Shown here: positions 1 to 64,000 of the stretch, piece by piece
Layout of the letters: each line of letters opens with the position of its first letter
Numbering within the stretch: position 1 is the first letter of the stretch
Origin: an uncultured Rhodospirillales bacterium
GTDB lineage: Bacteria > Pseudomonadota > Alphaproteobacteria > Rhodospirillales > UBA2165
Assembly (NCBI GenBank): GCA_913055735.1
Contig: CAJXKD010000001.1
Location: 620,001-684,000 of the forward strand
Length of the DNA stretch: 64,000 bases
Reading direction: 5' to 3'
Position numbers and translations under genes: made by a program
Notes under the pieces: generated by a model
The model's input: only the letters and a program-made list of their open reading frames with translations
The model's database searches: none
What the model was told of the DNA's origin: nothing

Positions 1-1
1 C

Positions 2-505
2 GAAGGCCGGCCGGACGACGTTCCCGCGATCGAGAAACTGTATCCCGACGCGTTCCCCGATGAGGATTTGCTGCCGCTGGTGAAGGAACTGCTCGGTGAG
101 GGACCAAATGTCCTGTCGCTCGTGGGGATAGTCGGAAAGACTCTGGTAGGCCACGCCATATTCACGATGTGCGGGGTTGGTGGACAACCTGACGAAGTTG
201 CGCTCCTCGGGCCACTGGCCGTCGCGCCTGCTTGGCAACGGCAAGGCGTCGGAAGTGCCATTGTCCGCGCAGGCCTACGGCTATTGCAGACTACCGGCAC
301 GCACCAAGTCTTTGTCCTCGGCGATCCAGCCTACTACGGCCGTTTCGGCTTTGAACCGGATGATCATGTCACGCCACCCTACCCGCTGCCGGAGGAATGG
401 CGCGGCGCATGGCAATCGCTCGGCTTGCGCGGCGATGAACCTCCTGTTAACGGGAAACTCTCCGTTCCGCGACCTTGGCGCCACCGCGCTCTGTGGGCGC
501 CCTGA
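2..505 (+). CDS. GNAT-family N-acetyltransferase (5' end outside window)
   Basis: The frame is already open at the left edge, so the start codon lies outside; about 167 codons are visible. The GNAT core is clear: the strand before the cofactor loop reads LLGPLAVAPAWQ, followed by the acetyl-CoA pyrophosphate loop RQGVGSAIV and, further on, the YYGRFGFEP segment typical of YhbS-like members of the family. The family transfers an acetyl group from acetyl-CoA to an amine; the substrate here cannot be read from sequence. The stop lies 21 bases from the convergent end of the DUF1045 gene, so it is not part of that transcription unit. Family certain, substrate unknown. Confidence 0.85.
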   Translation, partial: EGRPDDVPAIEKLYPDAFPDEDLLPLVKELLGEGPNVLSLVGIVGKTLVGHAIFTMCGVGGQPDEVALLGPLAVAPAWQRQGVGSAIVRAGLRLLQTTGTHQVFVLGDPAYYGRFGFEPDDHVTPPYPLPEEWRGAWQSLGLRGDEPPVNGKLSVPRPWRHRALWAP

Positions 506-526
506 GTCTATTTATCGGCCCTGACT

Positions 527-1219
527 CTACGTCTCGGCGAATTCAAACGCTTCGAGTACCGTAAACGGCGACTCTTCGTCGGTCTGGGCGCACAAATGGA
601 TACTGTGGACTGATACCGGCGCCTCGCATAACGGGGCCACTTCCTGCGCCAGGGCCGTTTCCACCCTTTTCCGCTGCGCCTCATCCAATTTACCGGTCAG
701 CGTCAAATGAAAGCGGAATTCGTCCATCACATAAGGGTATCCCCATTCATGGATATAAGCCTGCTGCCGGTCCGACAAGTTGACCGCCATACGGCGCTCG
801 ATCTCGCGTTCGGTCGGGTCTGCTCGAAATTCGTCGAATGCCGTGACGCAATCCCGCGCGAGCGCGCTGATCTTGTCCGATGGTTCACTCGGCACGAGGG
901 CTAGGAAATTGCCGAGAACCGCAAGCCGAAGCAACGGCAGCGAAAAGGCCCTGCGCGTTGCGGCAAACCGGCGCGCGACGTCGACCAGCTCGAAAACCTT
1001 TTTTCCTTTTGCCAACCGGAATGGCGGTTTCAACGTTCCGTGAAATCCGTATCTGGCGGGAGAGGCCGTCAGGGCCGAACGCTCTTCGGGCGTGATACCG
1101 GCGGGAACCAAGGGAGTTACAGGCTGGCCGGAGAAATGATTCCGTCCCAACCACCTGCATCCGAATTCAGAGAGAGCACTCCCGCGATCGGGCACGTAGT
1201 AGAAAGCGTAGCGGGTCAT
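527..1219 (-). CDS. DUF1045 phosphonate-metabolism protein, 2H phosphoesterase fold
   Basis: A 230-residue protein of the DUF1045 family, which is usually encoded in phn loci. It shows the two His-x-Thr motifs of 2H phosphoesterases: HGTLKPPF near residue 60 and HLTLTG near residue 170. Other 2H enzymes open cyclic phosphates, including ADP-ribose 1'',2''-cyclic phosphate, and C-P lyase makes the related 5-phosphoribosyl 1,2-cyclic phosphate. No phnP is visible in this window, so this protein is a reasonable candidate for that step; this is inference. It lies about 15 kb from the C-P lyase operon but next to a leader resembling the phnG leader. A minus-strand CTGTCAC heptamer at 1280-1286 could be half of its own Pho box. 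Confidence 0.85.
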   Translation of the reverse strand: MTRYAFYYVPDRGSALSEFGCRWLGRNHFSGQPVTPLVPAGITPEERSALTASPARYGFHGTLKPPFRLAKGKKVFELVDVARRFAATRRAFSLPLLRLAVLGNFLALVPSEPSDKISALARDCVTAFDEFRADPTEREIERRMAVNLSDRQQAYIHEWGYPYVMDEFRFHLTLTGKLDEAQRKRVETALAQEVAPLCEAPVSVHSIHLCAQTDEESPFTVLEAFEFAET

Positions 1220-1292
1220 TTAATTTGAAGATTTGTGGTTGGCGGGCGCGTCACGCTATCTCAATCATTTTGCAAACACGTGACAGGCCCAA

Positions 1293-1399
1293 TTGTTGCG
1301 GAACTGCCACCCATCTGTCACGCCCCTTTCGTATAGTTCCCTCATAAATCGTCGCCCGACCCACAACATGTCGTTTCACCGAGTGACGGGACACATATG
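1293..1399 (+). promoter_or_regulatory. PhoB-type promoter and leader, copy of the phnG leader
   Basis: This non-coding stretch aligns with the phnG leader at 16526-16633 with one single-base gap. Nearly identical blocks are TGTTGCGGAACTG, TGTCACGCC followed by CTTTC one base later, and the last 38 bases before an ATG, which share CACAACAT, TCGTT, CGAG and GACGGGA. A Pho box (CTGCCAC-CCAT-CTGTCAC) lies at 1304-1321 and a good -10 (TATAGT) at 1332-1337, ten bases after the box as in classical PhoB promoters. The conserved ATG at 1397 does not lead into phnG. The promoter may now drive the HU-like gene, or be a relic of a moved phn operon. Confidence 0.7.
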
Positions 1400-1567
1400 G
1401 CGGGGGCGGAGTTCCCGTGGGCGGCACCTGTCCGAGACGCAATAAAGCCCAATCAACCCGCCGAGCCGGCCCTTTTTGATCGGTCGGCATCTCCGGCAGG
1501 CTCGTTACCTTTGGTTTACCTTTGTTTGTCTATGGTGGCGCGACTCCCAATCACCGGCAAAGTTTGA
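1397..1567 (+). other. Possible 56-codon ORF behind the duplicated Pho leader
   Basis: The ATG sits exactly where phnG starts in the related leader and has the same GGGA ribosome-binding site. The predicted peptide (MAGAEFPWAAPVRDAIKPN...) has no similarity to PhnG or to any family I recognise. It ends 43 bases before the HU-like gene. It may be a leader peptide, a chance frame left after the original gene was lost, or simply 5' untranslated RNA. Low confidence. Confidence 0.2.
1505..1524 (+). repeat. Tandem TTACCTTTG repeat, 11-bp period
   Basis: TTACCTTTG occurs at 1505-1513 and again at 1516-1524, one helical turn apart, about 90 bases upstream of the HU-like start. Two in-phase direct repeats are the usual layout of a response-regulator operator. 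The sequence does not match the Pho box consensus. A regulator cannot be assigned. Confidence 0.35.
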
Positions 1568-1610
1568 GGTTATTCAATCATTTGCCAAGGCCGAACACGA
1601 AGGAAATGCC

Positions 1611-1979
1611 ATGACCGTGACAAAGACCCAGCTTGCCGATGCCTATTCCGCCGCCCTGAACAAATCGTTGGGCAAGGCGTGGGACCACAAATTCAGCCGC
1701 AAGGACGCGAACACCCTCCTCGATGCCCTGTGGCCGGTCGTCTCCGACCTCGCTCTTAAGGATACCAAGAAGAAGACGCCGGGCAGCGTGCCGCTCGGCC
1801 ATCTTGGCCGTATCAAGATGCGGTACAAGGAAGCGACGAAGGCCCGTAAGGGCACCAATCCCTTCACCGGCGAGCCGACCACTTTCAAGGCCAAGCCGGC
1901 AACCCTGCAGCCGCGCTTCACCGCGGGCAAAGCGTTCAAGGACGAAGCGGGCAAGTACTTCAGAAGCAAAATGAAGTAG
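1611..1979 (+). CDS. Divergent HU-like nucleoid DNA-binding protein
   Basis: A basic 122-residue protein. The C-terminal half matches the DNA-binding arm of HU/IHF: a conserved small-residue turn (PLGHLGRIKMRYKEATKARK), then GTNPFTGEP, corresponding to GRNPxTGE, and ending FTAGKAFKDEAGKYF as HU proteins end in FKPGKALKD. The N-terminal half is longer than in HU, with extra residues around GKAWDHKF and a KDTKKKTPG insertion. The start is the ATG at 1611 behind GAAGGAA. HU-type proteins bend and compact DNA. It lies downstream of the duplicated Pho leader, so it may be phosphate-regulated. The family is likely; the specific role is unknown. Confidence 0.7.
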   Translation: MTVTKTQLADAYSAALNKSLGKAWDHKFSRKDANTLLDALWPVVSDLALKDTKKKTPGSVPLGHLGRIKMRYKEATKARKGTNPFTGEPTTFKAKPATLQPRFTAGKAFKDEAGKYFRSKMK

Positions 1980-2033
1980 GCCACCGCAATCAAGATATCG
2001 GCAGGGCCGCCAAGCGGCCATGCCAACGGATTT

Positions 2034-2055
2034 AACCCCGGCTTCGGCCGGGGTT
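2034..2055 (+). terminator. Rho-independent terminator after the HU-like gene
   Basis: A perfect 9-bp stem, AACCCCGGC / GCCGGGGTT, closes a stable TTCG tetraloop and is followed by ATTTC. It lies 55 bases after the HU-like stop and separates that gene from the iron locus. Confidence 0.8.
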
Positions 2056-2096
2056 ATTTCATTGTCGGCTGGCCGCCCCTGGCGAGCGATTCAGAA

Positions 2097-2113
2097 TTGA
2101 GAATGATTCTCAA
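2097..2113 (+). promoter_or_regulatory. Fur-type operator upstream of the FecI-like sigma gene
   Basis: TTGAGAATGATTCTCAA is a perfect 8-1-8 inverted repeat and matches the classical 7-1-7 Fur box core TGAGAATnATTCTCA. It overlaps an AT-rich stretch (TAATAT at 2115-2120) that could be the -10 element and lies 86 bases before the sigma-factor start, the position expected for iron repression of a FecI system. Confidence 0.75.
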
Positions 2114-2199
2114 ATAATATATCGTGCGCGGCAGACGCTGCGTATGCCGGGCCGTCCCATCACCGGCCGGCTTTTCGTTGCGAGGGGGGGAACCGCACG

Positions 2200-2706
2200 A
2201 TGGCCGGCAACGATCGGTCCGTATTGGTCCGTCTATTGCTCACGCATTATGAGGATTTGACGGGATATCTGACGCGACGGCTGGGGTCGGCGGGCGCGGC
2301 ACGCGACGTCGTGCACGACACCTACTTGCGGCTCCAAGGCCTTGAAGCCCTGCCCGACCTAAGCAACCCGCGCGCTTATCTTTTCCGGATCGCCGACAAT
2401 ATCGCGCTGGATCGGCTCCGCGCCGATAGCCGCCGCAGCCGACGGTTCGTCGCCGCCGAACTGGGCGAGAGCCGGGAGAGTGACGAACCCAATGCGGAAG
2501 AGATACTGACGCAAAAACAGCGCGTGGAACGGCTTGTGCGCGCCATTGACGAATTGCCACCCCGGCAGCGTGACGTCTTCCTGATGCACAAATTTGATGG
2601 CCTAACCCATGCCGAGATCGCAAAGCGCCTCGGCATCTCTAAAAGCATGGTGGAAAAGCATGCCATGCGGGCGCTGGCCTATTGTCGTGATCGCCTCAAG
2701 CAGTGA
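2200..2706 (+). CDS. FecI-type ECF sigma factor
   Basis: A 168-residue extracytoplasmic-function sigma factor. Region 2 (residues about 10-75) contains VVHDTYLRLQG and NPRAYLFRIADNIALDRLR, a typical FecI-group pattern. Region 4 (about 105-160) has LPPRQRDVFLMHKFDGL and the helix-turn-helix LTHAEIAKRLGISKSMVEKH. It is followed by a FecR gene and a TonB receptor with an STN domain, so it is the sigma factor of a ferric-siderophore surface-signalling cascade: substrate-loaded receptor signals through FecR, releasing this sigma factor to transcribe the receptor operon. The upstream Fur box predicts expression only when iron is scarce. Confidence 0.93.
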   Translation: MAGNDRSVLVRLLLTHYEDLTGYLTRRLGSAGAARDVVHDTYLRLQGLEALPDLSNPRAYLFRIADNIALDRLRADSRRSRRFVAAELGESRESDEPNAEEILTQKQRVERLVRAIDELPPRQRDVFLMHKFDGLTHAEIAKRLGISKSMVEKHAMRALAYCRDRLKQ

Positions 2707-2854
2707 GCCTCGGAAGTGACACACGATCAACATGCCCGTTTTCTCATCCGCCGGGGTGCGGATTACGGGCCGTTGTGTCGTCATAGTGATAATGAAGCCA
2801 GTGTGTTCTCCGGCAGTCGCGTGTCAGCCGGTCCCATATGTGCGGTAGCAGGTG

Positions 2855-3823
2855 ATGTCCGACTCTCCTGATCCGAAAAAAACGCCTCACGACGAGGCGC
2901 TCGCTTGGTTTGTGCGCCTGAATTCCGGTGACGCGACAGATGATGATCGCGCCCGCTTTAGTGAGTGGTTACGTGCCAGTGCGGACAACTGCCAAGCCTA
3001 TGACCAACTGGAAACGCTTTGGACCGACCTCGACCATGTCCCAGATCCGCGCCGCCCCGGCCGTTCCCGCCATGCCAGCCTTTCCCGCCGCACACTCCTG
3101 ACCGGAGCAGCAGGCTTAACGGCAACCGCCGGACTCGTGATCGCCTCCGGCGTCACTATCGACACTTTGGGCGGTATGGTTCACGGCGACTACCATACCG
3201 GTACCGGGGAACGTAGAACGATCCATACACCCGATGGCTCTGCCGTCGAACTGGACGCGGAAACGGCAATCGCCATCGAATTCGATACACAGGTCCGCAG
3301 GCTCCGTCTGTTGACGGGACGGGCGGTGTTCAACGTCGCCTCTGATCCGACCAGGCCGTTCGACGTTGTCTGCGCCGGCGGCACTGTCCGAGCACTCGGC
3401 ACCACATTCGCCGTCCACAAAAGGCCGACGGACACGGCCGTCGCAGTAGCGGAAGACGCGGTCACGGTTGTGATCGGCCCACCGGACGCAGGCGGCAAGG
3501 AGGCACGAGTCACAGAGGGTCAACGTATCACTTATGACACCGAAGGTTTCGGGCCGCTTGTCTCCGCCAGCGATGGCGCCGAAACTGCCTGGCTGCGCAA
3601 CAAGTTGGTGTTCCGCGATCGTCCTCTTGGCGACGTCATCGCTGACCTGAATCGCTACCGGCAGGGACGTATCGTCATATGGGACGATGCGCTGCTGAAT
3701 CTCCATGTCGATGGCATTTTCAACACTGGGAATCCCGACGGCGCGCTTGCCGCGATTGTAGGCACACTCCCGGCACGCGATTTCCGGCTAACCCCTTATC
3801 TGGTTATCCTCAGAAGCGCCTGA
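2855..3823 (+). CDS. FecR-type anti-sigma/transmembrane sensor
   Basis: About 322 residues. The cytoplasmic N-terminal domain (EALAWFVRLNSGDATDDDR, then FSEWLRASADNCQAYD) is the DUF4880 sigma-binding segment. A single membrane helix follows near residues 80-105, preceded by SRRTLLTG, a twin-arginine-like start seen in some FecR proteins. The periplasmic FecR domain includes ERRTIHTPDGSAVELDAETA and the C-terminal part (LNRYRQGRIVIWD) resembles the STN-interacting domain. It inhibits or activates the neighbouring sigma factor depending on the receptor. GTG at 2852 is an equally possible start; neither has a strong ribosome site. Confidence 0.9.
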   Translation: MSDSPDPKKTPHDEALAWFVRLNSGDATDDDRARFSEWLRASADNCQAYDQLETLWTDLDHVPDPRRPGRSRHASLSRRTLLTGAAGLTATAGLVIASGVTIDTLGGMVHGDYHTGTGERRTIHTPDGSAVELDAETAIAIEFDTQVRRLRLLTGRAVFNVASDPTRPFDVVCAGGTVRALGTTFAVHKRPTDTAVAVAEDAVTVVIGPPDAGGKEARVTEGQRITYDTEGFGPLVSASDGAETAWLRNKLVFRDRPLGDVIADLNRYRQGRIVIWDDALLNLHVDGIFNTGNPDGALAAIVGTLPARDFRLTPYLVILRSA

Positions 3824-3888
3824 CGCATAAAAAAAATTCCAACAAGGGTGAGGTGTCCCCGTCCTTACATCGTCTGGAATTATGTAGA

Positions 3889-3903
3889 TGCGAATGCATC
3901 TCA
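3889..3903 (+). promoter_or_regulatory. Second Fur-type box before the TonB receptor
   Basis: TGCGAATGCATCTCA matches the box at 2098-2112 (TGAGAATGATTCTCA) at 12 of 15 positions and keeps the 7-1-7 layout. It lies 30 bases before the receptor start and is followed by CATTTTCAAATAA, as the first box is followed by AAATAAT. This suggests direct iron control in addition to the sigma factor. Confidence 0.55.
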
Positions 3904-3933
3904 TTTTCAAATAAGAGCGACAAGGACCAAACC

Positions 3934-6393
3934 ATGAAGAAGCGAGGATTTCCTGAGGCATTCACTCTTCATCGCCAAGGCGCTGGATGTGCTGTTGCCG
4001 CGCTGATGTTCGGGATGACGGCCGGCGGATATGTTGCGCCGGCCTCGGCGGCAAGTGATGAAATAGTAGTTGCAACGGTTGAGGCCGCACAGGCCCGACG
4101 GGACGAGGCACTTACCTTCAACATTCCAGGTGGCCCATTGCCCGATGTGCTCGCCGCGTTCGGCGAACGAACAGGCCTGCAGGTCCTTTACCCTTCCGCC
4201 GTGGCACGTGAATCCGTTTCGCAAGGCGTCTCCGGTACGATGACACCGGAAGACGCTCTCGTACGGCTCCTTGGCCGCACCGGTCTTCTCTACCGGTTTT
4301 CCGCGGCCAACACTGTTACGGTAGAGCCCCCTAATGCCGACGCGACGGTATTGACCCCGATCACCGTCGAGGGACAAAGGGAAACCGCCACCGGTCCTGT
4401 CGAGGGTTTCCGCGCCACACGCAGCGCGTCGGGAACGAAAACCGATACGCCGCTCGTAGAAACGCCGCAATCCATTTCCGTGATCACGGCCGATGAGCTG
4501 AAATCTCGGAATGTCAACAAATTCAATGACTCGCTGCGGTATACGCCGGGCGTTGAATCGGAGCTGTACGGCCTCGAGCCTCGCTTCTCTCACCTGAGCA
4601 TGCGCGGCCTTCTATCTTCGTCGACGGGTTTGTTCCAGGACGGCATGGGGCTGATGAACCAACCCGGCTTGATCGTCAGTTACAATCCCGAACCCTGGGG
4701 CGCAGAGCGTATCGAAGTACCGCGCGGCCCTGCGTCGGTATTGTTCGGGCAGGGGAGCCCCGGCGGCCTTGTGAACTATGTTTCCAAACGGCCGACAACC
4801 GATCCATTCGCGATCACCCACCTCGAAACCGGCAGTTATAACCGGTTCCAGACGAAATTCGATGTCGGGGGCGCCGTCACAGAGAATAAGGACCTCGCGT
4901 TTCGGGTGGCCGGGCTGTTTCGCCGCAGCGACACGCAGATCGATTTCCTGGAGGATGACCGGATTTGGATCTCCCCACAGCTGTCATGGCAGGCGGTAGA
5001 CAGCACGAAGATCACCATCTTCGGCATGCACCAGCAGGACGATACCCAGAATTCGCAGGCGTTGCCGGGTATCGGCACGCTCTTTGACAACCCGAACGGA
5101 TCGGTGCCGCACTCCCGATATGTCGGCGAACCAGCCCACGATCAATACGACCGTACCGAATACGCCGCCGGCTATGAGGTGGAGCACAAAGCGAGCGATA
5201 CACTCAATGTGCGACACAAGGTTCGTTATCACGTTGTCGATCTGAACGACGACATCGCCTACGGTTCCGGCTTCGACGGGAACCGGACATTAAGCCGCAC
5301 ATTTTATTCCAACCATGGCAACACAAAGTCGCTGACGGCCGATACGAACGCGGAACTCAAAACATCCTTTGCCGGATCTGAGCACACACTTCTCGGCGGG
5401 ATCGACGTACAGTATGCCGACATGGAGACCGTCCAGAACAGCGGCACTGTCGCGTCGCTCGACATCTTCACACCAACATACGGTGCCTCCATTACCGGCC
5501 TGTCACCGACAGTCCTCAAGGATTTCATCAAAACGCAGTATGGGGTGTATGGACAGGACCAGATCGAACTGGGCGAGCACTGGCGGTTCACGTTGGGGGG
5601 ACGTTACGACTGGGCGGTCAATGAGACTGACAACCATCTCAACAACACACAGTCAACACAGCGCGACGAAGCCTTCACCGGCCGCGCCGGCGTGGTTTAT
5701 CTGTTCGATAACGGTATCGCGCCGTACGCGAGCTATTCGGAATCGTTCCTTCCCATCACCGGCAGCACCAGCGCCAGCGGGGATTTCTTTGAGCCCGAAA
5801 CAGGGCAACAGTATGAAGCCGGCGTCAAATATCAACCGCCCGGACACGATAGCTTCGTGACTGTCGCAGCATTCGACCTGCGCCGCCAGAATTACACCGA
5901 ATATGACAGCGGTTTGATGGCGACCGTGCAGACCGGCGAGGTTCGTTCGCAGGGCATCGAGGTGGAGGGTTTGGCGAGTTTCGATTTCGGCCTCGAAATC
6001 AAGGCTGGTTATACATACCTGCAAACGGAGGTGCTGAAGAGTAACAATGCGTCGGAAGTCGGTAAAAAGTTGACCCAGATACCGGACCATAAGGCAACAT
6101 TGTGGGCCGAATACAAGGTCCCGCACGGAACATTCAAAGGATTGGGACTGGGTGCCGGCATCCGCTATCAGGATAGGCACTACGGCGACAATCAGAACAC
6201 GCTATCGGTCCCCGGGTATACGTTGTTCGATGCGGCAGCTTACTACGAGGTCGATAAATTTCGTTTCGGCATAAACGCGCAGAACCTGCTCGACCAGGAG
6301 CACTTGGGATCCTGCTATTACAGAAGTACGTCGGTGCTCTGTACGGTCGGCGAAGGGCTGATGGTGACCGCAAATGTTTCCTATGAGTGGTGA
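3934..6393 (+). CDS. TonB-dependent ferric-siderophore receptor with STN signalling domain
   Basis: About 819 residues. A signal peptide ends near PASAASD; then comes an STN domain (residues about 45-130: LTFNIPGGPLPDVLAAFGERTG, a FecA/FpvA-type periplasmic signalling module), a TonB-box-like TPITVEG, the plug (TDTPLVETPQSISVITADEL and VPRGPASVLFGQGSPGGLVN) and a 22-strand barrel ending in the aromatic residue W after NVSYE. The barrel repeats LGGRYDWAVNETD and YASYSESFLP are typical of hydroxamate or mixed-type siderophore receptors. The STN domain links it to the adjacent FecI/FecR pair. ATG at 3934 is chosen because it gives the signal peptide directly; the frame is open further upstream. 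The ligand cannot be named. Confidence 0.95.
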   Translation: MKKRGFPEAFTLHRQGAGCAVAALMFGMTAGGYVAPASAASDEIVVATVEAAQARRDEALTFNIPGGPLPDVLAAFGERTGLQVLYPSAVARESVSQGVSGTMTPEDALVRLLGRTGLLYRFSAANTVTVEPPNADATVLTPITVEGQRETATGPVEGFRATRSASGTKTDTPLVETPQSISVITADELKSRNVNKFNDSLRYTPGVESELYGLEPRFSHLSMRGLLSSSTGLFQDGMGLMNQPGLIVSYNPEPWGAERIEVPRGPASVLFGQGSPGGLVNYVSKRPTTDPFAITHLETGSYNRFQTKFDVGGAVTENKDLAFRVAGLFRRSDTQIDFLEDDRIWISPQLSWQAVDSTKITIFGMHQQDDTQNSQALPGIGTLFDNPNGSVPHSRYVGEPAHDQYDRTEYAAGYEVEHKASDTLNVRHKVRYHVVDLNDDIAYGSGFDGNRTLSRTFYSNHGNTKSLTADTNAELKTSFAGSEHTLLGGIDVQYADMETVQNSGTVASLDIFTPTYGASITGLSPTVLKDFIKTQYGVYGQDQIELGEHWRFTLGGRYDWAVNETDNHLNNTQSTQRDEAFTGRAGVVYLFDNGIAPYASYSESFLPITGSTSASGDFFEPETGQQYEAGVKYQPPGHDSFVTVAAFDLRRQNYTEYDSGLMATVQTGEVRSQGIEVEGLASFDFGLEIKAGYTYLQTEVLKSNNASEVGKKLTQIPDHKATLWAEYKVPHGTFKGLGLGAGIRYQDRHYGDNQNTLSVPGYTLFDAAAYYEVDKFRFGINAQNLLDQEHLGSCYYRSTSVLCTVGEGLMVTANVSYEW

Positions 6394-6410
6394 CCAACCT
6401 GTGCCACGGG

Positions 6411-6439
6411 AAAGGCGGGCCGCGGCAGGCCCGCCTTTT
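6411..6439 (+). terminator. Terminator/attenuator after the receptor gene
   Basis: A perfect 11-bp stem, AAAGGCGGGCC / GGCCCGCCTTT, with a six-base loop and a short T run, begins 18 bases after the receptor stop. It lies before three further iron-associated membrane genes on the same strand, so it may reduce read-through rather than end the unit. Confidence 0.75.
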
Positions 6440-6445
6440 GCGCAC

Positions 6446-6721
6446 ATGAGACGCAACAATTCTCTCGTCGCGCGCTGGCTGCTGGGCAGCGTCGGCGTTC
6501 TCACCGCCGCCCTTCTGTTTACGATGGCCCTGCCCGTCCTACTACCGCCGGGTCCCGCCGAGATCGATAACATCGTCTGGCCGCTCGTCCTGGCGCCGGT
6601 CTTCTGGGCACTCCTATTCACTTACATCTGCCTGGAGGAAAACTTGCGGCGCAGCGCCATCCTCCTCGGGGGAATTAGCGTTGTTTGCGGCACTATCGTC
6701 GGCTTCACGCTCTTCGCTTAG
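6446..6721 (+). CDS. Small iron-uptake membrane protein, DUF3649-like
   Basis: From the ATG at 6446 the product is 91 residues with about three hydrophobic helices: LVARWLLGSVGVLTAALLF, IVWPLVLAPVFWALLFTYI and AILLGGISVVCGTIVGFTLF. A small protein of this kind between a siderophore receptor and a PepSY membrane protein is the usual setting of DUF3649. The frame also has ATGs at 6374 and 6383 inside the receptor gene, but those would place the terminator hairpin inside the coding region, so the later ATG is preferred. No clear ribosome site is seen. The role in iron transfer across the inner membrane is inferred from context. Confidence 0.65.
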   Translation: MRRNNSLVARWLLGSVGVLTAALLFTMALPVLLPPGPAEIDNIVWPLVLAPVFWALLFTYICLEENLRRSAILLGGISVVCGTIVGFTLFA

Positions 6722-6742
6722 TTCGGCAGTGAGGCCACGAAC

Positions 6743-8323
6743 ATGAAAAACTTGTCGCAAATTCAAATCAAACGGCTGACAACGGTACACGGTTGGTCCG
6801 GCACCATCCTCGGCGTCCTGCTCTATGCCGTGATCGTCACAGGAACGATTGCTGTCTTCGCACACGAGATCGCCGATTGGTCGGTCGGCGGCACGGGAAA
6901 AACAGATACGCTCAGTGCCACCATTGATCGCAACGTACGCGCCGTCGTCGAGCCCCTCCCCGAGAAATACCGGCACAGCATCGGCGTTTGGAAAACGGCA
7001 CGGAGCGAGTTAATCGTATTTCCTCACTTCCACACCCGCAATCCCGAGACCGGGAAAATGGAAGATTATGGACCGATGTTCCGAATGGATCGCGGCACGG
7101 GTGAGGTTCTCGCCCGTCATGAAGGCTTCGCCTTTTTGAATGCCGACTGGTACAGAGCCAGCGCGCTCGAGAATTTCCTCGTTGATCTGCATGTCCAACT
7201 CTATATCCCTGAGCCATGGGGATTAATCGTCACCGGCATTCTTGGTCTGACCATGATGGCGGCCGGTGTGAGCGGCCTTGTTATCCACCGTCATCTGATA
7301 CGTGATCTGTTTGTCGCCGAACGCTCCGGCGAACGCCTCGTCTCGGCCCGGGACCGGCACGTATTGGCAGCGAGTTGGGGTCTGGTGTTCGCGTTTCTTC
7401 TTGGGTTCACGGGCTCGTTCTTCAGCTTCGCGCCCACCATTACCTTTCCCTTGCTGGCTGAGGTTGCATTCGGCGGCGATCAGGAAGCTTTGGAGGAAAC
7501 GCTCTACACGCCGCAAGTCAACGAGGACGCCCGACCGGTACCGATGGCCGATCTCGGCCAAATGGTTTCACGTTCCAGCGCGACCACCGGATCGAACACC
7601 GGATACATAGAAATCATGAACTACGGCCGTGCCGACTCCCGGATCAGCATCTGGCAGGAGCCACCCGCCCGCCAATTGTCCTGGGTGCACAATGTATTCG
7701 ACGGTGGCAGCGGCGAATTCCTGGGCGCAAAACCCATCGTCGGACAGAAACCGTCGATCGGCGGCGTTCTTTACGATCTCATGTGGCCGCTTCACGCGGG
7801 CGATTTCGCCGGCGTACTCTCCAAATCGGTTTGGGTCGGGCTCGGCTCGGCAATGGCATTCGTGGTCATTTCGGGCCTCCGGCTCTGGGTAAGACGACGA
7901 GAAGAGCAACCTCTATGGCGCCGGTTTGGCCGTGTCATAACCATTGTCGCCTACGGATTGCCGGTCGCGATCCTGACTTGTGCCCATGCAAATTTCCTGG
8001 CGCTTGCCACGGGAGCGAACCCTTTCTGGTGGACGCCGGCCGGATTCCTGATCGGGTTTGCACCGTGCATTTTGCCGGGACTTTTGATATCGGATGATGA
8101 ACCGCTGCGGCGCCTTTACCGTTATCTGCTCGGTGGCGGCTGCGTACTGCTTCCCTTGATCAGGATGGCAACAGGAGGCCTCGATTGGCGCGCCGCACTT
8201 CATGCGGGACAGACAACTGTCGTTTCCGTTGATATAACGCTCATTCTCTTGGGCTTCACGCTGATCTGGTGGGCGCAGCGTCCGCGAATAGCGGCTAAGC
8301 CAGACCCTGCGCCAGCGGAATGA
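6743..8323 (+). CDS. PepSY-associated membrane protein (iron-regulated, PiuB-like)
   Basis: A 526-residue inner-membrane protein. The N-terminus (RLTTVHGWSGTILGVLLYA) is the PepSY-TM first helix, followed by a long periplasmic loop, then pairs of helices around residues 160-190, 205-235, 370-395 and several near the C-terminus. Conserved His residues in VHGW, DLHVQLY and WVHNVFDGG suggest haem or metal binding, as proposed for reductive release of iron from siderophores in this family. It starts behind GTGAGGCC and is followed after 13 bases by a DUF3325-like gene. Family assignment is secure; biochemical role is inferred. Confidence 0.85.
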   Translation: MKNLSQIQIKRLTTVHGWSGTILGVLLYAVIVTGTIAVFAHEIADWSVGGTGKTDTLSATIDRNVRAVVEPLPEKYRHSIGVWKTARSELIVFPHFHTRNPETGKMEDYGPMFRMDRGTGEVLARHEGFAFLNADWYRASALENFLVDLHVQLYIPEPWGLIVTGILGLTMMAAGVSGLVIHRHLIRDLFVAERSGERLVSARDRHVLAASWGLVFAFLLGFTGSFFSFAPTITFPLLAEVAFGGDQEALEETLYTPQVNEDARPVPMADLGQMVSRSSATTGSNTGYIEIMNYGRADSRISIWQEPPARQLSWVHNVFDGGSGEFLGAKPIVGQKPSIGGVLYDLMWPLHAGDFAGVLSKSVWVGLGSAMAFVVISGLRLWVRRREEQPLWRRFGRVITIVAYGLPVAILTCAHANFLALATGANPFWWTPAGFLIGFAPCILPGLLISDDEPLRRLYRYLLGGGCVLLPLIRMATGGLDWRAALHAGQTTVVSVDITLILLGFTLIWWAQRPRIAAKPDPAPAE

Positions 8324-8336
8324 AGGCCGCAAGGGT

Positions 8337-8612
8337 ATGGAACTAACCGTCATCGTGGCATTGACAGCGAGCGTCACGGCACTTGCGCATCTTGCCCACG
8401 CCGATCCGAAAAGGCGGCGGGCATTCGGATTGCCCCTCTATGCGAAACGGCGCCGGACCACGATCACGCTCGTCATTTTGCTCCTGCCCGGCGTCGGGCT
8501 GCTGGCCTTGGGCGACAGTGCCGGGTTTACGATTTGGATAGGGGGGCTGACCTTACTCGGCTGGGGGATTGCCGCCGTACGTCCGAAACGGAACACAGCG
8601 CGCAGCGGGTAA
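8337..8612 (+). CDS. DUF3325-like small membrane protein
   Basis: A 91-residue protein with three hydrophobic segments (TVIVALTASVTALAHLAH, TTITLVILLLPGVGLLALG and FTIWIGGLTLLGWGIAAV). It is the last gene of the iron operon and begins 13 bases after the PepSY protein behind AAGGGT. DUF3325 proteins nearly always accompany DUF3649 and PepSY genes downstream of siderophore receptors; no biochemical role is established. The family call rests on size, topology and position. Confidence 0.65.
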   Translation: MELTVIVALTASVTALAHLAHADPKRRRAFGLPLYAKRRRTTITLVILLLPGVGLLALGDSAGFTIWIGGLTLLGWGIAAVRPKRNTARSG

Positions 8613-8615
8613 ATC

Positions 8616-10085
8616 TTAGAACACCTCGAAATACTCGCGATGTTCCCAATCGGTCACTTCCGACATGAACCTCGCGATTTCCGCCTCCTTGATGCCGACA
8701 AGGTAGTCGACGAAACGGTCGCCAAGCGCTTGGCGGAAAAATTGGCTTTGCTTAAGTTCCGCGACGGCCTCGTAGAGGCTTTGCGGCAAAAGGGGAAGAT
8801 CGGTCGCATAGGGCGTATCCGACGGCGCGGGCGGGGTGAGATTACGTGCGATGCCATCCACCCCCATAAGAACCTGCGAGGCTAGATACAGATACGGATT
8901 GGCCGCCGGTTCGCCCGCGCGGTTCTCGACGCGCGTGGCCACATCGCCCGCCCCGCCAACGATGCGCAGCATCGCGCCGCGATTGTCGCGCGACCAGCCG
9001 AGCCGGTCCGGCGCCAGCGAATATGGTTTATACCTTTTGTAGCCATTGATGGTCGGCGCCGAGAAAACCGACGCCGCCCGGCCGTGCTCCAAAATCCCCG
9101 CGACAAAATTCCGGCCCAGTTGTGACAAGAGGTCGCCATCGGTTTCGGGCACGAAGGCGTTGTCCGTTGCGCCGCGAGGCCGCAACGATTGATGCAGATG
9201 CCAGCCGGACGAAAACAGGTTCGGCAGACCCGGGCGGCACATGAAGGTCGCGTGCAATCCGTTTCGCCGGCAAACCTGCTTCACGGCGCTGCGGAACAGA
9301 ACCATCATATCCGCCGTTTCCATTCCCTCGCCCGGGGCGAAGGTGACCTCGATCTGGCTCGGCCCGAATTCCACCTCCATGGTGCGCAAGGGAAGATCGA
9401 GCGCCTGAAGGTTGTGCCGTAAGAGTTCGAAGACCGGATCGAGTTCGTCCGCCCGCATTTCGGTCAGATACTGAAACCCGTGCGACAGCAATTCCACGTC
9501 CGGGGGTGTTGCAGGCTGTCCCGCATCACGGGGATCCAGCCTGGGATCCAGCATTCGAAAAACATGAAACTCGACCTCAAGACCCGACACGTAGTCGTAG
9601 CCGACGTCACCTAACGTCGTAAGCGCATCGCGCAAAATCTGACGGGTCGAGAACGGAACGGGTTTGCCGTTGGGAAAGTAGATGTCGCACAGCATCCATC
9701 CCGTCGTCGGCGCCCACGGCAATACCTTGAACGTCGCGGGGTCGGGGATCATGAGGAAATCGCCCCCGCCCGTCATCTCCTCCATGGCGATGCCGCCGCC
9801 CGCCGTGTGCCAGGCGGTCGTGGTCCGGTGGGCCGTATCCTTGGTGAGCAGCGTGGTGACCATCGCGCAGCCGTTGCGCATCGCGCTATCGAGTTCCGAC
9901 GCCACGATGGTCTTGCCGCGCAAATTGCCGTGCTGATCGGCGAACGACAGTCGGACGGTCTCGATCTTCCGGTCCGTGACGAGCTTGAGAATCCGCTCGG
10001 CCGCCGCTGCCGACGCATCGTCCCAAAGACCGTGCCTAGCGGCGAAGCCCGCCCTGCCGATCGTGCCCCCGTCCCTCTTTGTCAT
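8616..10085 (-). CDS. Glutamine-synthetase-family gamma-glutamyl ligase
   Basis: A 489-residue member of the glutamine synthetase superfamily. The N-terminal beta-grasp domain contains VRLSFADQHGNLRGKTI; the catalytic domain has GLEVEFHVF (metal-binding Glu), VEFGPSQIEVTF (NxxxxEI-type metal and glutamate site) and ATFMCRPGLPNLFSSGWHLHQSL (HxH loop), then NGYKRYKPYSLAPDR with VATRVENRAGEPAANPY near the C-terminus. Proteins of this type ligate glutamate to amines other than ammonia, as in aniline or isopropylamine catabolism. It follows a Rieske oxygenase gene by 47 bases on the same strand, the pairing known from aromatic-amine degradation. Housekeeping glnA is unlikely because the N-terminal signature and neighbours differ. 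Substrate unknown. Confidence 0.85.
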   Translation of the reverse strand: MTKRDGGTIGRAGFAARHGLWDDASAAAAERILKLVTDRKIETVRLSFADQHGNLRGKTIVASELDSAMRNGCAMVTTLLTKDTAHRTTTAWHTAGGGIAMEEMTGGGDFLMIPDPATFKVLPWAPTTGWMLCDIYFPNGKPVPFSTRQILRDALTTLGDVGYDYVSGLEVEFHVFRMLDPRLDPRDAGQPATPPDVELLSHGFQYLTEMRADELDPVFELLRHNLQALDLPLRTMEVEFGPSQIEVTFAPGEGMETADMMVLFRSAVKQVCRRNGLHATFMCRPGLPNLFSSGWHLHQSLRPRGATDNAFVPETDGDLLSQLGRNFVAGILEHGRAASVFSAPTINGYKRYKPYSLAPDRLGWSRDNRGAMLRIVGGAGDVATRVENRAGEPAANPYLYLASQVLMGVDGIARNLTPPAPSDTPYATDLPLLPQSLYEAVAELKQSQFFRQALGDRFVDYLVGIKEAEIARFMSEVTDWEHREYFEVF

Positions 10086-10132
10086 GCCATCATTCTCTCA
10101 AATGCGCGCCAAACCGGCAATGCGGTCCGCCC

Positions 10133-11428
10133 TTACCAGCGGACACGCCGTTCCCGGTCGACCTCGGGCCATTGCTGCTCCCAATCGCCGGTGGAACCAA
10201 CAAAATCGACCGCCGCAGGCCCCGTCATCTCGGCCGCTTGCTGTTTCGAGAACGTAAACGGCGGTTTGGTTCCGTTCTGCAAACCGCCGATCGCTTGCAG
10301 CAACTGCTTGCGGTAGGCGGTGATCCCCTTGTCGGTGCTGCCGAGATGCTCGCGGGTCCGATCCGCGATCGGCCCCGGGGACTCCACCGCCCATTGATCA
10401 TGAACGTTGATGTCGTCCCCCATGCCGGTATAGGTGCGTTCCTGCTGTTCTCTTGGGTCGAACCCCCAATTGTTCGACCGGTTCAACCGCGGCCTGTAAC
10501 CCGGCACTTCGTAGAGCTTCTCTCGTTCGGCGCGCATTGCCGCTTTATCCACCGTGTGGTCGAACGACGTAAAGATCGCGTACCACCAGCAATTCTCGTC
10601 GTCGATGGGAACATGCCACTGCGTGATGATCATGTCCTTGCTCATCGGGATGACGATGGCACACGGAAACACCAGATTGGTGACGCGCACATGCGTGTGC
10701 TCATTGTCTAACTCGCGCAGGGCAAACAGCCGAAGGCCATAGCCCGTCGTCTCCACGTCCAGCTTCGGGCACGGATACTCGCGCAGAACTTGGGTCACGG
10801 GAATGTCCGCGCCCGTCGTGTTGTCACGAAACTGCTTGCCGTAATTGGCCGAGGCTTCCTCGTCTTCGAAGAACCGGTGCAAAAAGGAGGCGTGGGCCGG
10901 GTCGATGCCGACCTCCAGTGCCTGAAGCCAATTGCACTCGAGCAAGCCCTTGAACGCGAACGCATTCGCCTCGGGCGCGGCAAAACAATCGAACTTCGGG
11001 AAGGCCGGAGGTTCCCCGCCTCCCATATACGCGAAGATGATGCCGTTGCGTTCCTGGCACGGATAGGCCGTATGCTTGATCTTATCGCGGAACCTATCGG
11101 CCAACGGTTCCGCCGGCATATCCAGGCATTTACCTTCTTCGTTCAGCAGCCAGCCGTGGAAGGGGCAGCGAAGGCCGTTCTCTTCCAATCGGCCATAGGC
11201 CAAATCGACGCCGCGATGGGGGCAATACCGGTCGATAAGGCCGTAGTCCCCATTCGGTTTACGAAACAGGACCAAATCCTCGCCCAGCAATCGAACCGGC
11301 AGCACCGGCCGATCGCCGTTCAATTCGTCTGTTAGCGCCGCCGGCTGCCAATAGTGGCGCATGAGATCGCCACAGGGCGTCGAAGGTCCTGTTTGAGTCA
11401 CAAGCCTATTCTGATCGGATTGCAGCAT
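10133..11428 (-). CDS. Rieske non-haem iron oxygenase, phthalate-dioxygenase-like alpha subunit
   Basis: A 431-residue oxygenase. The Rieske [2Fe-2S] site is CPHRG followed 17 residues later by CPFHGW (residues about 69-93). The catalytic iron site is visible in LEVGIDPAHASFLHRFF (two His, with a bridging Asp). The order and length match the phthalate 4,5-dioxygenase / vanillate demethylase branch, which works as an alpha-only trimer with a separate reductase; no reductase is present nearby. It precedes the glutamine-synthetase-like gene on the same strand and is divergent from an IclR regulator, which probably controls it. It may hydroxylate or dealkylate a ring or amine; the substrate is not evident. 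Confidence 0.9.
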   Translation of the reverse strand: MLQSDQNRLVTQTGPSTPCGDLMRHYWQPAALTDELNGDRPVLPVRLLGEDLVLFRKPNGDYGLIDRYCPHRGVDLAYGRLEENGLRCPFHGWLLNEEGKCLDMPAEPLADRFRDKIKHTAYPCQERNGIIFAYMGGGEPPAFPKFDCFAAPEANAFAFKGLLECNWLQALEVGIDPAHASFLHRFFEDEEASANYGKQFRDNTTGADIPVTQVLREYPCPKLDVETTGYGLRLFALRELDNEHTHVRVTNLVFPCAIVIPMSKDMIITQWHVPIDDENCWWYAIFTSFDHTVDKAAMRAEREKLYEVPGYRPRLNRSNNWGFDPREQQERTYTGMGDDINVHDQWAVESPGPIADRTREHLGSTDKGITAYRKQLLQAIGGLQNGTKPPFTFSKQQAAEMTGPAAVDFVGSTGDWEQQWPEVDRERRVRW

Positions 11429-11681
11429 GATCGCATCTCCGTTCTCGGTTTACCCGCCAATTGCTGTCTTCTCACGGGCTGAATACGGCGGCAATGGAAT
11501 TCAGGTCGAATTTCGCCACGTGAAAAGCCCGCTTTCGGCACGGATTCAGCTCTCGCCGAGTAATTCATTGATATTACTGCGTTAATGAGCGCCCCTCCGC
11601 CTGCCCACTCGGTAACATTGCGCCGCTACGGCAAATGAACTATTGGTGGTGAGGGGGGAATACGGACGAAAGTTTCACAAC

Positions 11682-12545
11682 ATGGCTGATCAAAAGGCGT
11701 CGCCCGAAAGCCGCAAAGGGTCGGGCATCCGGTCGTTGGCGCGGGGTCTCAGAGTCCTCCGCGCGGTTCGCGCCTTGGGGCGGTCGACGCTCCACGACAT
11801 CCACCGCGCCACCGGCCTGCCGAAGCCGACGTTGTTCCGCATTCTGACCACACTTGAGCAGGAGGGATACGTTTGGCGCGGCATGGGCGACGATCTGTAT
11901 CGGCTGTCGAGCCGTGTTCTGGACCTCAAAGAGCCGATCAGCGTGTCCGACATCGTGGCCGAGTTCGCCGCGCCGTTCATGGATCAACTCTCCGCCGGTG
12001 CCGGCTGGCCATCGGACATCGCCGTCTACCAGGACGGCGGGATGACCATCGGTGAGACTACACGCCGGCGAACCCCACTCATCATCAATCGTCTGGCCAC
12101 GGCGCCGCGGGTGCACATGTTGATGTCGTCCTTGGGCCGCGCCTATTTGGCGTTTTGCCGAGAGGAAGAGCAGCGGGATATCCTCCGGTTGTTGCAGCAG
12201 TCTTCCGATCCTTACAATCGCAGATCTCATGACGAAGCTTATGTCCGCGACCTGGTTACCGAAGTGCGCGAACAGGGATACGCGCTGCGGCAACCAGGCT
12301 ATTCGGTCACCCGTCCGGATGAGGACGAATTCATCGTCCAATTGCACAGCATCGCCGTACCGGTGCGCACCGACGACCGTCTCTATGGCTGTCTCAGTCT
12401 TGTGTGGATCGCAGAGGCTGCCAGCGAAACCGATATCATTCGCGCGCACCTTGCGCGGCTGAAAACGACCGCGAAAAACATCGCTGCCGAGCTTGGCACC
12501 AATGCTCTTGCCGCGGTGGAACCGACTTCTATCCGGCAATCTTAG
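11682..12545 (+). CDS. IclR-family transcriptional regulator
   Basis: About 287 residues from the ATG at 11682 (TTG/GTG codons at 11643-11649 are alternatives). The winged helix-turn-helix is at residues about 15-75 (RSLARGLRVLRAVRALGRS, then IHRATGLPKPTLFRILTTLEQEGYV) and the GAF-like effector domain follows (APRVHMLMSSLGRAYLAF is the usual SLGRA motif). IclR proteins control catabolic operons in response to small acids. It is divergent from the Rieske/ligase pair with a 253-base gap between starts, so that pair is the likely target; the PhnM paralogue ends 60 bases downstream in convergent orientation. Confidence 0.9.
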   Translation: MADQKASPESRKGSGIRSLARGLRVLRAVRALGRSTLHDIHRATGLPKPTLFRILTTLEQEGYVWRGMGDDLYRLSSRVLDLKEPISVSDIVAEFAAPFMDQLSAGAGWPSDIAVYQDGGMTIGETTRRRTPLIINRLATAPRVHMLMSSLGRAYLAFCREEEQRDILRLLQQSSDPYNRRSHDEAYVRDLVTEVREQGYALRQPGYSVTRPDEDEFIVQLHSIAVPVRTDDRLYGCLSLVWIAEAASETDIIRAHLARLKTTAKNIAAELGTNALAAVEPTSIRQS

Positions 12546-12605
12546 GTCCGGGAAACTGGCGGCTATCTAAGCGAACCGCTTCCGATATTTCAAAGCAACT
12601 GGCAA

Positions 12606-13745
12606 TTAGGCGAGGTAGATCGGCCGGCCGTCGACGATCGCCGCGTCCACCGTCGGTGTACCACCATCATGATCGTCGACGATGATGATGTCCGCGCGCT
12701 TGCCCTCGGTGATATCGCCCCGGTCCTCGAGACCGGCAGCGTGTGCGGGGCCATGCGACACCAGCGACCAAGCGTCGCCCAGGCCCATGGACATTTCCCG
12801 GTGCAGCCGGAAGGCGGCGAGCAGCTGCGCCGGATAGTAATAGTCCGACGCCAGCACCGTGCAGAGGTCCTTGGCGACCATTTCGGCCGCCGAGACCGCC
12901 CCGTTATGACTGCCGCCCCGCACCACATTGGGGGCGCCCATGACGATGGGATTGCCGTAATCGCGCGCCGTCCGCGCCGTTTCCTCCGTTTCAGGGAATT
13001 CGCACACCTCGCAGCCGAGCGCGTTGTAATAGGTGCGCGTCTCGGGCAAAGCGTCGTCGTGCGACAGCTGCGGGATACGGGCATCGCTCGCGGCGGCGGC
13101 AAGTTTCTCGACCGCCGACGGAACTTCGTCACCCCGGCCGTAAACCCGTTCGACGAGATCGATGAAGCCTTCCTCACTCAAGCCGGTCCGCTCGGCATAC
13201 TTCGAGAGCTTCCCTCTTATATGACGTTGCTCATAAATTTCCGGCGTATGGTCGTTGAAAGCCAGCAGACCGATACGGCCGGACTTGATCCAGTCGACAA
13301 CGTCACTTGCCACCGTCACGTTATAAGTTTCGAATCTCAGATGTAGGCGGGTGTCGCACTTCAGCCCGCCATTGAGATGCTCCAGCGCTTCCATGATTCG
13401 GACGAAGTTGTCGCGGCCGCGGAGACCGGGCTCCCACGACAGGGTGACGCCGTGAAAAGCCGTGGTGATGCCATTGGCGATCATTTGCCGGTCCGTGTCG
13501 AGCAGGGCAACCTCGAGATCGAAATGCACCCCGGGACGCGGCATGATCTGGCGCTCGAAGGCGTCACCGTGAATATCGACAATGCCGGGCAGAACGAACT
13601 TCCCGCCCGCGTCGATGATCCGGGCGCCATTTAGTATTCCCGACCCAAAACCGGTAATCCGGCCGTCCGCGACGCGAACCGCAGTCTCCTCGATACTGCC
13701 GTCGGCCAGCAATACGTTTCCGTTGATGATGACGAGCTCTTCCAT
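12606..13745 (-). CDS. PhnM-like amidohydrolase (second copy)
   Basis: A 379-residue paralogue of alpha-D-ribose 1-methylphosphonate 5-triphosphate diphosphatase. The metal-site strand reads LPGIVDIHGDAFERQIMPRPG, the PhnM version of the amidohydrolase HxD motif, and IPQLSHDDALPETR with MGAPNVVRGGSHNG, VLASDYYYPA and EGKRADIIIVD follow as in PhnM. The ATG at 13745 has GGGGA six bases upstream; the TTG at 13763 is less likely. PhnM removes pyrophosphate from the C-P lyase substrate. A complete PhnM lies in the main operon at 21284, so this copy, divergent from phnDCE-1, may act on a related nucleotide phosphonate. The paralogy is clear; the substrate is inferred. Confidence 0.88.
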   Translation of the reverse strand: MEELVIINGNVLLADGSIEETAVRVADGRITGFGSGILNGARIIDAGGKFVLPGIVDIHGDAFERQIMPRPGVHFDLEVALLDTDRQMIANGITTAFHGVTLSWEPGLRGRDNFVRIMEALEHLNGGLKCDTRLHLRFETYNVTVASDVVDWIKSGRIGLLAFNDHTPEIYEQRHIRGKLSKYAERTGLSEEGFIDLVERVYGRGDEVPSAVEKLAAAASDARIPQLSHDDALPETRTYYNALGCEVCEFPETEETARTARDYGNPIVMGAPNVVRGGSHNGAVSAAEMVAKDLCTVLASDYYYPAQLLAAFRLHREMSMGLGDAWSLVSHGPAHAAGLEDRGDITEGKRADIIIVDDHDGGTPTVDAAIVDGRPIYLA

Positions 13746-13864
13746 CGATGTCCCCAATGTCAAATTCGGGGCGCTTTATAGCGAAGAAATGCGTCAACCA
13801 GATGAAACGGAAACTCTTCGGCACTTAAGAAATATGACGGTTTCGCAATCTGATCGACACAAAC

Positions 13865-13893
13865 AGTTCATCGTTCTGAAAAGCATCGGTCAT
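13865..13893 (+). promoter_or_regulatory. Possible three-unit Pho box before phnD-1
   Basis: AGTTCAT, CTGAAAA and CGGTCAT are separated by four bases each (11-base period) about 97 bases before phnD-1. The third unit matches CTGTCAT at 6 of 7 positions and the other two at 4 of 7. The layout is that of a Pho box but the match is weak; the divergent PhnM paralogue shares this 244-base intergenic region. Confidence 0.3.
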
Positions 13894-13989
13894 CCCACGT
13901 CCACATAGGCCCCGCACACTCCGCTCATTACAAACCTTGGCGCCGCGCGCGCCGTTCATGAGGTTTTGTCTCATTTAGGGGATAGTTGA

Positions 13990-14862
13990 ATGTTGAAGAA
14001 ATTGCTTGGCGGACTTGCCGTTGCCATGACGGTAGCCATTTCACCCTTGGCGGCACAGGCTGCCGATTCCATGCGCTTCGCCGTCACCGACATCGGCGGC
14101 ATGGAGGAACTACAACGAGAATTCGGACCGTTCAAAAAGGTCCTCGAGGACATTACCGGCCTCGACGTTCAGTTCTTTGCCGTCAACAGCCGCACCGCCG
14201 CCGTTGAAGCCATGAACGCGAAGCAGGTTGATTTTGTGCTGACCGGTCCCGCCGAGTACGTCGTGTTTCGGGCCCGCACCAACGCCAAGGTCGTGGTCGG
14301 CTGGCAGCGCCCGGATTATTTCGCGCAAATCGTTACCCTTGCCGATGGGCCGATCAAGGGCGTCAGCGATTTGAAGGGACAAAAAGTGTCCTTCGGCTCG
14401 GTGGGCTCCACCTCGCAGCATCTGGGGCCGGCCCAGGCGCTCGCCGATTTCGGGCTCATCTATAACAAGGACTATCAGCCGCAAATCATCAGCCGCAACA
14501 TCGCGATCGAGGCCTTGATCCGGGGCGACATCCAGGCGGTGGGCATGAACTTCACCCATTTGCAGAAAGTCCGGAAGGCCTTTCCCGACCATGCGTTTAC
14601 AGTAGTTGCCCGTGGCCGAGATCTCCCCAATGACGTCCTCGTCGCCAGCCCAGACGTTTCGGATGCGCTGTTCAAAAAAGTCCGCAATGCTTTTGCTAAA
14701 GACGGCGACAAGCTGATAGCCGCGGTCGTGAAGGGCAAGGACAACGAGAAATATCTCGGCGGACACTTCCTCGCCTCTATCGAGGATAGGGATTACGACT
14801 ATGTCCGCTCCATGTACCGGACCATCGGCGTCAATTCCTTCGGCAAATTCGTGGGGGAATAA
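13990..14862 (+). CDS. phnD: Phosphonate ABC transporter substrate-binding protein (first system)
   Basis: A 290-residue periplasmic protein. The signal peptide (LLGGLAVAMTVAISPLAAQA) ends near residue 24. The PhnD/phosphonate-binding fold follows: FGPFKKVLEDITGL, DFVLTGPAEYVVFRART, and GQKVSFGSVGSTSQHLGPAQAL, where the Ser/Thr-rich loop binds the phosphonate group. It directly precedes an ATP-binding and a permease gene, giving a complete transporter of order D-C-E. Sequence differs strongly from PhnD-2 at 24677, so the two systems likely bind different ligands. The ligand (phosphonate, phosphite or ester) cannot be decided from sequence. Confidence 0.92.
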   Translation: MLKKLLGGLAVAMTVAISPLAAQAADSMRFAVTDIGGMEELQREFGPFKKVLEDITGLDVQFFAVNSRTAAVEAMNAKQVDFVLTGPAEYVVFRARTNAKVVVGWQRPDYFAQIVTLADGPIKGVSDLKGQKVSFGSVGSTSQHLGPAQALADFGLIYNKDYQPQIISRNIAIEALIRGDIQAVGMNFTHLQKVRKAFPDHAFTVVARGRDLPNDVLVASPDVSDALFKKVRNAFAKDGDKLIAAVVKGKDNEKYLGGHFLASIEDRDYDYVRSMYRTIGVNSFGKFVGE

Positions 14863-15699
14863 GTGGCCACCTCGAACACGGCCACGGTTCAACCCGTATA
14901 CGGTGAGTCTCAGGCACCGGCCGCACCGCGGCCGGTGCCGGTTGCCGATCTCAGCGCCGACCCGGTTTGCACCATCCGAAACCTCACCAAGTCATTTTCG
15001 GGAAGCACCCATATCCTGCGCGGTATCGATCTGAACATCGGCCAAGGCGAATCGGTCGCGTTGATCGGCTCCAACGGGGCTGGAAAATCGACGCTGTTGC
15101 GCTGCCTGGTGCGGCTTATCGAGCCCAACGGCGGCAGCATCCATCTTCTCGACCGGCCCGTTATGGAATTGGGGAGCCGCCAGTTGCGACGGCTCCGTTC
15201 CCAGGTCGGCTTTGTTTTTCAACGCCACAATCTAGTGCCGCGCCTCACCGCGCTAACCAACGTCCTTCATGGCGCCCAAGCCACCCAATCGGGGCCGCGC
15301 GTCTGGTACCAGTCGTTGGCGTCGTCGGAAACACGCCAACATGCCATGCATTGTTTGGATCGTGTCGGGCTTTCCGATATCGCCCTTCGACGCGCCGATC
15401 AGTTGTCGGGTGGCCAGTCGCAACGCGTCGCTATCGCCCGCACCCTTATGCAAAAACCCAAATTCGTCATCGCGGATGAGCCTGTGGCCAGCCTCGATCC
15501 TGTCGCCGGGGTCGAAGTCATGGATTTGTTCGTCCAGCTTCTGCGCGAGGACGGCATTACCCTGCTCTTCACCTCACACCATCTGGGGCAAGCGATCGAG
15601 TTCTCTGACCGGGTCATCGGGCTGCAAGCCGGACAGGTGACACTGAACTGTCAGTCCGCCAAGGCGCATGTCAGCGAACTGAAACATGTCTATGAATAG
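14863..15699 (+). CDS. phnC: Phosphonate ABC transporter ATP-binding protein (first system)
   Basis: A 278-residue ABC ATPase starting with GTG directly after the phnD-1 stop. Walker A is GSNGAGKST, the signature LSGGQSQRVAIART and Walker B VIADEPVASLDP, with the DPVAG continuation typical of PhnC. About 40 residues of Ala/Pro-rich sequence precede the ATPase domain. It energises the permease encoded next, whose start overlaps this gene by 14 bases. Confidence 0.93.
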   Translation: MATSNTATVQPVYGESQAPAAPRPVPVADLSADPVCTIRNLTKSFSGSTHILRGIDLNIGQGESVALIGSNGAGKSTLLRCLVRLIEPNGGSIHLLDRPVMELGSRQLRRLRSQVGFVFQRHNLVPRLTALTNVLHGAQATQSGPRVWYQSLASSETRQHAMHCLDRVGLSDIALRRADQLSGGQSQRVAIARTLMQKPKFVIADEPVASLDPVAGVEVMDLFVQLLREDGITLLFTSHHLGQAIEFSDRVIGLQAGQVTLNCQSAKAHVSELKHVYE

Positions 15700-16522
15700 T
15701 ATCGCGGCGAATCAATCTCGTGATGCCGCGCCGCCAAAGCCGCCAAATCCACCTGGACGTTTCGGGCGGCCCAATCCGCTCGCCTTCGTGCTCTATGTGG
15801 CAGCGGCCGCGTTTGTCTTGGTTGCTTTACAAAACTCCGGCCTGTCGATCGAGCGGCTGGCACGTGGTCTTCCCAGCATCAGCCGTATTCTCGGCCAGAT
15901 GTTCCCGCCCAATATGGAGCGTCTCGGCCCCATCGCACTTTCCCTGTTCGAAACCTTTCAGATGGCGGTCGCGGGCACGGCACTCGGCATCCTTTTCAGC
16001 CTGCCCCTCGCTATTCTCGCTTCACGGGGACTGTCCCCGCATCCCGCCGTCTATTACTCCGCACGCAGTCTGATTTCCTTCTTCCGGACGGTTCCGGATC
16101 TTATTTGGGCGTTGTTTTTTGTCATCGCGGTCGGATTGGGTCCGGCGGCGGGCACGCTCGCCATTATGGTCGATACCATCGGGTTCTGCGGCCGCTTTTT
16201 CGCCGAGGCGATGGAAGACACCGACACAGGACCTCGCGAAGCGTTGACGGCCATCGGGGGATCCCGCACCGGCATGATCTTTTCCGCCGTCATCCCGCAG
16301 GCGATGCCGTCCTTCATCAACACGTCGCTGTTCAGCCTCGAAAAGTCGACCCGTTCGTCCGTCGTTCTCGGCCTCGTCGGGGCCGGCGGGATCGGTATCG
16401 AACTCAAAGTGGCGATGGACCTGTTCACCTACGACATCGCCTGCACGATCATCTTGTTGGTGTTCCTGCTGGTCCTAGTAGTCGAACAAGCGAGCGGCTA
16501 TCTGCGCAGCAAAATCATCTAG
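15686..16522 (+). CDS. phnE: Phosphonate ABC transporter permease (first system)
   Basis: A 278-residue inner-membrane permease. After a Pro/Asn-rich N-terminus, about six helices follow, the first near residues 30-50 (FVLYVAAAAFVLVALQNSG). The loop that docks to the ATPase is EAMEDTDTGPREALTAIGGSR, the EAA motif of PhnE, and LGLVGAGGIGIEL marks the conserved C-terminal region. It is the last gene of phnDCE-1; the C-P lyase operon begins 108 bases downstream with its own promoter. Confidence 0.92.
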   Translation: MSMNSIAANQSRDAAPPKPPNPPGRFGRPNPLAFVLYVAAAAFVLVALQNSGLSIERLARGLPSISRILGQMFPPNMERLGPIALSLFETFQMAVAGTALGILFSLPLAILASRGLSPHPAVYYSARSLISFFRTVPDLIWALFFVIAVGLGPAAGTLAIMVDTIGFCGRFFAEAMEDTDTGPREALTAIGGSRTGMIFSAVIPQAMPSFINTSLFSLEKSTRSSVVLGLVGAGGIGIELKVAMDLFTYDIACTIILLVFLLVLVVEQASGYLRSKII

Positions 16523-16525
16523 GCA

Positions 16526-16630
16526 CTGTTGCGGAACTGTAATCGGCGTGTCACGCCGCTTTCACAATGCTCTGCTCTAATCCGCGCGGGTCACACACAA
16601 CATATCGTTACATCGAGCGACGGGATACAT
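16526..16630 (+). promoter_or_regulatory. Pho-box promoter and leader of the C-P lyase operon
   Basis: The box CTGTAAT-CGGC-GTGTCAC at 16537-16554 has the 7-4-7 layout of PhoB sites. CACAAT at 16563-16568 is a candidate -10. The segment from here to the phnG ATG closely resembles the leader at 1293-1399, with the flanks best conserved (TGTTGCGGAACTG at the left, CACAACATnTCGTTnCA and the GACGGGA ribosome site at the right). It predicts induction of phnG-N by phosphate starvation. Confidence 0.7.
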
Positions 16631-17104
16631 ATGACGGTCGAGAAAGCGCAGGCAACCGACGCATTTGCCGAACGAAAACACTGGATGTCCGTGCTGGCCA
16701 AGGCGGACGGGACCGATCTCGAAAAAGCTTGGCAATCCCTTTCGATAAAACCCGATTACGATTTTCTCCGTGCCCCCGAAACGGGTCTGGTGATGGTCCG
16801 TGCCCGCGCCGGCGGCGTCGGACAGCCGTTCAATTTCGGTGAAATGACGGTAACGCGCTGCACGGTTCGCCTCGCCAATGGCGCGACCGGTTTTGGCTAT
16901 GTTTCGGGCACCGATCGGCGCCATGCCGAGCTCGCGGCCGTGTTCGACGCGCTGATGCACGACACCGATCTCAGCGATCAAATCGCCAATGAGGTAATCG
17001 ATCCGCTCGACGCGGCCCACGCAGCCGAGAAAAGGAAGAAAGCGGCCAAGAGCGCCGCGACGAAAGTGGAATTCTTCACCATGGTACGGGGCGAGAACGA
17101 CTGA
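16631..17104 (+). CDS. phnG: C-P lyase complex subunit PhnG
   Basis: A 157-residue protein, close to the usual 150. It contains RKHWMSVLAKADG near the N-terminus, the PhnG hallmark QPFNFGEMTVTRCTVRLANGATGFGYVSGTDRRHAELAAVFDAL (residues about 60-110), and a Lys-rich C-terminus. PhnG works with PhnH, I and L in coupling the phosphonate to the ribose of ATP, and is a core part of the PhnGHIJ complex. First gene of the operon; the ATG at 16631 has GGGA six bases upstream and overlaps phnH by one base at its stop. Confidence 0.95.
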   Translation: MTVEKAQATDAFAERKHWMSVLAKADGTDLEKAWQSLSIKPDYDFLRAPETGLVMVRARAGGVGQPFNFGEMTVTRCTVRLANGATGFGYVSGTDRRHAELAAVFDALMHDTDLSDQIANEVIDPLDAAHAAEKRKKAAKSAATKVEFFTMVRGEND

Positions 17105-17739
17105 TGCCGACAACGCTTACTGCCACCGGAAGCCATCCCGACCTCGCACCCGGGTTTAAGGACCCCGTTTTCGACGCGCAGACACAATTCCGTAACATTT
17201 TGACGGCCATGTCCCATCCCGGGCAGGTCGTTGCGCTCAACACCGGCCTCGAGCCGCCGGCACCGCTTTCGTCGGCTGCGGCAGCTGTCGCGCTGACGCT
17301 GGTGGATTTCGAAACACCGGTTTGGCTGGACGCTTCGATGTCCAACGAGGCGGTTACGGCCTTCCTGCGCTTTCATACCGGTTGTCCCGTCGCCGGCGGC
17401 GCCGAAGAAGCCCGCTTCGCCTTTATTGCCGACGGCGCGACCCCCCTTGACCCCACCCGTTTCGACCTCGGCACGGACGAATATCCAGACCTCGGCGCGA
17501 CAGTGGTGGTTCAGGTGCCGTCTCTCGCGCAAGGCGCGGACAGCGGAACGGAATTCTCCGGACCGGGAATCGAGGACAAGACATATGTCGAAATCGGCGG
17601 GCTTGCCGACGATTTTTGGGCGGAGCGCAACGCCATTTGCGAGTTGTTCCCCCGCGGCCTCGACATTCTTTTCACGTGCGGCGACACGCTGTGCGCCGTC
17701 CCGCGCTCGACCAAGGTGGAGACATTGGCATGTATGTAG
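17104..17739 (+). CDS. phnH: C-P lyase complex subunit PhnH
   Basis: A 211-residue protein. PLP-fold-like PhnH features include PVFDAQTQFRNILTAMSHPG at the N-terminus, ALTLVDFETPVWLD and the C-terminal AERNAICELFPRGLDILFTCGDTLCAVPRSTKV. It binds PhnI within the core complex. It starts on the last base of the phnG stop and overlaps phnI by ten bases, so translation is coupled. Confidence 0.95.
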   Translation: MPTTLTATGSHPDLAPGFKDPVFDAQTQFRNILTAMSHPGQVVALNTGLEPPAPLSSAAAAVALTLVDFETPVWLDASMSNEAVTAFLRFHTGCPVAGGAEEARFAFIADGATPLDPTRFDLGTDEYPDLGATVVVQVPSLAQGADSGTEFSGPGIEDKTYVEIGGLADDFWAERNAICELFPRGLDILFTCGDTLCAVPRSTKVETLACM

Positions 17740-18830
17740 CGGTCAAAGGCGGCGAGAAAGCCATTGAAAATTCGCTCGATCTCGTTGCCGAAGAGCGCCG
17801 TGGCGACCGTGATGTTCCTGAACTCACGATCGAGCAGATCAAATCGCAGATGGCTTTAGCCGTTGATCGCGTGATGACCGAAGGGTCGATTTACGATCGC
17901 GATCTCGCGGCCCTCGCCATCAAACAGGCTCAAGGCGACATTATCGAAGCGGTGTTCCTGCTGCGGGCCTATCGGACGACGCTCCCCCGATTCGGTTATT
18001 CGGCGCCCATTGATACGGCGCAAATGGGTATCCAGCGGCGTATTTCGGCAACCTACAAGGATTTGCCGGGCGGCCAGATTCTCGGCCCGACGTACGATTA
18101 CACCCACCGTTTGCTGGATTTCGATCTGACGGAGGAAAACCGCAACGGCCCCGCGGCTGCCCGCACGGCGCCCGAGGCGGTCAATGACGGCGAAATTCCC
18201 CACGTCACCGATCTGCTCAACCACGAAGGGCTGATCCAGCAAGAGCCGGAAACCGATGAAGACGCCCCCATTGCCGATCTGACGCGTCAGCCGCTGGCGT
18301 TCCCTGCCGGCCGGGACTTGCGGCTTCAGAACCTGGCGCGCGGCGACGAGGGATTCCTGCTCGCGCTCGGCTACTCGACCCAACGCGGTTACGGCAACAA
18401 CCACCCCTTCGTCGGTGAGATTCGCATGGGCGAGGTTTCGGTCGAGATCGAACCCGAGGAACTCGGCTTTCCCATCGAGATCGGCGAGATTACGGTCACC
18501 GAGTGCGAACTGGTCAACCAGTTCGCCGGCACCGCCGACAGTCCGCCCCAGTTCACGCGCGGATACGGACTAAGCTTCGGCAAGGCGGAACGTAAAGCCA
18601 TCGCCATGGGCCTCGTCGACCGGGCGCTGCGGTGCCGCGAGTTGGGCGAGGAACCGACAGCACCGGCGCAGGACGAAGAGTTCGTTCTCTATCACACCGA
18701 CAATGTCGAAGCATCTGGCTTCCTGCAGCACCTCAAGCTGCCGCATTACGTTGATTTCCAATCCGAGCTCGAACTGATCCGCAAATTGCGCGCGGAGTAC
18801 ATGGCGCGCCGCCAAGCGGCGGCCGAATAG
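17730..18830 (+). CDS. phnI: C-P lyase complex subunit PhnI (nucleosidase)
   Basis: A 366-residue protein starting MYVAVKGGEKAIENSLDLVA, which matches PhnI; the frame is open further upstream in phnH but this ATG overlaps the phnH stop by only ten bases. Other family segments are GSIYDRDLAALAIKQAQGD, LPRFGYSAP, ISATYKDLPGGQILGPTYDYTHRLLDF and GEIRMGEVSVEIEPEELGFPIEIGEITVTECE. With G, H and L it displaces adenine from ATP to form ribose 1-phosphonate triphosphate. Eight bases separate it from phnJ. Confidence 0.96.
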   Translation: MYVAVKGGEKAIENSLDLVAEERRGDRDVPELTIEQIKSQMALAVDRVMTEGSIYDRDLAALAIKQAQGDIIEAVFLLRAYRTTLPRFGYSAPIDTAQMGIQRRISATYKDLPGGQILGPTYDYTHRLLDFDLTEENRNGPAAARTAPEAVNDGEIPHVTDLLNHEGLIQQEPETDEDAPIADLTRQPLAFPAGRDLRLQNLARGDEGFLLALGYSTQRGYGNNHPFVGEIRMGEVSVEIEPEELGFPIEIGEITVTECELVNQFAGTADSPPQFTRGYGLSFGKAERKAIAMGLVDRALRCRELGEEPTAPAQDEEFVLYHTDNVEASGFLQHLKLPHYVDFQSELELIRKLRAEYMARRQAAAE

Positions 18831-18838
18831 AGGAAAAC

Positions 18839-19753
18839 ATGCCGCAACCCAGCTCTCTCAAAGCCGGCTACAACTTCGCCTATCTCGACGAGCAAACCAA
18901 ACGGATGATCCGCCGCGCGATCCTGAAAGCGGTTGCGATCCCCGGCTATCAGGTGCCGTTCGGCAGCCGCGAGATGCCCTTGCCCTACGGCTGGGGCACG
19001 GGCGGCATACAGGTCACCGCCGGCATCATCGGTCCCGATGACACGCTCAAAGTCATAGACCAGGGCGCCGACGACACGACCAACGCCGTTTCCATCCGCC
19101 GCTTTTTCGCCAATACCGCCGGTGTGGCGACGACAGAGCAGACGGAGGACGCGACCATTATCCAAACCCGTCACCGGATCCCGGAAACGCCGCTCCAGGC
19201 CGGACAGATCCTGGTCTATCAGGTCCCCATCCCGGAGCCGCTCCGCTGGCTGGAGCCGAGGGAAACCGAGACCCGCAAGATGCATGCCCTTCAGGAATAC
19301 GGCATCATGTACGTCCGGCTGTACGAAGACATTTCCCGGTACGGTCATATTTCCACGGCCTACGACTATCCCGTGATGGTCAATGGCCGTTACCTGATGC
19401 GGCCGTCGCCCATCCCCAAATTCGACAATCCGAAAATGGACCGCAACCCGGCCCTGCAGCTGTTCGGCGCGGGCCGTGAGAAACGTATCTACGCGGTGCC
19501 GCCTTATACGTCGGTGAAAAGCCTCGACTTCAAGGACTATCCCTTCCAGGTCCAGAAATGGGACGACTGCTGCACGCTCTGCGGCGCCGACGACAGTTTC
19601 CTCGACGAGATCATCACCGACGACGCGGGCGGGCGCATGTTTGTCTGTTCCGACAGCGACTATTGCGCCAAGCGCCGCGACGCCGGGCATAGCGGCCCCA
19701 ACCCTGGCGAAGCCGCGACCAAGAAAATCGGCGAAGCAGGAGACGCCGCGTGA
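18839..19753 (+). CDS. phnJ: Carbon-phosphorus lyase, radical SAM subunit PhnJ
   Basis: A 304-residue enzyme that cleaves the C-P bond of ribose 1-phosphonate 5-phosphate. The four iron-sulfur cysteines are at about residues 245, 248, 270 and 276; the spacings 3-22-6 equal those of the E. coli enzyme. An extra Cys precedes the first. The glycyl-radical region AVAIPGYQVPFGSREMPLPYGWGTGG and PSPIPKFDNPKMDRNPALQLFGAGREKRIYAVPPYT are fully conserved. GTGA overlap with phnK couples the two genes. No residue of the active site appears lost. Confidence 0.97.
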   Translation: MPQPSSLKAGYNFAYLDEQTKRMIRRAILKAVAIPGYQVPFGSREMPLPYGWGTGGIQVTAGIIGPDDTLKVIDQGADDTTNAVSIRRFFANTAGVATTEQTEDATIIQTRHRIPETPLQAGQILVYQVPIPEPLRWLEPRETETRKMHALQEYGIMYVRLYEDISRYGHISTAYDYPVMVNGRYLMRPSPIPKFDNPKMDRNPALQLFGAGREKRIYAVPPYTSVKSLDFKDYPFQVQKWDDCCTLCGADDSFLDEIITDDAGGRMFVCSDSDYCAKRRDAGHSGPNPGEAATKKIGEAGDAA

Positions 19754-20541
19754 CCGCACTTATGGATCAAGACCAACCGCTGCTGCGCGTCAGCAGCGTG
19801 ACCAAATACTACGATCTGATGATCGGTTGCCGGAACGTATCGTTCGATCTGTGGCCAGGCGAGGTGCTGGGCATTGTCGGCGAGTCGGGCTCCGGCAAAT
19901 CGACGTTGTTGAATTGTCTGTCGACGCGGCTTGAGCCCAATTCAGGCGCCATTGAATACAATACGCGTGCCAGCGGTCTGGTCGACCTCTTCACCATGTC
20001 GGAAGCCGAACGCCGCATGCTGATGCGTACCGATTGGGGCTTCGTGCACCAGAACCCCCGCGATGGATTGCGCATGGGCGTGAGTGCCGGTGCCAATATC
20101 GGCGAGCGCATGATGGCGGTCGGCGCCCGCGTCTACGGCGACATCCGCGAGTCCGCGGCCCATTGGCTCGGCCGGGTGGAATTCGATATCGACCGCATGG
20201 ACCACCTCCCGAGCACCTTTTCCGGCGGCATGCAGCAACGTGTCCAGATCGCCCGCAACCTCGCGGTCAACCCCCGGCTCATTTTCATGGACGAACCGAC
20301 GGGCGGGCTTGATGTGTCGGTTCAGGCGCGGTTGCTCGATTTGCTGCGCGAGCTTGTCGGCGATCTCGGTCTATCCGCCATCGTCGTTACCCACGATCTC
20401 GCCGTGGCGCGCCTTCTATCCCATCGCCTGATGGTCATGCGCAACGGCGAGGTGGTCGAGAGCGGCCTGACGGATCAGGTACTGGACGATCCGCAGCACC
20501 CCTATACGCAACTCCTCGTTTCCTCGATCTTGCAGGTGTGA
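19750..20541 (+). CDS. phnK: C-P lyase ABC-type ATPase PhnK
   Basis: A 263-residue ATPase beginning with GTG in a GTGA overlap with phnJ. Walker A GESGSGKST, signature FSGGMQQRVQIARNL and Walker B LIFMDEPTGGLD are intact; the GLDVSVQARLLDLLREL continuation is typical of PhnK. It resembles oligopeptide-type ATPases but binds the C-P lyase core rather than a permease. Seven bases separate it from phnL. Confidence 0.96.
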   Translation: MTALMDQDQPLLRVSSVTKYYDLMIGCRNVSFDLWPGEVLGIVGESGSGKSTLLNCLSTRLEPNSGAIEYNTRASGLVDLFTMSEAERRMLMRTDWGFVHQNPRDGLRMGVSAGANIGERMMAVGARVYGDIRESAAHWLGRVEFDIDRMDHLPSTFSGGMQQRVQIARNLAVNPRLIFMDEPTGGLDVSVQARLLDLLRELVGDLGLSAIVVTHDLAVARLLSHRLMVMRNGEVVESGLTDQVLDDPQHPYTQLLVSSILQV

Positions 20542-20548
20542 TTCCGTC

Positions 20549-21250
20549 ATGAACGACTTCTCCCTCAATATCGAAAACCTCTCCAAGAGCTTTACCATTC
20601 ACGCGCAGGGCGGCCTGCGTTTGCCGGTCCTCAAGAGTTTCGATCTGGATGTCGCCAGCGGCGAGTGCATTGCCCTCGTAGGTCCCTCCGGCGCCGGTAA
20701 AAGCACGCTGCTGCGGTGTATTTATGCCAACTATCTGGCCGACAGCGGCCGGATCGCCCTCAACAATCACGGCGAGGTGGTCGATATCCGGACGGCCGCG
20801 CCGCGCGAGGTTTTGAAACTCCGCCAGCATGTCATCGGCTACGTGTCTCAGTTTCTGCGGGTCATTCCCCGCGTGCCGACGGTCCAGGTGGTCGCCGAGC
20901 CTTTGCGGGATCGCAACATTCCGGCCGATGAAGCAACGGCACGGGCGGAGAAGCTTCTCGCGCGCCTCAATGTTCCGGAAAAACTATGGCAAATCCCGCC
21001 GGCAACCTTCTCCGGCGGCGAACAGCAGCGCGTCAATATCGCGCGCGGATTTATCTACGATTTTCCATTGCTCTTGCTCGACGAACCGACAGCCTCCCTC
21101 GACCGGGCGAACGGATCGGTGGTCATCGAGTTGATCAATGAAGCACGGGAACGCGGAGCCGCGATCATCGGCATCTTCCACGACGAGGACGTCCGCGCCG
21201 AGGTGGCGACCCGCCTCGTCGAGGTTCAGCCCCTGCAGGCCGCTGCCTGA
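20549..21250 (+). CDS. phnL: C-P lyase ABC-type ATPase PhnL
   Basis: A 233-residue ATPase. Walker A GPSGAGKST, signature FSGGEQQRVNIARGF and Walker B LLLLDEPTASLD are intact, and RGAAIIGIFHDEDVRAEVATR near the C-terminus is specific to PhnL. It assists the first step, transfer of the phosphonate to ribose. It lies between phnK and phnM in a single run of closely spaced genes. Confidence 0.96.
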   Translation: MNDFSLNIENLSKSFTIHAQGGLRLPVLKSFDLDVASGECIALVGPSGAGKSTLLRCIYANYLADSGRIALNNHGEVVDIRTAAPREVLKLRQHVIGYVSQFLRVIPRVPTVQVVAEPLRDRNIPADEATARAEKLLARLNVPEKLWQIPPATFSGGEQQRVNIARGFIYDFPLLLLDEPTASLDRANGSVVIELINEARERGAAIIGIFHDEDVRAEVATRLVEVQPLQAAA

Positions 21251-21283
21251 AAAAGCCAAACAACCGACAGATACATAGCAAAA

Positions 21284-22432
21284 ATGAACACCGAACAGAT
21301 ACTGACCAACGCTAATATCGTCTGCCGGGATCGGATCATCGAGGGGACGGTGCGCGTCGTCGACGGCAAGATCGCCGAAATCGACGATCAGCCGAGCAGC
21401 CTGTCCTCCGCCGACGACCTCGGCGGTGATTATCTGCTGCCGGGCCTGGTTGAACTCCACTCCGACAATGTCGAGAAGCACTTCGCGCCCCGTCCGGGGG
21501 TTGCCTGGCCGAGCTTGTCAGCCATGGTCGCCCACGATACCCAGATGACAGCGGCCGGCGTTACCACGGTTCTCGACGCGATCCGTATAGGTGACACACA
21601 AGGCAAGGAAGGCGCGCGCTGCGACCGCCATCTCGAAGTCACCAAAGCAATTACTGACGCTGCCGATCAGAGATGTCTGCGCGCCGATCATTTGATCCAT
21701 CTGCGGTGCGAAGTGAGCTACGAGTTCGTCGTCGACGGCTTCGGCGCAGTTGCCGATCATCCGTCGGTGCGGCTGGTTTCCCTCATGGATCACACGCCGG
21801 GGCAGCGGCAATTCGTCAACGTCGACAAGTTCGCCCAGTACTACAAAGGCAAACACGGCCTGAACGACGAACAGCTTGCCGCCTATATGGCCAAGTTGCA
21901 GCACGATCATGAAGTCCACAGCCCTCGCAACCGCCCGGCGTTGGTCGAGGAAGCAAGGGGCAGGGGGCTGCCGCTTGCCAGCCACGACGACGCTATTCCC
22001 GCCCATGTCGCGGAGGCCGTCGGCGAAGGCGTGGTGATCTCCGAGTTCCCAACGACCGTCGAAGCCGCCGCCTGCGCCCGTCAAGAAGGACTATCCATCC
22101 TGATGGGCGCACCGAACTTGGTTCTCGGCGGCTCGCATTCCGGCAACGTCTCGGCCATGCAACTCGCCGAGCACCGCAATCTCGACATTCTGTCCTCGGA
22201 TTATGTCCCGGCGAGCCTGCTGCATGGCGTCTTTCTTGTCGCCGACGCGGACATCGGCATCGAGTTGCCCGACGCCGTTGCGATGGCGTCGGCAACGCCT
22301 GCAGGCACCGTCGGCCTCGACGATCGCGGTGAAATCGCTCCTGGCAAACGCGCCGATCTCATTCACGTGCGGCGCAAAAGCGGCATTCCCATAGCTGTCC
22401 GGATGTGGCGGGAAGGACAGCGCGTTCTTTAG
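21284..22432 (+). CDS. phnM: Alpha-D-ribose 1-methylphosphonate 5-triphosphate diphosphatase
   Basis: A 382-residue amidohydrolase that removes pyrophosphate to leave the PhnJ substrate. Metal-site segments are LPGLVELHSDNVEKHFAPRPG, AAGVTTVLDAIRIGD, LPLASHDDAIPAHV, MGAPNLVLGGSHSGN and ILSSDYVPASLL, followed by the closing LDDRGEIAPGKRADLIHVRR. Compared with the paralogue at 12606 the first His motif is LHSDN rather than IHGDA. It is the main-operon copy and lies 33 bases after phnL. Confidence 0.96.
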   Translation: MNTEQILTNANIVCRDRIIEGTVRVVDGKIAEIDDQPSSLSSADDLGGDYLLPGLVELHSDNVEKHFAPRPGVAWPSLSAMVAHDTQMTAAGVTTVLDAIRIGDTQGKEGARCDRHLEVTKAITDAADQRCLRADHLIHLRCEVSYEFVVDGFGAVADHPSVRLVSLMDHTPGQRQFVNVDKFAQYYKGKHGLNDEQLAAYMAKLQHDHEVHSPRNRPALVEEARGRGLPLASHDDAIPAHVAEAVGEGVVISEFPTTVEAAACARQEGLSILMGAPNLVLGGSHSGNVSAMQLAEHRNLDILSSDYVPASLLHGVFLVADADIGIELPDAVAMASATPAGTVGLDDRGEIAPGKRADLIHVRRKSGIPIAVRMWREGQRVL

Positions 22433-22442
22433 GAGGAAGCGA

Positions 22443-23033
22443 ATGGTCAGCATGGACAACATTTTCGAGACGCTTCACCAGCAAGGAAGCGAACGTTACG
22501 GCAGCGAGCGGGTCAGTCAGCTCGATCACGCCCTGCAATGCGCTTGGCTTGCCGAACGTGCGGACAAGAGCCCGGCGCTGATAACGGCGGCGTTGCTGCA
22601 TGATGTCGGACACCTGATCCATAAATTCGGCGACGATGCCGCCCTGCGCGGCATCGACGACCGCCACGAAGTGCTCGGCGCGAAATTCCTGGCGCGACTG
22701 TTCGGCGACGACGTCACACAGCCCATCGCCTTGCATGTCGATGCCAAACGCTATCTCTGCACGAACGAACCCGGGTACTACGAAATCCTGTCGCCTGGCT
22801 CGGTGCGAAGCCTGCATCTTCAGGGAGGTTTGATGACCGAGCACGAATCCGAAGCCTTCCGAAACACCGGCTTCTACGCCGCCGCCGTCGACCTCAGGCG
22901 CTGGGACGAACAAGCCAAGATTCCGGAATTGCGAACACCCGGCCTCGACTATTTCCGTAAATACGCGGAAGCCTGCATGATCCAATCGGAAGAGGACGAC
23001 TCCCATGCAGCTTCCTTGGCGTACGGCGGCTAA
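22443..23033 (+). CDS. PhnZ-like HD-domain phosphonate oxygenase
   Basis: A 196-residue HD-domain protein of the phosphonate-degradation group. The metal ligands appear as LDHALQCAWLAE, ALLHDVGHLIHK (HD pair), DDRHEVLGAKFL and IALHVDAKRYL. PhnZ uses a mixed-valent di-iron centre to split a 1-hydroxyphosphonate, for example 2-amino-1-hydroxyethylphosphonate to glycine and phosphate; TmpB is a relative acting on the trimethyl form. The 2-oxoglutarate hydroxylase partner (PhnY or TmpA) is not in the window. It has an ideal AGGAGGAAG ribosome site and lies ten bases after phnM. The family is sure, the substrate is not. Confidence 0.9.
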   Translation: MVSMDNIFETLHQQGSERYGSERVSQLDHALQCAWLAERADKSPALITAALLHDVGHLIHKFGDDAALRGIDDRHEVLGAKFLARLFGDDVTQPIALHVDAKRYLCTNEPGYYEILSPGSVRSLHLQGGLMTEHESEAFRNTGFYAAAVDLRRWDEQAKIPELRTPGLDYFRKYAEACMIQSEEDDSHAASLAYGG

Positions 23034-23056
23034 ATACCGGCACGAGTTGGCGCGTC

Positions 23057-23632
23057 ATGCCATTTCCAGGTTGTCTTATCCTCGTCGTCGGACCGAGCGG
23101 CGCCGGAAAGGACAGCCTGATGAGTGGCGCTCAGGCGCAGCTACCCCGGAATGGCCGTTTCCGTTTCGTGCGCCGGTACATCACACGTCCGGCCGAGGCG
23201 GGGGGTGAGGATCATATCCCGATCGCGCCGGACGTTTTTCAAAAGCTCGTAGATGAACGGTTCTTTTGCCTGCATTGGCAAGCGCACGACCTGCTTTACG
23301 GAATTCCCGTTACCATCAACGACGAAATTCTCGATGGCCGAACCGTTATCGCCAATGTGTCGAGGAGTGTACTGGACACTGCGCGTACGAACTTCCCGTA
23401 TGTCCGAATCATCAATGTGACGGCACCGCCGGATATATTGGCCGCGCGCCTCCATGGCAGGGGCCGCGAAAGTCTGAGCGATGTCACCAAACGGTTGGGA
23501 CGGAGTGTGCAGGTTGCGGGTAATGACGTGTTCGAGGTGGTCAATGACGGTTCCATCGAGGACGGCATCCGCAAATTTACGACGCTGATCAACGCCTTCA
23601 CTGAGGGCGGCACGCCAGCCGCGGCGCAATAG
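23057..23632 (+). CDS. phnN: Ribose 1,5-bisphosphate phosphokinase
   Basis: A 191-residue guanylate-kinase-like enzyme. The P-loop GPSGAGKDS is at residues 12-20, RFRFVRRYITRPAEAGGEDH matches PhnN, and LHWQAHDLLYGIP binds the phosphate acceptor. It phosphorylates ribose 1,5-bisphosphate to PRPP, the last step after C-P lyase. The ATG at 23057 is 24 bases after the HD oxygenase. Last gene of the phnG operon. Confidence 0.95.
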   Translation: MPFPGCLILVVGPSGAGKDSLMSGAQAQLPRNGRFRFVRRYITRPAEAGGEDHIPIAPDVFQKLVDERFFCLHWQAHDLLYGIPVTINDEILDGRTVIANVSRSVLDTARTNFPYVRIINVTAPPDILAARLHGRGRESLSDVTKRLGRSVQVAGNDVFEVVNDGSIEDGIRKFTTLINAFTEGGTPAAAQ

Positions 23633-23680
23633 GTCGAGCCCACGTTTTATGACCGGAGTTTCAAAAAAAGTTCATCTACG

Positions 23681-23709
23681 AGTCACCGCCATGTCACCGC
23701 GCGCGGTGA
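23681..23709 (+). promoter_or_regulatory. Pho box and overlapping palindrome before phnC-2
   Basis: AGTCACC-GCCA-TGTCACC (23681-23698) has the 7-4-7 layout of PhoB sites. The last half-site overlaps TCACCGCGCGCGGTGA (23694-23709), a perfect 16-base palindrome that could bind a second regulator. The start of phnC-2 is 40 bases downstream. Confidence 0.6.
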
Positions 23710-23748
23710 TTCTCCCTCCAGCACAACAACCACATTTGGGTATTGGGC

Positions 23749-24597
23749 ATGACCGCTGTCGCTGTTACCAACCTGACCAAGTCATTTGAACGTAACAAAC
23801 AAGCGCTCTGCGACGTTTCCATCAACATCAATCCCGGCGAAATGGTTGCGCTGATCGGCGCCTCGGGATCCGGAAAATCGACATTAATCCGTCATATTGC
23901 CGGCCTTATGCCGGGAGACAAAAACGGGGCTCCCTGCTGCGTCGAGGTTTTCGGCAAAAAAGTCCAGGAGTTCGGGCGGGTCACGCCGAACATTGGATCG
24001 ATCCGCCGCGATGTCGGCGTAATTTTTCAGCAATTCAACCTGGTTGCCCGACTATCTGTTCTGACCAATGTCATTGCCGGACTGCTCGGCAAGGTACCGC
24101 AATGGCGGGGTACGTTGAAAATATTCAGCCGTACCGAGAAACTGAAAGCAATGCAGGCATTGAGCCGCGTCGGCATCGAACAAACCGCGCTTCGACGCGC
24201 TTCGACGCTTTCCGGCGGCCAGCAACAGCGCGCCGCCATTGCCCGGGCCCTGGTGCAGGAAGCCAAGGTGATTCTCGCCGACGAGCCCATCGCCTCTCTC
24301 GATCCGGCGTCGGCGAAACGGGTGATGGAGATTCTCTCGGATATCAACCAGACGGACGGCATCACCGTCCTTGTTTCCTTGCATCAGGTCGAATACGCGC
24401 GCCGCTATTGCCGCCGGACCATCGCCATGCGCGACGGTGAGGTGGTTTTTGACGGCCCAAGCCGCGAACTGACTCTCGAATTCCTGCGCGAAATCTACGG
24501 TGAAGCGTCGGACGAGTTGGTCCTGCCAGATGCGGGGGATGACGAACTTCACGACCACGAGACCATGCCGGCCATGCCTGAGGCGGCCATCGCCTAA
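23749..24597 (+). CDS. phnC: Phosphonate ABC transporter ATP-binding protein (second system)
   Basis: A 282-residue ATPase from the ATG at 23749 (TTG at 23743 is an alternative). Walker [10 protein letters not shown], signature [15 protein letters not shown] and Walker [14 protein letters not shown], followed by [20 protein letters not shown]-like LHQV that marks PhnC. A 20-residue acidic tail follows the domain. First gene of phnCDE-2 behind its own Pho box, so this transporter is regulated apart from phnDCE-1. Confidence 0.94.
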
Positions 24598-24676
24598 GCG
24601 GCGCGCCGTCCCAAGGAACCCATGCGCAAGCACCTACGTGACTATCCAACCGATTGCATTCTTTAGGAGGTATCAA

Positions 24677-25684
24677 ATGAAGCGATTGGCCAAATATGCA
24701 TTGGCGGCGGCGGTGGCGCTTACCGCTGTCACCGGCGCGCAAGCCGCCGAAATGAAGGAACTGAAATTCGGCATCCTCGCCGTCGAATCTCAGGACCATT
24801 TGATGAAGCGTTGGGGGCCAGTGATTGAACGGCTTTCCGAGCGAAGCGGTATGAAGGTCGAGCCCTTCTTCGCTTCCGACTATACGGGTGTCATCGAAGC
24901 CCAACGGTTCAATAAGGTCGATATCGTTCACTACGGCAACAAATCGGCCATGACCGCGGTTGACCGCTCCGGTGCCGAGGTCTTCGCCAAGACCGTCGAG
25001 AAAGACGGTTCGCAAGGGTACTACTCCATCCTGGTGACCCATAAAGACAACACCAACATCAACAACCTGAAAGACGTTTTGGCCTGCAACAAGTCGATCG
25101 ACTTCGGTATCGGCGATCCGCAGTCCACCTCGGGCTTCCTTGTCCCGACCACTTTTGTGTTCGCCGCGAACGAGGTTGAGCCGCGCGACTGCTTCAAGAC
25201 GGTGCGCAACGCCAGCCACGAAGCGAACCTGTTGTCGGTTGCCAACAAGCAGGTTGACGTCGCCACCGCCAACAACCGCGCCCTTTACATCCGCCTCAAG
25301 GCCAACAACCCCAAGGCCTATGATTCGGTCAAGGAAATCTGGCGTTCGCCGCTGATCCCGTCGGATCCGCTCGCCTGGCGCAAAAATCTGCCGGAAGAGG
25401 TGAAGGCCAAGATCATGTACACCTTCCTCGGCATCGGCCGTATCGGCGACGAGGAAACCCTCAAAAAGGACCGCGCCGCCCTCCAAAACGCCGGCTGGGG
25501 TGGCTTTCTGCCGTCCTCCAATCTTCAGCTCTTGCCGATCCGCGAAATGGAGTTCACCAAGGAAATGGTGAAAGTCCAGAACGACGAAACGCGGACGGAA
25601 GCTGAGAAGAAAAAGCTGATCGCGGAACTCAAAGAAAAGATTCGCGACGTGCGGGCAAAAGTAGCAGCTCTGCCCAATATGTAA
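24677..25684 (+). CDS. phnD: Phosphonate ABC transporter substrate-binding protein (second system)
   Basis: A 335-residue periplasmic protein with a signal peptide ending at TGAQAA. The fold is close to the E. coli 2-aminoethylphosphonate-binding PhnD: KELKFGILAVESQDHL, FFASDYTGVIEAQRFNKVDIVHYGNKSA, GDPQSTSGFLVPTTFVFA (anion-binding Ser/Thr loop) and WRSPLIPSDPLAWRKNLPEE. A charged C-terminal helix follows. It has a strong TTAGGAGG ribosome site and is followed by a hairpin before phnE-2. It probably takes up common alkyl and amino phosphonates. Confidence 0.95.
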   Translation: MKRLAKYALAAAVALTAVTGAQAAEMKELKFGILAVESQDHLMKRWGPVIERLSERSGMKVEPFFASDYTGVIEAQRFNKVDIVHYGNKSAMTAVDRSGAEVFAKTVEKDGSQGYYSILVTHKDNTNINNLKDVLACNKSIDFGIGDPQSTSGFLVPTTFVFAANEVEPRDCFKTVRNASHEANLLSVANKQVDVATANNRALYIRLKANNPKAYDSVKEIWRSPLIPSDPLAWRKNLPEEVKAKIMYTFLGIGRIGDEETLKKDRAALQNAGWGGFLPSSNLQLLPIREMEFTKEMVKVQNDETRTEAEKKKLIAELKEKIRDVRAKVAALPNM

Positions 25685-25692
25685 GTCCTAAG

Positions 25693-25728
25693 AACGGCGC
25701 GCCTTTTTAACCAAGGCGCGCCGTTTTT
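25693..25728 (+). terminator. Hairpin between phnD-2 and phnE-2
   Basis: AACGGCGCGCCTT and AAGGCGCGCCGTT form a perfect 13-bp stem with a seven-base loop, followed by three Ts. It lies inside the phnCDE-2 operon, nine bases after the phnD-2 stop. Such hairpins lower expression of the permease relative to the binding protein, or protect the upstream message. Confidence 0.75.
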
Positions 25729-25761
25729 CTATCCGCAACGAGTATTTTCGGGAAATACGCC

Positions 25762-26697
25762 ATGCAGCAGGCCCACGTGCACTCGATCGGTTTTCAACAG
25801 GTTGAATTGCCGAAACCGGAACTGACGCAAGAAATTTACAAATGGGCGATTTGGGGCGGGTTCTTTCTGCTGCTCATCTGGTCCTTCGTTCCAGCCGAAA
25901 TGCATCGGGTAACGGAACTTTGGACCAATGCCGATAACATGGCGACGCTATTGTCGGAGTTCGTCGAGCCGAGCTTCCGCTATTGGCGCCAATATCTGGA
26001 ACTCATGCTCGAGACGGTCCAAATGGCGGTTTGGGGAAGCTTCCTCAGTGTCGTCTTTGCCGTTCCCTTCGGTTTGCTGTCGTCGGAAAATATCGCTCCC
26101 AACTGGATCCGGTTTCCGGTCCGGCGTCTGATGGATGCTTTTCGCGCCATCAACGAGTTGGTCTTCGCGCTGATCTTCGTTGCCGCCGTCGGCCTCGGCC
26201 CGCTTGCCGGCGTGATGGCCTTGACGGTGCATACGACCGGCACCCTCGCCAAACTCTTCTCCGAGGCCGTCGAGGCCATCGATCCACGCCCCGTCGAAGG
26301 GATCCGCGCCACCGGGGCCAATACCATCCAGGAGATCACCTTCGGTGTGATCCCGCAGGTTCTGCCCCTATGGATTTCCTACTCTCTCTACCGTTTCGAA
26401 GCGAACGTCCGATCCGCGACGGTGCTCGGCATCGTCGGCGCCGGCGGTGTCGGCATGGCCCTTTCGGAGGCCTTGCGTGGGTTCAACTTCGGCGCCTCCG
26501 CGGCCATCTTGCTGATCATCATTTTGACGGTCTCGCTTCTCGACGTTTTCTCTCAATATCTGCGTAAGGTCGTCATCGACGGCGTCGAGCATAAGAAGCT
26601 CGCCATTTACTTCGGCGTCCTGTTCGTCATCTTCTTGTTCGTTGAACTAGCGGTTCGCAAAGTCATCGACATCAACGCGCTAATCCGCGCCATCTGA
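25762..26697 (+). CDS. phnE: Phosphonate ABC transporter permease (second system)
   Basis: A 311-residue inner-membrane permease. Helices are predicted near residues 28-45, 85-110, 130-155, 205-225, 245-265 and 278-298. The ATPase docking loop is [22 protein letters not shown] and [22 protein letters not shown] is the conserved C-terminal PhnE block. Three bases separate its stop from the EEP-family gene. Confidence 0.94.
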
Positions 26698-26699
26698 TC

Positions 26700-27590
26700 A
26701 TGTACCGGGGCCGAACTCCCCTCACCCCTCTAATCCGCAGCCGGCGGCGGCAATTGCCGCTGTCGGGTTTCGTGCCGTCCCTCCCACCGGAGCTGCACCG
26801 GCCGGATCGCATTACCCTGGTGACGTTAAACACCTGGAAGGGCGAAGGCGACTACGCCAAGCGTGTCGCCGCGATGGGTAGCCTGCTCGCCGGATTGGAC
26901 GCCGATATAGTGCTTCTGCAAGAGGTGCTTGCCGTCCCAGAACAGGGCGTCAATACCGCGTTTGCACTCGCGCGCGACCTTGGCCTTTACGCCACCTACC
27001 ATCCGGCACGGGAAAAACGACGAACGGTCGAGGGCCGGCGAATTGTATGCCAATCGGGAATGGCCATTCTCAGCCGCCACCCGATCCGATCATCCTCTGC
27101 CATCCAACTGCCGGCGGACGGACGAGACGGCGAGCGGATTGCGCAGGTCGCCGCGCTCGACATCGGCGCGCCGCTCAATGTGCTGAACGTTCATCTCAGT
27201 CACCTCAAAGGTGCGAGAGATCTCCGCCAACGCCAGTTTGCCGCCGCGCTTCGCGGGCTTCCGGATGACAGCTCGAGCGCATCATTGGTCGGCGGCGATT
27301 TCAATGAGTATGTCGATGAGGAATGGGTGTCTTCGTTGGCGAAAACGGCGGGCTTGTCTATCCAGAATAGTCGTTGGGCTGCTCCGGATTTATCGGCCGC
27401 GCCGACCCTGATCGGCTTTGACCCGATGGATGACACTCCACAAGCCCGCTGTCTCGACCACGTTCTGCTTGTCCATGCGTCGAACGTACCGGCGAAGCGC
27501 GTCACGGACTTGAGCCATCATGGCGATGCATTCGCCAGCGATCATATGGCGGTTCGCTCTACCGTAATGTGGCCGGATTTAGCCGCCTAG
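26700..27590 (+). CDS. Endonuclease/exonuclease/phosphatase-family protein in the phnCDE-2 operon
   Basis: A 296-residue EEP-superfamily hydrolase. Family segments are TLNTWKGEGDYAKR (Asn of the active site), ADIVLLQEVL (metal-binding Glu), IVCQSGMAILSRHP, LNVLNVHLSHLKG, LVGGDFNEYVDE (catalytic Asp and Asn) and FASDHMAVRSTV (catalytic Asp-His). No signal peptide or membrane helix. It starts three bases after phnE-2, so it is very likely co-expressed with the transporter. EEP enzymes hydrolyse phosphodiesters; here it could act on a phosphonate ester, a glycerophosphodiester or the cyclic ribose phosphate made by C-P lyase. The catalytic set is intact; the substrate is inferred only from context. 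Confidence 0.85.
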   Translation: MYRGRTPLTPLIRSRRRQLPLSGFVPSLPPELHRPDRITLVTLNTWKGEGDYAKRVAAMGSLLAGLDADIVLLQEVLAVPEQGVNTAFALARDLGLYATYHPAREKRRTVEGRRIVCQSGMAILSRHPIRSSSAIQLPADGRDGERIAQVAALDIGAPLNVLNVHLSHLKGARDLRQRQFAAALRGLPDDSSSASLVGGDFNEYVDEEWVSSLAKTAGLSIQNSRWAAPDLSAAPTLIGFDPMDDTPQARCLDHVLLVHASNVPAKRVTDLSHHGDAFASDHMAVRSTVMWPDLAA

Positions 27591-27603
27591 TTGCCGCTGG
27601 AAT

Positions 27604-28641
27604 TCAAACGACAGCCTGGAAAATCACCCCAGCGGCGATTGCGCCGCAAATGCCAAGGCCGAGATAGGCGGCGAAAACTTGGCGTTTGACCAGAGACCAA
27701 ACGGCAGCCATCGCCGGTATGGAACTGACCGCACCGGCGACCATAAAGGCCATGGCGGCACCCGCACTCATCCCCTGTTCCACAAGCCCCGCGACCAGCG
27801 GCGGCGCGGCATAGCTGTTGAGATAAGCAGGCGCGCCGACGAGCGCGCTGACGACGATCGGGAGGATGCCCTCGCCGCCGACCACCGATCCGATGAGGTC
27901 CGCGGGCACGTAGTGAATGAGCAGCGCCTCGATCAAATAAGCGAAGGTGAGCCATTTCAACAGGAACAGGCCATTGGCCGACGCCTGCGACACGAACTCG
28001 GCCCGGCGTGAGGCCTCTTCCCAAAACGCCCACTTCGGTGTGCCCTTGAAGGGCGACGTGCCGCACCCGCAACAGCCGCCCACCGAATTTGGCCGCAGCG
28101 GATCGGCGAAGGCGCCCCGCCGGATCATCGCCTGCAGGACGAAGCCGCCCATGAGACCGAGCGAGACGGCAGCCACCGCCTTGCCGACGGCAAATTCCCA
28201 ACCGAGGGCACTCGCCGTGATCAGCAGCGTCGGCGGATCGATCAACGGCGACGATAGCCAGAACGCCATGACCGCCGACAAGGGGGCGCCGACGGCCAAC
28301 AAACCGGCGATGAAGGGAATCACCTCGCAGGAGCAGAACGGCGCCAACCCGCCGAACAACGCGGCAAGAAAGATCATCCGCGTTTCCCGGCCCTCGAAGG
28401 CCTTCGCGACCAATGCCTCAGCACCGCTCGCCTTGAGATAACCGATCAGCAGCACGGCGATGGCGATGAACGGCAGCGTGCCGAGTAATGCCGACACCGC
28501 GGTATCGAAGAACGGCAGGATGTTGTTTCGATCGATGACAAAGACCGCAATCGGGATCAAGGCCGCCAGGACCCAAACGGATCCCAGCCAATCGAGGCCA
28601 CGGTGCAAACTAGCGTAACTCCTTAGGGCGATTTCCGTCAT
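27604..28641 (-). CDS. ArsP/DUF318-type metal or organoarsenical permease
   Basis: A 345-residue inner-membrane protein with about eight helices. FGGLAPFCSCEVIPFIAGLLAVGAPLSAVMAFWLSSPLIDPP is the conserved permease signature with a buried CSC pair (the preceding residues are charged loops), and a cytoplasmic GGCCGCGTSPFKG cluster suggests thiol-reactive metal binding. Similar proteins are ArsP (methylarsenite export) and SO_0444-type Cu/Zn efflux permeases; I cannot decide between them. The ATG at 28641 follows GGAAAGAG. An ArsR regulator gene ends 19 bases upstream on the same strand. Confidence 0.8.
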   Translation of the reverse strand: MTEIALRSYASLHRGLDWLGSVWVLAALIPIAVFVIDRNNILPFFDTAVSALLGTLPFIAIAVLLIGYLKASGAEALVAKAFEGRETRMIFLAALFGGLAPFCSCEVIPFIAGLLAVGAPLSAVMAFWLSSPLIDPPTLLITASALGWEFAVGKAVAAVSLGLMGGFVLQAMIRRGAFADPLRPNSVGGCCGCGTSPFKGTPKWAFWEEASRRAEFVSQASANGLFLLKWLTFAYLIEALLIHYVPADLIGSVVGGEGILPIVVSALVGAPAYLNSYAAPPLVAGLVEQGMSAGAAMAFMVAGAVSSIPAMAAVWSLVKRQVFAAYLGLGICGAIAAGVIFQAVV

Positions 28642-28660
28642 TGCTCTTTCCTGTTTGAAT

Positions 28661-28978
28661 TCAAGCAGACCGCTTCCGGGCGGTATTTGCGTCGACACAG
28701 CATTCCTTGAGAAGAAATCCGGCCAACTCCTCGAGTTGGTCGAAGCGCGCGCGATTGATGACGGTCCGGCCAAGCTTTTCCTGCTCAATCAATCCGGCAT
28801 CCGCGAGAAACCGCAAGTGATGCGCCAGGGTCGAGGCGGGAACGTTCAACTGCGCCTGAACCTGCCCAACATTCAACCCCTCGGGCCCAGCGCGGACCAA
28901 CGCCAATAGAACCTCGAGCCGGGGCTCCGATCCCGCCGCCGCAAACCCCTGCGCGGCTTCTTCCAATTTCAAGGACAT
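28661..28978 (-). CDS. ArsR-family metalloregulatory repressor
   Basis: A 105-residue winged-helix protein: RLEVLLALVRAGPEGLNVGQVQAQLNVPASTLAHHLRFLADAGLIEQEK is the full HTH, and the C-terminal LLKECCVDA carries a Cys pair suited to metalloid or soft-metal sensing. ATG at 28978 is preferred over an upstream frame extension. It is followed by the permease gene and preceded by a perfect inverted repeat at 29003-29022, its likely operator. Confidence 0.88.
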   Translation of the reverse strand: MSLKLEEAAQGFAAAGSEPRLEVLLALVRAGPEGLNVGQVQAQLNVPASTLAHHLRFLADAGLIEQEKLGRTVINRARFDQLEELAGFLLKECCVDANTARKRSA

Positions 28979-29002
28979 GGCCCACCTTATCAAAGAAACG
29001 AA

Positions 29003-29022
29003 ATAACTAGTATTATAGTTAT
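29003..29022 (-). promoter_or_regulatory. Probable ArsR operator
   Basis: ATAACTA-gtatta-TAGTTAT is a perfect 7-6-7 inverted repeat 25 bases upstream of the ArsR start, in an AT-rich promoter region. ArsR proteins bind AT-rich 12-2-12-like or shorter inverted repeats in their own promoters, so autoregulation is expected. Confidence 0.6.
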
Positions 29023-29337
29023 ATTACAATCGATCGAGTTCCTGCGGAAGCTGCTCCGGTTCGATTTGATATTTTGGATTTCGGTGTCTGGCTTTGACCT
29101 GCGGTTATCAGGTCATGAGACGAAATGGCGTAACAGGGAACCGACGCCCTCGATCAGGCACCTTCTCGTAGCCTTGCGCGAAGAACCGGCCATCAAGACC
29201 CTATTCGAGGCAGAACCGAACCGCAGATGCAGGGGAGATATTTATAATCGGCATAGCTCATTCCTATTCTCGGCATCAAGTTTGCTTAGGAATTACTCCA
29301 AAGGTCTAATTTCAGCAGGAACGACAGCTTTTCGCCG
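29023..29337. other. Intergenic region before nasT
   Basis: This region holds an inverted repeat GACCTG-N7-CAGGTC at 29096-29114 and a perfect -10 hexamer TATAAT at 29243-29248, without a recognisable -35, that could serve nasT. An ATG-started frame of 91 codons (29066-29341) runs into nasT but has no ribosome site or recognisable domain and is not called. Confidence 0.4.
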
Positions 29338-29928
29338 ATGAGTGCCGCCGAAAGCATCACCATTCTGATCATTGATGAGAACCAGATTCGGGCGTCTATC
29401 CTCAAGGACGGCCTGTCCGAGGCCGGCCATACGCGGATCGTGGTGATCGACGAGATGAGCAATCTGCTCCGCAAGATCGTCGATGCCGATCCCGACGTCA
29501 TTTTCATCGATCTCGAGAACCCCAACCGCGACGTGCTGGAGCAGATGTTCATGGTATCGCGCACGGTGCGCCGACCGGTCGCCATGTTCGTCGATCAATC
29601 GGATTCCGCTTCCATCGAGGCCGCCATCGACGCCGGCGTTAGCGCCTATGTGGTCGACGGGCTGAAGAAGGAGCGGGTGAAATCCATCCTCGACATGACC
29701 ATCAGCCGCTTTAACGCCTTCGCCCGCCTGCAGGCCGAACTGGATGCCGCCAAGCAGAAACTGGAAGACCGCAAGATCATCGAAAAGGCGAAGGGAATCC
29801 TGATGCAGACGCGGAACCTTACCGAGGAGCAAGCCTATGCGCTCCTGCGCAAGAACGCCATGGACCGGGAAATCAAGATATCTGAACTAGCGCGCAGCCT
29901 GGTCACCGCGTCTGGGCTGCTTGAATAG
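29338..29928 (+). CDS. nasT: ANTAR-domain antiterminator NasT
   Basis: A 196-residue protein: receiver-like domain (residues 5-120, ITILIIDENQIRASILKDGL, IFIDLENPNRDVLEQM) with a C-terminal ANTAR helix bundle (KLEDRKIIEKAKGILMQTR, then LTEEQAYALLRKNAMDRE). ANTAR proteins bind paired hexaloop hairpins in leader RNA and prevent termination. It precedes nasS by nine bases. In the known system NasS holds NasT until nitrate or nitrite binds NasS, after which NasT allows expression of the assimilation operon. The predicted RNA target is at 31468-31511. Confidence 0.92.
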   Translation: MSAAESITILIIDENQIRASILKDGLSEAGHTRIVVIDEMSNLLRKIVDADPDVIFIDLENPNRDVLEQMFMVSRTVRRPVAMFVDQSDSASIEAAIDAGVSAYVVDGLKKERVKSILDMTISRFNAFARLQAELDAAKQKLEDRKIIEKAKGILMQTRNLTEEQAYALLRKNAMDREIKISELARSLVTASGLLE

Positions 29929-29937
29929 GGGGAGAGA

Positions 29938-31293
29938 ATGTTGATCGATGCCAGCGAACGGTTTCGGAAAGCAGGTCAAAAACGAGGCAAGGAGGCCAAG
30001 GGAGCCATGAACGACACCCCCGTGCGGCGCCGGCAAACGACGCTCCGCTGCGGCTTTATCCCATTGATCGATTGCGCTGTCCCCGTTGTTGCCAAGGAAA
30101 TGGGCTTCGCCGCCCAAGAGAACATCGATCTGCAACTCGTCCGCGAAACATCCTGGGCCAATATTCGCGACCGGGTTACGGTCGGTCATATCGAGGGCGC
30201 GCACATGCTGGCAGGAATGGCGATTGCCGCCAATCTAGGGCTCGGCAACGTCCGCTCTGCCTTGGCGGCGCCCTTCTCCCTCGGTCTCAACGGCAACGCC
30301 ATTACCGTCTCGACCAGCCTTTACGAGCGCATGGCCGCGGCATCGGATCTAACCGGCGCGGAAGGCCCCATGGAAATGGCACAGGCCCTGGCCGAGGTGA
30401 TTGCGGCGCGCAAAGCGGCGGGGGACGAACCGCTGACCTTCGGCATGGTTTATCCCTTCTCATGCCACAATTACGAGCTTCGTTATTGGCTGGCCGCGGC
30501 CGGCATTCATCCCGATCAGGATGTCCGCATTGTCGTCATTCCGCCGCCATTGATGGTCGAGTATCTGGAGGGTGGCTTCGTCGACGGTTTCTGTGTCGGC
30601 GAACCGTGGAACAGTTTGGCGGCGACGGCAGGTGCCGGGCGTCTGATCGTCGCCAATGCGGATCTGTGGCGCATGGGACCGGAAAAGGTCCTAGGCCTCC
30701 GCACCGACTGGATCGAGCGGGAACCGGAAGCGGTTGCCGCGCTTATCCGTGCCATGGACCGGGCCGCGCGCTGGGCGGACGATCCCGCCAACCGAACCGA
30801 ACTAGCAGCCCTCCTTTCGCAACCCGACTATGTCGGCGTCGACGCGAAACTCGTCGAAAACATTCTTGCCGGCGTCTTGCAGCGCTCGCCGACGGAGCCG
30901 CCCACCGAAACCCCGAACCTGGTTCTGTTCCACCGCAACGCGGCGAACTTTCCCTGGAAATCGCATGCGCTCTGGATCTATTCGCAGATGGTTCGGTGGG
31001 GTCAAGTGCCGGACACGCCCAGAAACCGGGAGATCGCCGCTGCAACCTATCGGCCCGATCTTTACCGTCATGCCTTGCGCGATTTCCAGATCGCGATGCC
31101 GGCCCGCAACTCTAAACTCGAAGGGTCGCTGCGCGAGGCCACCCCCGTCGGATCGGAAAGCGGCACCTTGTATCTCGGACCCGACGAATTCTTCGACGGC
31201 CGCCGCTTCGATCCCGACAGGCTCGATGACTATCTGGCCTCGTTCGACATCAGCCGACCCTTCGATCCCGACGCCATGGCGCACTTCGCCTAA
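29938..31293 (+). CDS. nasS: Nitrate sensor NasS
   Basis: 451 residues from the ATG at 29938, which has GGGGGAGA upstream; an in-frame ATG at 30007 with AAGGAGG further away is also possible. The protein is an NrtA/CmpA-fold receptor without signal peptide: [58 protein letters not shown] and VDGFCVGEPWNSLAA. It shares these segments with NrtA at 31691 but is cytoplasmic, as NasS is. It forms the regulatory pair with the preceding nasT. Confidence 0.92.
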   Translation: MLIDASERFRKAGQKRGKEAKGAMNDTPVRRRQTTLRCGFIPLIDCAVPVVAKEMGFAAQENIDLQLVRETSWANIRDRVTVGHIEGAHMLAGMAIAANLGLGNVRSALAAPFSLGLNGNAITVSTSLYERMAAASDLTGAEGPMEMAQALAEVIAARKAAGDEPLTFGMVYPFSCHNYELRYWLAAAGIHPDQDVRIVVIPPPLMVEYLEGGFVDGFCVGEPWNSLAATAGAGRLIVANADLWRMGPEKVLGLRTDWIEREPEAVAALIRAMDRAARWADDPANRTELAALLSQPDYVGVDAKLVENILAGVLQRSPTEPPTETPNLVLFHRNAANFPWKSHALWIYSQMVRWGQVPDTPRNREIAAATYRPDLYRHALRDFQIAMPARNSKLEGSLREATPVGSESGTLYLGPDEFFDGRRFDPDRLDDYLASFDISRPFDPDAMAHFA

Positions 31294-31392
31294 ATTGTCT
31301 ATTTTTTAATCAAAAATAATACTTGATTATAAGATAGGCAGTTTGATAGGGTGTTTTTATCGCCGCTGGGCCACCTAACCGCCCAGAATTAG

Positions 31393-31421
31393 AAAAAGGC
31401 GTTGTAATACAACACCTTTTT
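31393..31421. promoter_or_regulatory. 29-bp palindrome upstream of the sigma-54 promoter
   Basis: AAAAAGGCGTTGTA-A-TACAACACCTTTTT pairs as 14-1-14 with a single mismatch. It ends 16 bases before the -24 element, too close for a typical distant enhancer but possible for a repressor or activator. It may instead be a bidirectional terminator for nasS. It does not match the NtrC consensus. Confidence 0.5.
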
Positions 31422-31436
31422 GCATTGCCAAAGATT

Positions 31437-31452
31437 TGGCACGGCGGTTGCT
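31437..31452 (+). promoter_or_regulatory. Sigma-54 promoter of the nitrate assimilation operon
   Basis: TGGCACG-GCGG-TTGCT is a perfect match to the -24/-12 consensus TGGCACG-N4-TTGCW, with GG and GC ten bases apart. Transcription would start near 31463, five bases before the first hexaloop hairpin. It predicts RpoN and an NtrC-like activator, so expression under nitrogen limitation. Confidence 0.88.
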
Positions 31453-31467
31453 TTTCTAAAGACGCAT

Positions 31468-31511
31468 CACCAACGACGGTGTATCGCGCGATCCTCACCC
31501 GCTGAAGGGTG
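31468..31511 (+). promoter_or_regulatory. Candidate ANTAR-target hairpin pair in the nrtA leader
   Basis: Two short stems each close a six-base loop: CACC-AACGAC-GGTG at 31468-31481 and CACCC-GCTGAA-GGGTG at 31496-31511, separated by 14 bases. The ANTAR motif is a pair of hexaloops with A at loop position 1 and G at position 4; the first loop fits both, the second has G at position 1. Placed at the very 5' end of the predicted transcript and downstream of nasTS, this is a good candidate NasT site. Confidence 0.65.
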
Positions 31512-31524
31512 CTCCCCACAGATG

Positions 31525-31617
31525 GAATTCATGGGCCGATGGCGGCTGCCTGTTTGCCGCTGGGTCTGACCCGAACGGGCCCCAAACGGACCCCAAGGCG
31601 GACCATGAACTGAATTC
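31525..31617 (+). promoter_or_regulatory. Long-range structured domain in the nrtA leader
   Basis: GAATTCATGGGCCG at 31525-31538 is complementary to CGGACCATGAACTGAATTC at 31599-31617 apart from small bulges, enclosing GC-rich internal stems such as GCGGC...GCCGC. The domain could hold the terminator arm that the ANTAR hairpins oppose, although no clear U-tract follows. Confidence 0.4.
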
Positions 31618-31690
31618 TCGAAAACCGGCCCTTTCGAGGGCGCAACTGGCACTTCCGTTTCAACGTGACGGACTCTGTAGGAGAAGTACC

Positions 31691-33124
31691 GTGAGCCACA
31701 AATCACACAAAGAAAACATCCTCGCCTCCGACCTGTTGGCCATTACCCGGCGTAAGTTCGCCGCCCTGACGGCCGCCGCCGCGATGACCGTCGCGGCGTT
31801 TGCGGGTCATGCCAACGCCGCCGAACTCGACGTCGAAAAGGACGAACTCAAATTCGGCTTTATCAAACTCACCGATATGGCGCCGCTCGCCATCGCCGCC
31901 GAAAAGGGCTTCTTCGAAGACGAAGGCTTGTTCGTCACGCTCGAGCCGCAGGCCAACTGGAAGGTTCTGCTCGACCGCGTTATCGATGGCGAACTCGACG
32001 GTGCACATATGCTCGCCGGGCAACCGCTCGGCGCGACGATCGGCTTTGGCACCCAGTCCCACATCGTCACTGCCTTCTCGATGGATCTGAACGGCAACGG
32101 CATCACCGTCTCCAACGAGGTTTGGGCGGAGATGAAAAAGCACATCCCCCTGCAGCCCGATGGTAAACCCGTCCATCCTATCAAGGCCGACTATTTAAAA
32201 CCGGTAGTCGAAAAATTCCGCGCCGAGGGCAAACCCTTCAAGATGGGCATGGTCTTCCCCGTCTCCACGCACAACTACGAACTGCGTTATTGGTTGGCAG
32301 CGGGCGGCATTCACCCCGGCTTCTATTCCGCCGACAACATCACCGGCCAGATTATGGCCGACGCGCTGCTGTCGGTGACCCCGCCGCCGCAAATGCCGGC
32401 GACCCTCGAAGCGGGCACCATTTACGGCTACTGCGTCGGCGAACCCTGGAACCAGCAAGCTGTGTTCAAGGGCATCGGCGTGCCGGTGATCACCGACTAT
32501 GAGATCTGGAAAGACAACCCCGAGAAAGTCTTCGGTGTGTCCAAGGAATGGCAAGACGCCAACCCGAACACGCACCTGGCCGTTGTGAAGGCCCTGATCC
32601 GCGCCGCCATCTGGCTGGATGAGAACAACAATGCCAACCGTCGTGATGCGGTGAAGATCCTGTCGCGGTCCGAATATGTCGGCGCCGACGAGGAAGTAAT
32701 CGCCAATTCCATGACCGGCACGTTCGAATATGAAAAGGGTGACAAGCGCGACGTCCCCGACTTTAACGTCTTCTTCCGTTACTTCGCGACCTACCCCTAC
32801 TACTCCGACGCCGTTTGGTACCTGACCCAGATGCGCCGCTGGGGCCAGATCACCGAACAGAAACCGGACAGCTGGTACCACGACATCGCCAAAAGGGTGT
32901 ACCGCCCGGACATCTACGTCAAAGCGGCCAATCTGCTGATCGAGGAAGGCAAGGCGAAGAAGGAAGACTTCCCCTTCGGTACCGACGGCTATCGCGACCC
33001 GCAAACCGAGTTCATCGACGGCATCACTTTCGACGGCCGCAAGCCGAATGATTATCTCGAAAAATTTCCCATCGGTTTGAAGTCCAAACAGATGGTTAGT
33101 GGCAACGCCGTGACCGGCGGCTGA
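31691..33124 (+). CDS. nrtA: Nitrate ABC transporter substrate-binding protein
   Basis: 477 residues from GTG at 31691 behind TAGGAGAAG. The N-terminus has a twin-arginine-like signal ([20 protein letters not shown]) cut near HANAAE. NrtA/CmpA features are [57 protein letters not shown] and [13 protein letters not shown]. It binds nitrate or nitrite in the periplasm. First structural gene of the nas operon, followed after 82 bases by the permease. CmpA (bicarbonate) is the main alternative but the neighbours are nitrite and nitrate reductases. Confidence 0.95.
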
Positions 33125-33206
33125 CATGGCCGGGGAGGTACACGCACTGCCTCCCCGTCTCCTTCATCCGAACTGGCACGAATCCGAATAAAGAAGGAAG
33201 CATCCA

Positions 33207-34325
33207 ATGACTCCTCCCGCCGATGCAGCGACCGCCACGGTTCATCCGGCAAACGACCTTTCGGCGTCGGATCACGAAGCGCGGCAAAAGCGCAAAGAGA
33301 AAATCTTTGCCGCCATCACCCGGTCGTCGAAGTACCTCAACCTCGCCGGGCTGACTTTCGTCACACCAATCCTCAAGATGGCGGCCGGCGAAAGCCCCAA
33401 ACATCAGATGAAGGAGCTTTGGCGCCTTCTTGGCCTCCCGCTGCTCGCCATCGTTATTTTCCTGGCCGTCTGGGCGCAGCTCGCCCCCATGGTCAACACG
33501 TCCCTCGGATCCATTCCCGGCCCGGCCCAGGTCTGGGAAGAAACAGTCAATCTTTGGGACGACCACAAGGCCGAGCGGGTGAAAGAAGCCGCCTTCTTTG
33601 AGCGGCAGGAAAAGCGCAATGCCCGCTATGCCGCAGAAGGCCGTCACGACAAAATCAAGGAACGCTCCTATACCGGCAAGCCGACCTATATCGACCAAAT
33701 CTTCACCAGCCTGCAGACCGTATTTATGGGCTTCCTGTTGGCAACAGTCATCGCCGTGCCGTTGGGTATCCTCAGTGGTCTGTCGCCGACCGTGAACGCG
33801 CTTCTCAACCCATTGATTCAGGTGTTCAAGCCGGTCTCGCCACTCGCGTGGCTGCCAATCGTCACCATGGTGGTGAGCGCACTTTACGTGTCGAACGATC
33901 CCCTATTCGAAAAATCTTTCATCAATTCCGCGCTCACGGTGACGCTTTGCTCGTTGTGGCCGACACTGATCAACACCGCGCTCGGCGTCTCATCGGTCGA
34001 CAAGGATTTGGTGAACGTCAGCCGTGTGCTGCGCCTCGGAGTATTCACCAAGGTCTTCAAGCTGATCATCCCGTCATCGCTGCCGCTCATCTTCACCGGC
34101 CTGCGCCTGTCGCTCGGCGTCGGCTGGATGGTGCTGATCGCAGCCGAGATGCTGGCGCAGAACCCCGGCCTCGGAAAGTTCGTCTGGGACGAGTTCCAGA
34201 ATGGCTCTTCAAGCTCGCTCGCCAAAATCATGGTCGCCGTCCTCACCATCGGCATCATCGGTTTCCTTCTCGACCGGTTGATGTATGCCCTGCAGGGCAT
34301 GCTCACCTTCGGCGAAACCCGCTAG
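33207..34325 (+). CDS. nrtB: Nitrate ABC transporter permease
   Basis: A 372-residue inner-membrane permease, longer than the usual 275 because of about 90 extra N-terminal residues and a charged loop (residues about 110-155: VWEETVNLWDDHKAERVKEA). The permease domain has the docking loop SVDKDLVNVSRVLRLGVFTKVFKLIIPSSLP and LGVGWMVLIAAEMLAQNPGLG, as in NrtB. Fifteen bases separate it from the double ATPase gene. Confidence 0.93.
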   Translation: MTPPADAATATVHPANDLSASDHEARQKRKEKIFAAITRSSKYLNLAGLTFVTPILKMAAGESPKHQMKELWRLLGLPLLAIVIFLAVWAQLAPMVNTSLGSIPGPAQVWEETVNLWDDHKAERVKEAAFFERQEKRNARYAAEGRHDKIKERSYTGKPTYIDQIFTSLQTVFMGFLLATVIAVPLGILSGLSPTVNALLNPLIQVFKPVSPLAWLPIVTMVVSALYVSNDPLFEKSFINSALTVTLCSLWPTLINTALGVSSVDKDLVNVSRVLRLGVFTKVFKLIIPSSLPLIFTGLRLSLGVGWMVLIAAEMLAQNPGLGKFVWDEFQNGSSSSLAKIMVAVLTIGIIGFLLDRLMYALQGMLTFGETR

Positions 34326-34340
34326 GCATCGGAGGCGATC

Positions 34341-36044
34341 ATGTCATTCTGCGAATTAAAGAACGTCTCCAAAACCTACGGCGACGGTGACGACAAGACA
34401 GAGGTGTTGAAGGACATCAACCTGTCTATCGACGAAGGCGAGTTCGTCGCCATCGTCGGGTTCTCGGGCTCGGGCAAGACGACCTTGATTTCCATCCTCG
34501 CCGGTTTGATTGGCGCGGACGAAGGCGAGGTCCTGTTGAAAGACGCACCGATCGTCGAGCCCTCGCCGGACCGGGGCGTCGTTTTCCAGAGCTATTCCTT
34601 GATGCCCTGGCTGACGGTGGAGGGAAACGTCCGGCTCGCCGTCGACCAGGTGTTCAAGAAGGAATCCAAGAAGGAACGCGCGGCCCGGGTTTCCAAATAC
34701 ATCGAGATGGTCGGCCTGGCTCATGCGAAGGACCGCCGTCCCGCCGAATTGTCGGGCGGCATGCGTCAGCGCGTCGCTGTCGCACGTGCGCTCGCCATGT
34801 CACCCGAAATGCTGTTGCTGGACGAGCCGCTGTCGGCGCTCGATGCGTTGACGCGCGCCAACCTGCAGCAGGAGATCGAGCGCATTTGGGCGCAGGAGAA
34901 AAAGACCGTCGTCTTGATCACCAATGATGTGGACGAAGCGATCCTGCTCGCCGACCGGATCATTCCCCTCACCCCGGCGCCCAACGCGACGCTCGGGCCA
35001 AAGTTCAAGGTCAACATCCCCCGGCCGCGCGACCGTCACGAGATGAACGATAATGCTGAGTTCAAGCGGCTCCGTGCCGAGATCACCCGCTATCTGATGG
35101 ACGCCGGCATGGAGCGCGGCGCGGACAGCGACGACGATCTTGTGCTTCCCAATGTGCTGCCAACAACGCAACTCGAGCGGCCGCCAGCCGCCTATGCCCG
35201 CGCCTCGGCGAGCCCGATCACCGACCGTTTCGTCGAATTCGGTAACGTTTCCAAGGTGTATCCGACGCCCAAGGGGCCGTTGACCGTGGTCGAGGATTTT
35301 GAACTCCTGATGAAGAAAGGCGAGTTCATTTCCCTAATCGGCCATTCGGGCTGCGGCAAGTCGACGGTGCTGTCCATGGTCGCGGGTCTCAACGACATCA
35401 CCAAGGGCGGCATCGTCCTCGACGGCAAGGAAGTCTATGACGCAAGTCCCGAACGCGCCGTCGTGTTCCAGGCGCCGAGTTTGTTCCCTTGGATGACGGC
35501 GGCGGAAAACGTCTCCATCGGCGTCGACGAGGTCTATCCCAAGGCGAGTGAAGCAGAGCGCAGCGACATCGTGCGCTATTACCTGAACCGCGTCGGTCTC
35601 GGCAACGACATGGACAAGCTCGCTTCCGACCTGTCCAACGGTATGAGGCAGCGGGTTGGTATCGCCCGTGCCTTCGCGTTATCCCCCAAGCTGCTGCTGC
35701 TCGACGAACCCTTCGGCATGCTCGATTCCCTCACCCGTTGGGAGTTGCAGGAAGTGTTGATGGATATATGGAAACGCACCCAAGTGACGGCCATCTGCGT
35801 CACCCACGATGTCGATGAAGCGATCCTGCTGGCCGACCGCGTCGTCATGATGACCAACGGACCGCGCGCCCGTATCGGCAAGATCATGGACGTTGGCCTG
35901 CCCCGCCCGCGGACGCGCAAGGAACTGCTCAACCACCCGGATTACTACGAATACCGCAAGCAACTGCTCGATTTCCTCGAGGAATATGAGCACGGCGCGT
36001 CCGGCAAATCGAAGCAGGCCGAAACCGGCAAGGAGGCCGCCTGA
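34341..36044 (+). CDS. Nitrate ABC transporter ATPase, tandem NrtC/NrtD-type fusion
   Basis: A 567-residue protein with two complete ATPase domains. The first (residues about 1-230) has [24 protein letters not shown] and [11 protein letters not shown]. The second (about 295-540) has [24 protein letters not shown] and [11 protein letters not shown], so the second signature is LSNG rather than LSGG. The linker is Pro/Ala-rich. In cyanobacteria NrtC and NrtD are separate, NrtC with an NrtA-like domain that is absent here. The protein would serve as both nucleotide-binding subunits. It ends one base before the nirB start. Confidence 0.93.
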
Positions 36045-36045
36045 C

Positions 36046-38499
36046 ATGCTGATGAAAACGGGAAGCAAACCCAAGCTGGTCCTGATCGGCAACGGCATGG
36101 CCGGGATGCGAACCATCGAAGAAGTGCTGAAGATAGATGCCAACATGTATGACATCACGGTCTTCGGTGCGGAGCCCTACGGTAACTACAACCGCATCAT
36201 GCTGTCACCGGTTCTTGCCGGCGACAAAACCGTCGACGACATCATGATCAACGACACGCAGTGGTATGCCGACAACGGCATTACCTTGCATGCGGGCAAG
36301 ACGATCACACGCGTCGATCGCGCCAAATGCGTGGTCGAAGCGGATGACGGTACCGTCGAGCCCTACGATCGGCTGCTCCTGGCGACCGGATCAGATCCGT
36401 TCATCATCCCGGTCCCCGGCGCCGACCTCGACGGCGTGATCACCTTCCGCGATATTCACGACGTCAACCGCATGATGGAGGCAGCAAAAACCAAGAAACA
36501 CGCCGTGGTTATCGGCGGCGGACTGCTGGGTCTCGAGGCAGCCAAGGGATTGATGATCCAAGGCATGGACGTCACCGTCGTTCATCTCATGGACTGCCTG
36601 ATGGAACGGCAACTCGATCCCATGGCGGGCGGCATGTTGCGCCGCTCCCTCGAGGATCAGGGGATGAAATTCCTGATGCCCGCTTCGACCCAGGAGATTC
36701 TCGGCGAGGATCACGTGACCGGCGTCCGCTTTGCCGACGGCTCGGAGATTCCCGCCGACATCGTCGTCATGGCGGTCGGTATCCGGCCCAACATCAAACT
36801 GGCGCAATCGGCGGGCATTCATTGCGAGCGCGGCGTCGTTGTCAACGATACCATGCAGACCTTCGATCCACGTATCTATGCGGTCGGCGAATGCGTGCAG
36901 CATCGCAAGCAAACATACGGGCTGGTGGCGCCTTTGTTCGAACAGGCGCGTATTTGCGCCAATCACCTGACCGAACGCTGCGTGCTCCGCTATCTCGGCT
37001 CGGTCACCTCGACCAAGCTCAAGGTGACGGGCATCGACCTATTCTCTGCCGGAGATTTCATCGGGTCCGACGCCACCGAGGACATGACTTTCCGCGATCC
37101 GGCCCGCAATATCTATAAGAAGCTGGTCATCGAGGAAAACCGCATCAAGGGCGCGGTTATGTTCGGCGATACGGTCGACGGCGCCTGGTATTTCCAGATG
37201 ATGCGCGACGGCACCGACATCAGCGCCTTCCGCGACACCATTCTGTTCGGCAAGGCGCATCTCGGCGATTCCGGCCGCGGCGATCAGAACCAGGCCATGG
37301 CTATGGCCGACGGCGACGAGGTCTGCGGCTGCAACGGCGTTTGCAAAGGCGACATCGTCGCCGCGATTACAAAAAACAAGCTCTACACACTCGATGATGT
37401 GCGCACGCACACCAAGGCATCTTCCTCGTGCGGATCATGCACCGGATTGGTAGAACAGCTGCTGGCGGCAACGGCGGGGGGCGATTACAGCGCAACACCC
37501 AAGGAAAAGCCGCTGTGCAAATGCACCGACCGGACCCACGAAGAGGTCCGCCGCGTGATCCTCGAACAAAGCTTGAAAACGATCCCCGAGGTCATGTCCT
37601 TCTTGGAATGGTCCAATCCCGACGGCTGCGCAAGCTGCCGTCCGGCGCTCAACTACTATCTCCTGTGTGCCTGGCCCGGTGAATATATCGACGATCAGCA
37701 ATCGCGGTTCATCAACGAGCGCGCCCACGCCAACATTCAAAAAGACGGCACCTACTCGGTGGTGCCGCGCATGTGGGGCGGCGTGACCAATCCCAAGGAA
37801 CTCCGCGCTATCGCCGATGTCGCCGACAAGTTCGATATCCCGACAGTCAAGGTGACGGGCGGCCAGCGGATCGATTTGCTCGGCGTGAAGAAAGACGACC
37901 TGCCCGCCGTTTGGGCCGATCTCAACGCCGCCGGACTCGTCTCCGGCCACGCTTACGGCAAGGCGCTGCGGACCGTGAAGACCTGCGTCGGGTCGGAGTG
38001 GTGCCGCTTCGGCGTGCAAGATTCGACCCGCATGGGCGTCGACCTCGAGAAAATGTGCTGGGGCACCTGGACGCCGCACAAGGTGAAACTCGCCGTATCG
38101 GGTTGCCCGCGCAACTGCGCCGAAGCGACCATCAAGGATTTCGGTGTGGTCGCGGTCGACTCGGGCTGGGAGCTCCATGTCGGCGGCAACGGCGGCATGA
38201 AAGTCCGCAAGACCGATCTGTTGTGCAAGGTGAAGACACCGGAAGAAGTGCTCGAATATTGCGGCGCCTATCTCCAGCTCTATCGCGAAGAAGCCTATTA
38301 CCTCGAGCGCACCGCACCCTGGATCGAACGGGTCGGGCTCGAAAGCGTCAAACAGCGCGTCGTCGAGGACGCCGAGGGCCGCAAGGCGCTTTACGAACGC
38401 TTCCTCTATTCCCAAAGCTTCTCGCAAGACGATCCCTGGGCGGCACGTGCCCGGCAAGCGGAACTGCAGAGCGAGTTCCGCACTTTGGCGGCGGTGTAA
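36046..38499 (+). CDS. nirB: Assimilatory NADH-nitrite reductase large subunit
   Basis: 817 residues. The N-terminal FAD/NADH domain contains LIGNGMAGMRTIEEVL, LLLATGSDPFIIPVPG, VVIGGGLLGLEAAKGL and IYAVGECVQH. Two BFD-like [2Fe-2S] segments follow: CGCNGVCKGD with SSCGSCTG, and CKCTDRTHEE with CASCRP. The C-terminal sirohaem domain has TCVGSEWCRFG and GCPRNCAEA, whose four Cys hold the [4Fe-4S]-sirohaem centre. It reduces nitrite to ammonium. The ATG at 36046 lies one base after the ATPase stop; longer frames overlap that gene. Confidence 0.97.
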   Translation: MLMKTGSKPKLVLIGNGMAGMRTIEEVLKIDANMYDITVFGAEPYGNYNRIMLSPVLAGDKTVDDIMINDTQWYADNGITLHAGKTITRVDRAKCVVEADDGTVEPYDRLLLATGSDPFIIPVPGADLDGVITFRDIHDVNRMMEAAKTKKHAVVIGGGLLGLEAAKGLMIQGMDVTVVHLMDCLMERQLDPMAGGMLRRSLEDQGMKFLMPASTQEILGEDHVTGVRFADGSEIPADIVVMAVGIRPNIKLAQSAGIHCERGVVVNDTMQTFDPRIYAVGECVQHRKQTYGLVAPLFEQARICANHLTERCVLRYLGSVTSTKLKVTGIDLFSAGDFIGSDATEDMTFRDPARNIYKKLVIEENRIKGAVMFGDTVDGAWYFQMMRDGTDISAFRDTILFGKAHLGDSGRGDQNQAMAMADGDEVCGCNGVCKGDIVAAITKNKLYTLDDVRTHTKASSSCGSCTGLVEQLLAATAGGDYSATPKEKPLCKCTDRTHEEVRRVILEQSLKTIPEVMSFLEWSNPDGCASCRPALNYYLLCAWPGEYIDDQQSRFINERAHANIQKDGTYSVVPRMWGGVTNPKELRAIADVADKFDIPTVKVTGGQRIDLLGVKKDDLPAVWADLNAAGLVSGHAYGKALRTVKTCVGSEWCRFGVQDSTRMGVDLEKMCWGTWTPHKVKLAVSGCPRNCAEATIKDFGVVAVDSGWELHVGGNGGMKVRKTDLLCKVKTPEEVLEYCGAYLQLYREEAYYLERTAPWIERVGLESVKQRVVEDAEGRKALYERFLYSQSFSQDDPWAARARQAELQSEFRTLAAV

Positions 38500-38502
38500 G
38501 CC

Positions 38503-38844
38503 ATGGAGACCTGGGTCAAGATCTGCCGCGTTGCCGATATCCCGCGCCTGGGGGCGCGGGTGGTCAAAAGCGCCCGCGGCGACATTGCCGTCTTCCGCAC
38601 GGCGAACGATGAGATCTTCGCGCTGATGGACCGCTGTCCGCACAAGGCGGGCCCGCTCTCGCAGGGCATCGTCCACGGCAAAAGGGTAACCTGCCCGTTA
38701 CACAACTGGGTTCTCGAACTTGCCGACGGTAACGCCCTCGCCCCCGATGTCGGCTGCGCCCCGACGGTCGGCGCCAAGATTGACGAAGAAGATGTCTATC
38801 TGGACATGCCGGCGGCGCGGACGACGCCGGTAGCGGCCGAATGA
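38503..38844 (+). CDS. nirD: Nitrite reductase small subunit
   Basis: A 113-residue Rieske-fold protein. Its cluster positions retain DRCPHKAGPLSQG and CPLHNWVLELADG, so unlike some NirD proteins the Cys and His residues are present. It supports the nirB product. It starts four bases after nirB and overlaps nasA by ATGA. Confidence 0.94.
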   Translation: METWVKICRVADIPRLGARVVKSARGDIAVFRTANDEIFALMDRCPHKAGPLSQGIVHGKRVTCPLHNWVLELADGNALAPDVGCAPTVGAKIDEEDVYLDMPAARTTPVAAE

Positions 38845-41537
38845 GCGGCGCAGTCAAAACCACTTGCCCTTATTGCGGCGTCGGCTGCGGCCTCGTCGCG
38901 ACCCATGCCGAGGACGGCACGGTTGCCATTGCCGGCGATCCCGATCACCCGGCCAACTACGGCCGGTTGTGTTCAAAAGGCTCGGCCCTCGGCGAAACCA
39001 TCGATCTCGAGGGCCGGCTCCTGCGTCCCGAGATCGGCGGCAAACGCGTCTCGTGGGACGAGGCGCTCGACACCGTTGCCGGCACGTTCAACAACATTAT
39101 CTCAAATGACGGACCGGACGCGGTCGCGTTCTACGTCTCCGGCCAATTGCTGACCGAGGACTATTACGTCGCGAACAAGCTGATGAAGGGTTTTATCGGG
39201 TCGGCCAACATCGATACCAATTCGCGCCTGTGCATGTCATCGAGTGTCGCCGGGCACAAGCGCGCTTTCGGATCCGACACCGTTCCCGGATGTTACGAGG
39301 ATTTGGAACTGGCCGACGTCGTCGTGTTTGTCGGCTCCAACGCCGCCTGGTGCCATCCGGTCCTATATCAGCGGATCATCGCCGCGAAAAAGAGCCGGCC
39401 GGAAATGACGCTGGTCGTGATCGATCCGCGCCGCACACCCACTGCCGAAACCGCGGATCTGCATTTGCCGCTTAGATCGGGAACCGACGCGATCCTGTTC
39501 AACGGTCTCTTGGTTTATTTGTTCGAGCGCGGCTTGGTCGACCGCAAGGGTGTTTCCAGCACCGTCGACGGATTGGACGACGCGCTCGCCGCGGCACGCA
39601 ATTCGTCATGGGATGCGGAAAGCGTCGCGCGGGACTGCCATTTGGACATCGACGATGTCGCTGCTTTCTTCGAGCTGGTTGCCGGGCATGAGAAAACGGT
39701 GACGCTTTATTCCCAAGGCATCCACCAATCGAGCAGCGGCAGCGACAAGGTCAATGCCATCCTCAACTGCCATCTGGCGACCGGCCGCATCGGCCGCCCC
39801 GGCATGGGGCCCTTCTCCCTGACCGGTCAGCCCAACGCCATGGGCGGCCGCGAGGTCGGCGGTCTCGCCAATCAGCTCGCCGCCCATATGGAGTTGGAGT
39901 CGGCACATCACCGCGACATCGTTGGGCGCTTCTGGGGATCGAAAAAAGTTCCGGCGAAGGCCGGACTGACCGCCGTCGATCTGTTCGATGCGGTCGGGCG
40001 GGGCGAAATCAAAGCCGTTTGGATCATGGGCACAAACCCGGCCGTCAGCCTGCCCGATGCTGCGCACGTCCGCGCGGCGCTGGAGAAATGTAAGTTTGTC
40101 GTAGTCTCCGACGTCCTGCGCGACACCGACACCGCGCGCTATGCCGATGTGCTGCTCCCCGCCCTCGCCTGGGGCGAGAAAGAGGGCACGGTGACCAACT
40201 CCGAACGCCGTATTTCCCGTCAACGCGCCTTCCTGCCCGCCCCGGGCGAGGCGCGCGCCGACTGGCGCATCATCTGCGATGTCGCAAACCGCATGGGTTT
40301 CGGCGACGCTTTCGCCTACGACTCGCCGGCGGCAATCTTTCGCGAACATGCCGCACTGTCGGGTGTCGCCAACAACGGCACCCGCGATTTCGACATCGGC
40401 GACCTGCAGGGCATCAGTAACATTGCCTACGACACCCTCGCCCCGATCCAATGGCCGGTCCGCAAGAAGAACGTCAAAGGCACCACGCGCCTGTTCAGCG
40501 ACGGCGCCTATTTCACCCCGTCAGGCAAGGCACGCATGCTGCCGATCATACCGCGGCAGCCCGTGAACGCACTCGACCGAACTTTCCCTTTTATCCTAAA
40601 CACCGGCCGGGTGCGCGATCATTGGCATACCATGACCCGCACGGGCAAATCGCCGCGCTTGTCGAGCCACAGCGTCGAGCCCTATGTCGAGATGCACCCG
40701 GCGGATGCCGCCGTCTTGGAGATCGGCGACAGGCAACTGGTTTGCATCGAAAGCGCTTGGGGGTCCGCAACCCTCAAAGCGCGGCTGAGCGATGGGCAAA
40801 CCCCCGGGACGGTTTTCATGCCGATCCATTGGACCGATCAGGTTTCGTCCCAATGCGTGGCCGGGATCCTGGTCAACCCGGAAACCGATCCCGTCTCCTA
40901 CCAGCCGGAACTCAAACATACGCCCATCAGGGTGCGCGCCGTCGAAACTAAATGGCAGGCATTCATTCTGGCCCGCGATCCCCTCACGCCCACCGGTTCG
41001 GCCTATTGGGCACGGGCACGGCGCAACGGCTGCTGGCTCTATGAGGTGAGCGGGACCGACGATATTCCCGACGTGGAGGCCTGGGCCACGGCACTTTCCC
41101 CGACAGGAGTCGGCGGCGGCGACGTTATTGCGTTCGCCGATGGGCGCACCGGATCCCACCGGATCGCCGTTCTGGAAAACGGCCGGTTGGTCTTCTGTCT
41201 GTTCATGGCGTCGGGCCGCGCTCTGCCGGCACGCGACTGGCTGGTCAGCCAGTTCACGGCGGAACGGCTATCGGACGACGCCCGCACCGACATTCTCGCA
41301 GGCGTGCCACGGAGCGGGTCGGCGGATTGCGGCGCCACCGTCTGCTCCTGTTTCGGTGTGGGCCTGAAAACCCTGCAAGAAGCTATTGCGAGCGACCACT
41401 TGACCAGCGTCCAACAGATCGGCGAGGTCCTTCAGGCCGGCACGAATTGCGGCTCCTGCATCCCGGAGTTGGAGCAGTTGCTCGGCAGCGCGGACGATCG
41501 TAAAGCCGGCGCAGCGCGGGTGGCATCCGCAGCCTAA
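38841..41537 (+). CDS. nasA: Assimilatory nitrate reductase catalytic subunit
   Basis: An 898-residue molybdopterin enzyme. The N-terminal [4Fe-4S] motif is CPYCGVGCG with Cys later in GRLCSKG; NIDTNSRLCMSSSVAGHKRAFG contains the Cys that ligates molybdenum; GMGPFSLTGQPNAMGGREVGG and GTNPAVSLPDA bind the MGD cofactor. The C-terminal 80 residues hold a BFD-like [2Fe-2S] segment (CSCFGVGLKTLQEAI, then TNCGSCIPEL) as in NasA of enteric type. It reduces nitrate to nitrite for the nirBD product. Last gene of the operon. No separate NasC reductase gene is in the window. Confidence 0.96.
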   Translation: MSGAVKTTCPYCGVGCGLVATHAEDGTVAIAGDPDHPANYGRLCSKGSALGETIDLEGRLLRPEIGGKRVSWDEALDTVAGTFNNIISNDGPDAVAFYVSGQLLTEDYYVANKLMKGFIGSANIDTNSRLCMSSSVAGHKRAFGSDTVPGCYEDLELADVVVFVGSNAAWCHPVLYQRIIAAKKSRPEMTLVVIDPRRTPTAETADLHLPLRSGTDAILFNGLLVYLFERGLVDRKGVSSTVDGLDDALAAARNSSWDAESVARDCHLDIDDVAAFFELVAGHEKTVTLYSQGIHQSSSGSDKVNAILNCHLATGRIGRPGMGPFSLTGQPNAMGGREVGGLANQLAAHMELESAHHRDIVGRFWGSKKVPAKAGLTAVDLFDAVGRGEIKAVWIMGTNPAVSLPDAAHVRAALEKCKFVVVSDVLRDTDTARYADVLLPALAWGEKEGTVTNSERRISRQRAFLPAPGEARADWRIICDVANRMGFGDAFAYDSPAAIFREHAALSGVANNGTRDFDIGDLQGISNIAYDTLAPIQWPVRKKNVKGTTRLFSDGAYFTPSGKARMLPIIPRQPVNALDRTFPFILNTGRVRDHWHTMTRTGKSPRLSSHSVEPYVEMHPADAAVLEIGDRQLVCIESAWGSATLKARLSDGQTPGTVFMPIHWTDQVSSQCVAGILVNPETDPVSYQPELKHTPIRVRAVETKWQAFILARDPLTPTGSAYWARARRNGCWLYEVSGTDDIPDVEAWATALSPTGVGGGDVIAFADGRTGSHRIAVLENGRLVFCLFMASGRALPARDWLVSQFTAERLSDDARTDILAGVPRSGSADCGATVCSCFGVGLKTLQEAIASDHLTSVQQIGEVLQAGTNCGSCIPELEQLLGSADDRKAGAARVASAA

Positions 41538-41890
41538 TCTGTAACGGCGTATTGGCTGCGGTTGTGCCCAGAGTGGGTCTAAACGCGAAAAAAAGGGCCG
41601 CCCTAATTGGGCTAACCCCTTCAAAAACTGCCATCTGATCGATGGCGGTGCAGACAGTCTCCTGCGAACCCGTCTCTGGCCGGATTTACCTGCTAAACAG
41701 GGAAGATACCGGGAAATTTACGGGCTTCGGCCTGCAATTATCGATTTCCCATCAAACAAACTGCTGATTTTCAAAACAATTCAGCAAAATTCCCTACTCG
41801 ACAGAACAGGGAATTTTTCTCATCAAACCGGGAATTTGTGCAGCGAAGCTGGGAAGTAGCCGACCGATCCCAACACCACCTCAACAGTTC
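41538..41890. other. Repeat-like intergenic region after nasA
   Basis: AT-rich compared with its flanks. The words GGGAA and TTCCC occur repeatedly (near 41700, 41710, 41748, 41791, 41809, 41830 and 41850), often as GGGAATTT. A seven-A run precedes a small GCCC-TAATT-GGGC hairpin at 41600-41612. No open frame with a recognisable protein is seen. The pattern is that of a degenerate mobile or interspersed repeat sequence rather than a gene. Confidence 0.45.
41786..41818. terminator. Hairpin AAAATTCCCT/AGGGAATTTT
   Basis: A perfect 10-bp stem with a 12-base loop followed by a T run, inside the region after nasA and about 75 bases from the stop of the convergent HbpS/GlcG-like gene. It could terminate transcription in either direction. 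Confidence 0.6.
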
Positions 41891-42286
41891 TTACAGCGCC
41901 GCAACTCCGGCCTGCGCAATCTCGACATCGAGGTGAGGCGGCGCGCCCGCCACGCCGATGGCGCCGACGCATTGATCATCAACCAGCAGCGGGAGCCCGC
42001 CCGGGATCGGGGTATGGGGCAATCGTAGCACCGAATAACGCCCCTCGTTCAGCGGTTCCTCGAAGAACGTCGTCGGATGGCCGCCTTCGGCCGCCGAGCG
42101 CGCCTTGTCGAGGGCGCCTTCTGCGCTCATCAACGGGGCGCCGTCCATACGCGTCAATAATTGTGGATAGGTCGTGCAATCGACGACCGCGATCGACACG
42201 TTGAACCCCATGTTTTTGGCGGCTTCCTCCGCCGCCGCCATGATACGGCGCGCATCCTCGATGGTAAGCGACAGTTTGGTCTGCAT
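41891..42286 (-). CDS. HbpS/GlcG (DUF336) family protein
   Basis: A 131-residue protein beginning TKLSLTIEDARRIMAAAEEAAKNMG, with a central SIAVVDCTTYPQLLTRMDGA and the hallmark PIPGGLPLLVDDQCVGAIGVAGAPPHLD. DUF336 proteins include haem- or cobalamin-binding HbpS and the glycolate-locus protein GlcG, and often accompany aromatic catabolic genes. It lies 22 bases downstream of the VOC protein gene on the same strand, so it is likely co-expressed. The precise role is unknown. Confidence 0.85.
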   Translation of the reverse strand: MQTKLSLTIEDARRIMAAAEEAAKNMGFNVSIAVVDCTTYPQLLTRMDGAPLMSAEGALDKARSAAEGGHPTTFFEEPLNEGRYSVLRLPHTPIPGGLPLLVDDQCVGAIGVAGAPPHLDVEIAQAGVAAL

Positions 42287-42308
42287 TTTATCTCTCCGAC
42301 AAGAAGCC

Positions 42309-43493
42309 TTATGCGAATGGGCCCATCAGGGGCAGGTCGTACCAACCCGCGCCGCCGTAAGTAATGCTGTCAGGCCATTCCGAAACGGACGGCGGAAACG
42401 ATTTGGCGGTCACACTGCCGTCCAACCCGACGCGGTCCATACCGTAGAAAATTTCGATCGCGACCTTGTTCGGCCCCTGGATCCAGAACCCATACTTGAC
42501 CCCCGGCGACAGTTGCGGCGGGAGGTCCAAAATCTTGACGTCGTTGTCGACAAAGAACTGATAGGCGTCCTTGAGCTGACGGTAGTTGGCGATGGCAAAC
42601 CCGCAGGTCACGCCGAAAGAGTGGCCTTCCGTCTCGTAAACATCCCTCAACGCCGCCGGATAAAGGGCCAGGCTGTGATGTTCCGAATCCGCTCGGAGAT
42701 AGACGCAGTCGTGGCCGTTCACGGTAACCCGCTCGCTCACAGCAAGACCTAGAACATCGCGGTAGAAGGCCGTCGAACTCTCGACGTCCTCGACGAAAAC
42801 GCCGACCTTGGCGAGGCGCGTCAGCTTGAACGGACGCGGCAGCAGAATGCCATCGACGTTAAATGTCGCCCGTCTGGCTTCCTCATATCGATAACCGGCA
42901 TGCACATCGTCACCGCGCGCGGCCGCTTGATCGACTTCCTGGTACTCAGGAATTTGCGGCAGATCGGGGCGTGTCGTGAAACCGCGGTCATACATGGAGC
43001 GGGGTTTGCTTTTGCCGTCCCAGCCGATCTGTTCGATGCCGTAGAAAATCTCGATAACGTAGCCGTCGGGATCGTAGGCGTAGCTGTGCCAGTTCGACCC
43101 CGGCGCATCGCGGCCGATGCGACGCAGCGTCGCGTTTTCGGCGATAAAATCCATGCCGTCGCTTACTTCCTGCAGGGTGCCGACTTGCCAGGACATTTGA
43201 TTGACCAGTTGACCGGCGCGCGCGGGTTCGAGTTTGTCGAGCAGATTCTGGCTGCCGAGAACGACCGTATGGTGATCGCTTCCTAGCCGCAGGAACCACG
43301 CGCGGGCGTCCTCCTCGCTGATCGGCTCAGTCGAGCGGGCACTGAAGTCTTCGGTATCCGAAATGGATAAGCCGAGTATCCCCGTCATGAACTCGACAGT
43401 GTCGTTCACATTGTTCGTATGAAAGCCGAAATGACCGAGCCGCCGGACCCGGAAGGGTCGGTCGAGTTGAAGTCCCCCGACGTCATATTTCAT
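42309..43493 (-). CDS. Two-domain VOC protein, extradiol-dioxygenase-like
   Basis: 394 residues from ATG at 43493, which has GGGGAGGAAG upstream. Two VOC domains: one at residues about 12-150 (RRLGHFGFHTNNVNDTVEF, SDHHTVVLG, YDPDGYVIEIFYG) and one at about 200-370 (LAKVGVFVEDVESSTAFYRD, EHHSLALY, GPNKVAIEIFYG). Type I extradiol enzymes need two His and one Glu in the second domain; here the first-strand His is replaced by Val in domain 2, and the third ligand position is unclear in both, so activity is uncertain. It neighbours a ring-hydroxylating flavoprotein, which supports a ring-cleavage or related role. Confidence 0.82.
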   Translation of the reverse strand: MKYDVGGLQLDRPFRVRRLGHFGFHTNNVNDTVEFMTGILGLSISDTEDFSARSTEPISEEDARAWFLRLGSDHHTVVLGSQNLLDKLEPARAGQLVNQMSWQVGTLQEVSDGMDFIAENATLRRIGRDAPGSNWHSYAYDPDGYVIEIFYGIEQIGWDGKSKPRSMYDRGFTTRPDLPQIPEYQEVDQAAARGDDVHAGYRYEEARRATFNVDGILLPRPFKLTRLAKVGVFVEDVESSTAFYRDVLGLAVSERVTVNGHDCVYLRADSEHHSLALYPAALRDVYETEGHSFGVTCGFAIANYRQLKDAYQFFVDNDVKILDLPPQLSPGVKYGFWIQGPNKVAIEIFYGMDRVGLDGSVTAKSFPPSVSEWPDSITYGGAGWYDLPLMGPFA

Positions 43494-43542
43494 GGTTTGC
43501 TTCCTCCCCTTGAACCTCTCGCACGCACGGTTGAAACCGCGG

Positions 43543-45111
43543 CTATGCCATCGAGGCGTCCGTTGTGTGCAGGCGTTTTGCCAAGTCCGCGACCACCGCA
43601 TCGCCATCCTTTTCATTGCCCCCGCCGAACGCATAGAAGTCCGGACGGACAATTACGAAATCGGCATGATGGGAATCCATGAAGCCGAGATAGACACCAT
43701 CTATGTCCTCCACGGCATGAGCACTGTCATGCGATCGAAAGACGGCTGTTGCGGTTCCAATGGACGCCAGATAGTCGAGACTCTTAGGGGATAGGAAACT
43801 TGCCGGATCGCGGCGGGCCCAAAGCTGGAAGCCGGAACCGACGATATCGTCACCTCGCCCGGTCACACCGTTCTTCGCTAAGGCTCCCTGCGGCGTGATC
43901 AGGCCGGTCATCCCCTGACCTTCTCCGCCAACGCCGTTCCACAGGATACCCGCCGTCAGATCGGGAAGATCCGGCGGCTGCCCGACGCCTGTTGCGCGCA
44001 TCCCTGCGTTCCGTTTCGCCGCTTCCTCGGGATCGACGATATTGACGATCCGTGAAACCTGATCCGAACCAAAGACGATGGTGGTTACATGCGGTTTGCG
44101 TTCGATCTCGTACTCGTCGAGCAAATTCTCCGAACTCCGGCCCGACAATACTTCGACGAGCTTCCAGCCGAGATTGCGGCCGTCGCGAAAGGCAGCGCAT
44201 GCGCCCTGCCCCATGTATGGGGTCATGGTATGTGCCGCATCGCCGACGAGAAATGTGTTCCCGCGCCGCCATTCGGAGGCAATTCGCGTGTAATAGTGAT
44301 AGACGACGTGACGGAGGATCTCGATATCCTCCTGGCCAAGACCGTGCTTCTCCTTGAGAAAACCCCACGCGACGCCGGGCTCGACCATATGCTCGTCGGT
44401 TTCGCCTTCCATGACCCGGCATTCGAACCGTATACGTTTCGTGCCAATGGGCATGAACATATGGGGCCGCGCCGGATCCATAATGATCCGCAATTTCTCG
44501 AACCGTTCCGGCAGCGGGCGCAACTTGATCGCATCGAAATTCAGCCACCGCTCGTGCAAATCATAATCGCGCATATCGATGCCGAGAGCGTCGCGCACGA
44601 AACTACGCGCGCCGTCCGCGCCGACGAGGTAGCGGGCCTCGACAGTCCGCTCCCGTTTCTGCCCCTCTTTTTCCTGGAACGTGACCCTTACTCCGTCACC
44701 AGTATCGACGATCTCCGTTGCTTCCCACCCCAGGTTCAGTTCCACGTTCGGAAATGTTTGAATCTTTTCATGGATGGTTCGTTCGATGTCCGGCTGGAAC
44801 ACGTTGTAACGGGACGCAAAGCCGCATCTCAGGCCCGGATACTCGACGACCATGAGCTGGTCGCCCTCGCTGTCGTCGAAATAGGCCGCTTCCTGAACCG
44901 TAGATTCCTGCAGCGCGTCATCGATGTTAGCGCCCGTCGCCTGAATAATGCGCGCCACCTCGCCGTCGATGGAAGTTAGCCGTGGCAAGGGATAAGCCGT
45001 CGGCCAACGCTCGATGACGCATACCTTGAAGCCCGCCGCCGCAATCGTTGATGCGGTTACCTCGCCTCCAGGGCCATAGCCGATCACGACGACGTCAAAG
45101 ATCTCAGACAC
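43543..45111 (-). CDS. FAD-dependent aromatic hydroxylase, MhpA-like
   Basis: A 522-residue class A flavoprotein monooxygenase. The dinucleotide motif is VVVIGYGPGGEVTAS, the DG motif YLVGADGARSFVRDALG and the GD motif FLVGDAAHTMTPYMGQGACAAFRDGRN. A thioredoxin-like C-terminal domain (about 430-520) follows as in MhpA and phenol hydroxylases. It hydroxylates an aromatic acid or phenol using NAD(P)H and O2. Its start is 372 bases from the divergent TRAP binding protein gene, and the shared region contains candidate TetR operators. The substrate is not evident. Confidence 0.88.
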   Translation of the reverse strand: MSEIFDVVVIGYGPGGEVTASTIAAAGFKVCVIERWPTAYPLPRLTSIDGEVARIIQATGANIDDALQESTVQEAAYFDDSEGDQLMVVEYPGLRCGFASRYNVFQPDIERTIHEKIQTFPNVELNLGWEATEIVDTGDGVRVTFQEKEGQKRERTVEARYLVGADGARSFVRDALGIDMRDYDLHERWLNFDAIKLRPLPERFEKLRIIMDPARPHMFMPIGTKRIRFECRVMEGETDEHMVEPGVAWGFLKEKHGLGQEDIEILRHVVYHYYTRIASEWRRGNTFLVGDAAHTMTPYMGQGACAAFRDGRNLGWKLVEVLSGRSSENLLDEYEIERKPHVTTIVFGSDQVSRIVNIVDPEEAAKRNAGMRATGVGQPPDLPDLTAGILWNGVGGEGQGMTGLITPQGALAKNGVTGRGDDIVGSGFQLWARRDPASFLSPKSLDYLASIGTATAVFRSHDSAHAVEDIDGVYLGFMDSHHADFVIVRPDFYAFGGGNEKDGDAVVADLAKRLHTTDASMA

Positions 45112-45203
45112 GCATCCTCCTCTTCATTTCTTGTTGCCCCACGAAAGCGTCATAGCCGGTGCCGAATGGGGCTGTTACAACCGCGGTAGGGATAATATCA
45201 AAA

Positions 45204-45292
45204 CGAAACGTAACGGCAATACCGATTGACGTTTGGCTTAAATCCTAATACTTTTAGAAACGTAGCGCCTTAATTCGTTACGTTAAGTAACG
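45204..45292. promoter_or_regulatory. Divergent promoter region with two candidate TetR operators
   Basis: CGAAACGTAACG at 45204-45215 and CGTTAC-GTTAA-GTAACG at 45276-45292 both share half-sites with the perfect palindrome at 50945-50958. A possible -35/-10 pair for the rightward gene is TTGACG at 45226-45231 and TACTTT at 45249-45254 (17-base spacing). The region 45112-45483 separates the MhpA-like gene from the TRAP binding protein gene; nothing else is seen in it. Confidence 0.5.
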
Positions 45293-45483
45293 TTCCGGCT
45301 TTCGCCCTTCTTCGGACTCGTCTCATTGGACCAAACGAAGAGGCGGCAACGCCGCTGAATGAGAAATCGGGCGTCCGAACAGCGATCCTGGGAGGGACGC
45401 TGAAAACATTCTGTGGAGACGTTTTTGAACTCTGGGCAACCGTGCCGAACGGCTGGAACCCCAAGGGTCTAAGGGAGGAAAGA

Positions 45484-46497
45484 TTGAAGCTTTTTCGCTT
45501 TAAGGCCGTTCTTGCGGCACTCGGTATCGCGATGTTCTCGACGCCGGCTCCGGCACAGGACGCCAGTCTCGTTTTTGCGACACTGAACGTTCCCGGTATT
45601 CCGATCAATTCCAGGTTCCTTCATCCCTGGGCTGACGGAATCAACAAGGACGGTACGGGAAAAATCCAACTGCAAGTTCGCGACGGCTATGCCCTCGCGA
45701 ATTTCGGCAACGTCTATCAGCGCGTCCTATCGGACGCCATCCAAGTCGCTTTCGCGCTCCAACCGCCGGTCGGCGGGAAGTTCCTGCTGTCGGAGGTCGC
45801 GGGCCTGCCGTTCATCACCGACAATTCCGCCGATGCGTCGGCCGCGCTTTGGCGGCTCTATGAAACCGGCATGCTGGACGCCGAATATAAGGACATCCAG
45901 CCGCTGGCGTTGGTCGGGCTGCCTCAAGGCGGCGTTCATTTGACGGAGGCGACCGATCTCAACAACGGGCTCTCCGGCAAGAAGGTACTCGTGGCCAACA
46001 AGATCCAAGGCGAGATCATTGTCGCTCTTGGCGGCACGCCGCAGGCATTGCCCTTGACCGCTATGTACGAGGCCTTGAAGCGCGGGACCGTAAACGGGAC
46101 GTCGGTGGGTTGGCCAGCGTTCCCGAGCTTCAAACTCTTTGAGGTAACGAACTACCATATCGAGGCGCGGCTGGGCGCCTCGACGGCGATGCTGTTCATG
46201 TCGAAGAAAAGATGGGACGGGCTGACGCCGGCCGCTCGTGATGTTTTGCGCAAGAATATGGGCGAGAACGTAAGCCGGAAGTTCGGCGAATACTGGGACT
46301 GGGCCGATGTTGGCGGACGCAAGATGACCGAGGCCAAGGGCGGTCACACCATCGTCGAACTGACCGACGCCCAAAAGGCGGATTGGCACAACAAGGCCGA
46401 ACCGCTGCTTGAGAAATGGGCCGCGTCTCGTCCTAACGGTGCCGCCGTTAAGAAGCGCTTCCAAGAAATTCTGGCAGCCGTTAAAGCCGGCAAATAG
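45484..46497 (+). CDS. TRAP transporter substrate-binding protein, DctP-like
   Basis: 337 residues from TTG at 45484, which follows an ideal GGGAGGAAAG site; ORFs read further upstream lack a signal peptide at the N-terminus. The signal sequence ends at TPAPAQ. The DctP fold includes SRFLHPWADGINKDGTGKIQLQVRDG, DGYALANFGNVYQRVLSDAIQVAF and TSVGWPAFPSFKLFEVTNY. It delivers an organic acid to the TRAP permease encoded at 48922-50832, and precedes the molybdenum hydroxylase by 70 bases. Confidence 0.9.
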   Translation: MKLFRFKAVLAALGIAMFSTPAPAQDASLVFATLNVPGIPINSRFLHPWADGINKDGTGKIQLQVRDGYALANFGNVYQRVLSDAIQVAFALQPPVGGKFLLSEVAGLPFITDNSADASAALWRLYETGMLDAEYKDIQPLALVGLPQGGVHLTEATDLNNGLSGKKVLVANKIQGEIIVALGGTPQALPLTAMYEALKRGTVNGTSVGWPAFPSFKLFEVTNYHIEARLGASTAMLFMSKKRWDGLTPAARDVLRKNMGENVSRKFGEYWDWADVGGRKMTEAKGGHTIVELTDAQKADWHNKAEPLLEKWAASRPNGAAVKKRFQEILAAVKAGK

Positions 46498-46567
46498 AAT
46501 GTGCATCAACTCCTGTGCCGCGCCTTCTGGAGGCGCGGCATTTTTTTGCCTGGAGGACCGCACCTAA

Positions 46568-48910
46568 ATGCCGCCGGCCAATCAGACTTTACGAAGCCCT
46601 ACGGGCATTGGTGCCCCCGTTCGGCGCGTCGAGGACGCGCGGCTGCTGGCTGGCTACGGTAAGTACGTTGATGACCTGTCCCTGCCGAGAATGGCGCACG
46701 CCGTGGTTTTACGCGCCCCCTACGCGCATGCGGTCATCCGTGCCATCGACGCCGATACCGCCCGCGAGATGCCGGGCGTGCTTTTGATCCTGACCGGTGC
46801 GGACATGGTTGCCGACGGGTTAGGGCCGCTGCCGTGCCAAGTTTTTCCCGGACCGCGGAATGACGGCATGCCGCCGCCGCATTGCATTCTCGCCGTCGAC
46901 CACGTCCGGCATGTCGGTGACCGCGTGGCATTGATCGTCGCCGAAACCGTTCACCAGGCGCGCGACGCCGCCGAAGCCATCATCGTCGATTACGGCCCGC
47001 TGCCCGCGGTTATCGATCCGGCCGCCGCCCTGGCCGAAAACGCCCCCAAGGTATGGGAACAAGCCGCAAACAATCTCGCGTTCCAAATTGAAAAAGGCGA
47101 TGCCGCGTCAACCGACAATGCTTTCCGGCAAGCGGCGCATGTCGTCACAATCGAGCATCGCTACCCACGGATCGCGGGCACGCCCCTCGAACCGCGCACT
47201 TCCATCGGCGATCACTCGCCGTGGGATGGCCGCTACACCCTCTATACTTCTACACAACAGCCTCATCGCATACGCGAAGTCGTCGCACGGGAAGTCTTGA
47301 AGCTTCCTGAAACCGATTTGCGTGTCGTCACACGCGACGTCGGCGGCGGGTTCGGGACCAAGGGAACCACGTACCCGGAAGATGCCTTGGTTGTGTGGGC
47401 CGCCGGCAAACTGAAGCGGCCAGTCAAATGGACGGGCGAGCGCGCCGAAGCCCTGGCCGCCGATATCGCCGGGCGCGATCACGTTGAACGCGGCGAACTT
47501 GCGCTTGACGAAAATGGGCTGATCACCGGATGCCGGCTGACGTCGGACGTCAATCTTGGCGCCTACCTCGCCTATTCCGCCGGTGTTCCGGCCATCAACG
47601 TCGCCAATCTGACCGGCGGCTACCGGATACCGGCCTATCACGGCGTCGTTCGGGCGGCGTTCACTAACACGGCGCCCGTCGGCCCCTATCGCGGCACCGG
47701 CCGTCCCGAAGCCAATTTCATGATGGAGCGGCTACTCGACGAGGCCGCGATCGCGACGGGCCTCGGCCGCGATGAAATCCGGCGGCGCAACCTGATCCCG
47801 GCTTCGGCAATGCCGAGCAATATGCCCGGCGGCTCGTCCATCGAGAACGGAGACTTCCACCATATTCTCGATCGCGCCTTGGAACTCGCCGATTGGTCCG
47901 GCTTTCCCGAACGGCGGGCCGGGAGCGAGCAATCCGGGCGCCGCCGCGGTATTGGCCTTGGCTTCTATGCCATCCTTGCCGGGTCGGCGATCCAGTCGGA
48001 GCGCATGGAGATCAGGGTCGATCGCGACGGCACCATTCTGCTGCTTGCCGGAACACAAGCCAGCGGTCAGGGTCACGAAACGGTCTATGCCCAGATGCTT
48101 TCCGAGTGGCTCGGGCAACCTTTCGAGAACGTCCGGGTTCTGGAAGGAGATACTGACCAGGTGATGTTCGGCCGAGGTAGTTTCGCTGCCCGCAGCATGA
48201 TGCTCGGCGGTACCGCGTTACGCGCCGCAACCGATGCATTGATCGACAAGGGGAAGAAATTTGCCGGATTGTTGCTCGAAGCGGCCGAAGCCGACATCGA
48301 GTTTGCAGACGGCACATTCCGCATCGCCGGCTCCGACCGCGCCGTCAGTTTTACCCAGGTTGCCGAGCGCAGTTATGCGGTGTCGGGCAACCCTATGGAA
48401 TTCGGCATCGGGCTGGGCGGCGACGGCGGGGGGCTCGTCGACCCCACTGCGCCAAACGGCTGCCTTGTGTGCGAGATCGAAGTCGATCCCGACACGGGTC
48501 AAGTTTCCGTTGAAAATATTGTCAGCGTCGACGATGTCGGTGTGGTTCTGAATCCGTTGACGCTGGCAGGCCAAATTCACGGCGCCATTGGCCAAGCTGC
48601 GGGCGAAGCGCTCCTGGAAGAAGTCGGTTACGATCCGAGTGACGGCCAGCTGATCACCGGCAGTTTCATGGATTACGGGATCCCGCGCGCCGACACCCTA
48701 TGTAATATCGTTAATGAGTTCGTCGAAGTACCCGCGACGACGAACCCGCTCGGTGTCAAAGGCGCATCCGAACTCGGCTCCAGCGGCTTCCCAGCAGCCG
48801 TCGCCAATGCGGTTATCGACGCGCTGCGTCCGCTTGGGGTCGACAATCTGTCGCTCCCCATGACACCGCAAAAAGTCTGGCAGGCGATTCAGGGCGCGCG
48901 TCGAATCTAA
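46568..48910 (+). CDS. Molybdenum hydroxylase large subunit, xanthine dehydrogenase family
   Basis: A 780-residue CoxL/XdhB-like subunit. The N-terminal part starts GIGAPVRRVEDARLLAGYGKYVDDL as in CoxL. Molybdopterin-binding regions include TRDVGGGFGTKGTTYPEDALVVWAAGKLKRPVKW (hinge Gly-rich segment), APVGPYRGTGRPEANFMMERLLDEAA, LAGTQASGQGHETVYAQ and GVKGASELGSSGFPAAVANAVIDAL with the active-site Glu. The PYRGTGRPEA form is that of type II enzymes such as nicotinate and quinoline hydroxylases rather than CO dehydrogenase. No FAD or [2Fe-2S] subunit gene is adjacent. Substrate unknown, likely an N-heteroaromatic or aldehyde. Confidence 0.88.
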   Translation: MPPANQTLRSPTGIGAPVRRVEDARLLAGYGKYVDDLSLPRMAHAVVLRAPYAHAVIRAIDADTAREMPGVLLILTGADMVADGLGPLPCQVFPGPRNDGMPPPHCILAVDHVRHVGDRVALIVAETVHQARDAAEAIIVDYGPLPAVIDPAAALAENAPKVWEQAANNLAFQIEKGDAASTDNAFRQAAHVVTIEHRYPRIAGTPLEPRTSIGDHSPWDGRYTLYTSTQQPHRIREVVAREVLKLPETDLRVVTRDVGGGFGTKGTTYPEDALVVWAAGKLKRPVKWTGERAEALAADIAGRDHVERGELALDENGLITGCRLTSDVNLGAYLAYSAGVPAINVANLTGGYRIPAYHGVVRAAFTNTAPVGPYRGTGRPEANFMMERLLDEAAIATGLGRDEIRRRNLIPASAMPSNMPGGSSIENGDFHHILDRALELADWSGFPERRAGSEQSGRRRGIGLGFYAILAGSAIQSERMEIRVDRDGTILLLAGTQASGQGHETVYAQMLSEWLGQPFENVRVLEGDTDQVMFGRGSFAARSMMLGGTALRAATDALIDKGKKFAGLLLEAAEADIEFADGTFRIAGSDRAVSFTQVAERSYAVSGNPMEFGIGLGGDGGGLVDPTAPNGCLVCEIEVDPDTGQVSVENIVSVDDVGVVLNPLTLAGQIHGAIGQAAGEALLEEVGYDPSDGQLITGSFMDYGIPRADTLCNIVNEFVEVPATTNPLGVKGASELGSSGFPAAVANAVIDALRPLGVDNLSLPMTPQKVWQAIQGARRI

Positions 48911-48921
48911 CGAATTCGACC

Positions 48922-50832
48922 TCAATTCATTGTGCTCGGCAAGGCCAACACGATGAACGGGAACGCGACGAGTAGCGCCAACTTAAGAAGGTCCGCCAGG
49001 ACGAATGGCAAGACTCCTTTGAACACCGTTGCGACGGAGGTTCTCGGCAGCAGCGACTTCAGGACGAAGACATTCAATCCGAAAGGGGGCGTGATCATGC
49101 CGGTTTCGATAACGGCTAGATTGATCACCCCCCACCAAATCAGGTCGTAGCCCATTCCCGTAATCAGCGGCGTGACGATGGGCACCGTGATGATCATCAC
49201 GGCAAATGAATCCATGACGCAGCCAAGCATCAGGAACACGACGAGTAACAACGCGATGATCAGTATCGGCTGAAGATCGAGGTTTTTGATGATCCCGGTT
49301 ACCGTTTCGGGAACGCCGCTCGCCGCCATGAAATAGGAAAAGCTCAGCGCTCCGAAGATCAGCCCGTAGATTAAGGCGGTGGTCACTGTCGTCTCCGCGG
49401 TGATCCGCCAGAACACACCCCGCTTGAGCCGCTTTCGCACCAGAGCCAGCAGGAAGGCGCCGACCGCGCCGAAAGCCGCCGATTCGGTCGCGGTGAAGAT
49501 GCCCGCATAAAGCCCGCCGATGACCACGCCGAACAGAAGCACAACCGCACCGGACCCCTTCAATGCTTCCCACAGTTCCTGTTTACTGGTCCGCTGTGCC
49601 GCTGGTGCGGCGCCGGGTGCAACGCGGATGTAGATACCGACAACCAGGAAATAAAGAAGTATGGCAAGTAACGCGGGAACGATCGCCGCGGTAAATAGCT
49701 GACCAATGGAGCTTTCCGTCAGCAGGGCGAACAGTATCAGAGGGCTTGATGGAGGCACCAAGGCACCAAGGGTCCCGCCGGCAGCGATGGTGCCCGTCGC
49801 CAACGTCACCGAGTAACCGCGCCGCTCCATTTCCGGCAAGGCTACCCGGCCCAGCGTCGCGGCCGTTGCCAAAGAAGATCCGGTCACCGCGCCGAATCCA
49901 CCGCAGCCGGCAATGGTTGCCAATGCCAGCCCCCCGCGGAATCCGCCGACCACCGCCTGCGCCAAACGATAGAGGTCATCAGAGATTCCCGCCGCCGCCG
50001 CAAAGCTGCCCATCATGAGAAACAAGGGCAAGGTGGACACTTGGCTGTTCGTCAGAAATCCGACGGCTTCGGTAGCGAAGATGGAATAGGCAGGCGCCCA
50101 GCCGATGATGGTGGCCATGCCGACAAGCCCAATCAGCCCGACGGCGGATGCCAGAGGCACCAAGCCGAGCAGGCACCCCCACATCAACAAGAAAGCCAGC
50201 GCCACCGCCAATCCGATATTTTGCCGGATCCATCCAGCGAAACCATCGAAGTCGGCAATTCCATAGACAACGACAGCGGCAAGAAGGGCGAAGATCGCAA
50301 GCACGGCGGCCGCGGCGAGCGGCGACCCTCCCCGCACCGATACAGGCGCGCGTAATTTGGCAAATGCAGACAGGGTCACGACGATTTGGACGATCGCACC
50401 GAACCCGACGATACACGCAACGGCATAGACGAAGGGGGCTAGCGGCACGGAAAGGATTACGGTGGTCTGCCCCTGGGCGGCAAGGGAGCCGGCGTATTTG
50501 GCGATGTGCCAAGCGAGAATGCCGTAGAATGCAGTCAACGTTGCCGCGCCGAAGCCATCGGACCATGATGCGAACCTGGGCGGCAGGGCATTCTCGAGCA
50601 GATCGAGCCGGAGATTGACCTTCTTCGCCAACCCCGCCGGGATACAGGCGGCAATCGCCACGGCGAAGATCAGGCCGATAACTTCGTTAAGGGCCACCAC
50701 CCCGGCATTGGCGAGCCACCTCAGAAGCACGTCCGCGACGGTTACGCCTGCGGCCGCAAGCATCGCCAAGGCGCCGATCGACGCCAACGGCGTGGACAAC
50801 CGTGCAAGTAGCTTCTCCGCTTTCTGAATCAC
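48922..50832 (-). CDS. TRAP transporter permease, fused DctQ-DctM
   Basis: A 636-residue protein: the first about 165 residues form a DctQ small permease (four helices, LNEVIGLIFAVAIAACIPAG), and the rest a DctM large permease with about 12 helices (LPLFLMMGSFAAAAGISDDLYRLAQAVVGGFRGGLALATI, GCGGFGAVTGSSLATAATLG, GTLGALVPPSSPLILFALL, GMITPPFGLNVFVLKS). It takes up the same substrate as the DctP-like protein, on the opposite strand. A perfect TetR-type palindrome lies between its start and the regulator gene. Confidence 0.92.
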   Translation of the reverse strand: MIQKAEKLLARLSTPLASIGALAMLAAAGVTVADVLLRWLANAGVVALNEVIGLIFAVAIAACIPAGLAKKVNLRLDLLENALPPRFASWSDGFGAATLTAFYGILAWHIAKYAGSLAAQGQTTVILSVPLAPFVYAVACIVGFGAIVQIVVTLSAFAKLRAPVSVRGGSPLAAAAVLAIFALLAAVVVYGIADFDGFAGWIRQNIGLAVALAFLLMWGCLLGLVPLASAVGLIGLVGMATIIGWAPAYSIFATEAVGFLTNSQVSTLPLFLMMGSFAAAAGISDDLYRLAQAVVGGFRGGLALATIAGCGGFGAVTGSSLATAATLGRVALPEMERRGYSVTLATGTIAAGGTLGALVPPSSPLILFALLTESSIGQLFTAAIVPALLAILLYFLVVGIYIRVAPGAAPAAQRTSKQELWEALKGSGAVVLLFGVVIGGLYAGIFTATESAAFGAVGAFLLALVRKRLKRGVFWRITAETTVTTALIYGLIFGALSFSYFMAASGVPETVTGIIKNLDLQPILIIALLLVVFLMLGCVMDSFAVMIITVPIVTPLITGMGYDLIWWGVINLAVIETGMITPPFGLNVFVLKSLLPRTSVATVFKGVLPFVLADLLKLALLVAFPFIVLALPSTMN

Positions 50833-50944
50833 TCGCGCCCCGACGGAAACCGATCACCCCGCTTGGCTCTCAAGGGGCGTTTTGAGCGCCCGGCCAATTG
50901 CGGCCTAAATTGGCAGACAGACCGATCTTCCGTCAATCATTTTG

Positions 50945-50958
50945 ACGTTACGTAACGT
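50945..50958. promoter_or_regulatory. Perfect palindrome, probable TetR operator
   Basis: ACGTTACGTAACGT is self-complementary. On the minus strand it follows TATAAA (50964-50959), a possible -10 of the TRAP permease promoter, so a bound repressor would block that promoter. A second palindrome ATTGCATGCAAT lies at 50973-50984. Related half-sites occur at 45204-45292. Confidence 0.6.
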
Positions 50959-51014
50959 TTTATACTTTGCTTATTGCATGCAATGACGTACATCCGCAGC
51001 GCCGACGGCCAGCC

Positions 51015-51641
51015 TTACTCTCCTCCGGATGACGCAGGTGTGCTTGTTTCCTGGACGCGAAGCCCCCGCAGCAACATATCCACGGTGGCATGGATCGCGG
51101 GCTCGGGATTGTCGAGTTGATCCGTCAAGAGCCGGTAGATCGTGAATCCATAGAGCATGTCTATGGCCGCATCGATGGGCGCTTCTTCATCGATCTCACC
51201 CCGCCTGCAGCCCCGCTCGAAAATGACGCGGGCAAGATTGCGCCGCTCGGGCATAAATTGATCGCGCAATCGGGCAAGAGAGGCTTCATCAGCCTGGGAT
51301 TCGGCGATCAGGCCACGAAAGGCGCGGCCGCAAGCCGTGTCCCGCCAAAAAGCGAAAAGAGCCACCATTTGGCCGATCAGCTCGGCGCGCACCGATCCCA
51401 AATCCTGGACCGGGAGCATCGCCGCGCTCTCCCGGTTATAGAGTTCCATGAACAGTTCCGACTTCGACTTCCACCACCGGTAGATTGTCGGTTTGCCGGC
51501 GCCGGACCGCTTCGCCACCGCCTCGATGGTAAATCTGCCGTAGCCAACATCGTTCAGGATTTGGGCGGAGGCCTCGAGAATGGCGGCGTGGGTGGCGCGG
51601 TTTCTGACGTTACGAGCCGTTGGGCGGGATGTCGTTTGCAT
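51015..51641 (-). CDS. TetR/AcrR-family repressor
   Basis: A 208-residue regulator. The N-terminal HTH is ILEASAQILNDVGYGRFTIEAVAKRSGAGKPTIYRWWKSKSELFMELYN; the C-terminal ligand-binding part (SVRAELIGQMVALFAFWR and on) is of the TetR_C type with short helices. It is upstream of the TRAP permease on the same strand (182-base gap), and its likely operators are the CGTTAC/GTAACG sites in two promoter regions. Regulates the catabolic locus, by inference. Confidence 0.9.
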   Translation of the reverse strand: MQTTSRPTARNVRNRATHAAILEASAQILNDVGYGRFTIEAVAKRSGAGKPTIYRWWKSKSELFMELYNRESAAMLPVQDLGSVRAELIGQMVALFAFWRDTACGRAFRGLIAESQADEASLARLRDQFMPERRNLARVIFERGCRRGEIDEEAPIDAAIDMLYGFTIYRLLTDQLDNPEPAIHATVDMLLRGLRVQETSTPASSGGE

Positions 51642-51753
51642 GGTCCCGCGACATTACAAGTCTGGCAATAAAGGACAAGTGGCAATTTCCAGGCATCCTG
51701 AGCCCAGCAAGGAAAGTGAGCGGCGCAGAACGAAATTCGGGAACGGGACTTAA

Positions 51754-51842
51754 TGGCGGTGGGGGTGGGATTCGAACCCACGGTACGCATAGCGCACAAC
51801 GGTTTTCGAGACCGCCCCGTTCGACCACTCCGGCACCCCACC
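51754..51842 (-). tRNA. tRNA-Ser (anticodon CGA)
   Basis: On the minus strand the cloverleaf reads from GGTGGGG at 51842 to CCCCACC-G-CCA at 51754. The D arm GCCGGAGTGGTCGAACGGGGC, anticodon arm CGGTCT-CGA-AAACCG, a class II variable arm (TTGTGCGCTATGCGTAC) and T arm GTGGGTTCGAATCCCAC are all present. The long variable arm and anticodon CGA identify serine, reading UCG codons. CCA is encoded. Confidence 0.95.
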
Positions 51843-52133
51843 GCGGCGGGGCAGAGTGTTAATGGAATTCTGGGCATTCCGAAAGGGTTTATTGGATTTC
51901 CGGGGCCAAAAGGCGTCGAAATCGGTCGCTCGGAGGTGCGCCGGCCCTTTCCGTGGCCTCAGGACAAACTTCGGCAAGGACCCCGAAAGGCCCGGAAATT
52001 CCCCCTAGAATACCCGGAAAAGACCCCGAAAATACGTTGACACGGGGCGGCGGCAGCGATAGGTTCCGCGGCCTCGGGTGCCCACGAGCGGCGCCTGTTT
52101 TTACTTGGAAAAACCGGAACAAAGATACAGATC
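51843..52133. promoter_or_regulatory. Region between tRNA-Ser and rplU with promoter
   Basis: A -35 TTGACA at 52037-52042 and a -10 TAGGTT at 52060-52065 with 17-base spacing suit the rplU start at 52134; a leader of about 65 bases follows. The stretch 51843-52036 has GGAAA/CCCC-rich direct words (CCCGAAAGGCCCGGAAATTCCCC, ACCCGGAAAAGACCCCGAAAAT) but no gene is seen. Confidence 0.6.
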
Positions 52134-52778
52134 ATGTTCGCAGTCATTAAGACCGGCGGAAAGCAGTACCGGGTTGCCCCGGGCGACGTCATCGTCGTGG
52201 AAAAGCTGGCCGGCGAACCGGGTGGAGCCGTGACGTTCGACAACGTCTTGATGCTCGGCGAAGACGGTAAGGCGCCCGCCGTTGGCGCGCCGACCGTGGC
52301 CGACGCCAAGGTTGTCGGTGAGGTCGTCGATCAATCGCGCGCCGACAAGGTTATCGTCTTCAAGCGCAAGCGCCGGCAGACCTATCGCCGGACGAAGGGT
52401 CATCGCCAGCTGCAGACCGTGCTGCACATCACCGAGATCAGCGGTGCAGGCATGAAGGGTACGGCGGAACCGATGGCGAAGAAGGCAACGGCAAAGAAAC
52501 CTGCCGCCGCCGAGGCGAAAGAAGCCAAGCCTGCCGCCAAGAAGCCCGCGGCTAAGAAGGCGACTGAGAAGAAGGCTGCGCCTGCGAAGAAGGCTGCGCC
52601 CAAGAAGGCGGCCCCCAAGACCACGGCGAAGAAGCCTGCCGCCAAGAAGCCGGCGGCGAAAAAGCCCGCGGCAAAGAAAGCCGCATCTGGCACGAAGGCC
52701 AAGACGACCGCCAAGAAGCCGGCGGCCAAGAAATCGACGTCTTCTGCCAAGTCGAAAAGCACGACCAAGAAGTCGTAA
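52134..52778 (+). CDS. rplU: Ribosomal protein bL21 with long Lys/Ala-rich tail
   Basis: 214 residues, about twice the normal length. Residues 1-104 are a standard bL21: [38 protein letters not shown] and a C-terminal TVLHITEI. Residues about 115-214 are a low-complexity tail of AAKKPA, KKAAP and TAKKPAAKK repeats resembling eukaryotic histone H1 C-terminal tails. The tail would be exposed and strongly basic. Extended tails occur in bL21 of some Rhodospirillales. First gene of rplU-rpmA, 12 bases before rpmA. Confidence 0.95.
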
Positions 52779-52790
52779 GGAGATACCCAG

Positions 52791-53048
52791 ATGGCACATA
52801 AAAAAGCAGGCGGTAGCTCACGTAACGGCCGCGACTCAGCGGGCCGTCGCCTTGGTGTGAAGCTGTATGGCGGCCAGGCCGTCGAAGCCGGCAACATCAT
52901 CGTTCGCCAGCGCGGTACCAAATATCATCCGGGCCAGAACGTCGGCATGGGCAAGGATCACACGCTGTTCGCACTTACCCCGGGTACGGTGAAGTTCGAA
53001 CATAAGAGATTGGGACGCGTCTTCGTGGCCGTGGAGCCGACCAGCTAA
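52791..53048 (+). CDS. rpmA: Ribosomal protein bL27
   Basis: An 85-residue protein beginning [20 protein letters not shown], the standard bL27 N-terminus near the peptidyl-transferase centre, followed by [28 protein letters not shown] and [11 protein letters not shown]. Starts behind TAAGGAGATACC. Followed by a perfect terminator. Confidence 0.97.
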
Positions 53049-53075
53049 GCGCTGGCCGACCGTTCCATCATGCAG

Positions 53076-53105
53076 AGGGGAATGGCCGGCCATTCCCCTT
53101 TTTTA
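53076..53105 (+). terminator. Terminator after rpmA
   Basis: AGGGGAATGGCCGGCCATTCCCCT is a perfect 24-base palindrome followed by a run of Ts. It lies 28 bases after the rpmA stop and separates rplU-rpmA from obgE. Confidence 0.88.
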
Positions 53106-53140
53106 ATGGTCCTTTTTTTATGGCTGCATGAAACCGGTAG

Positions 53141-55320
<2,180 letters not shown>

Positions 55321-55358
55321 GTGGCGCCTAACCAGGGCCTGACCAGGGAACGAAACCA

Positions 55359-56645
55359 ATGACGGCAACCAGTACGGCGGAAAAACTCGAAGACGTGCAT
55401 GCGCTGATGCAGCGGATCGGCGCGGCGGCGAAGGACGCCGCCCATACCCTGGCGCTCGCCCCGACCGAAGCCAAGAACCGGGCGCTGACCGAGGCCGCGC
55501 GCGCCTTGCGGGCACGCGCCGACGAGCTCATCGTCGCCAACGACCGGGACATGGCGGCCGCAGAGCAGAAAGGCCTCACCGGGGCCATGCTCGACCGGTT
55601 GAAACTGAACCGACAGCGGATCGACGGCATGGCGACCGGCCTCGAGGAGATCGCCGCCCTGGACGATCCGGTCGGCGGCGTCATGGCCGCTTGGGACCGG
55701 CCCAACGGGTTGCACATCGAACGCGTGCGCGTGCCGCTGGGCGTTATCGGCGTTATCTATGAGTCGCGCCCCAACGTCACCGCCGACGCCGGCGGATTGT
55801 GCCTCAAGGCCGGCAATGCGGTGATCCTGCGCGGCGGTTCGGAAAGCTTCCATTCCTCGACGGCGATCCTCGCCTGCATGCAGGAAGGATTGCAACGTGC
55901 CAACCTGCCCGAGGCCGCCATTCAGATGGTGCCGACCACCGACCGGGCGGCGGTCGGCGAAATGCTGACCATGACCGACACTATCGACGTCATCGTGCCG
56001 CGCGGCGGCAAGTCCCTGGTCGAACGGGTCCAGAAGGAGGCCCGCGTGCCGGTCTTCAGCCACCTGGAAGGCATTTGCCATACATATGTCAACGCCAAGT
56101 CCGACCCCGCCATGGCGCGCGACATCGTGCTCAACGCCAAAATGCGGCGCACGGGCATTTGCGGTGCTACCGAAACGCTGCTGATCGACCGCGCCGCCGC
56201 CAAAACGCACCTTCCCGCCATCATCGATGCGTTGGCGGATGCAGGGTGCGAAATCCGCGGCGATAAAAAGACGCAGGCAATGGACGATCGGGTTGTTCCC
56301 GCAAGCGATGCCGATTGGGACACGGAATATCTAGACGCCGTGATCGCGGTAAAGCAAGTGTCCGGCGTCGACGAAGCCGTCGAGCACGTCAATTTGCATG
56401 GCACCGAACACACCGACGCCATCGTTACCGACGACGCGGCGACGGCGGAGACCTTTCTCAACGGTGTCAACAGCGCCATTGCCATTCAGAACGCCTCGAC
56501 GCAATTTGCCGACGGCGGCGAGTTCGGGATGGGTGCGGAAATCGGAATTGCCACGGGCAAGCTGCATGCACGCGGCCCGGTGGGGGTCGAGCAGTTGACC
56601 ACATTTAAATATGTGGTTCACGGCACCGGCCAAACCCGCCCGTAG
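55359..56645 (+). CDS. proA: Gamma-glutamyl phosphate reductase
   Basis: A 428-residue aldehyde-dehydrogenase-fold enzyme. [52 protein letters not shown] and [15 protein letters not shown] (active Cys) are characteristic. It reduces gamma-glutamyl phosphate in proline synthesis, following proB. ATG at 55359 is behind AGGGAACG. Confidence 0.96.
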
Positions 56646-56678
56646 CGCCGTCCAAGCACGCCAAGGTATCCCCGGCGA

Positions 56679-57287
56679 ATGGCCCAGCTCCCCGGTTCGA
56701 AAAGCGCGAAACGCATCGGGCTCCTGGGCGGATCCTTCAATCCTGCGCACCGGGGGCACCTGCAGATCAGCCAGAAAGCCCTCGAACGGCTGCGGCTTGA
56801 CGAAGTTTGGTGGCTGGTGTCGCCTCAGAACCCCCTCAAGGCGGCAAGCGGCATGGCTGCCCTCAAGAGCCGGGTGGCGGCGGCCAAGGAAATCGCCACG
56901 GGAGCCGGAGGCGACCCGCGGATTGTCGTCACCGATATCGAGCGCGATCTTGGAACCACCTATACCGTGGACACCATAAAAGCGCTAAAAGCCCGGTTTC
57001 CTGCGGTTCGCTTCGTCTGGCTGATGGGGGCCGACAACCTCATCCAGTTCCCACGATGGCGGCACTGGCGGACCCTTTTCCGGCTGGTTCCCATTGCGGT
57101 TTTCCCCCGCCCTACGTATTCTAGACGGGCGTTGTCGGGTAAGGCGGCACGGCGGTTCGAGCGGTATCGCCTGCGCGGCAGCAGGGCGCCGGATTTAGCA
57201 AATATTAGTCCGCCCGCCTGGATAATTGTACGTGCCCGGCCAGATTCCATATCGGCAACGAGCCTACGCCAGGAAGAAGGTAGGTAG
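56679..57287 (+). CDS. nadD: Nicotinate-nucleotide adenylyltransferase
   Basis: A 202-residue nucleotidyltransferase: RIGLLGGSFNPAHRGHL (HxGH motif), DEVWWLVSPQNPLKA and the C-terminal SISATSLRQEEGR (ISSTxxR-type). Makes deamido-NAD. The ATG at 56679 is 34 bases after proA. Confidence 0.95.
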   Translation: MAQLPGSKSAKRIGLLGGSFNPAHRGHLQISQKALERLRLDEVWWLVSPQNPLKAASGMAALKSRVAAAKEIATGAGGDPRIVVTDIERDLGTTYTVDTIKALKARFPAVRFVWLMGADNLIQFPRWRHWRTLFRLVPIAVFPRPTYSRRALSGKAARRFERYRLRGSRAPDLANISPPAWIIVRARPDSISATSLRQEEGR

Positions 57288-57312
57288 TTAACAGAGTAAA
57301 GGAGACACAAAG

Positions 57313-57729
57313 ATAAAAGACGAACCCAGAAAGCTTCCCACATCCAAGCAACTCTTGGCGGTGGTGGAAGCTTCTCTCGATGACGACAAAGCGCAAGACG
57401 TGGTCGTTATCGACCTTGCCGGCAAGACCGATTTCGCGGACTACATGGTCATTGCGTCAGGCACTTCGCAGCGCATGGTCAACACCATGGCGCAACATCT
57501 CCGGGAAAAAATGAAAGCGGAAGGCCTCGAAGGAATCGCCCTCGAGGGCACGCCCCAATGCGATTGGGTGTTGGTCGACGGTGGCGACGTTGTCGTTCAT
57601 CTGTTCCGGCCTGAAATCCGCGCCTTCTACGATCTCGAAAAGATCTGGGGCGATCCGGTGGTTCGATCGCACCGGCGGTTCGAAACCGTCGATACGGGGT
57701 CGGCGTTGCACGCCCCGGAACAAATGTGA
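57313..57729 (+). CDS. rsfS: Ribosomal silencing factor, possible AUA start
   Basis: The RsfS domain is clear: ASLDDDKAQDVVVIDLAGKTDFADYMVIASG and GTPQCDWVLVDGGDVVVHLFRPEIRAFYDLEKIW. No ATG, GTG or TTG with a ribosome site precedes it: the TTG at 57355 has none and would remove KLPTSKQLL, a segment usual in the family. The AUA at 57313 follows AAAGGAGA by seven bases and gives 138 residues starting KDEPRKLPTSK. AUA starts are rare; a sequencing error or another start cannot be excluded. RsfS binds uL14 and prevents 70S formation in starvation. Confidence 0.85.
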   Translation: MKDEPRKLPTSKQLLAVVEASLDDDKAQDVVVIDLAGKTDFADYMVIASGTSQRMVNTMAQHLREKMKAEGLEGIALEGTPQCDWVLVDGGDVVVHLFRPEIRAFYDLEKIWGDPVVRSHRRFETVDTGSALHAPEQM

Positions 57730-58181
57730 ACCTGGTTATCGCCGCGGTGGGCCGGATGAAAACCGGCCCCGAGAAAGACCTGTTTACCACCTACGCCAAA
57801 CGCCTCAACTGGCGGGTGGAACTTAAAGAAGTCGAGGAACGGCGTCCGCTGGGCGCCGCCGAGGTAATACGCAGCGAAGGCAACAAGCTTCTTGCCGCGC
57901 TTCCCGATAACAGCTGGGTCGTCGCCCTGGATCGAACGGGCGCCGCCGTAAGTAGCGAAGGCCTCGCTCAAAATCTCGAAAAATGGATCGACCTTGGACG
58001 CCCGTCCGTCACCTTCGTGATCGGCGGCGCCGACGGATTGGATACGCCGGTTCTGGAGCGCGCGGACGCCCGCCTTTCCTTCGGGGACCTTACCTGGCCG
58101 CATATGCTGGTCCGCGTGATGCTGATGGAACAGCTCTACCGGGCGCAATGCATCCTCGGCGGCCACCCGTATCATAAATAG
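57726..58181 (+). CDS. rlmH: 23S rRNA pseudouridine-1915 N3-methyltransferase
   Basis: A 151-residue SPOUT methyltransferase beginning with GTG in a GTGA overlap with rsfS. AVGRMKTGPEKDLFTTYAKRL, FVIGGADGLDTPVLERADARLSFGDLTWPHMLVRVMLMEQLYRAQCILGGHPYHK ends with the typical HPYHK terminus. It modifies pseudouridine 1915 of 23S rRNA. Confidence 0.96.
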   Translation: MNLVIAAVGRMKTGPEKDLFTTYAKRLNWRVELKEVEERRPLGAAEVIRSEGNKLLAALPDNSWVVALDRTGAAVSSEGLAQNLEKWIDLGRPSVTFVIGGADGLDTPVLERADARLSFGDLTWPHMLVRVMLMEQLYRAQCILGGHPYHK

Positions 58182-58274
58182 GCGCAGTACAAATAACCGA
58201 AAAACGCCGATTTTCGCGCTCTCCGCCCGATCCTTCGACTACCCTTTCCGGGCAAAGATGCCTATATTGCCCCC

Positions 58275-59882
58275 ATGCCTGACACCCCGCCGAACACATC
58301 CACCGAAACCGCCCGGCCGCGCCCGGTCGTTCTCTGTATCCTGGACGGATGGGGCGAACGCGCCCCCGGCCCCGACAATGCCATCGAGCAGGCGGCAACG
58401 CCGACCTGGGATCACTTGCGCGCCGACTGTCCCTTTTCCCACCTGCAGGCCTCGGCCCTCGACGTCGGGCTCCCCGAAGGCCAAATGGGCAACTCGGAGG
58501 TCGGCCACATGAACATCGGCGCGGGCCGTGTCGTCATGCAGGATCTGCCGCTGATCGATAAAGCAATCAGCGATGGCGCCATCGCCCAAAACGACCATTT
58601 GCAGGAGCTGATCAAGGCGCTCAAGGATAGCGGCGGGACCTGTCACCTCATGGGTCTCATGTCGCCCGGCGGCGTTCATTCCCATCAGAAGCATTTCGCC
58701 GTCCTGGCCATGCTCTTGAGCGAGGCCGGCGTCGCCGTTGCCGTGCACGCCTTTCTCGATGGCCGCGATACACCGCCGTCGAGCGCGATCGACTATCTCA
58801 AGCAGTTTCAGGCGGACACAAAGGGCGCCGCCAACCTGTCCATCGCAACGGTTAGCGGTCGCTATTACGCCATGGACCGCGACAAACGCTGGGAGCGGGT
58901 AGAAAAAGCGTATCTGGCCCTCGCCGAAGGCAAAGGCGAAACGGCGGACACGGCGCTTGCCGCCGTCGAACAAAGCTATGACGCCGGCACCACTGACGAA
59001 TTTGTCTTACCGACGGTGGTGGGCAAGTACGCGGGCATGGCCGACGGCGACGGTATCCTGATGGTGAACTTTCGCGCCGACCGCGCCCGCGAGATTCTTG
59101 CCACCTTGGTCGATCCGGCATTTGACGGCTTTTCGCGCTCCCGGCAGATCGCGTTCGCGGCGCGCGCCGGCATGACGGAATATTCAACCGAGCTGAATGC
59201 GTTCCTCGATGCCTTGTTCCCGCAACGCCCGCTGACCCACATTCTCGGCCAGGTTGTTGCCGACGCCGGCATGACACAATTGCGCATCGCCGAAACCGAG
59301 AAGTACGCCCATGTGACGTTCTTCTTCAATGGTGGCGAGGAACAATTGTTCGACGGCGAGGAACGCATTCTTGTCCCGTCGCCCAAAGTCGCCACCTACG
59401 ACCTGCAGCCGGAAATGTCGGCCCCCGAAGTGACCGACAAGCTGGTCACCGAAATCGACGCCGGAAAGTTCGATTTGATCGTCGTGAATTACGCCAACGG
59501 GGATATGGTCGGCCACACCGGCATCTTCGACGCCGCAGTTAAAGCGGCGGAAACCGTTGACACCTGTTTGCGGCGTCTGGAAGACGCGGTAACGCGCGCA
59601 GGCGGTGTCATGCTGATCACCGCCGATCACGGCAATGCCGAGCAAATGGACGATCCAGAAACGGGTCAACCGCATACTGCGCATACCCTATCGCCGGTGC
59701 CGTTCGTGATGGTCAATCCACCGGAAAATGTCGATGGCCTACAGAACGGTGTCCTGGCGGACATCGCGCCGACCATCCTGACATTGCTCGGCCTCCCCCA
59801 GCCCGGCGAGATGACCGGGCGGTCGTTGATCACGCCGTCCGCGCAAACGGATAGGGCGGCGCGCCGCCATGCCACGGCGTAG
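58275..59882 (+). CDS. gpmI: 2,3-bisphosphoglycerate-independent phosphoglycerate mutase
   Basis: A 535-residue alkaline-phosphatase-superfamily enzyme. VVLCILDGWGERAPGPDNAI carries the metal-binding Asp, GLPEGQMGNSEVGHMNIGAGRV the nucleophilic Ser, and LITADHGNAEQM the second metal site. Conserved LDGRDTPPSSA and NFRADRAREI complete the signature. Converts 3- to 2-phosphoglycerate in glycolysis. It overlaps the EnvC-like gene by 14 bases. Confidence 0.97.
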   Translation: MPDTPPNTSTETARPRPVVLCILDGWGERAPGPDNAIEQAATPTWDHLRADCPFSHLQASALDVGLPEGQMGNSEVGHMNIGAGRVVMQDLPLIDKAISDGAIAQNDHLQELIKALKDSGGTCHLMGLMSPGGVHSHQKHFAVLAMLLSEAGVAVAVHAFLDGRDTPPSSAIDYLKQFQADTKGAANLSIATVSGRYYAMDRDKRWERVEKAYLALAEGKGETADTALAAVEQSYDAGTTDEFVLPTVVGKYAGMADGDGILMVNFRADRAREILATLVDPAFDGFSRSRQIAFAARAGMTEYSTELNAFLDALFPQRPLTHILGQVVADAGMTQLRIAETEKYAHVTFFFNGGEEQLFDGEERILVPSPKVATYDLQPEMSAPEVTDKLVTEIDAGKFDLIVVNYANGDMVGHTGIFDAAVKAAETVDTCLRRLEDAVTRAGGVMLITADHGNAEQMDDPETGQPHTAHTLSPVPFVMVNPPENVDGLQNGVLADIAPTILTLLGLPQPGEMTGRSLITPSAQTDRAARRHATA

Positions 59883-61128
59883 CCTCGCATTTCCCCCTTT
59901 GCGGCTGCGGGTAGCCGTTTTCCCTATTCTCTTTGCTGTTGTTCTCTCTGCGCCGGTTGTGTCCACTTGGGCGCAAAGCACCACGGGCGATGTCGACAGC
60001 AAGCTCAAAGCCATCGAACGCGAACTCAAGGAAAGCGAATCCAAGACAAAGACGTTGGATCGCCGTGCCGGCACCCTGGCCCGGGAACTCAAACAACTCA
60101 GTCAGGCCAAAATCGCCGCCGCGCGAAAAATCCAGGAGATGGAAGCGCGGCTATCGACGCTCGAAGCGGAGATCGCCGACCTCAACGCCGCCGAGCGGGA
60201 GAAGCAGCGGCTGCTCAAATCCAGACGGGCGCAGTTTTCGGATATTCTGTCGGCCGTCCATCGCTTGGCTCTGTATCCGCCGGAGGCGCTGATTACGCAA
60301 CCCATCCCGCCCGGCGATTTGGTCCGCACCGCCGTCCTGCTGCGATCAACGGTGCCTCAAGTCGAAGGACAGGCAAGCCGGTTGCGCGACGATCTGCTCG
60401 CCCTCAACGAAACCCGCAATCACATTTTGGAGAGCCGCAAGCGGCTTTCCGACGCCCAGCGCGTGCTCGACGAACAGAGGCAGAAGCTCGCCGCCCTCCA
60501 TGATAAAAAACGGCAGCAACGGTCTCAGACCCTGGCGGAACGCCGCCGCGAACAGCAACGCCTGAAGGAACTGACCGGCGAAGCAAGCAATCTGCGCGAG
60601 TTGTTTACCAAGCTCGCGGAAGAGGAGCAGGTGCGGGCGCGGGCAGAGGAAGAGGCGAAAAAAGCCCGCGAATTGTCAAAAAAAGCCAACGTGCGGCCGA
60701 GCGTCAAACTGGAAGAGCCCTTCACCTACCGCGACATTGCCAAGGCCAAAGGCAAGCTGCCTTTTCCGGTGGTTGGCCGAATTGTCAGCCGCTATGGCGA
60801 AGCGCAAACCAAGGGCGTGAGCCGCAAAGGCGTCACCATCGAAACCCGCGGCAATGCGCAAGTTGTCGCGCCGTTTGACGGAAAAGTAGTATTTGCCGGG
60901 GTATTCCGAGGATATGGGCAACTATTGATCATCGAACACGGCGAGGGATATCATACGTTGCTGGCGGGGATGGACCGCATCGACGGCGTACCAGGACAAT
61001 GGTTGTTGGCCGGAGAGCCGGTCGGCGAAATGGGCCGATCCACAAACGACAAGCCCAGACTATATGTAGAATTTCGGCGGAAGGGGCAGCCGATCAATCC
61101 CCTTCCCTGGCTCGTAGCTCAAAAGTAA
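59869..61128 (+). CDS. EnvC-like murein hydrolase activator
   Basis: A 419-residue periplasmic protein: signal peptide ending near STWAQS, a long coiled coil (about 40-280, KLKAIERELKESESKTK and so on) and a C-terminal LytM/M23 domain (about 310-415). The M23 zinc ligands are lost: GVTIETRGNAQVVAPFDGKVVFAG and LYVEFRRKGQPINPLPWL replace the usual H and HxH residues, as in E. coli EnvC, so it is an amidase activator and not a peptidase. Ten bases separate it from ctpA. Confidence 0.9.
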   Translation: MPRRSLAFPPLRLRVAVFPILFAVVLSAPVVSTWAQSTTGDVDSKLKAIERELKESESKTKTLDRRAGTLARELKQLSQAKIAAARKIQEMEARLSTLEAEIADLNAAEREKQRLLKSRRAQFSDILSAVHRLALYPPEALITQPIPPGDLVRTAVLLRSTVPQVEGQASRLRDDLLALNETRNHILESRKRLSDAQRVLDEQRQKLAALHDKKRQQRSQTLAERRREQQRLKELTGEASNLRELFTKLAEEEQVRARAEEEAKKARELSKKANVRPSVKLEEPFTYRDIAKAKGKLPFPVVGRIVSRYGEAQTKGVSRKGVTIETRGNAQVVAPFDGKVVFAGVFRGYGQLLIIEHGEGYHTLLAGMDRIDGVPGQWLLAGEPVGEMGRSTNDKPRLYVEFRRKGQPINPLPWLVAQK

Positions 61129-61137
61129 GGCAAACGA

Positions 61138-62451
61138 ATGAGAAAAGCATTTTTGACGGCTGCTTCGGCATTGGCGTTTTTGTTCCTCGTGGGACCGGTC
61201 CAAGCTCAATCGACGGCAGATGCGCAAGCGCAGGCCAAGAACCAAGCCGATACATACCGGCTCTTGACCTTGTTCGGTGACGTATTCGAACGAGTCCGGG
61301 GCGAATATGTAGAGGAAGTATCGGATAAGGAACTGATCGAAGCGGCCATCAGCGGCATGCTTACTAATCTCGATCCCCATTCGAGTTATCTCAACGCAGA
61401 CAGTTTCCAGGACATGCAGGTCCAGACCCGTGGCCGCTTCGGTGGCCTCGGAATTGAAGTGACCATGGAAAACGGCCTGGTCAAAGTCGTCTCTCCCATC
61501 GATGACACGCCGGCCACCCGCGCCGGCCTCCAACCGGGTGACTACATCACCCATCTGGACGGGAAGGCGGTTCTTGGGCTGAGCCTATCCGAGGCCGTCG
61601 AATTGATGCGTGGTAAGGTCGGTACCGATATCCGGCTGACCGTGCGGCGCCCGGATGTGGAACCCTTCGACGTCACGCTGACTCGCGCCGTTATTCCGAT
61701 CCGCACTGTGCGCTCGCATACGGAAAAAGATATCGCCTATGTTCGTATTTCCTCGTTCAGCCAGCCGACCGCGGATGGTCTGACCAAAGCGATGAATAAG
61801 ATGAAAGAGGAATTGGGCGACAACTTTAAGGGTGTCGTTCTCGATCTCCGCAACAACCCCGGCGGCCTCTTGGATCAAGCAGTGGCCGTCTCGGATGCTT
61901 TCCTCGAGCAAGGCGAGATCGTGTCGACGCGCACCCGCAAGAAAGAAGAGCACCAACGGTTCAACGCGCGGCCCGGCGACCTTGCCGACGGCAAGCCGAT
62001 CGTCGTGCTGATCAACGGCGGTTCCGCATCCGCGTCGGAAATCGTTGCCGGCGCGCTTCAGGATCATCAGCGCGCGGTCATCCTCGGCACGAAATCCTTC
62101 GGCAAGGGCTCCGTGCAAACCATCGTGCCGTTGGGACGTTATGGCGCCATGCGGCTGACGACGGCGCGCTACTACACGCCGTCAGGCCGCTCCATCCAGG
62201 CCGTCGGGATCGATCCCGACATCGAGGTCGAACAGGCTCGAATAGAGGCCCTGACGCAACGTCAGACCCGGCACGAAGCCGACCTGCGGGGCGCCTTAAC
62301 CAACGAGGAGCAGCCCGTATCGGACGAGGAGGATGGGGAAACCCCAGCGGCCACGAGCGAAGAACAGGCCCGATTGCAGGATTTTCAACTCCAGCGGGCT
62401 CTCGATCTTTTGCGCGGAGTTTCGCTGTTTTCTCAGCGTTTGAAGGGATAG
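61138..62451 (+). CDS. ctpA: C-terminal processing peptidase, S41 family
   Basis: A 437-residue periplasmic protease: signal peptide ending at GPVQAQ, an N-terminal cap, a PDZ domain (about 85-170, GGLGIEVTMENGLVKVVSPIDDTPATRAGLQPGDYIT), and the S41 domain with the catalytic Ser in NGGSASASEIVAGAL and Lys in TKSFGKGSVQT. An acidic tail follows. Processes periplasmic and peptidoglycan-linked proteins. Confidence 0.95.
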   Translation: MRKAFLTAASALAFLFLVGPVQAQSTADAQAQAKNQADTYRLLTLFGDVFERVRGEYVEEVSDKELIEAAISGMLTNLDPHSSYLNADSFQDMQVQTRGRFGGLGIEVTMENGLVKVVSPIDDTPATRAGLQPGDYITHLDGKAVLGLSLSEAVELMRGKVGTDIRLTVRRPDVEPFDVTLTRAVIPIRTVRSHTEKDIAYVRISSFSQPTADGLTKAMNKMKEELGDNFKGVVLDLRNNPGGLLDQAVAVSDAFLEQGEIVSTRTRKKEEHQRFNARPGDLADGKPIVVLINGGSASASEIVAGALQDHQRAVILGTKSFGKGSVQTIVPLGRYGAMRLTTARYYTPSGRSIQAVGIDPDIEVEQARIEALTQRQTRHEADLRGALTNEEQPVSDEEDGETPAATSEEQARLQDFQLQRALDLLRGVSLFSQRLKG

Positions 62452-62552
62452 ACGCCCCTCACCCACCCCTGGCCCAGCCATGGCCGGTCTTGAACGCGCG
62501 GCAAATGAGCCCGATCTTCGTTAAAGCGACGTTCGCAATAAGACATTAGGCC

Positions 62553-63944
62553 ATGGCCGATACCGACATTGAGGAAGCGCCGCCGGAAGAGGCGGCCGGG
62601 GACCCCGCTGACACGGCTGCAGACGACGCGGACGGCGAAAATGCCGCCGCTGAGGCCGCACCCGAGGGCGACGCGAACCCCGACGACGGCACCTCGGAAG
62701 AGGCCGCCGGGGAGGATGGCGAGGCGGCCGCCGAAGGCTCCGACGATATACCCGCTGACGAGAGCTTCGAGGATCTCGCCTTCGATGACGAGGATGAGTT
62801 CGACGAGGTCGACGACGAAGTCTTCGCCGAACGTAAGAGAAAGCTCATCCTCGTTGCCGGTAGCGCCGGCGGAACCATTGCCTTTCTTTTCCTCTTTATG
62901 CTCGCCCTGTCCTTCGGCGGCGGCGATTATTCGCTCCGTGTAAGCGCAGATCTGCCGCCACGCAGCGCGGCGCTACAAGGCCGCGCGGCCCTCACCCCGG
63001 GCGCACGCGGCGACGGCATGAACCAAACCTTCGACGGTCCCACCGGATTGACCATCCCCGCCGTTGCCGCGACGGCCTTTTCCGGCGTTCCCGAAATCGA
63101 AAAAGGCGAGCCGCTGCGCCCGGCCCCGATCCGCGATATGGTCGAGGGCGGCCCGAACGGCCTGCTCCCCAAGGTTCCGCCGGATGGACGGATGCCGTGG
63201 AAAGTGTACGCCCGGCCCTTTGCCGGCGATTCCGAAAAGCCGAAAGTCGCGATCCTCATCAATGGCGTCGGGATGAGCCAAGCTGCGGCAATCGCCGCCA
63301 TCGAACAATTACCGCCGGGCGTTACCCTGTCGTTTGAACCCTATACCAGCGAGTTGAGCGAATGGGTGTCGCTGGCCCGCACGGCCGGACACGAGGTAAC
63401 GATCAATCTTCCCATGGAGCCGATCGATTTCCCGGCCATCGATCCGGGCCCCCTCGGTCTGTTCACAGATCTCGATGTCAAGCAACGTGAAGCCCGGCTC
63501 AGCACGATCCTCGGCCTCGCCACCGGCTACATCGGATTTGTCGCGACCCACGGATCATTGTTCGCCACAACCGATGAGGCATTAAAGCCGGTTCTCGAAG
63601 CGATACGCACGCGCGGCCTGGCCATTATCGACCCGGGCCTTCTCAGCAACAGCCGCGTTCTACCGCTTTCCGATGCCATTGGCCTGCCCAACGCAAGGGT
63701 CGACATGCACCTCGATACCGTGCCCTCGACCGAGGCCATTCAGGAAAAACTCAAGCAGCTCGAAGACATGGCGCGGGCCAAAGGCCGCGCCATCGCGATC
63801 GCGGAACCGTATCCGTTGACCATCAGGCTCCTCGCGGAATGGAGTATCGGACTCCCGCAAAAAAATCTTGAACTTGCGCCCGTCTCAGCGTTGGTTAAGG
63901 AACCGCCGGTTCCGGAGACGAAGGCCTCGGCGGAAGAAGGATAA
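62553..63944 (+). CDS. Divergent polysaccharide deacetylase-family protein
   Basis: 463 residues. Residues 1-90 are rich in Asp, Glu and Ala with little structure; a membrane helix follows at about 93-118 (LILVAGSAGGTIAFLFLFMLA). The C-terminal domain (about 225-455) belongs to the divergent polysaccharide deacetylase family: GVTLSFEPYTSELSEWVSLARTAGHEVTINLPMEPIDFPAIDPGP and GYIGFVATHGSLF. The family's Asp-Asp pair in the first strand is replaced by NG (ILINGVGMS), so catalytic activity is doubtful. Usually found between ctpA and an RNA pyrophosphohydrolase gene in alphaproteobacteria. Confidence 0.85.
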   Translation: MADTDIEEAPPEEAAGDPADTAADDADGENAAAEAAPEGDANPDDGTSEEAAGEDGEAAAEGSDDIPADESFEDLAFDDEDEFDEVDDEVFAERKRKLILVAGSAGGTIAFLFLFMLALSFGGGDYSLRVSADLPPRSAALQGRAALTPGARGDGMNQTFDGPTGLTIPAVAATAFSGVPEIEKGEPLRPAPIRDMVEGGPNGLLPKVPPDGRMPWKVYARPFAGDSEKPKVAILINGVGMSQAAAIAAIEQLPPGVTLSFEPYTSELSEWVSLARTAGHEVTINLPMEPIDFPAIDPGPLGLFTDLDVKQREARLSTILGLATGYIGFVATHGSLFATTDEALKPVLEAIRTRGLAIIDPGLLSNSRVLPLSDAIGLPNARVDMHLDTVPSTEAIQEKLKQLEDMARAKGRAIAIAEPYPLTIRLLAEWSIGLPQKNLELAPVSALVKEPPVPETKASAEEG

Positions 63945-63980
63945 ACCGCCCCAATTTCGCACTACCGCGGGTAGCCGCCG

Positions 63981-64000
63981 ATGACGACCGATCCGCAGTC
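63981..64000 (+). CDS. Start of the next gene, possibly an RNA pyrophosphohydrolase (partial)
   Basis: An ATG at 63981 opens MTTDPQ and runs off the window. In many alphaproteobacteria a Nudix RNA pyrophosphohydrolase follows at this place, but only six codons are visible, so the assignment is from gene order alone. Confidence 0.3.

Follow-up and report, generated by a model that had tools for sequence, protein, structure and literature searches.

Why should a PhoB-type promoter and the leader of a carbon-phosphorus lyase (phn) operon stand where no phn gene follows? The question is raised by an orphan copy of the phnG leader near one end of a 64,000-nucleotide stretch of DNA (hereafter, the window; C1:620001-684000), which we compared with the whole genome (3.73 Mb, three contigs) and with relatives. 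The features concerned are as follows.

527-1219, minus strand: apparently displaced DUF1045/TIGR03223 two-histidine phosphodiesterase-like gene of phn clusters (TIGR03223 match of 268.5 bits, above the cut-off of 249)
1262-1284, minus strand: putative weak Pho half-site facing the DUF1045 gene (CTGTCAC, with AATGAT 10 nt on; 7.9 bits)
1293-1399, plus strand: orphan paralogue of the phnG leader; its last three bases, 1397-1399, are an ATG (72.5% identity, E 4e-10)
1293-1332, plus strand: four-unit PhoB array TTGTTGC-GGAA-CTGCCAC-CCAT-CTGTCAC-GCCC-CTTTCGT (Pho box with one mismatch; 14.1 bits)
1332-1337, plus strand: putative -10 hexamer TATAGT, read from the sequence, 10 nt after CTGTCAC, the third unit
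1397-1570, plus strand: 57-codon open frame from the leader ATG, unlikely to be a gene (-0.20 per codon in codon scoring; no homologue)
1611-1979, plus strand: HU-like DNA-binding protein of 122 aa (PF00216, 36.5 bits, E 6e-9)
13990-16522, plus strand: phnD, phnC and phnE (profile matches)
16526-16633, plus strand: phnG leader, the other copy (alignment and array scoring)
16631-23632, plus strand: operon of phnGHIJKLM, a phnZ-like HD oxygenase gene and phnN (named on mixed grounds)

Within the window, BLASTN aligned 1294-1399 with 16527-16633 over 109 columns (72.5% identity, 25 mismatches, E 4.3e-10); the alignment with the phnG leader given in a preliminary description of this DNA thus holds, except that it has three gap openings and not only one. 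The local score of the pair was 66, compared with at most 29 in 20 whole-window shuffles, and a search of the whole genome found two copies of the leader only (E 1.6e-50 and 2.9e-8). Since the homology begins 4-5 nt past the phnE stop codon and finishes just beyond the ATG, the copied block corresponds almost exactly to the phnE-phnG intergenic region. Identities by segment were 13/13, 18/33 and 31/36, the last of these in the part of the orphan leader before the ATG, showing that the homology extends outside the Pho boxes. Conserved islands around a variable middle, as earlier proposed, are a correct description of this alignment, although the identities are not significantly clustered (permutation p 0.07 for the whole, 0.28 with the ends left out). 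A mobile promoter or repeat family was considered and rejected: the genome has just two copies, and 40 relatives gave chance-like matches of 17-25 nt only, the match in one of them (G002) falling within an apparent coding region. Judged from its sequence, the orphan is a genuine PhoB-type promoter with its leader, phn-derived and lacking the gene that belongs to it.

A Pho box consists of 11-nt repeats in tandem, each with seven positions conserved and four loose (PMC4415409). The orphan resembles the PhoB-dependent promoters of phn and pst operons in alphaproteobacteria and Escherichia coli in its direct CTGTCAY-N4 repeats of 11 bp (PMC4415409 for the repeat structure) and in a -10 hexamer that follows a unit by about 10 nt, but it differs from them in having no known Pho-regulon gene directly behind it and in being a second copy of another operon's leader. 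On the sequence side, the Pho box class is marked by two or more 7-bp units in 11-bp phase together with a -10 at the usual distance, and the orphan has both (CTGTCAC gcccctttcg TATAGT), so that the PhoB-type spacing first described was borne out; a transcript would be predicted to start near 1344. The phnG leader carries the array CTGTTGC-GGAA-CTGTAAT-CGGC-GTGTCAC-GCCG-CTTTCAC with TCTAAT 10 nt after the fourth unit, and the 11-bp phasing in both leaders is like that of the pstS promoters of relatives. The genome's own pstS, adjoined by a PhoR-like kinase gene (from a reading of the translation), has the promoter CTGTCAC-ATAA-CTGTAAT-GATT-CTGTCAT.

Arrays were scored with heptamer weights that had been trained on pstS promoters of relatives (27 in all) and covered the seven conserved positions only; the linker was dropped from the matrix after the first result had been seen, because a pstS matrix of the full 18 bp, A-rich linker included, had picked up neither leader. 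At the score of the orphan array, 0.125 chance sites are expected per 64 kb, and the five top four-unit arrays of the window were those at phnG (23.7 bits, with an overlapping register at 14.8), before the gene at 23743 (17.3), before phnD (14.5) and at the orphan (14.1). By plain counting of CTGTCAY-N4-CTGTCAY, the genome has six sites that deviate by one mismatch or none, the orphan Pho box among them, and the best pair of the orphan has one mismatch versus two for phnG. The claim that it is better than the phnG box therefore depends on the measure: it stands by the consensus count and fails by the trained score (14.1 versus 23.7 bits). A separate site on the minus strand at 29012-29029, TTGTAATATAACTATAAT, reached 17.6 bits when scored with the full pstS matrix for Pho boxes, a value close to the upper end of the null range.

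Within the phn cluster, phnG, phnH, the HD oxygenase gene and phnN were named by profile matches, phnL and phnM by their ABC and amidohydrolase domains, and phnI, phnJ and phnK from their position and conserved place in relatives. An irregular, weaker Pho array lies upstream of phnD (13832-13893), and a four-unit array of 17.3 bits (23658-23697) precedes the gene at 23743; this encodes an ABC-transporter ATPase, homologues of which are found with phn clusters in relatives, and likely belongs to a second phosphate-controlled transporter operon. Between both leader copies (2200-8323) is an iron-uptake-like group comprising a FecI-type sigma factor, FecR, a TonB receptor and a PepSY membrane protein.

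Translation from the orphan ATG yields no phn gene. The 57-codon frame has a codon score of -0.20 per codon, compared with +0.2 to +0.4 for phnG, the HU-like gene and phnN, and it had no Pfam match and no tblastn match in the fetched loci, which agrees with the initial reading that this ATG is not that of phnG. A hidden small protein was rejected, as codon signal, Pfam match and locus match are all absent, and so was a riboswitch or structured leader: apart from a tRNA, the window had no Rfam match, and fold z-scores (0.54 and 0.86) were no better than those of shuffles.

The next gene, 211 bp beyond the leader on the same strand, is HU-like, as first described. A terminator was looked for between 1399 and 1611 and not found, so read-through from the orphan is possible, and with array and -10 intact the leader might have been co-opted as a working promoter of this gene, so that phosphate starvation would raise a nucleoid protein. 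We consider this unlikely: 211 nt intervene, including an ATG that opens a non-coding frame, and a literature search turned up nothing that points to control of HU by PhoB. At E <= 1e-5 the HU-like gene was absent from 59 relatives, and 385 genomes of the class yielded a single close relative (83%); it comes from another order (G498; locus L188, C73:14909-15274) and lies beside an adenylate-cyclase-like gene. Searches gave no match in phages and one match of 40% in plasmids. This patchy distribution suggests horizontal transfer. Neither the leader nor phn genes surround the G498 gene, but it shares with the window gene a ribosome-binding stretch and some upstream motifs, and this partial similarity suggests that the HU-like gene has its own promoter. 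The suggested phosphate control of the protein thus gained no positive evidence. Quite doubtful, too, is the wider proposal that recruitment of a duplicated phn leader has brought an HU-type nucleoid protein under the control of PhoB, tying phosphate starvation to chromosome packaging.

On the other side of the orphan, DUF1045 is itself a phn gene, proposed to hydrolyse a cyclic ribose phosphate in phn pathways (PMC8235418). Across 317 genomes of the order, DUF1045 occurs in 118 and phnG in 83, and the two are divergent in at least 11, confirming the predicted linkage of phnG to the DUF1045 gene in relatives. They lie 231 bp apart in one relative (G055), about 1 kb apart in six genomes of genus g82, and about 2.2 kb apart with an amidohydrolase gene between them in four others (G138, G163, G184 and G186); elsewhere DUF1045 is mostly at the operon end or convergent with the operon, the latter in a genome of the same family (G001). 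The G055 spacer carries one Pho box towards DUF1045 (GCGTCAC-AAAG-CTGTAAC, then 10 nt and TATAGA) and one towards phnG (CTTTCAC-TTAG-CCGACAT-GATT-GCGTCAC). The window thus resembles the divergent regions of G055 and g82 (G154 and others) in having DUF1045 on one side and Pho boxes facing each way, but it differs in that no phnG follows the orphan; g82 genomes differ also in the length of the spacer, and the leader DNA has no detectable homology to the G055 spacer. A link between the spacer on the DUF1045 side and the amidohydrolase/phnD spacer was rejected (no homology), and the DUF1045 genes nearest in the gene tree (L068 and L093) have neither leader nor Pho box.

The gene order phnGHIJKLMZN is common to G055 and the window, and in a FastTree phylogeny of concatenated PhnGHIJKL from 43 loci, G055 is the nearest tip to the window (support of 0.36 for the pair and of 0.97 when L059, with DUF1045 at the end of its operon, is included). 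The DUF1045 tree groups the window with other sequences instead of G055 (0.69 and 0.89), and because of this disagreement DUF1045 and the phn operon may not share one history.

We put at roughly 60% the reading that the orphan is a copy of the phnE-phnG intergenic promoter and leader, standing beside a DUF1045 gene displaced in a rearrangement of the phn cluster, and that it may still fire. The preliminary suggestion of a relic of an operon move is upheld in this form. It is supported because the leader homology is beyond chance, limited to two copies and confined to one intergenic region; because DUF1045 is a phn gene found divergent from phnG in at least 11 genomes; because the PhnGHIJKL proteins of the window are nearest to those of G055, with its doubly Pho-boxed shared spacer; because the trained arrays rank top in the window at phn-type units and the orphan; and because the frame behind the leader lacks coding signal. 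A simple version of the relocation is weakened by the low support for the window-G055 pair, the terminal and convergent positions of DUF1045 in L059 and G001, the departure of the DUF1045 tree from the operon tree and the absence of detectable homology in the G055 spacer. The relic history fits the operon tree and the local anatomy, and DUF1045 may have a history of its own.

Before the rearrangement, DUF1045 and either phnG or a copy of the phnG leader would have stood back to back across a shared PhoB-controlled region. During rearrangement of the cluster the leader would have been duplicated or left behind, and the phnG operon would have come to its present place 15 kb away, behind phnDCE and with its own copy of the leader. 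One possible route is that two segments, each bearing the phn leader, underwent a single crossover; the inserted 15 kb would then have a leader copy on either side. With its phased array and well-spaced -10, the orphan probably still starts a PhoB-dependent transcript near 1344 that encodes no phn protein and may continue into the HU-like gene. We infer in which direction and in what order the rearrangement took place, and likewise that the orphan is active at present.

That the orphan is instead a purely decayed, inactive relic is improbable. Its array and -10 region do differ from those of phnG at many positions, its array scores about 10 bits lower, and no test gave significant clustering of conserved positions, but a near-consensus Pho box with TATAGT at the standard 10 nt would be unexpected in a copy drifting to 72% identity. 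PhoB promoters are oriented, and the orphan array is oriented away from DUF1045. With the site that does face this gene being weak (7.9 bits), it is quite improbable that the array chiefly serves DUF1045 as the upstream PhoB operator of a displaced phn gene, even though the gene starts 74 bp from the array and has the half-site towards it, in G055 and G154 DUF1045 comes with a Pho box of its own, and among the proteins listed as raised under phosphate stress in Phaeobacter is one with DUF1045 (PMC10132767).

Under the rearrangement reading, the orphan leader would be a small fossil of the reshuffling of a C-P lyase cluster, with a promoter copied or left standing next to a single displaced gene of that cluster. 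Annotation would miss the probable PhoB-dependent start that it marks, and should the HU-like gene be driven by it, phosphate stress and a nucleoid protein would be directly linked.
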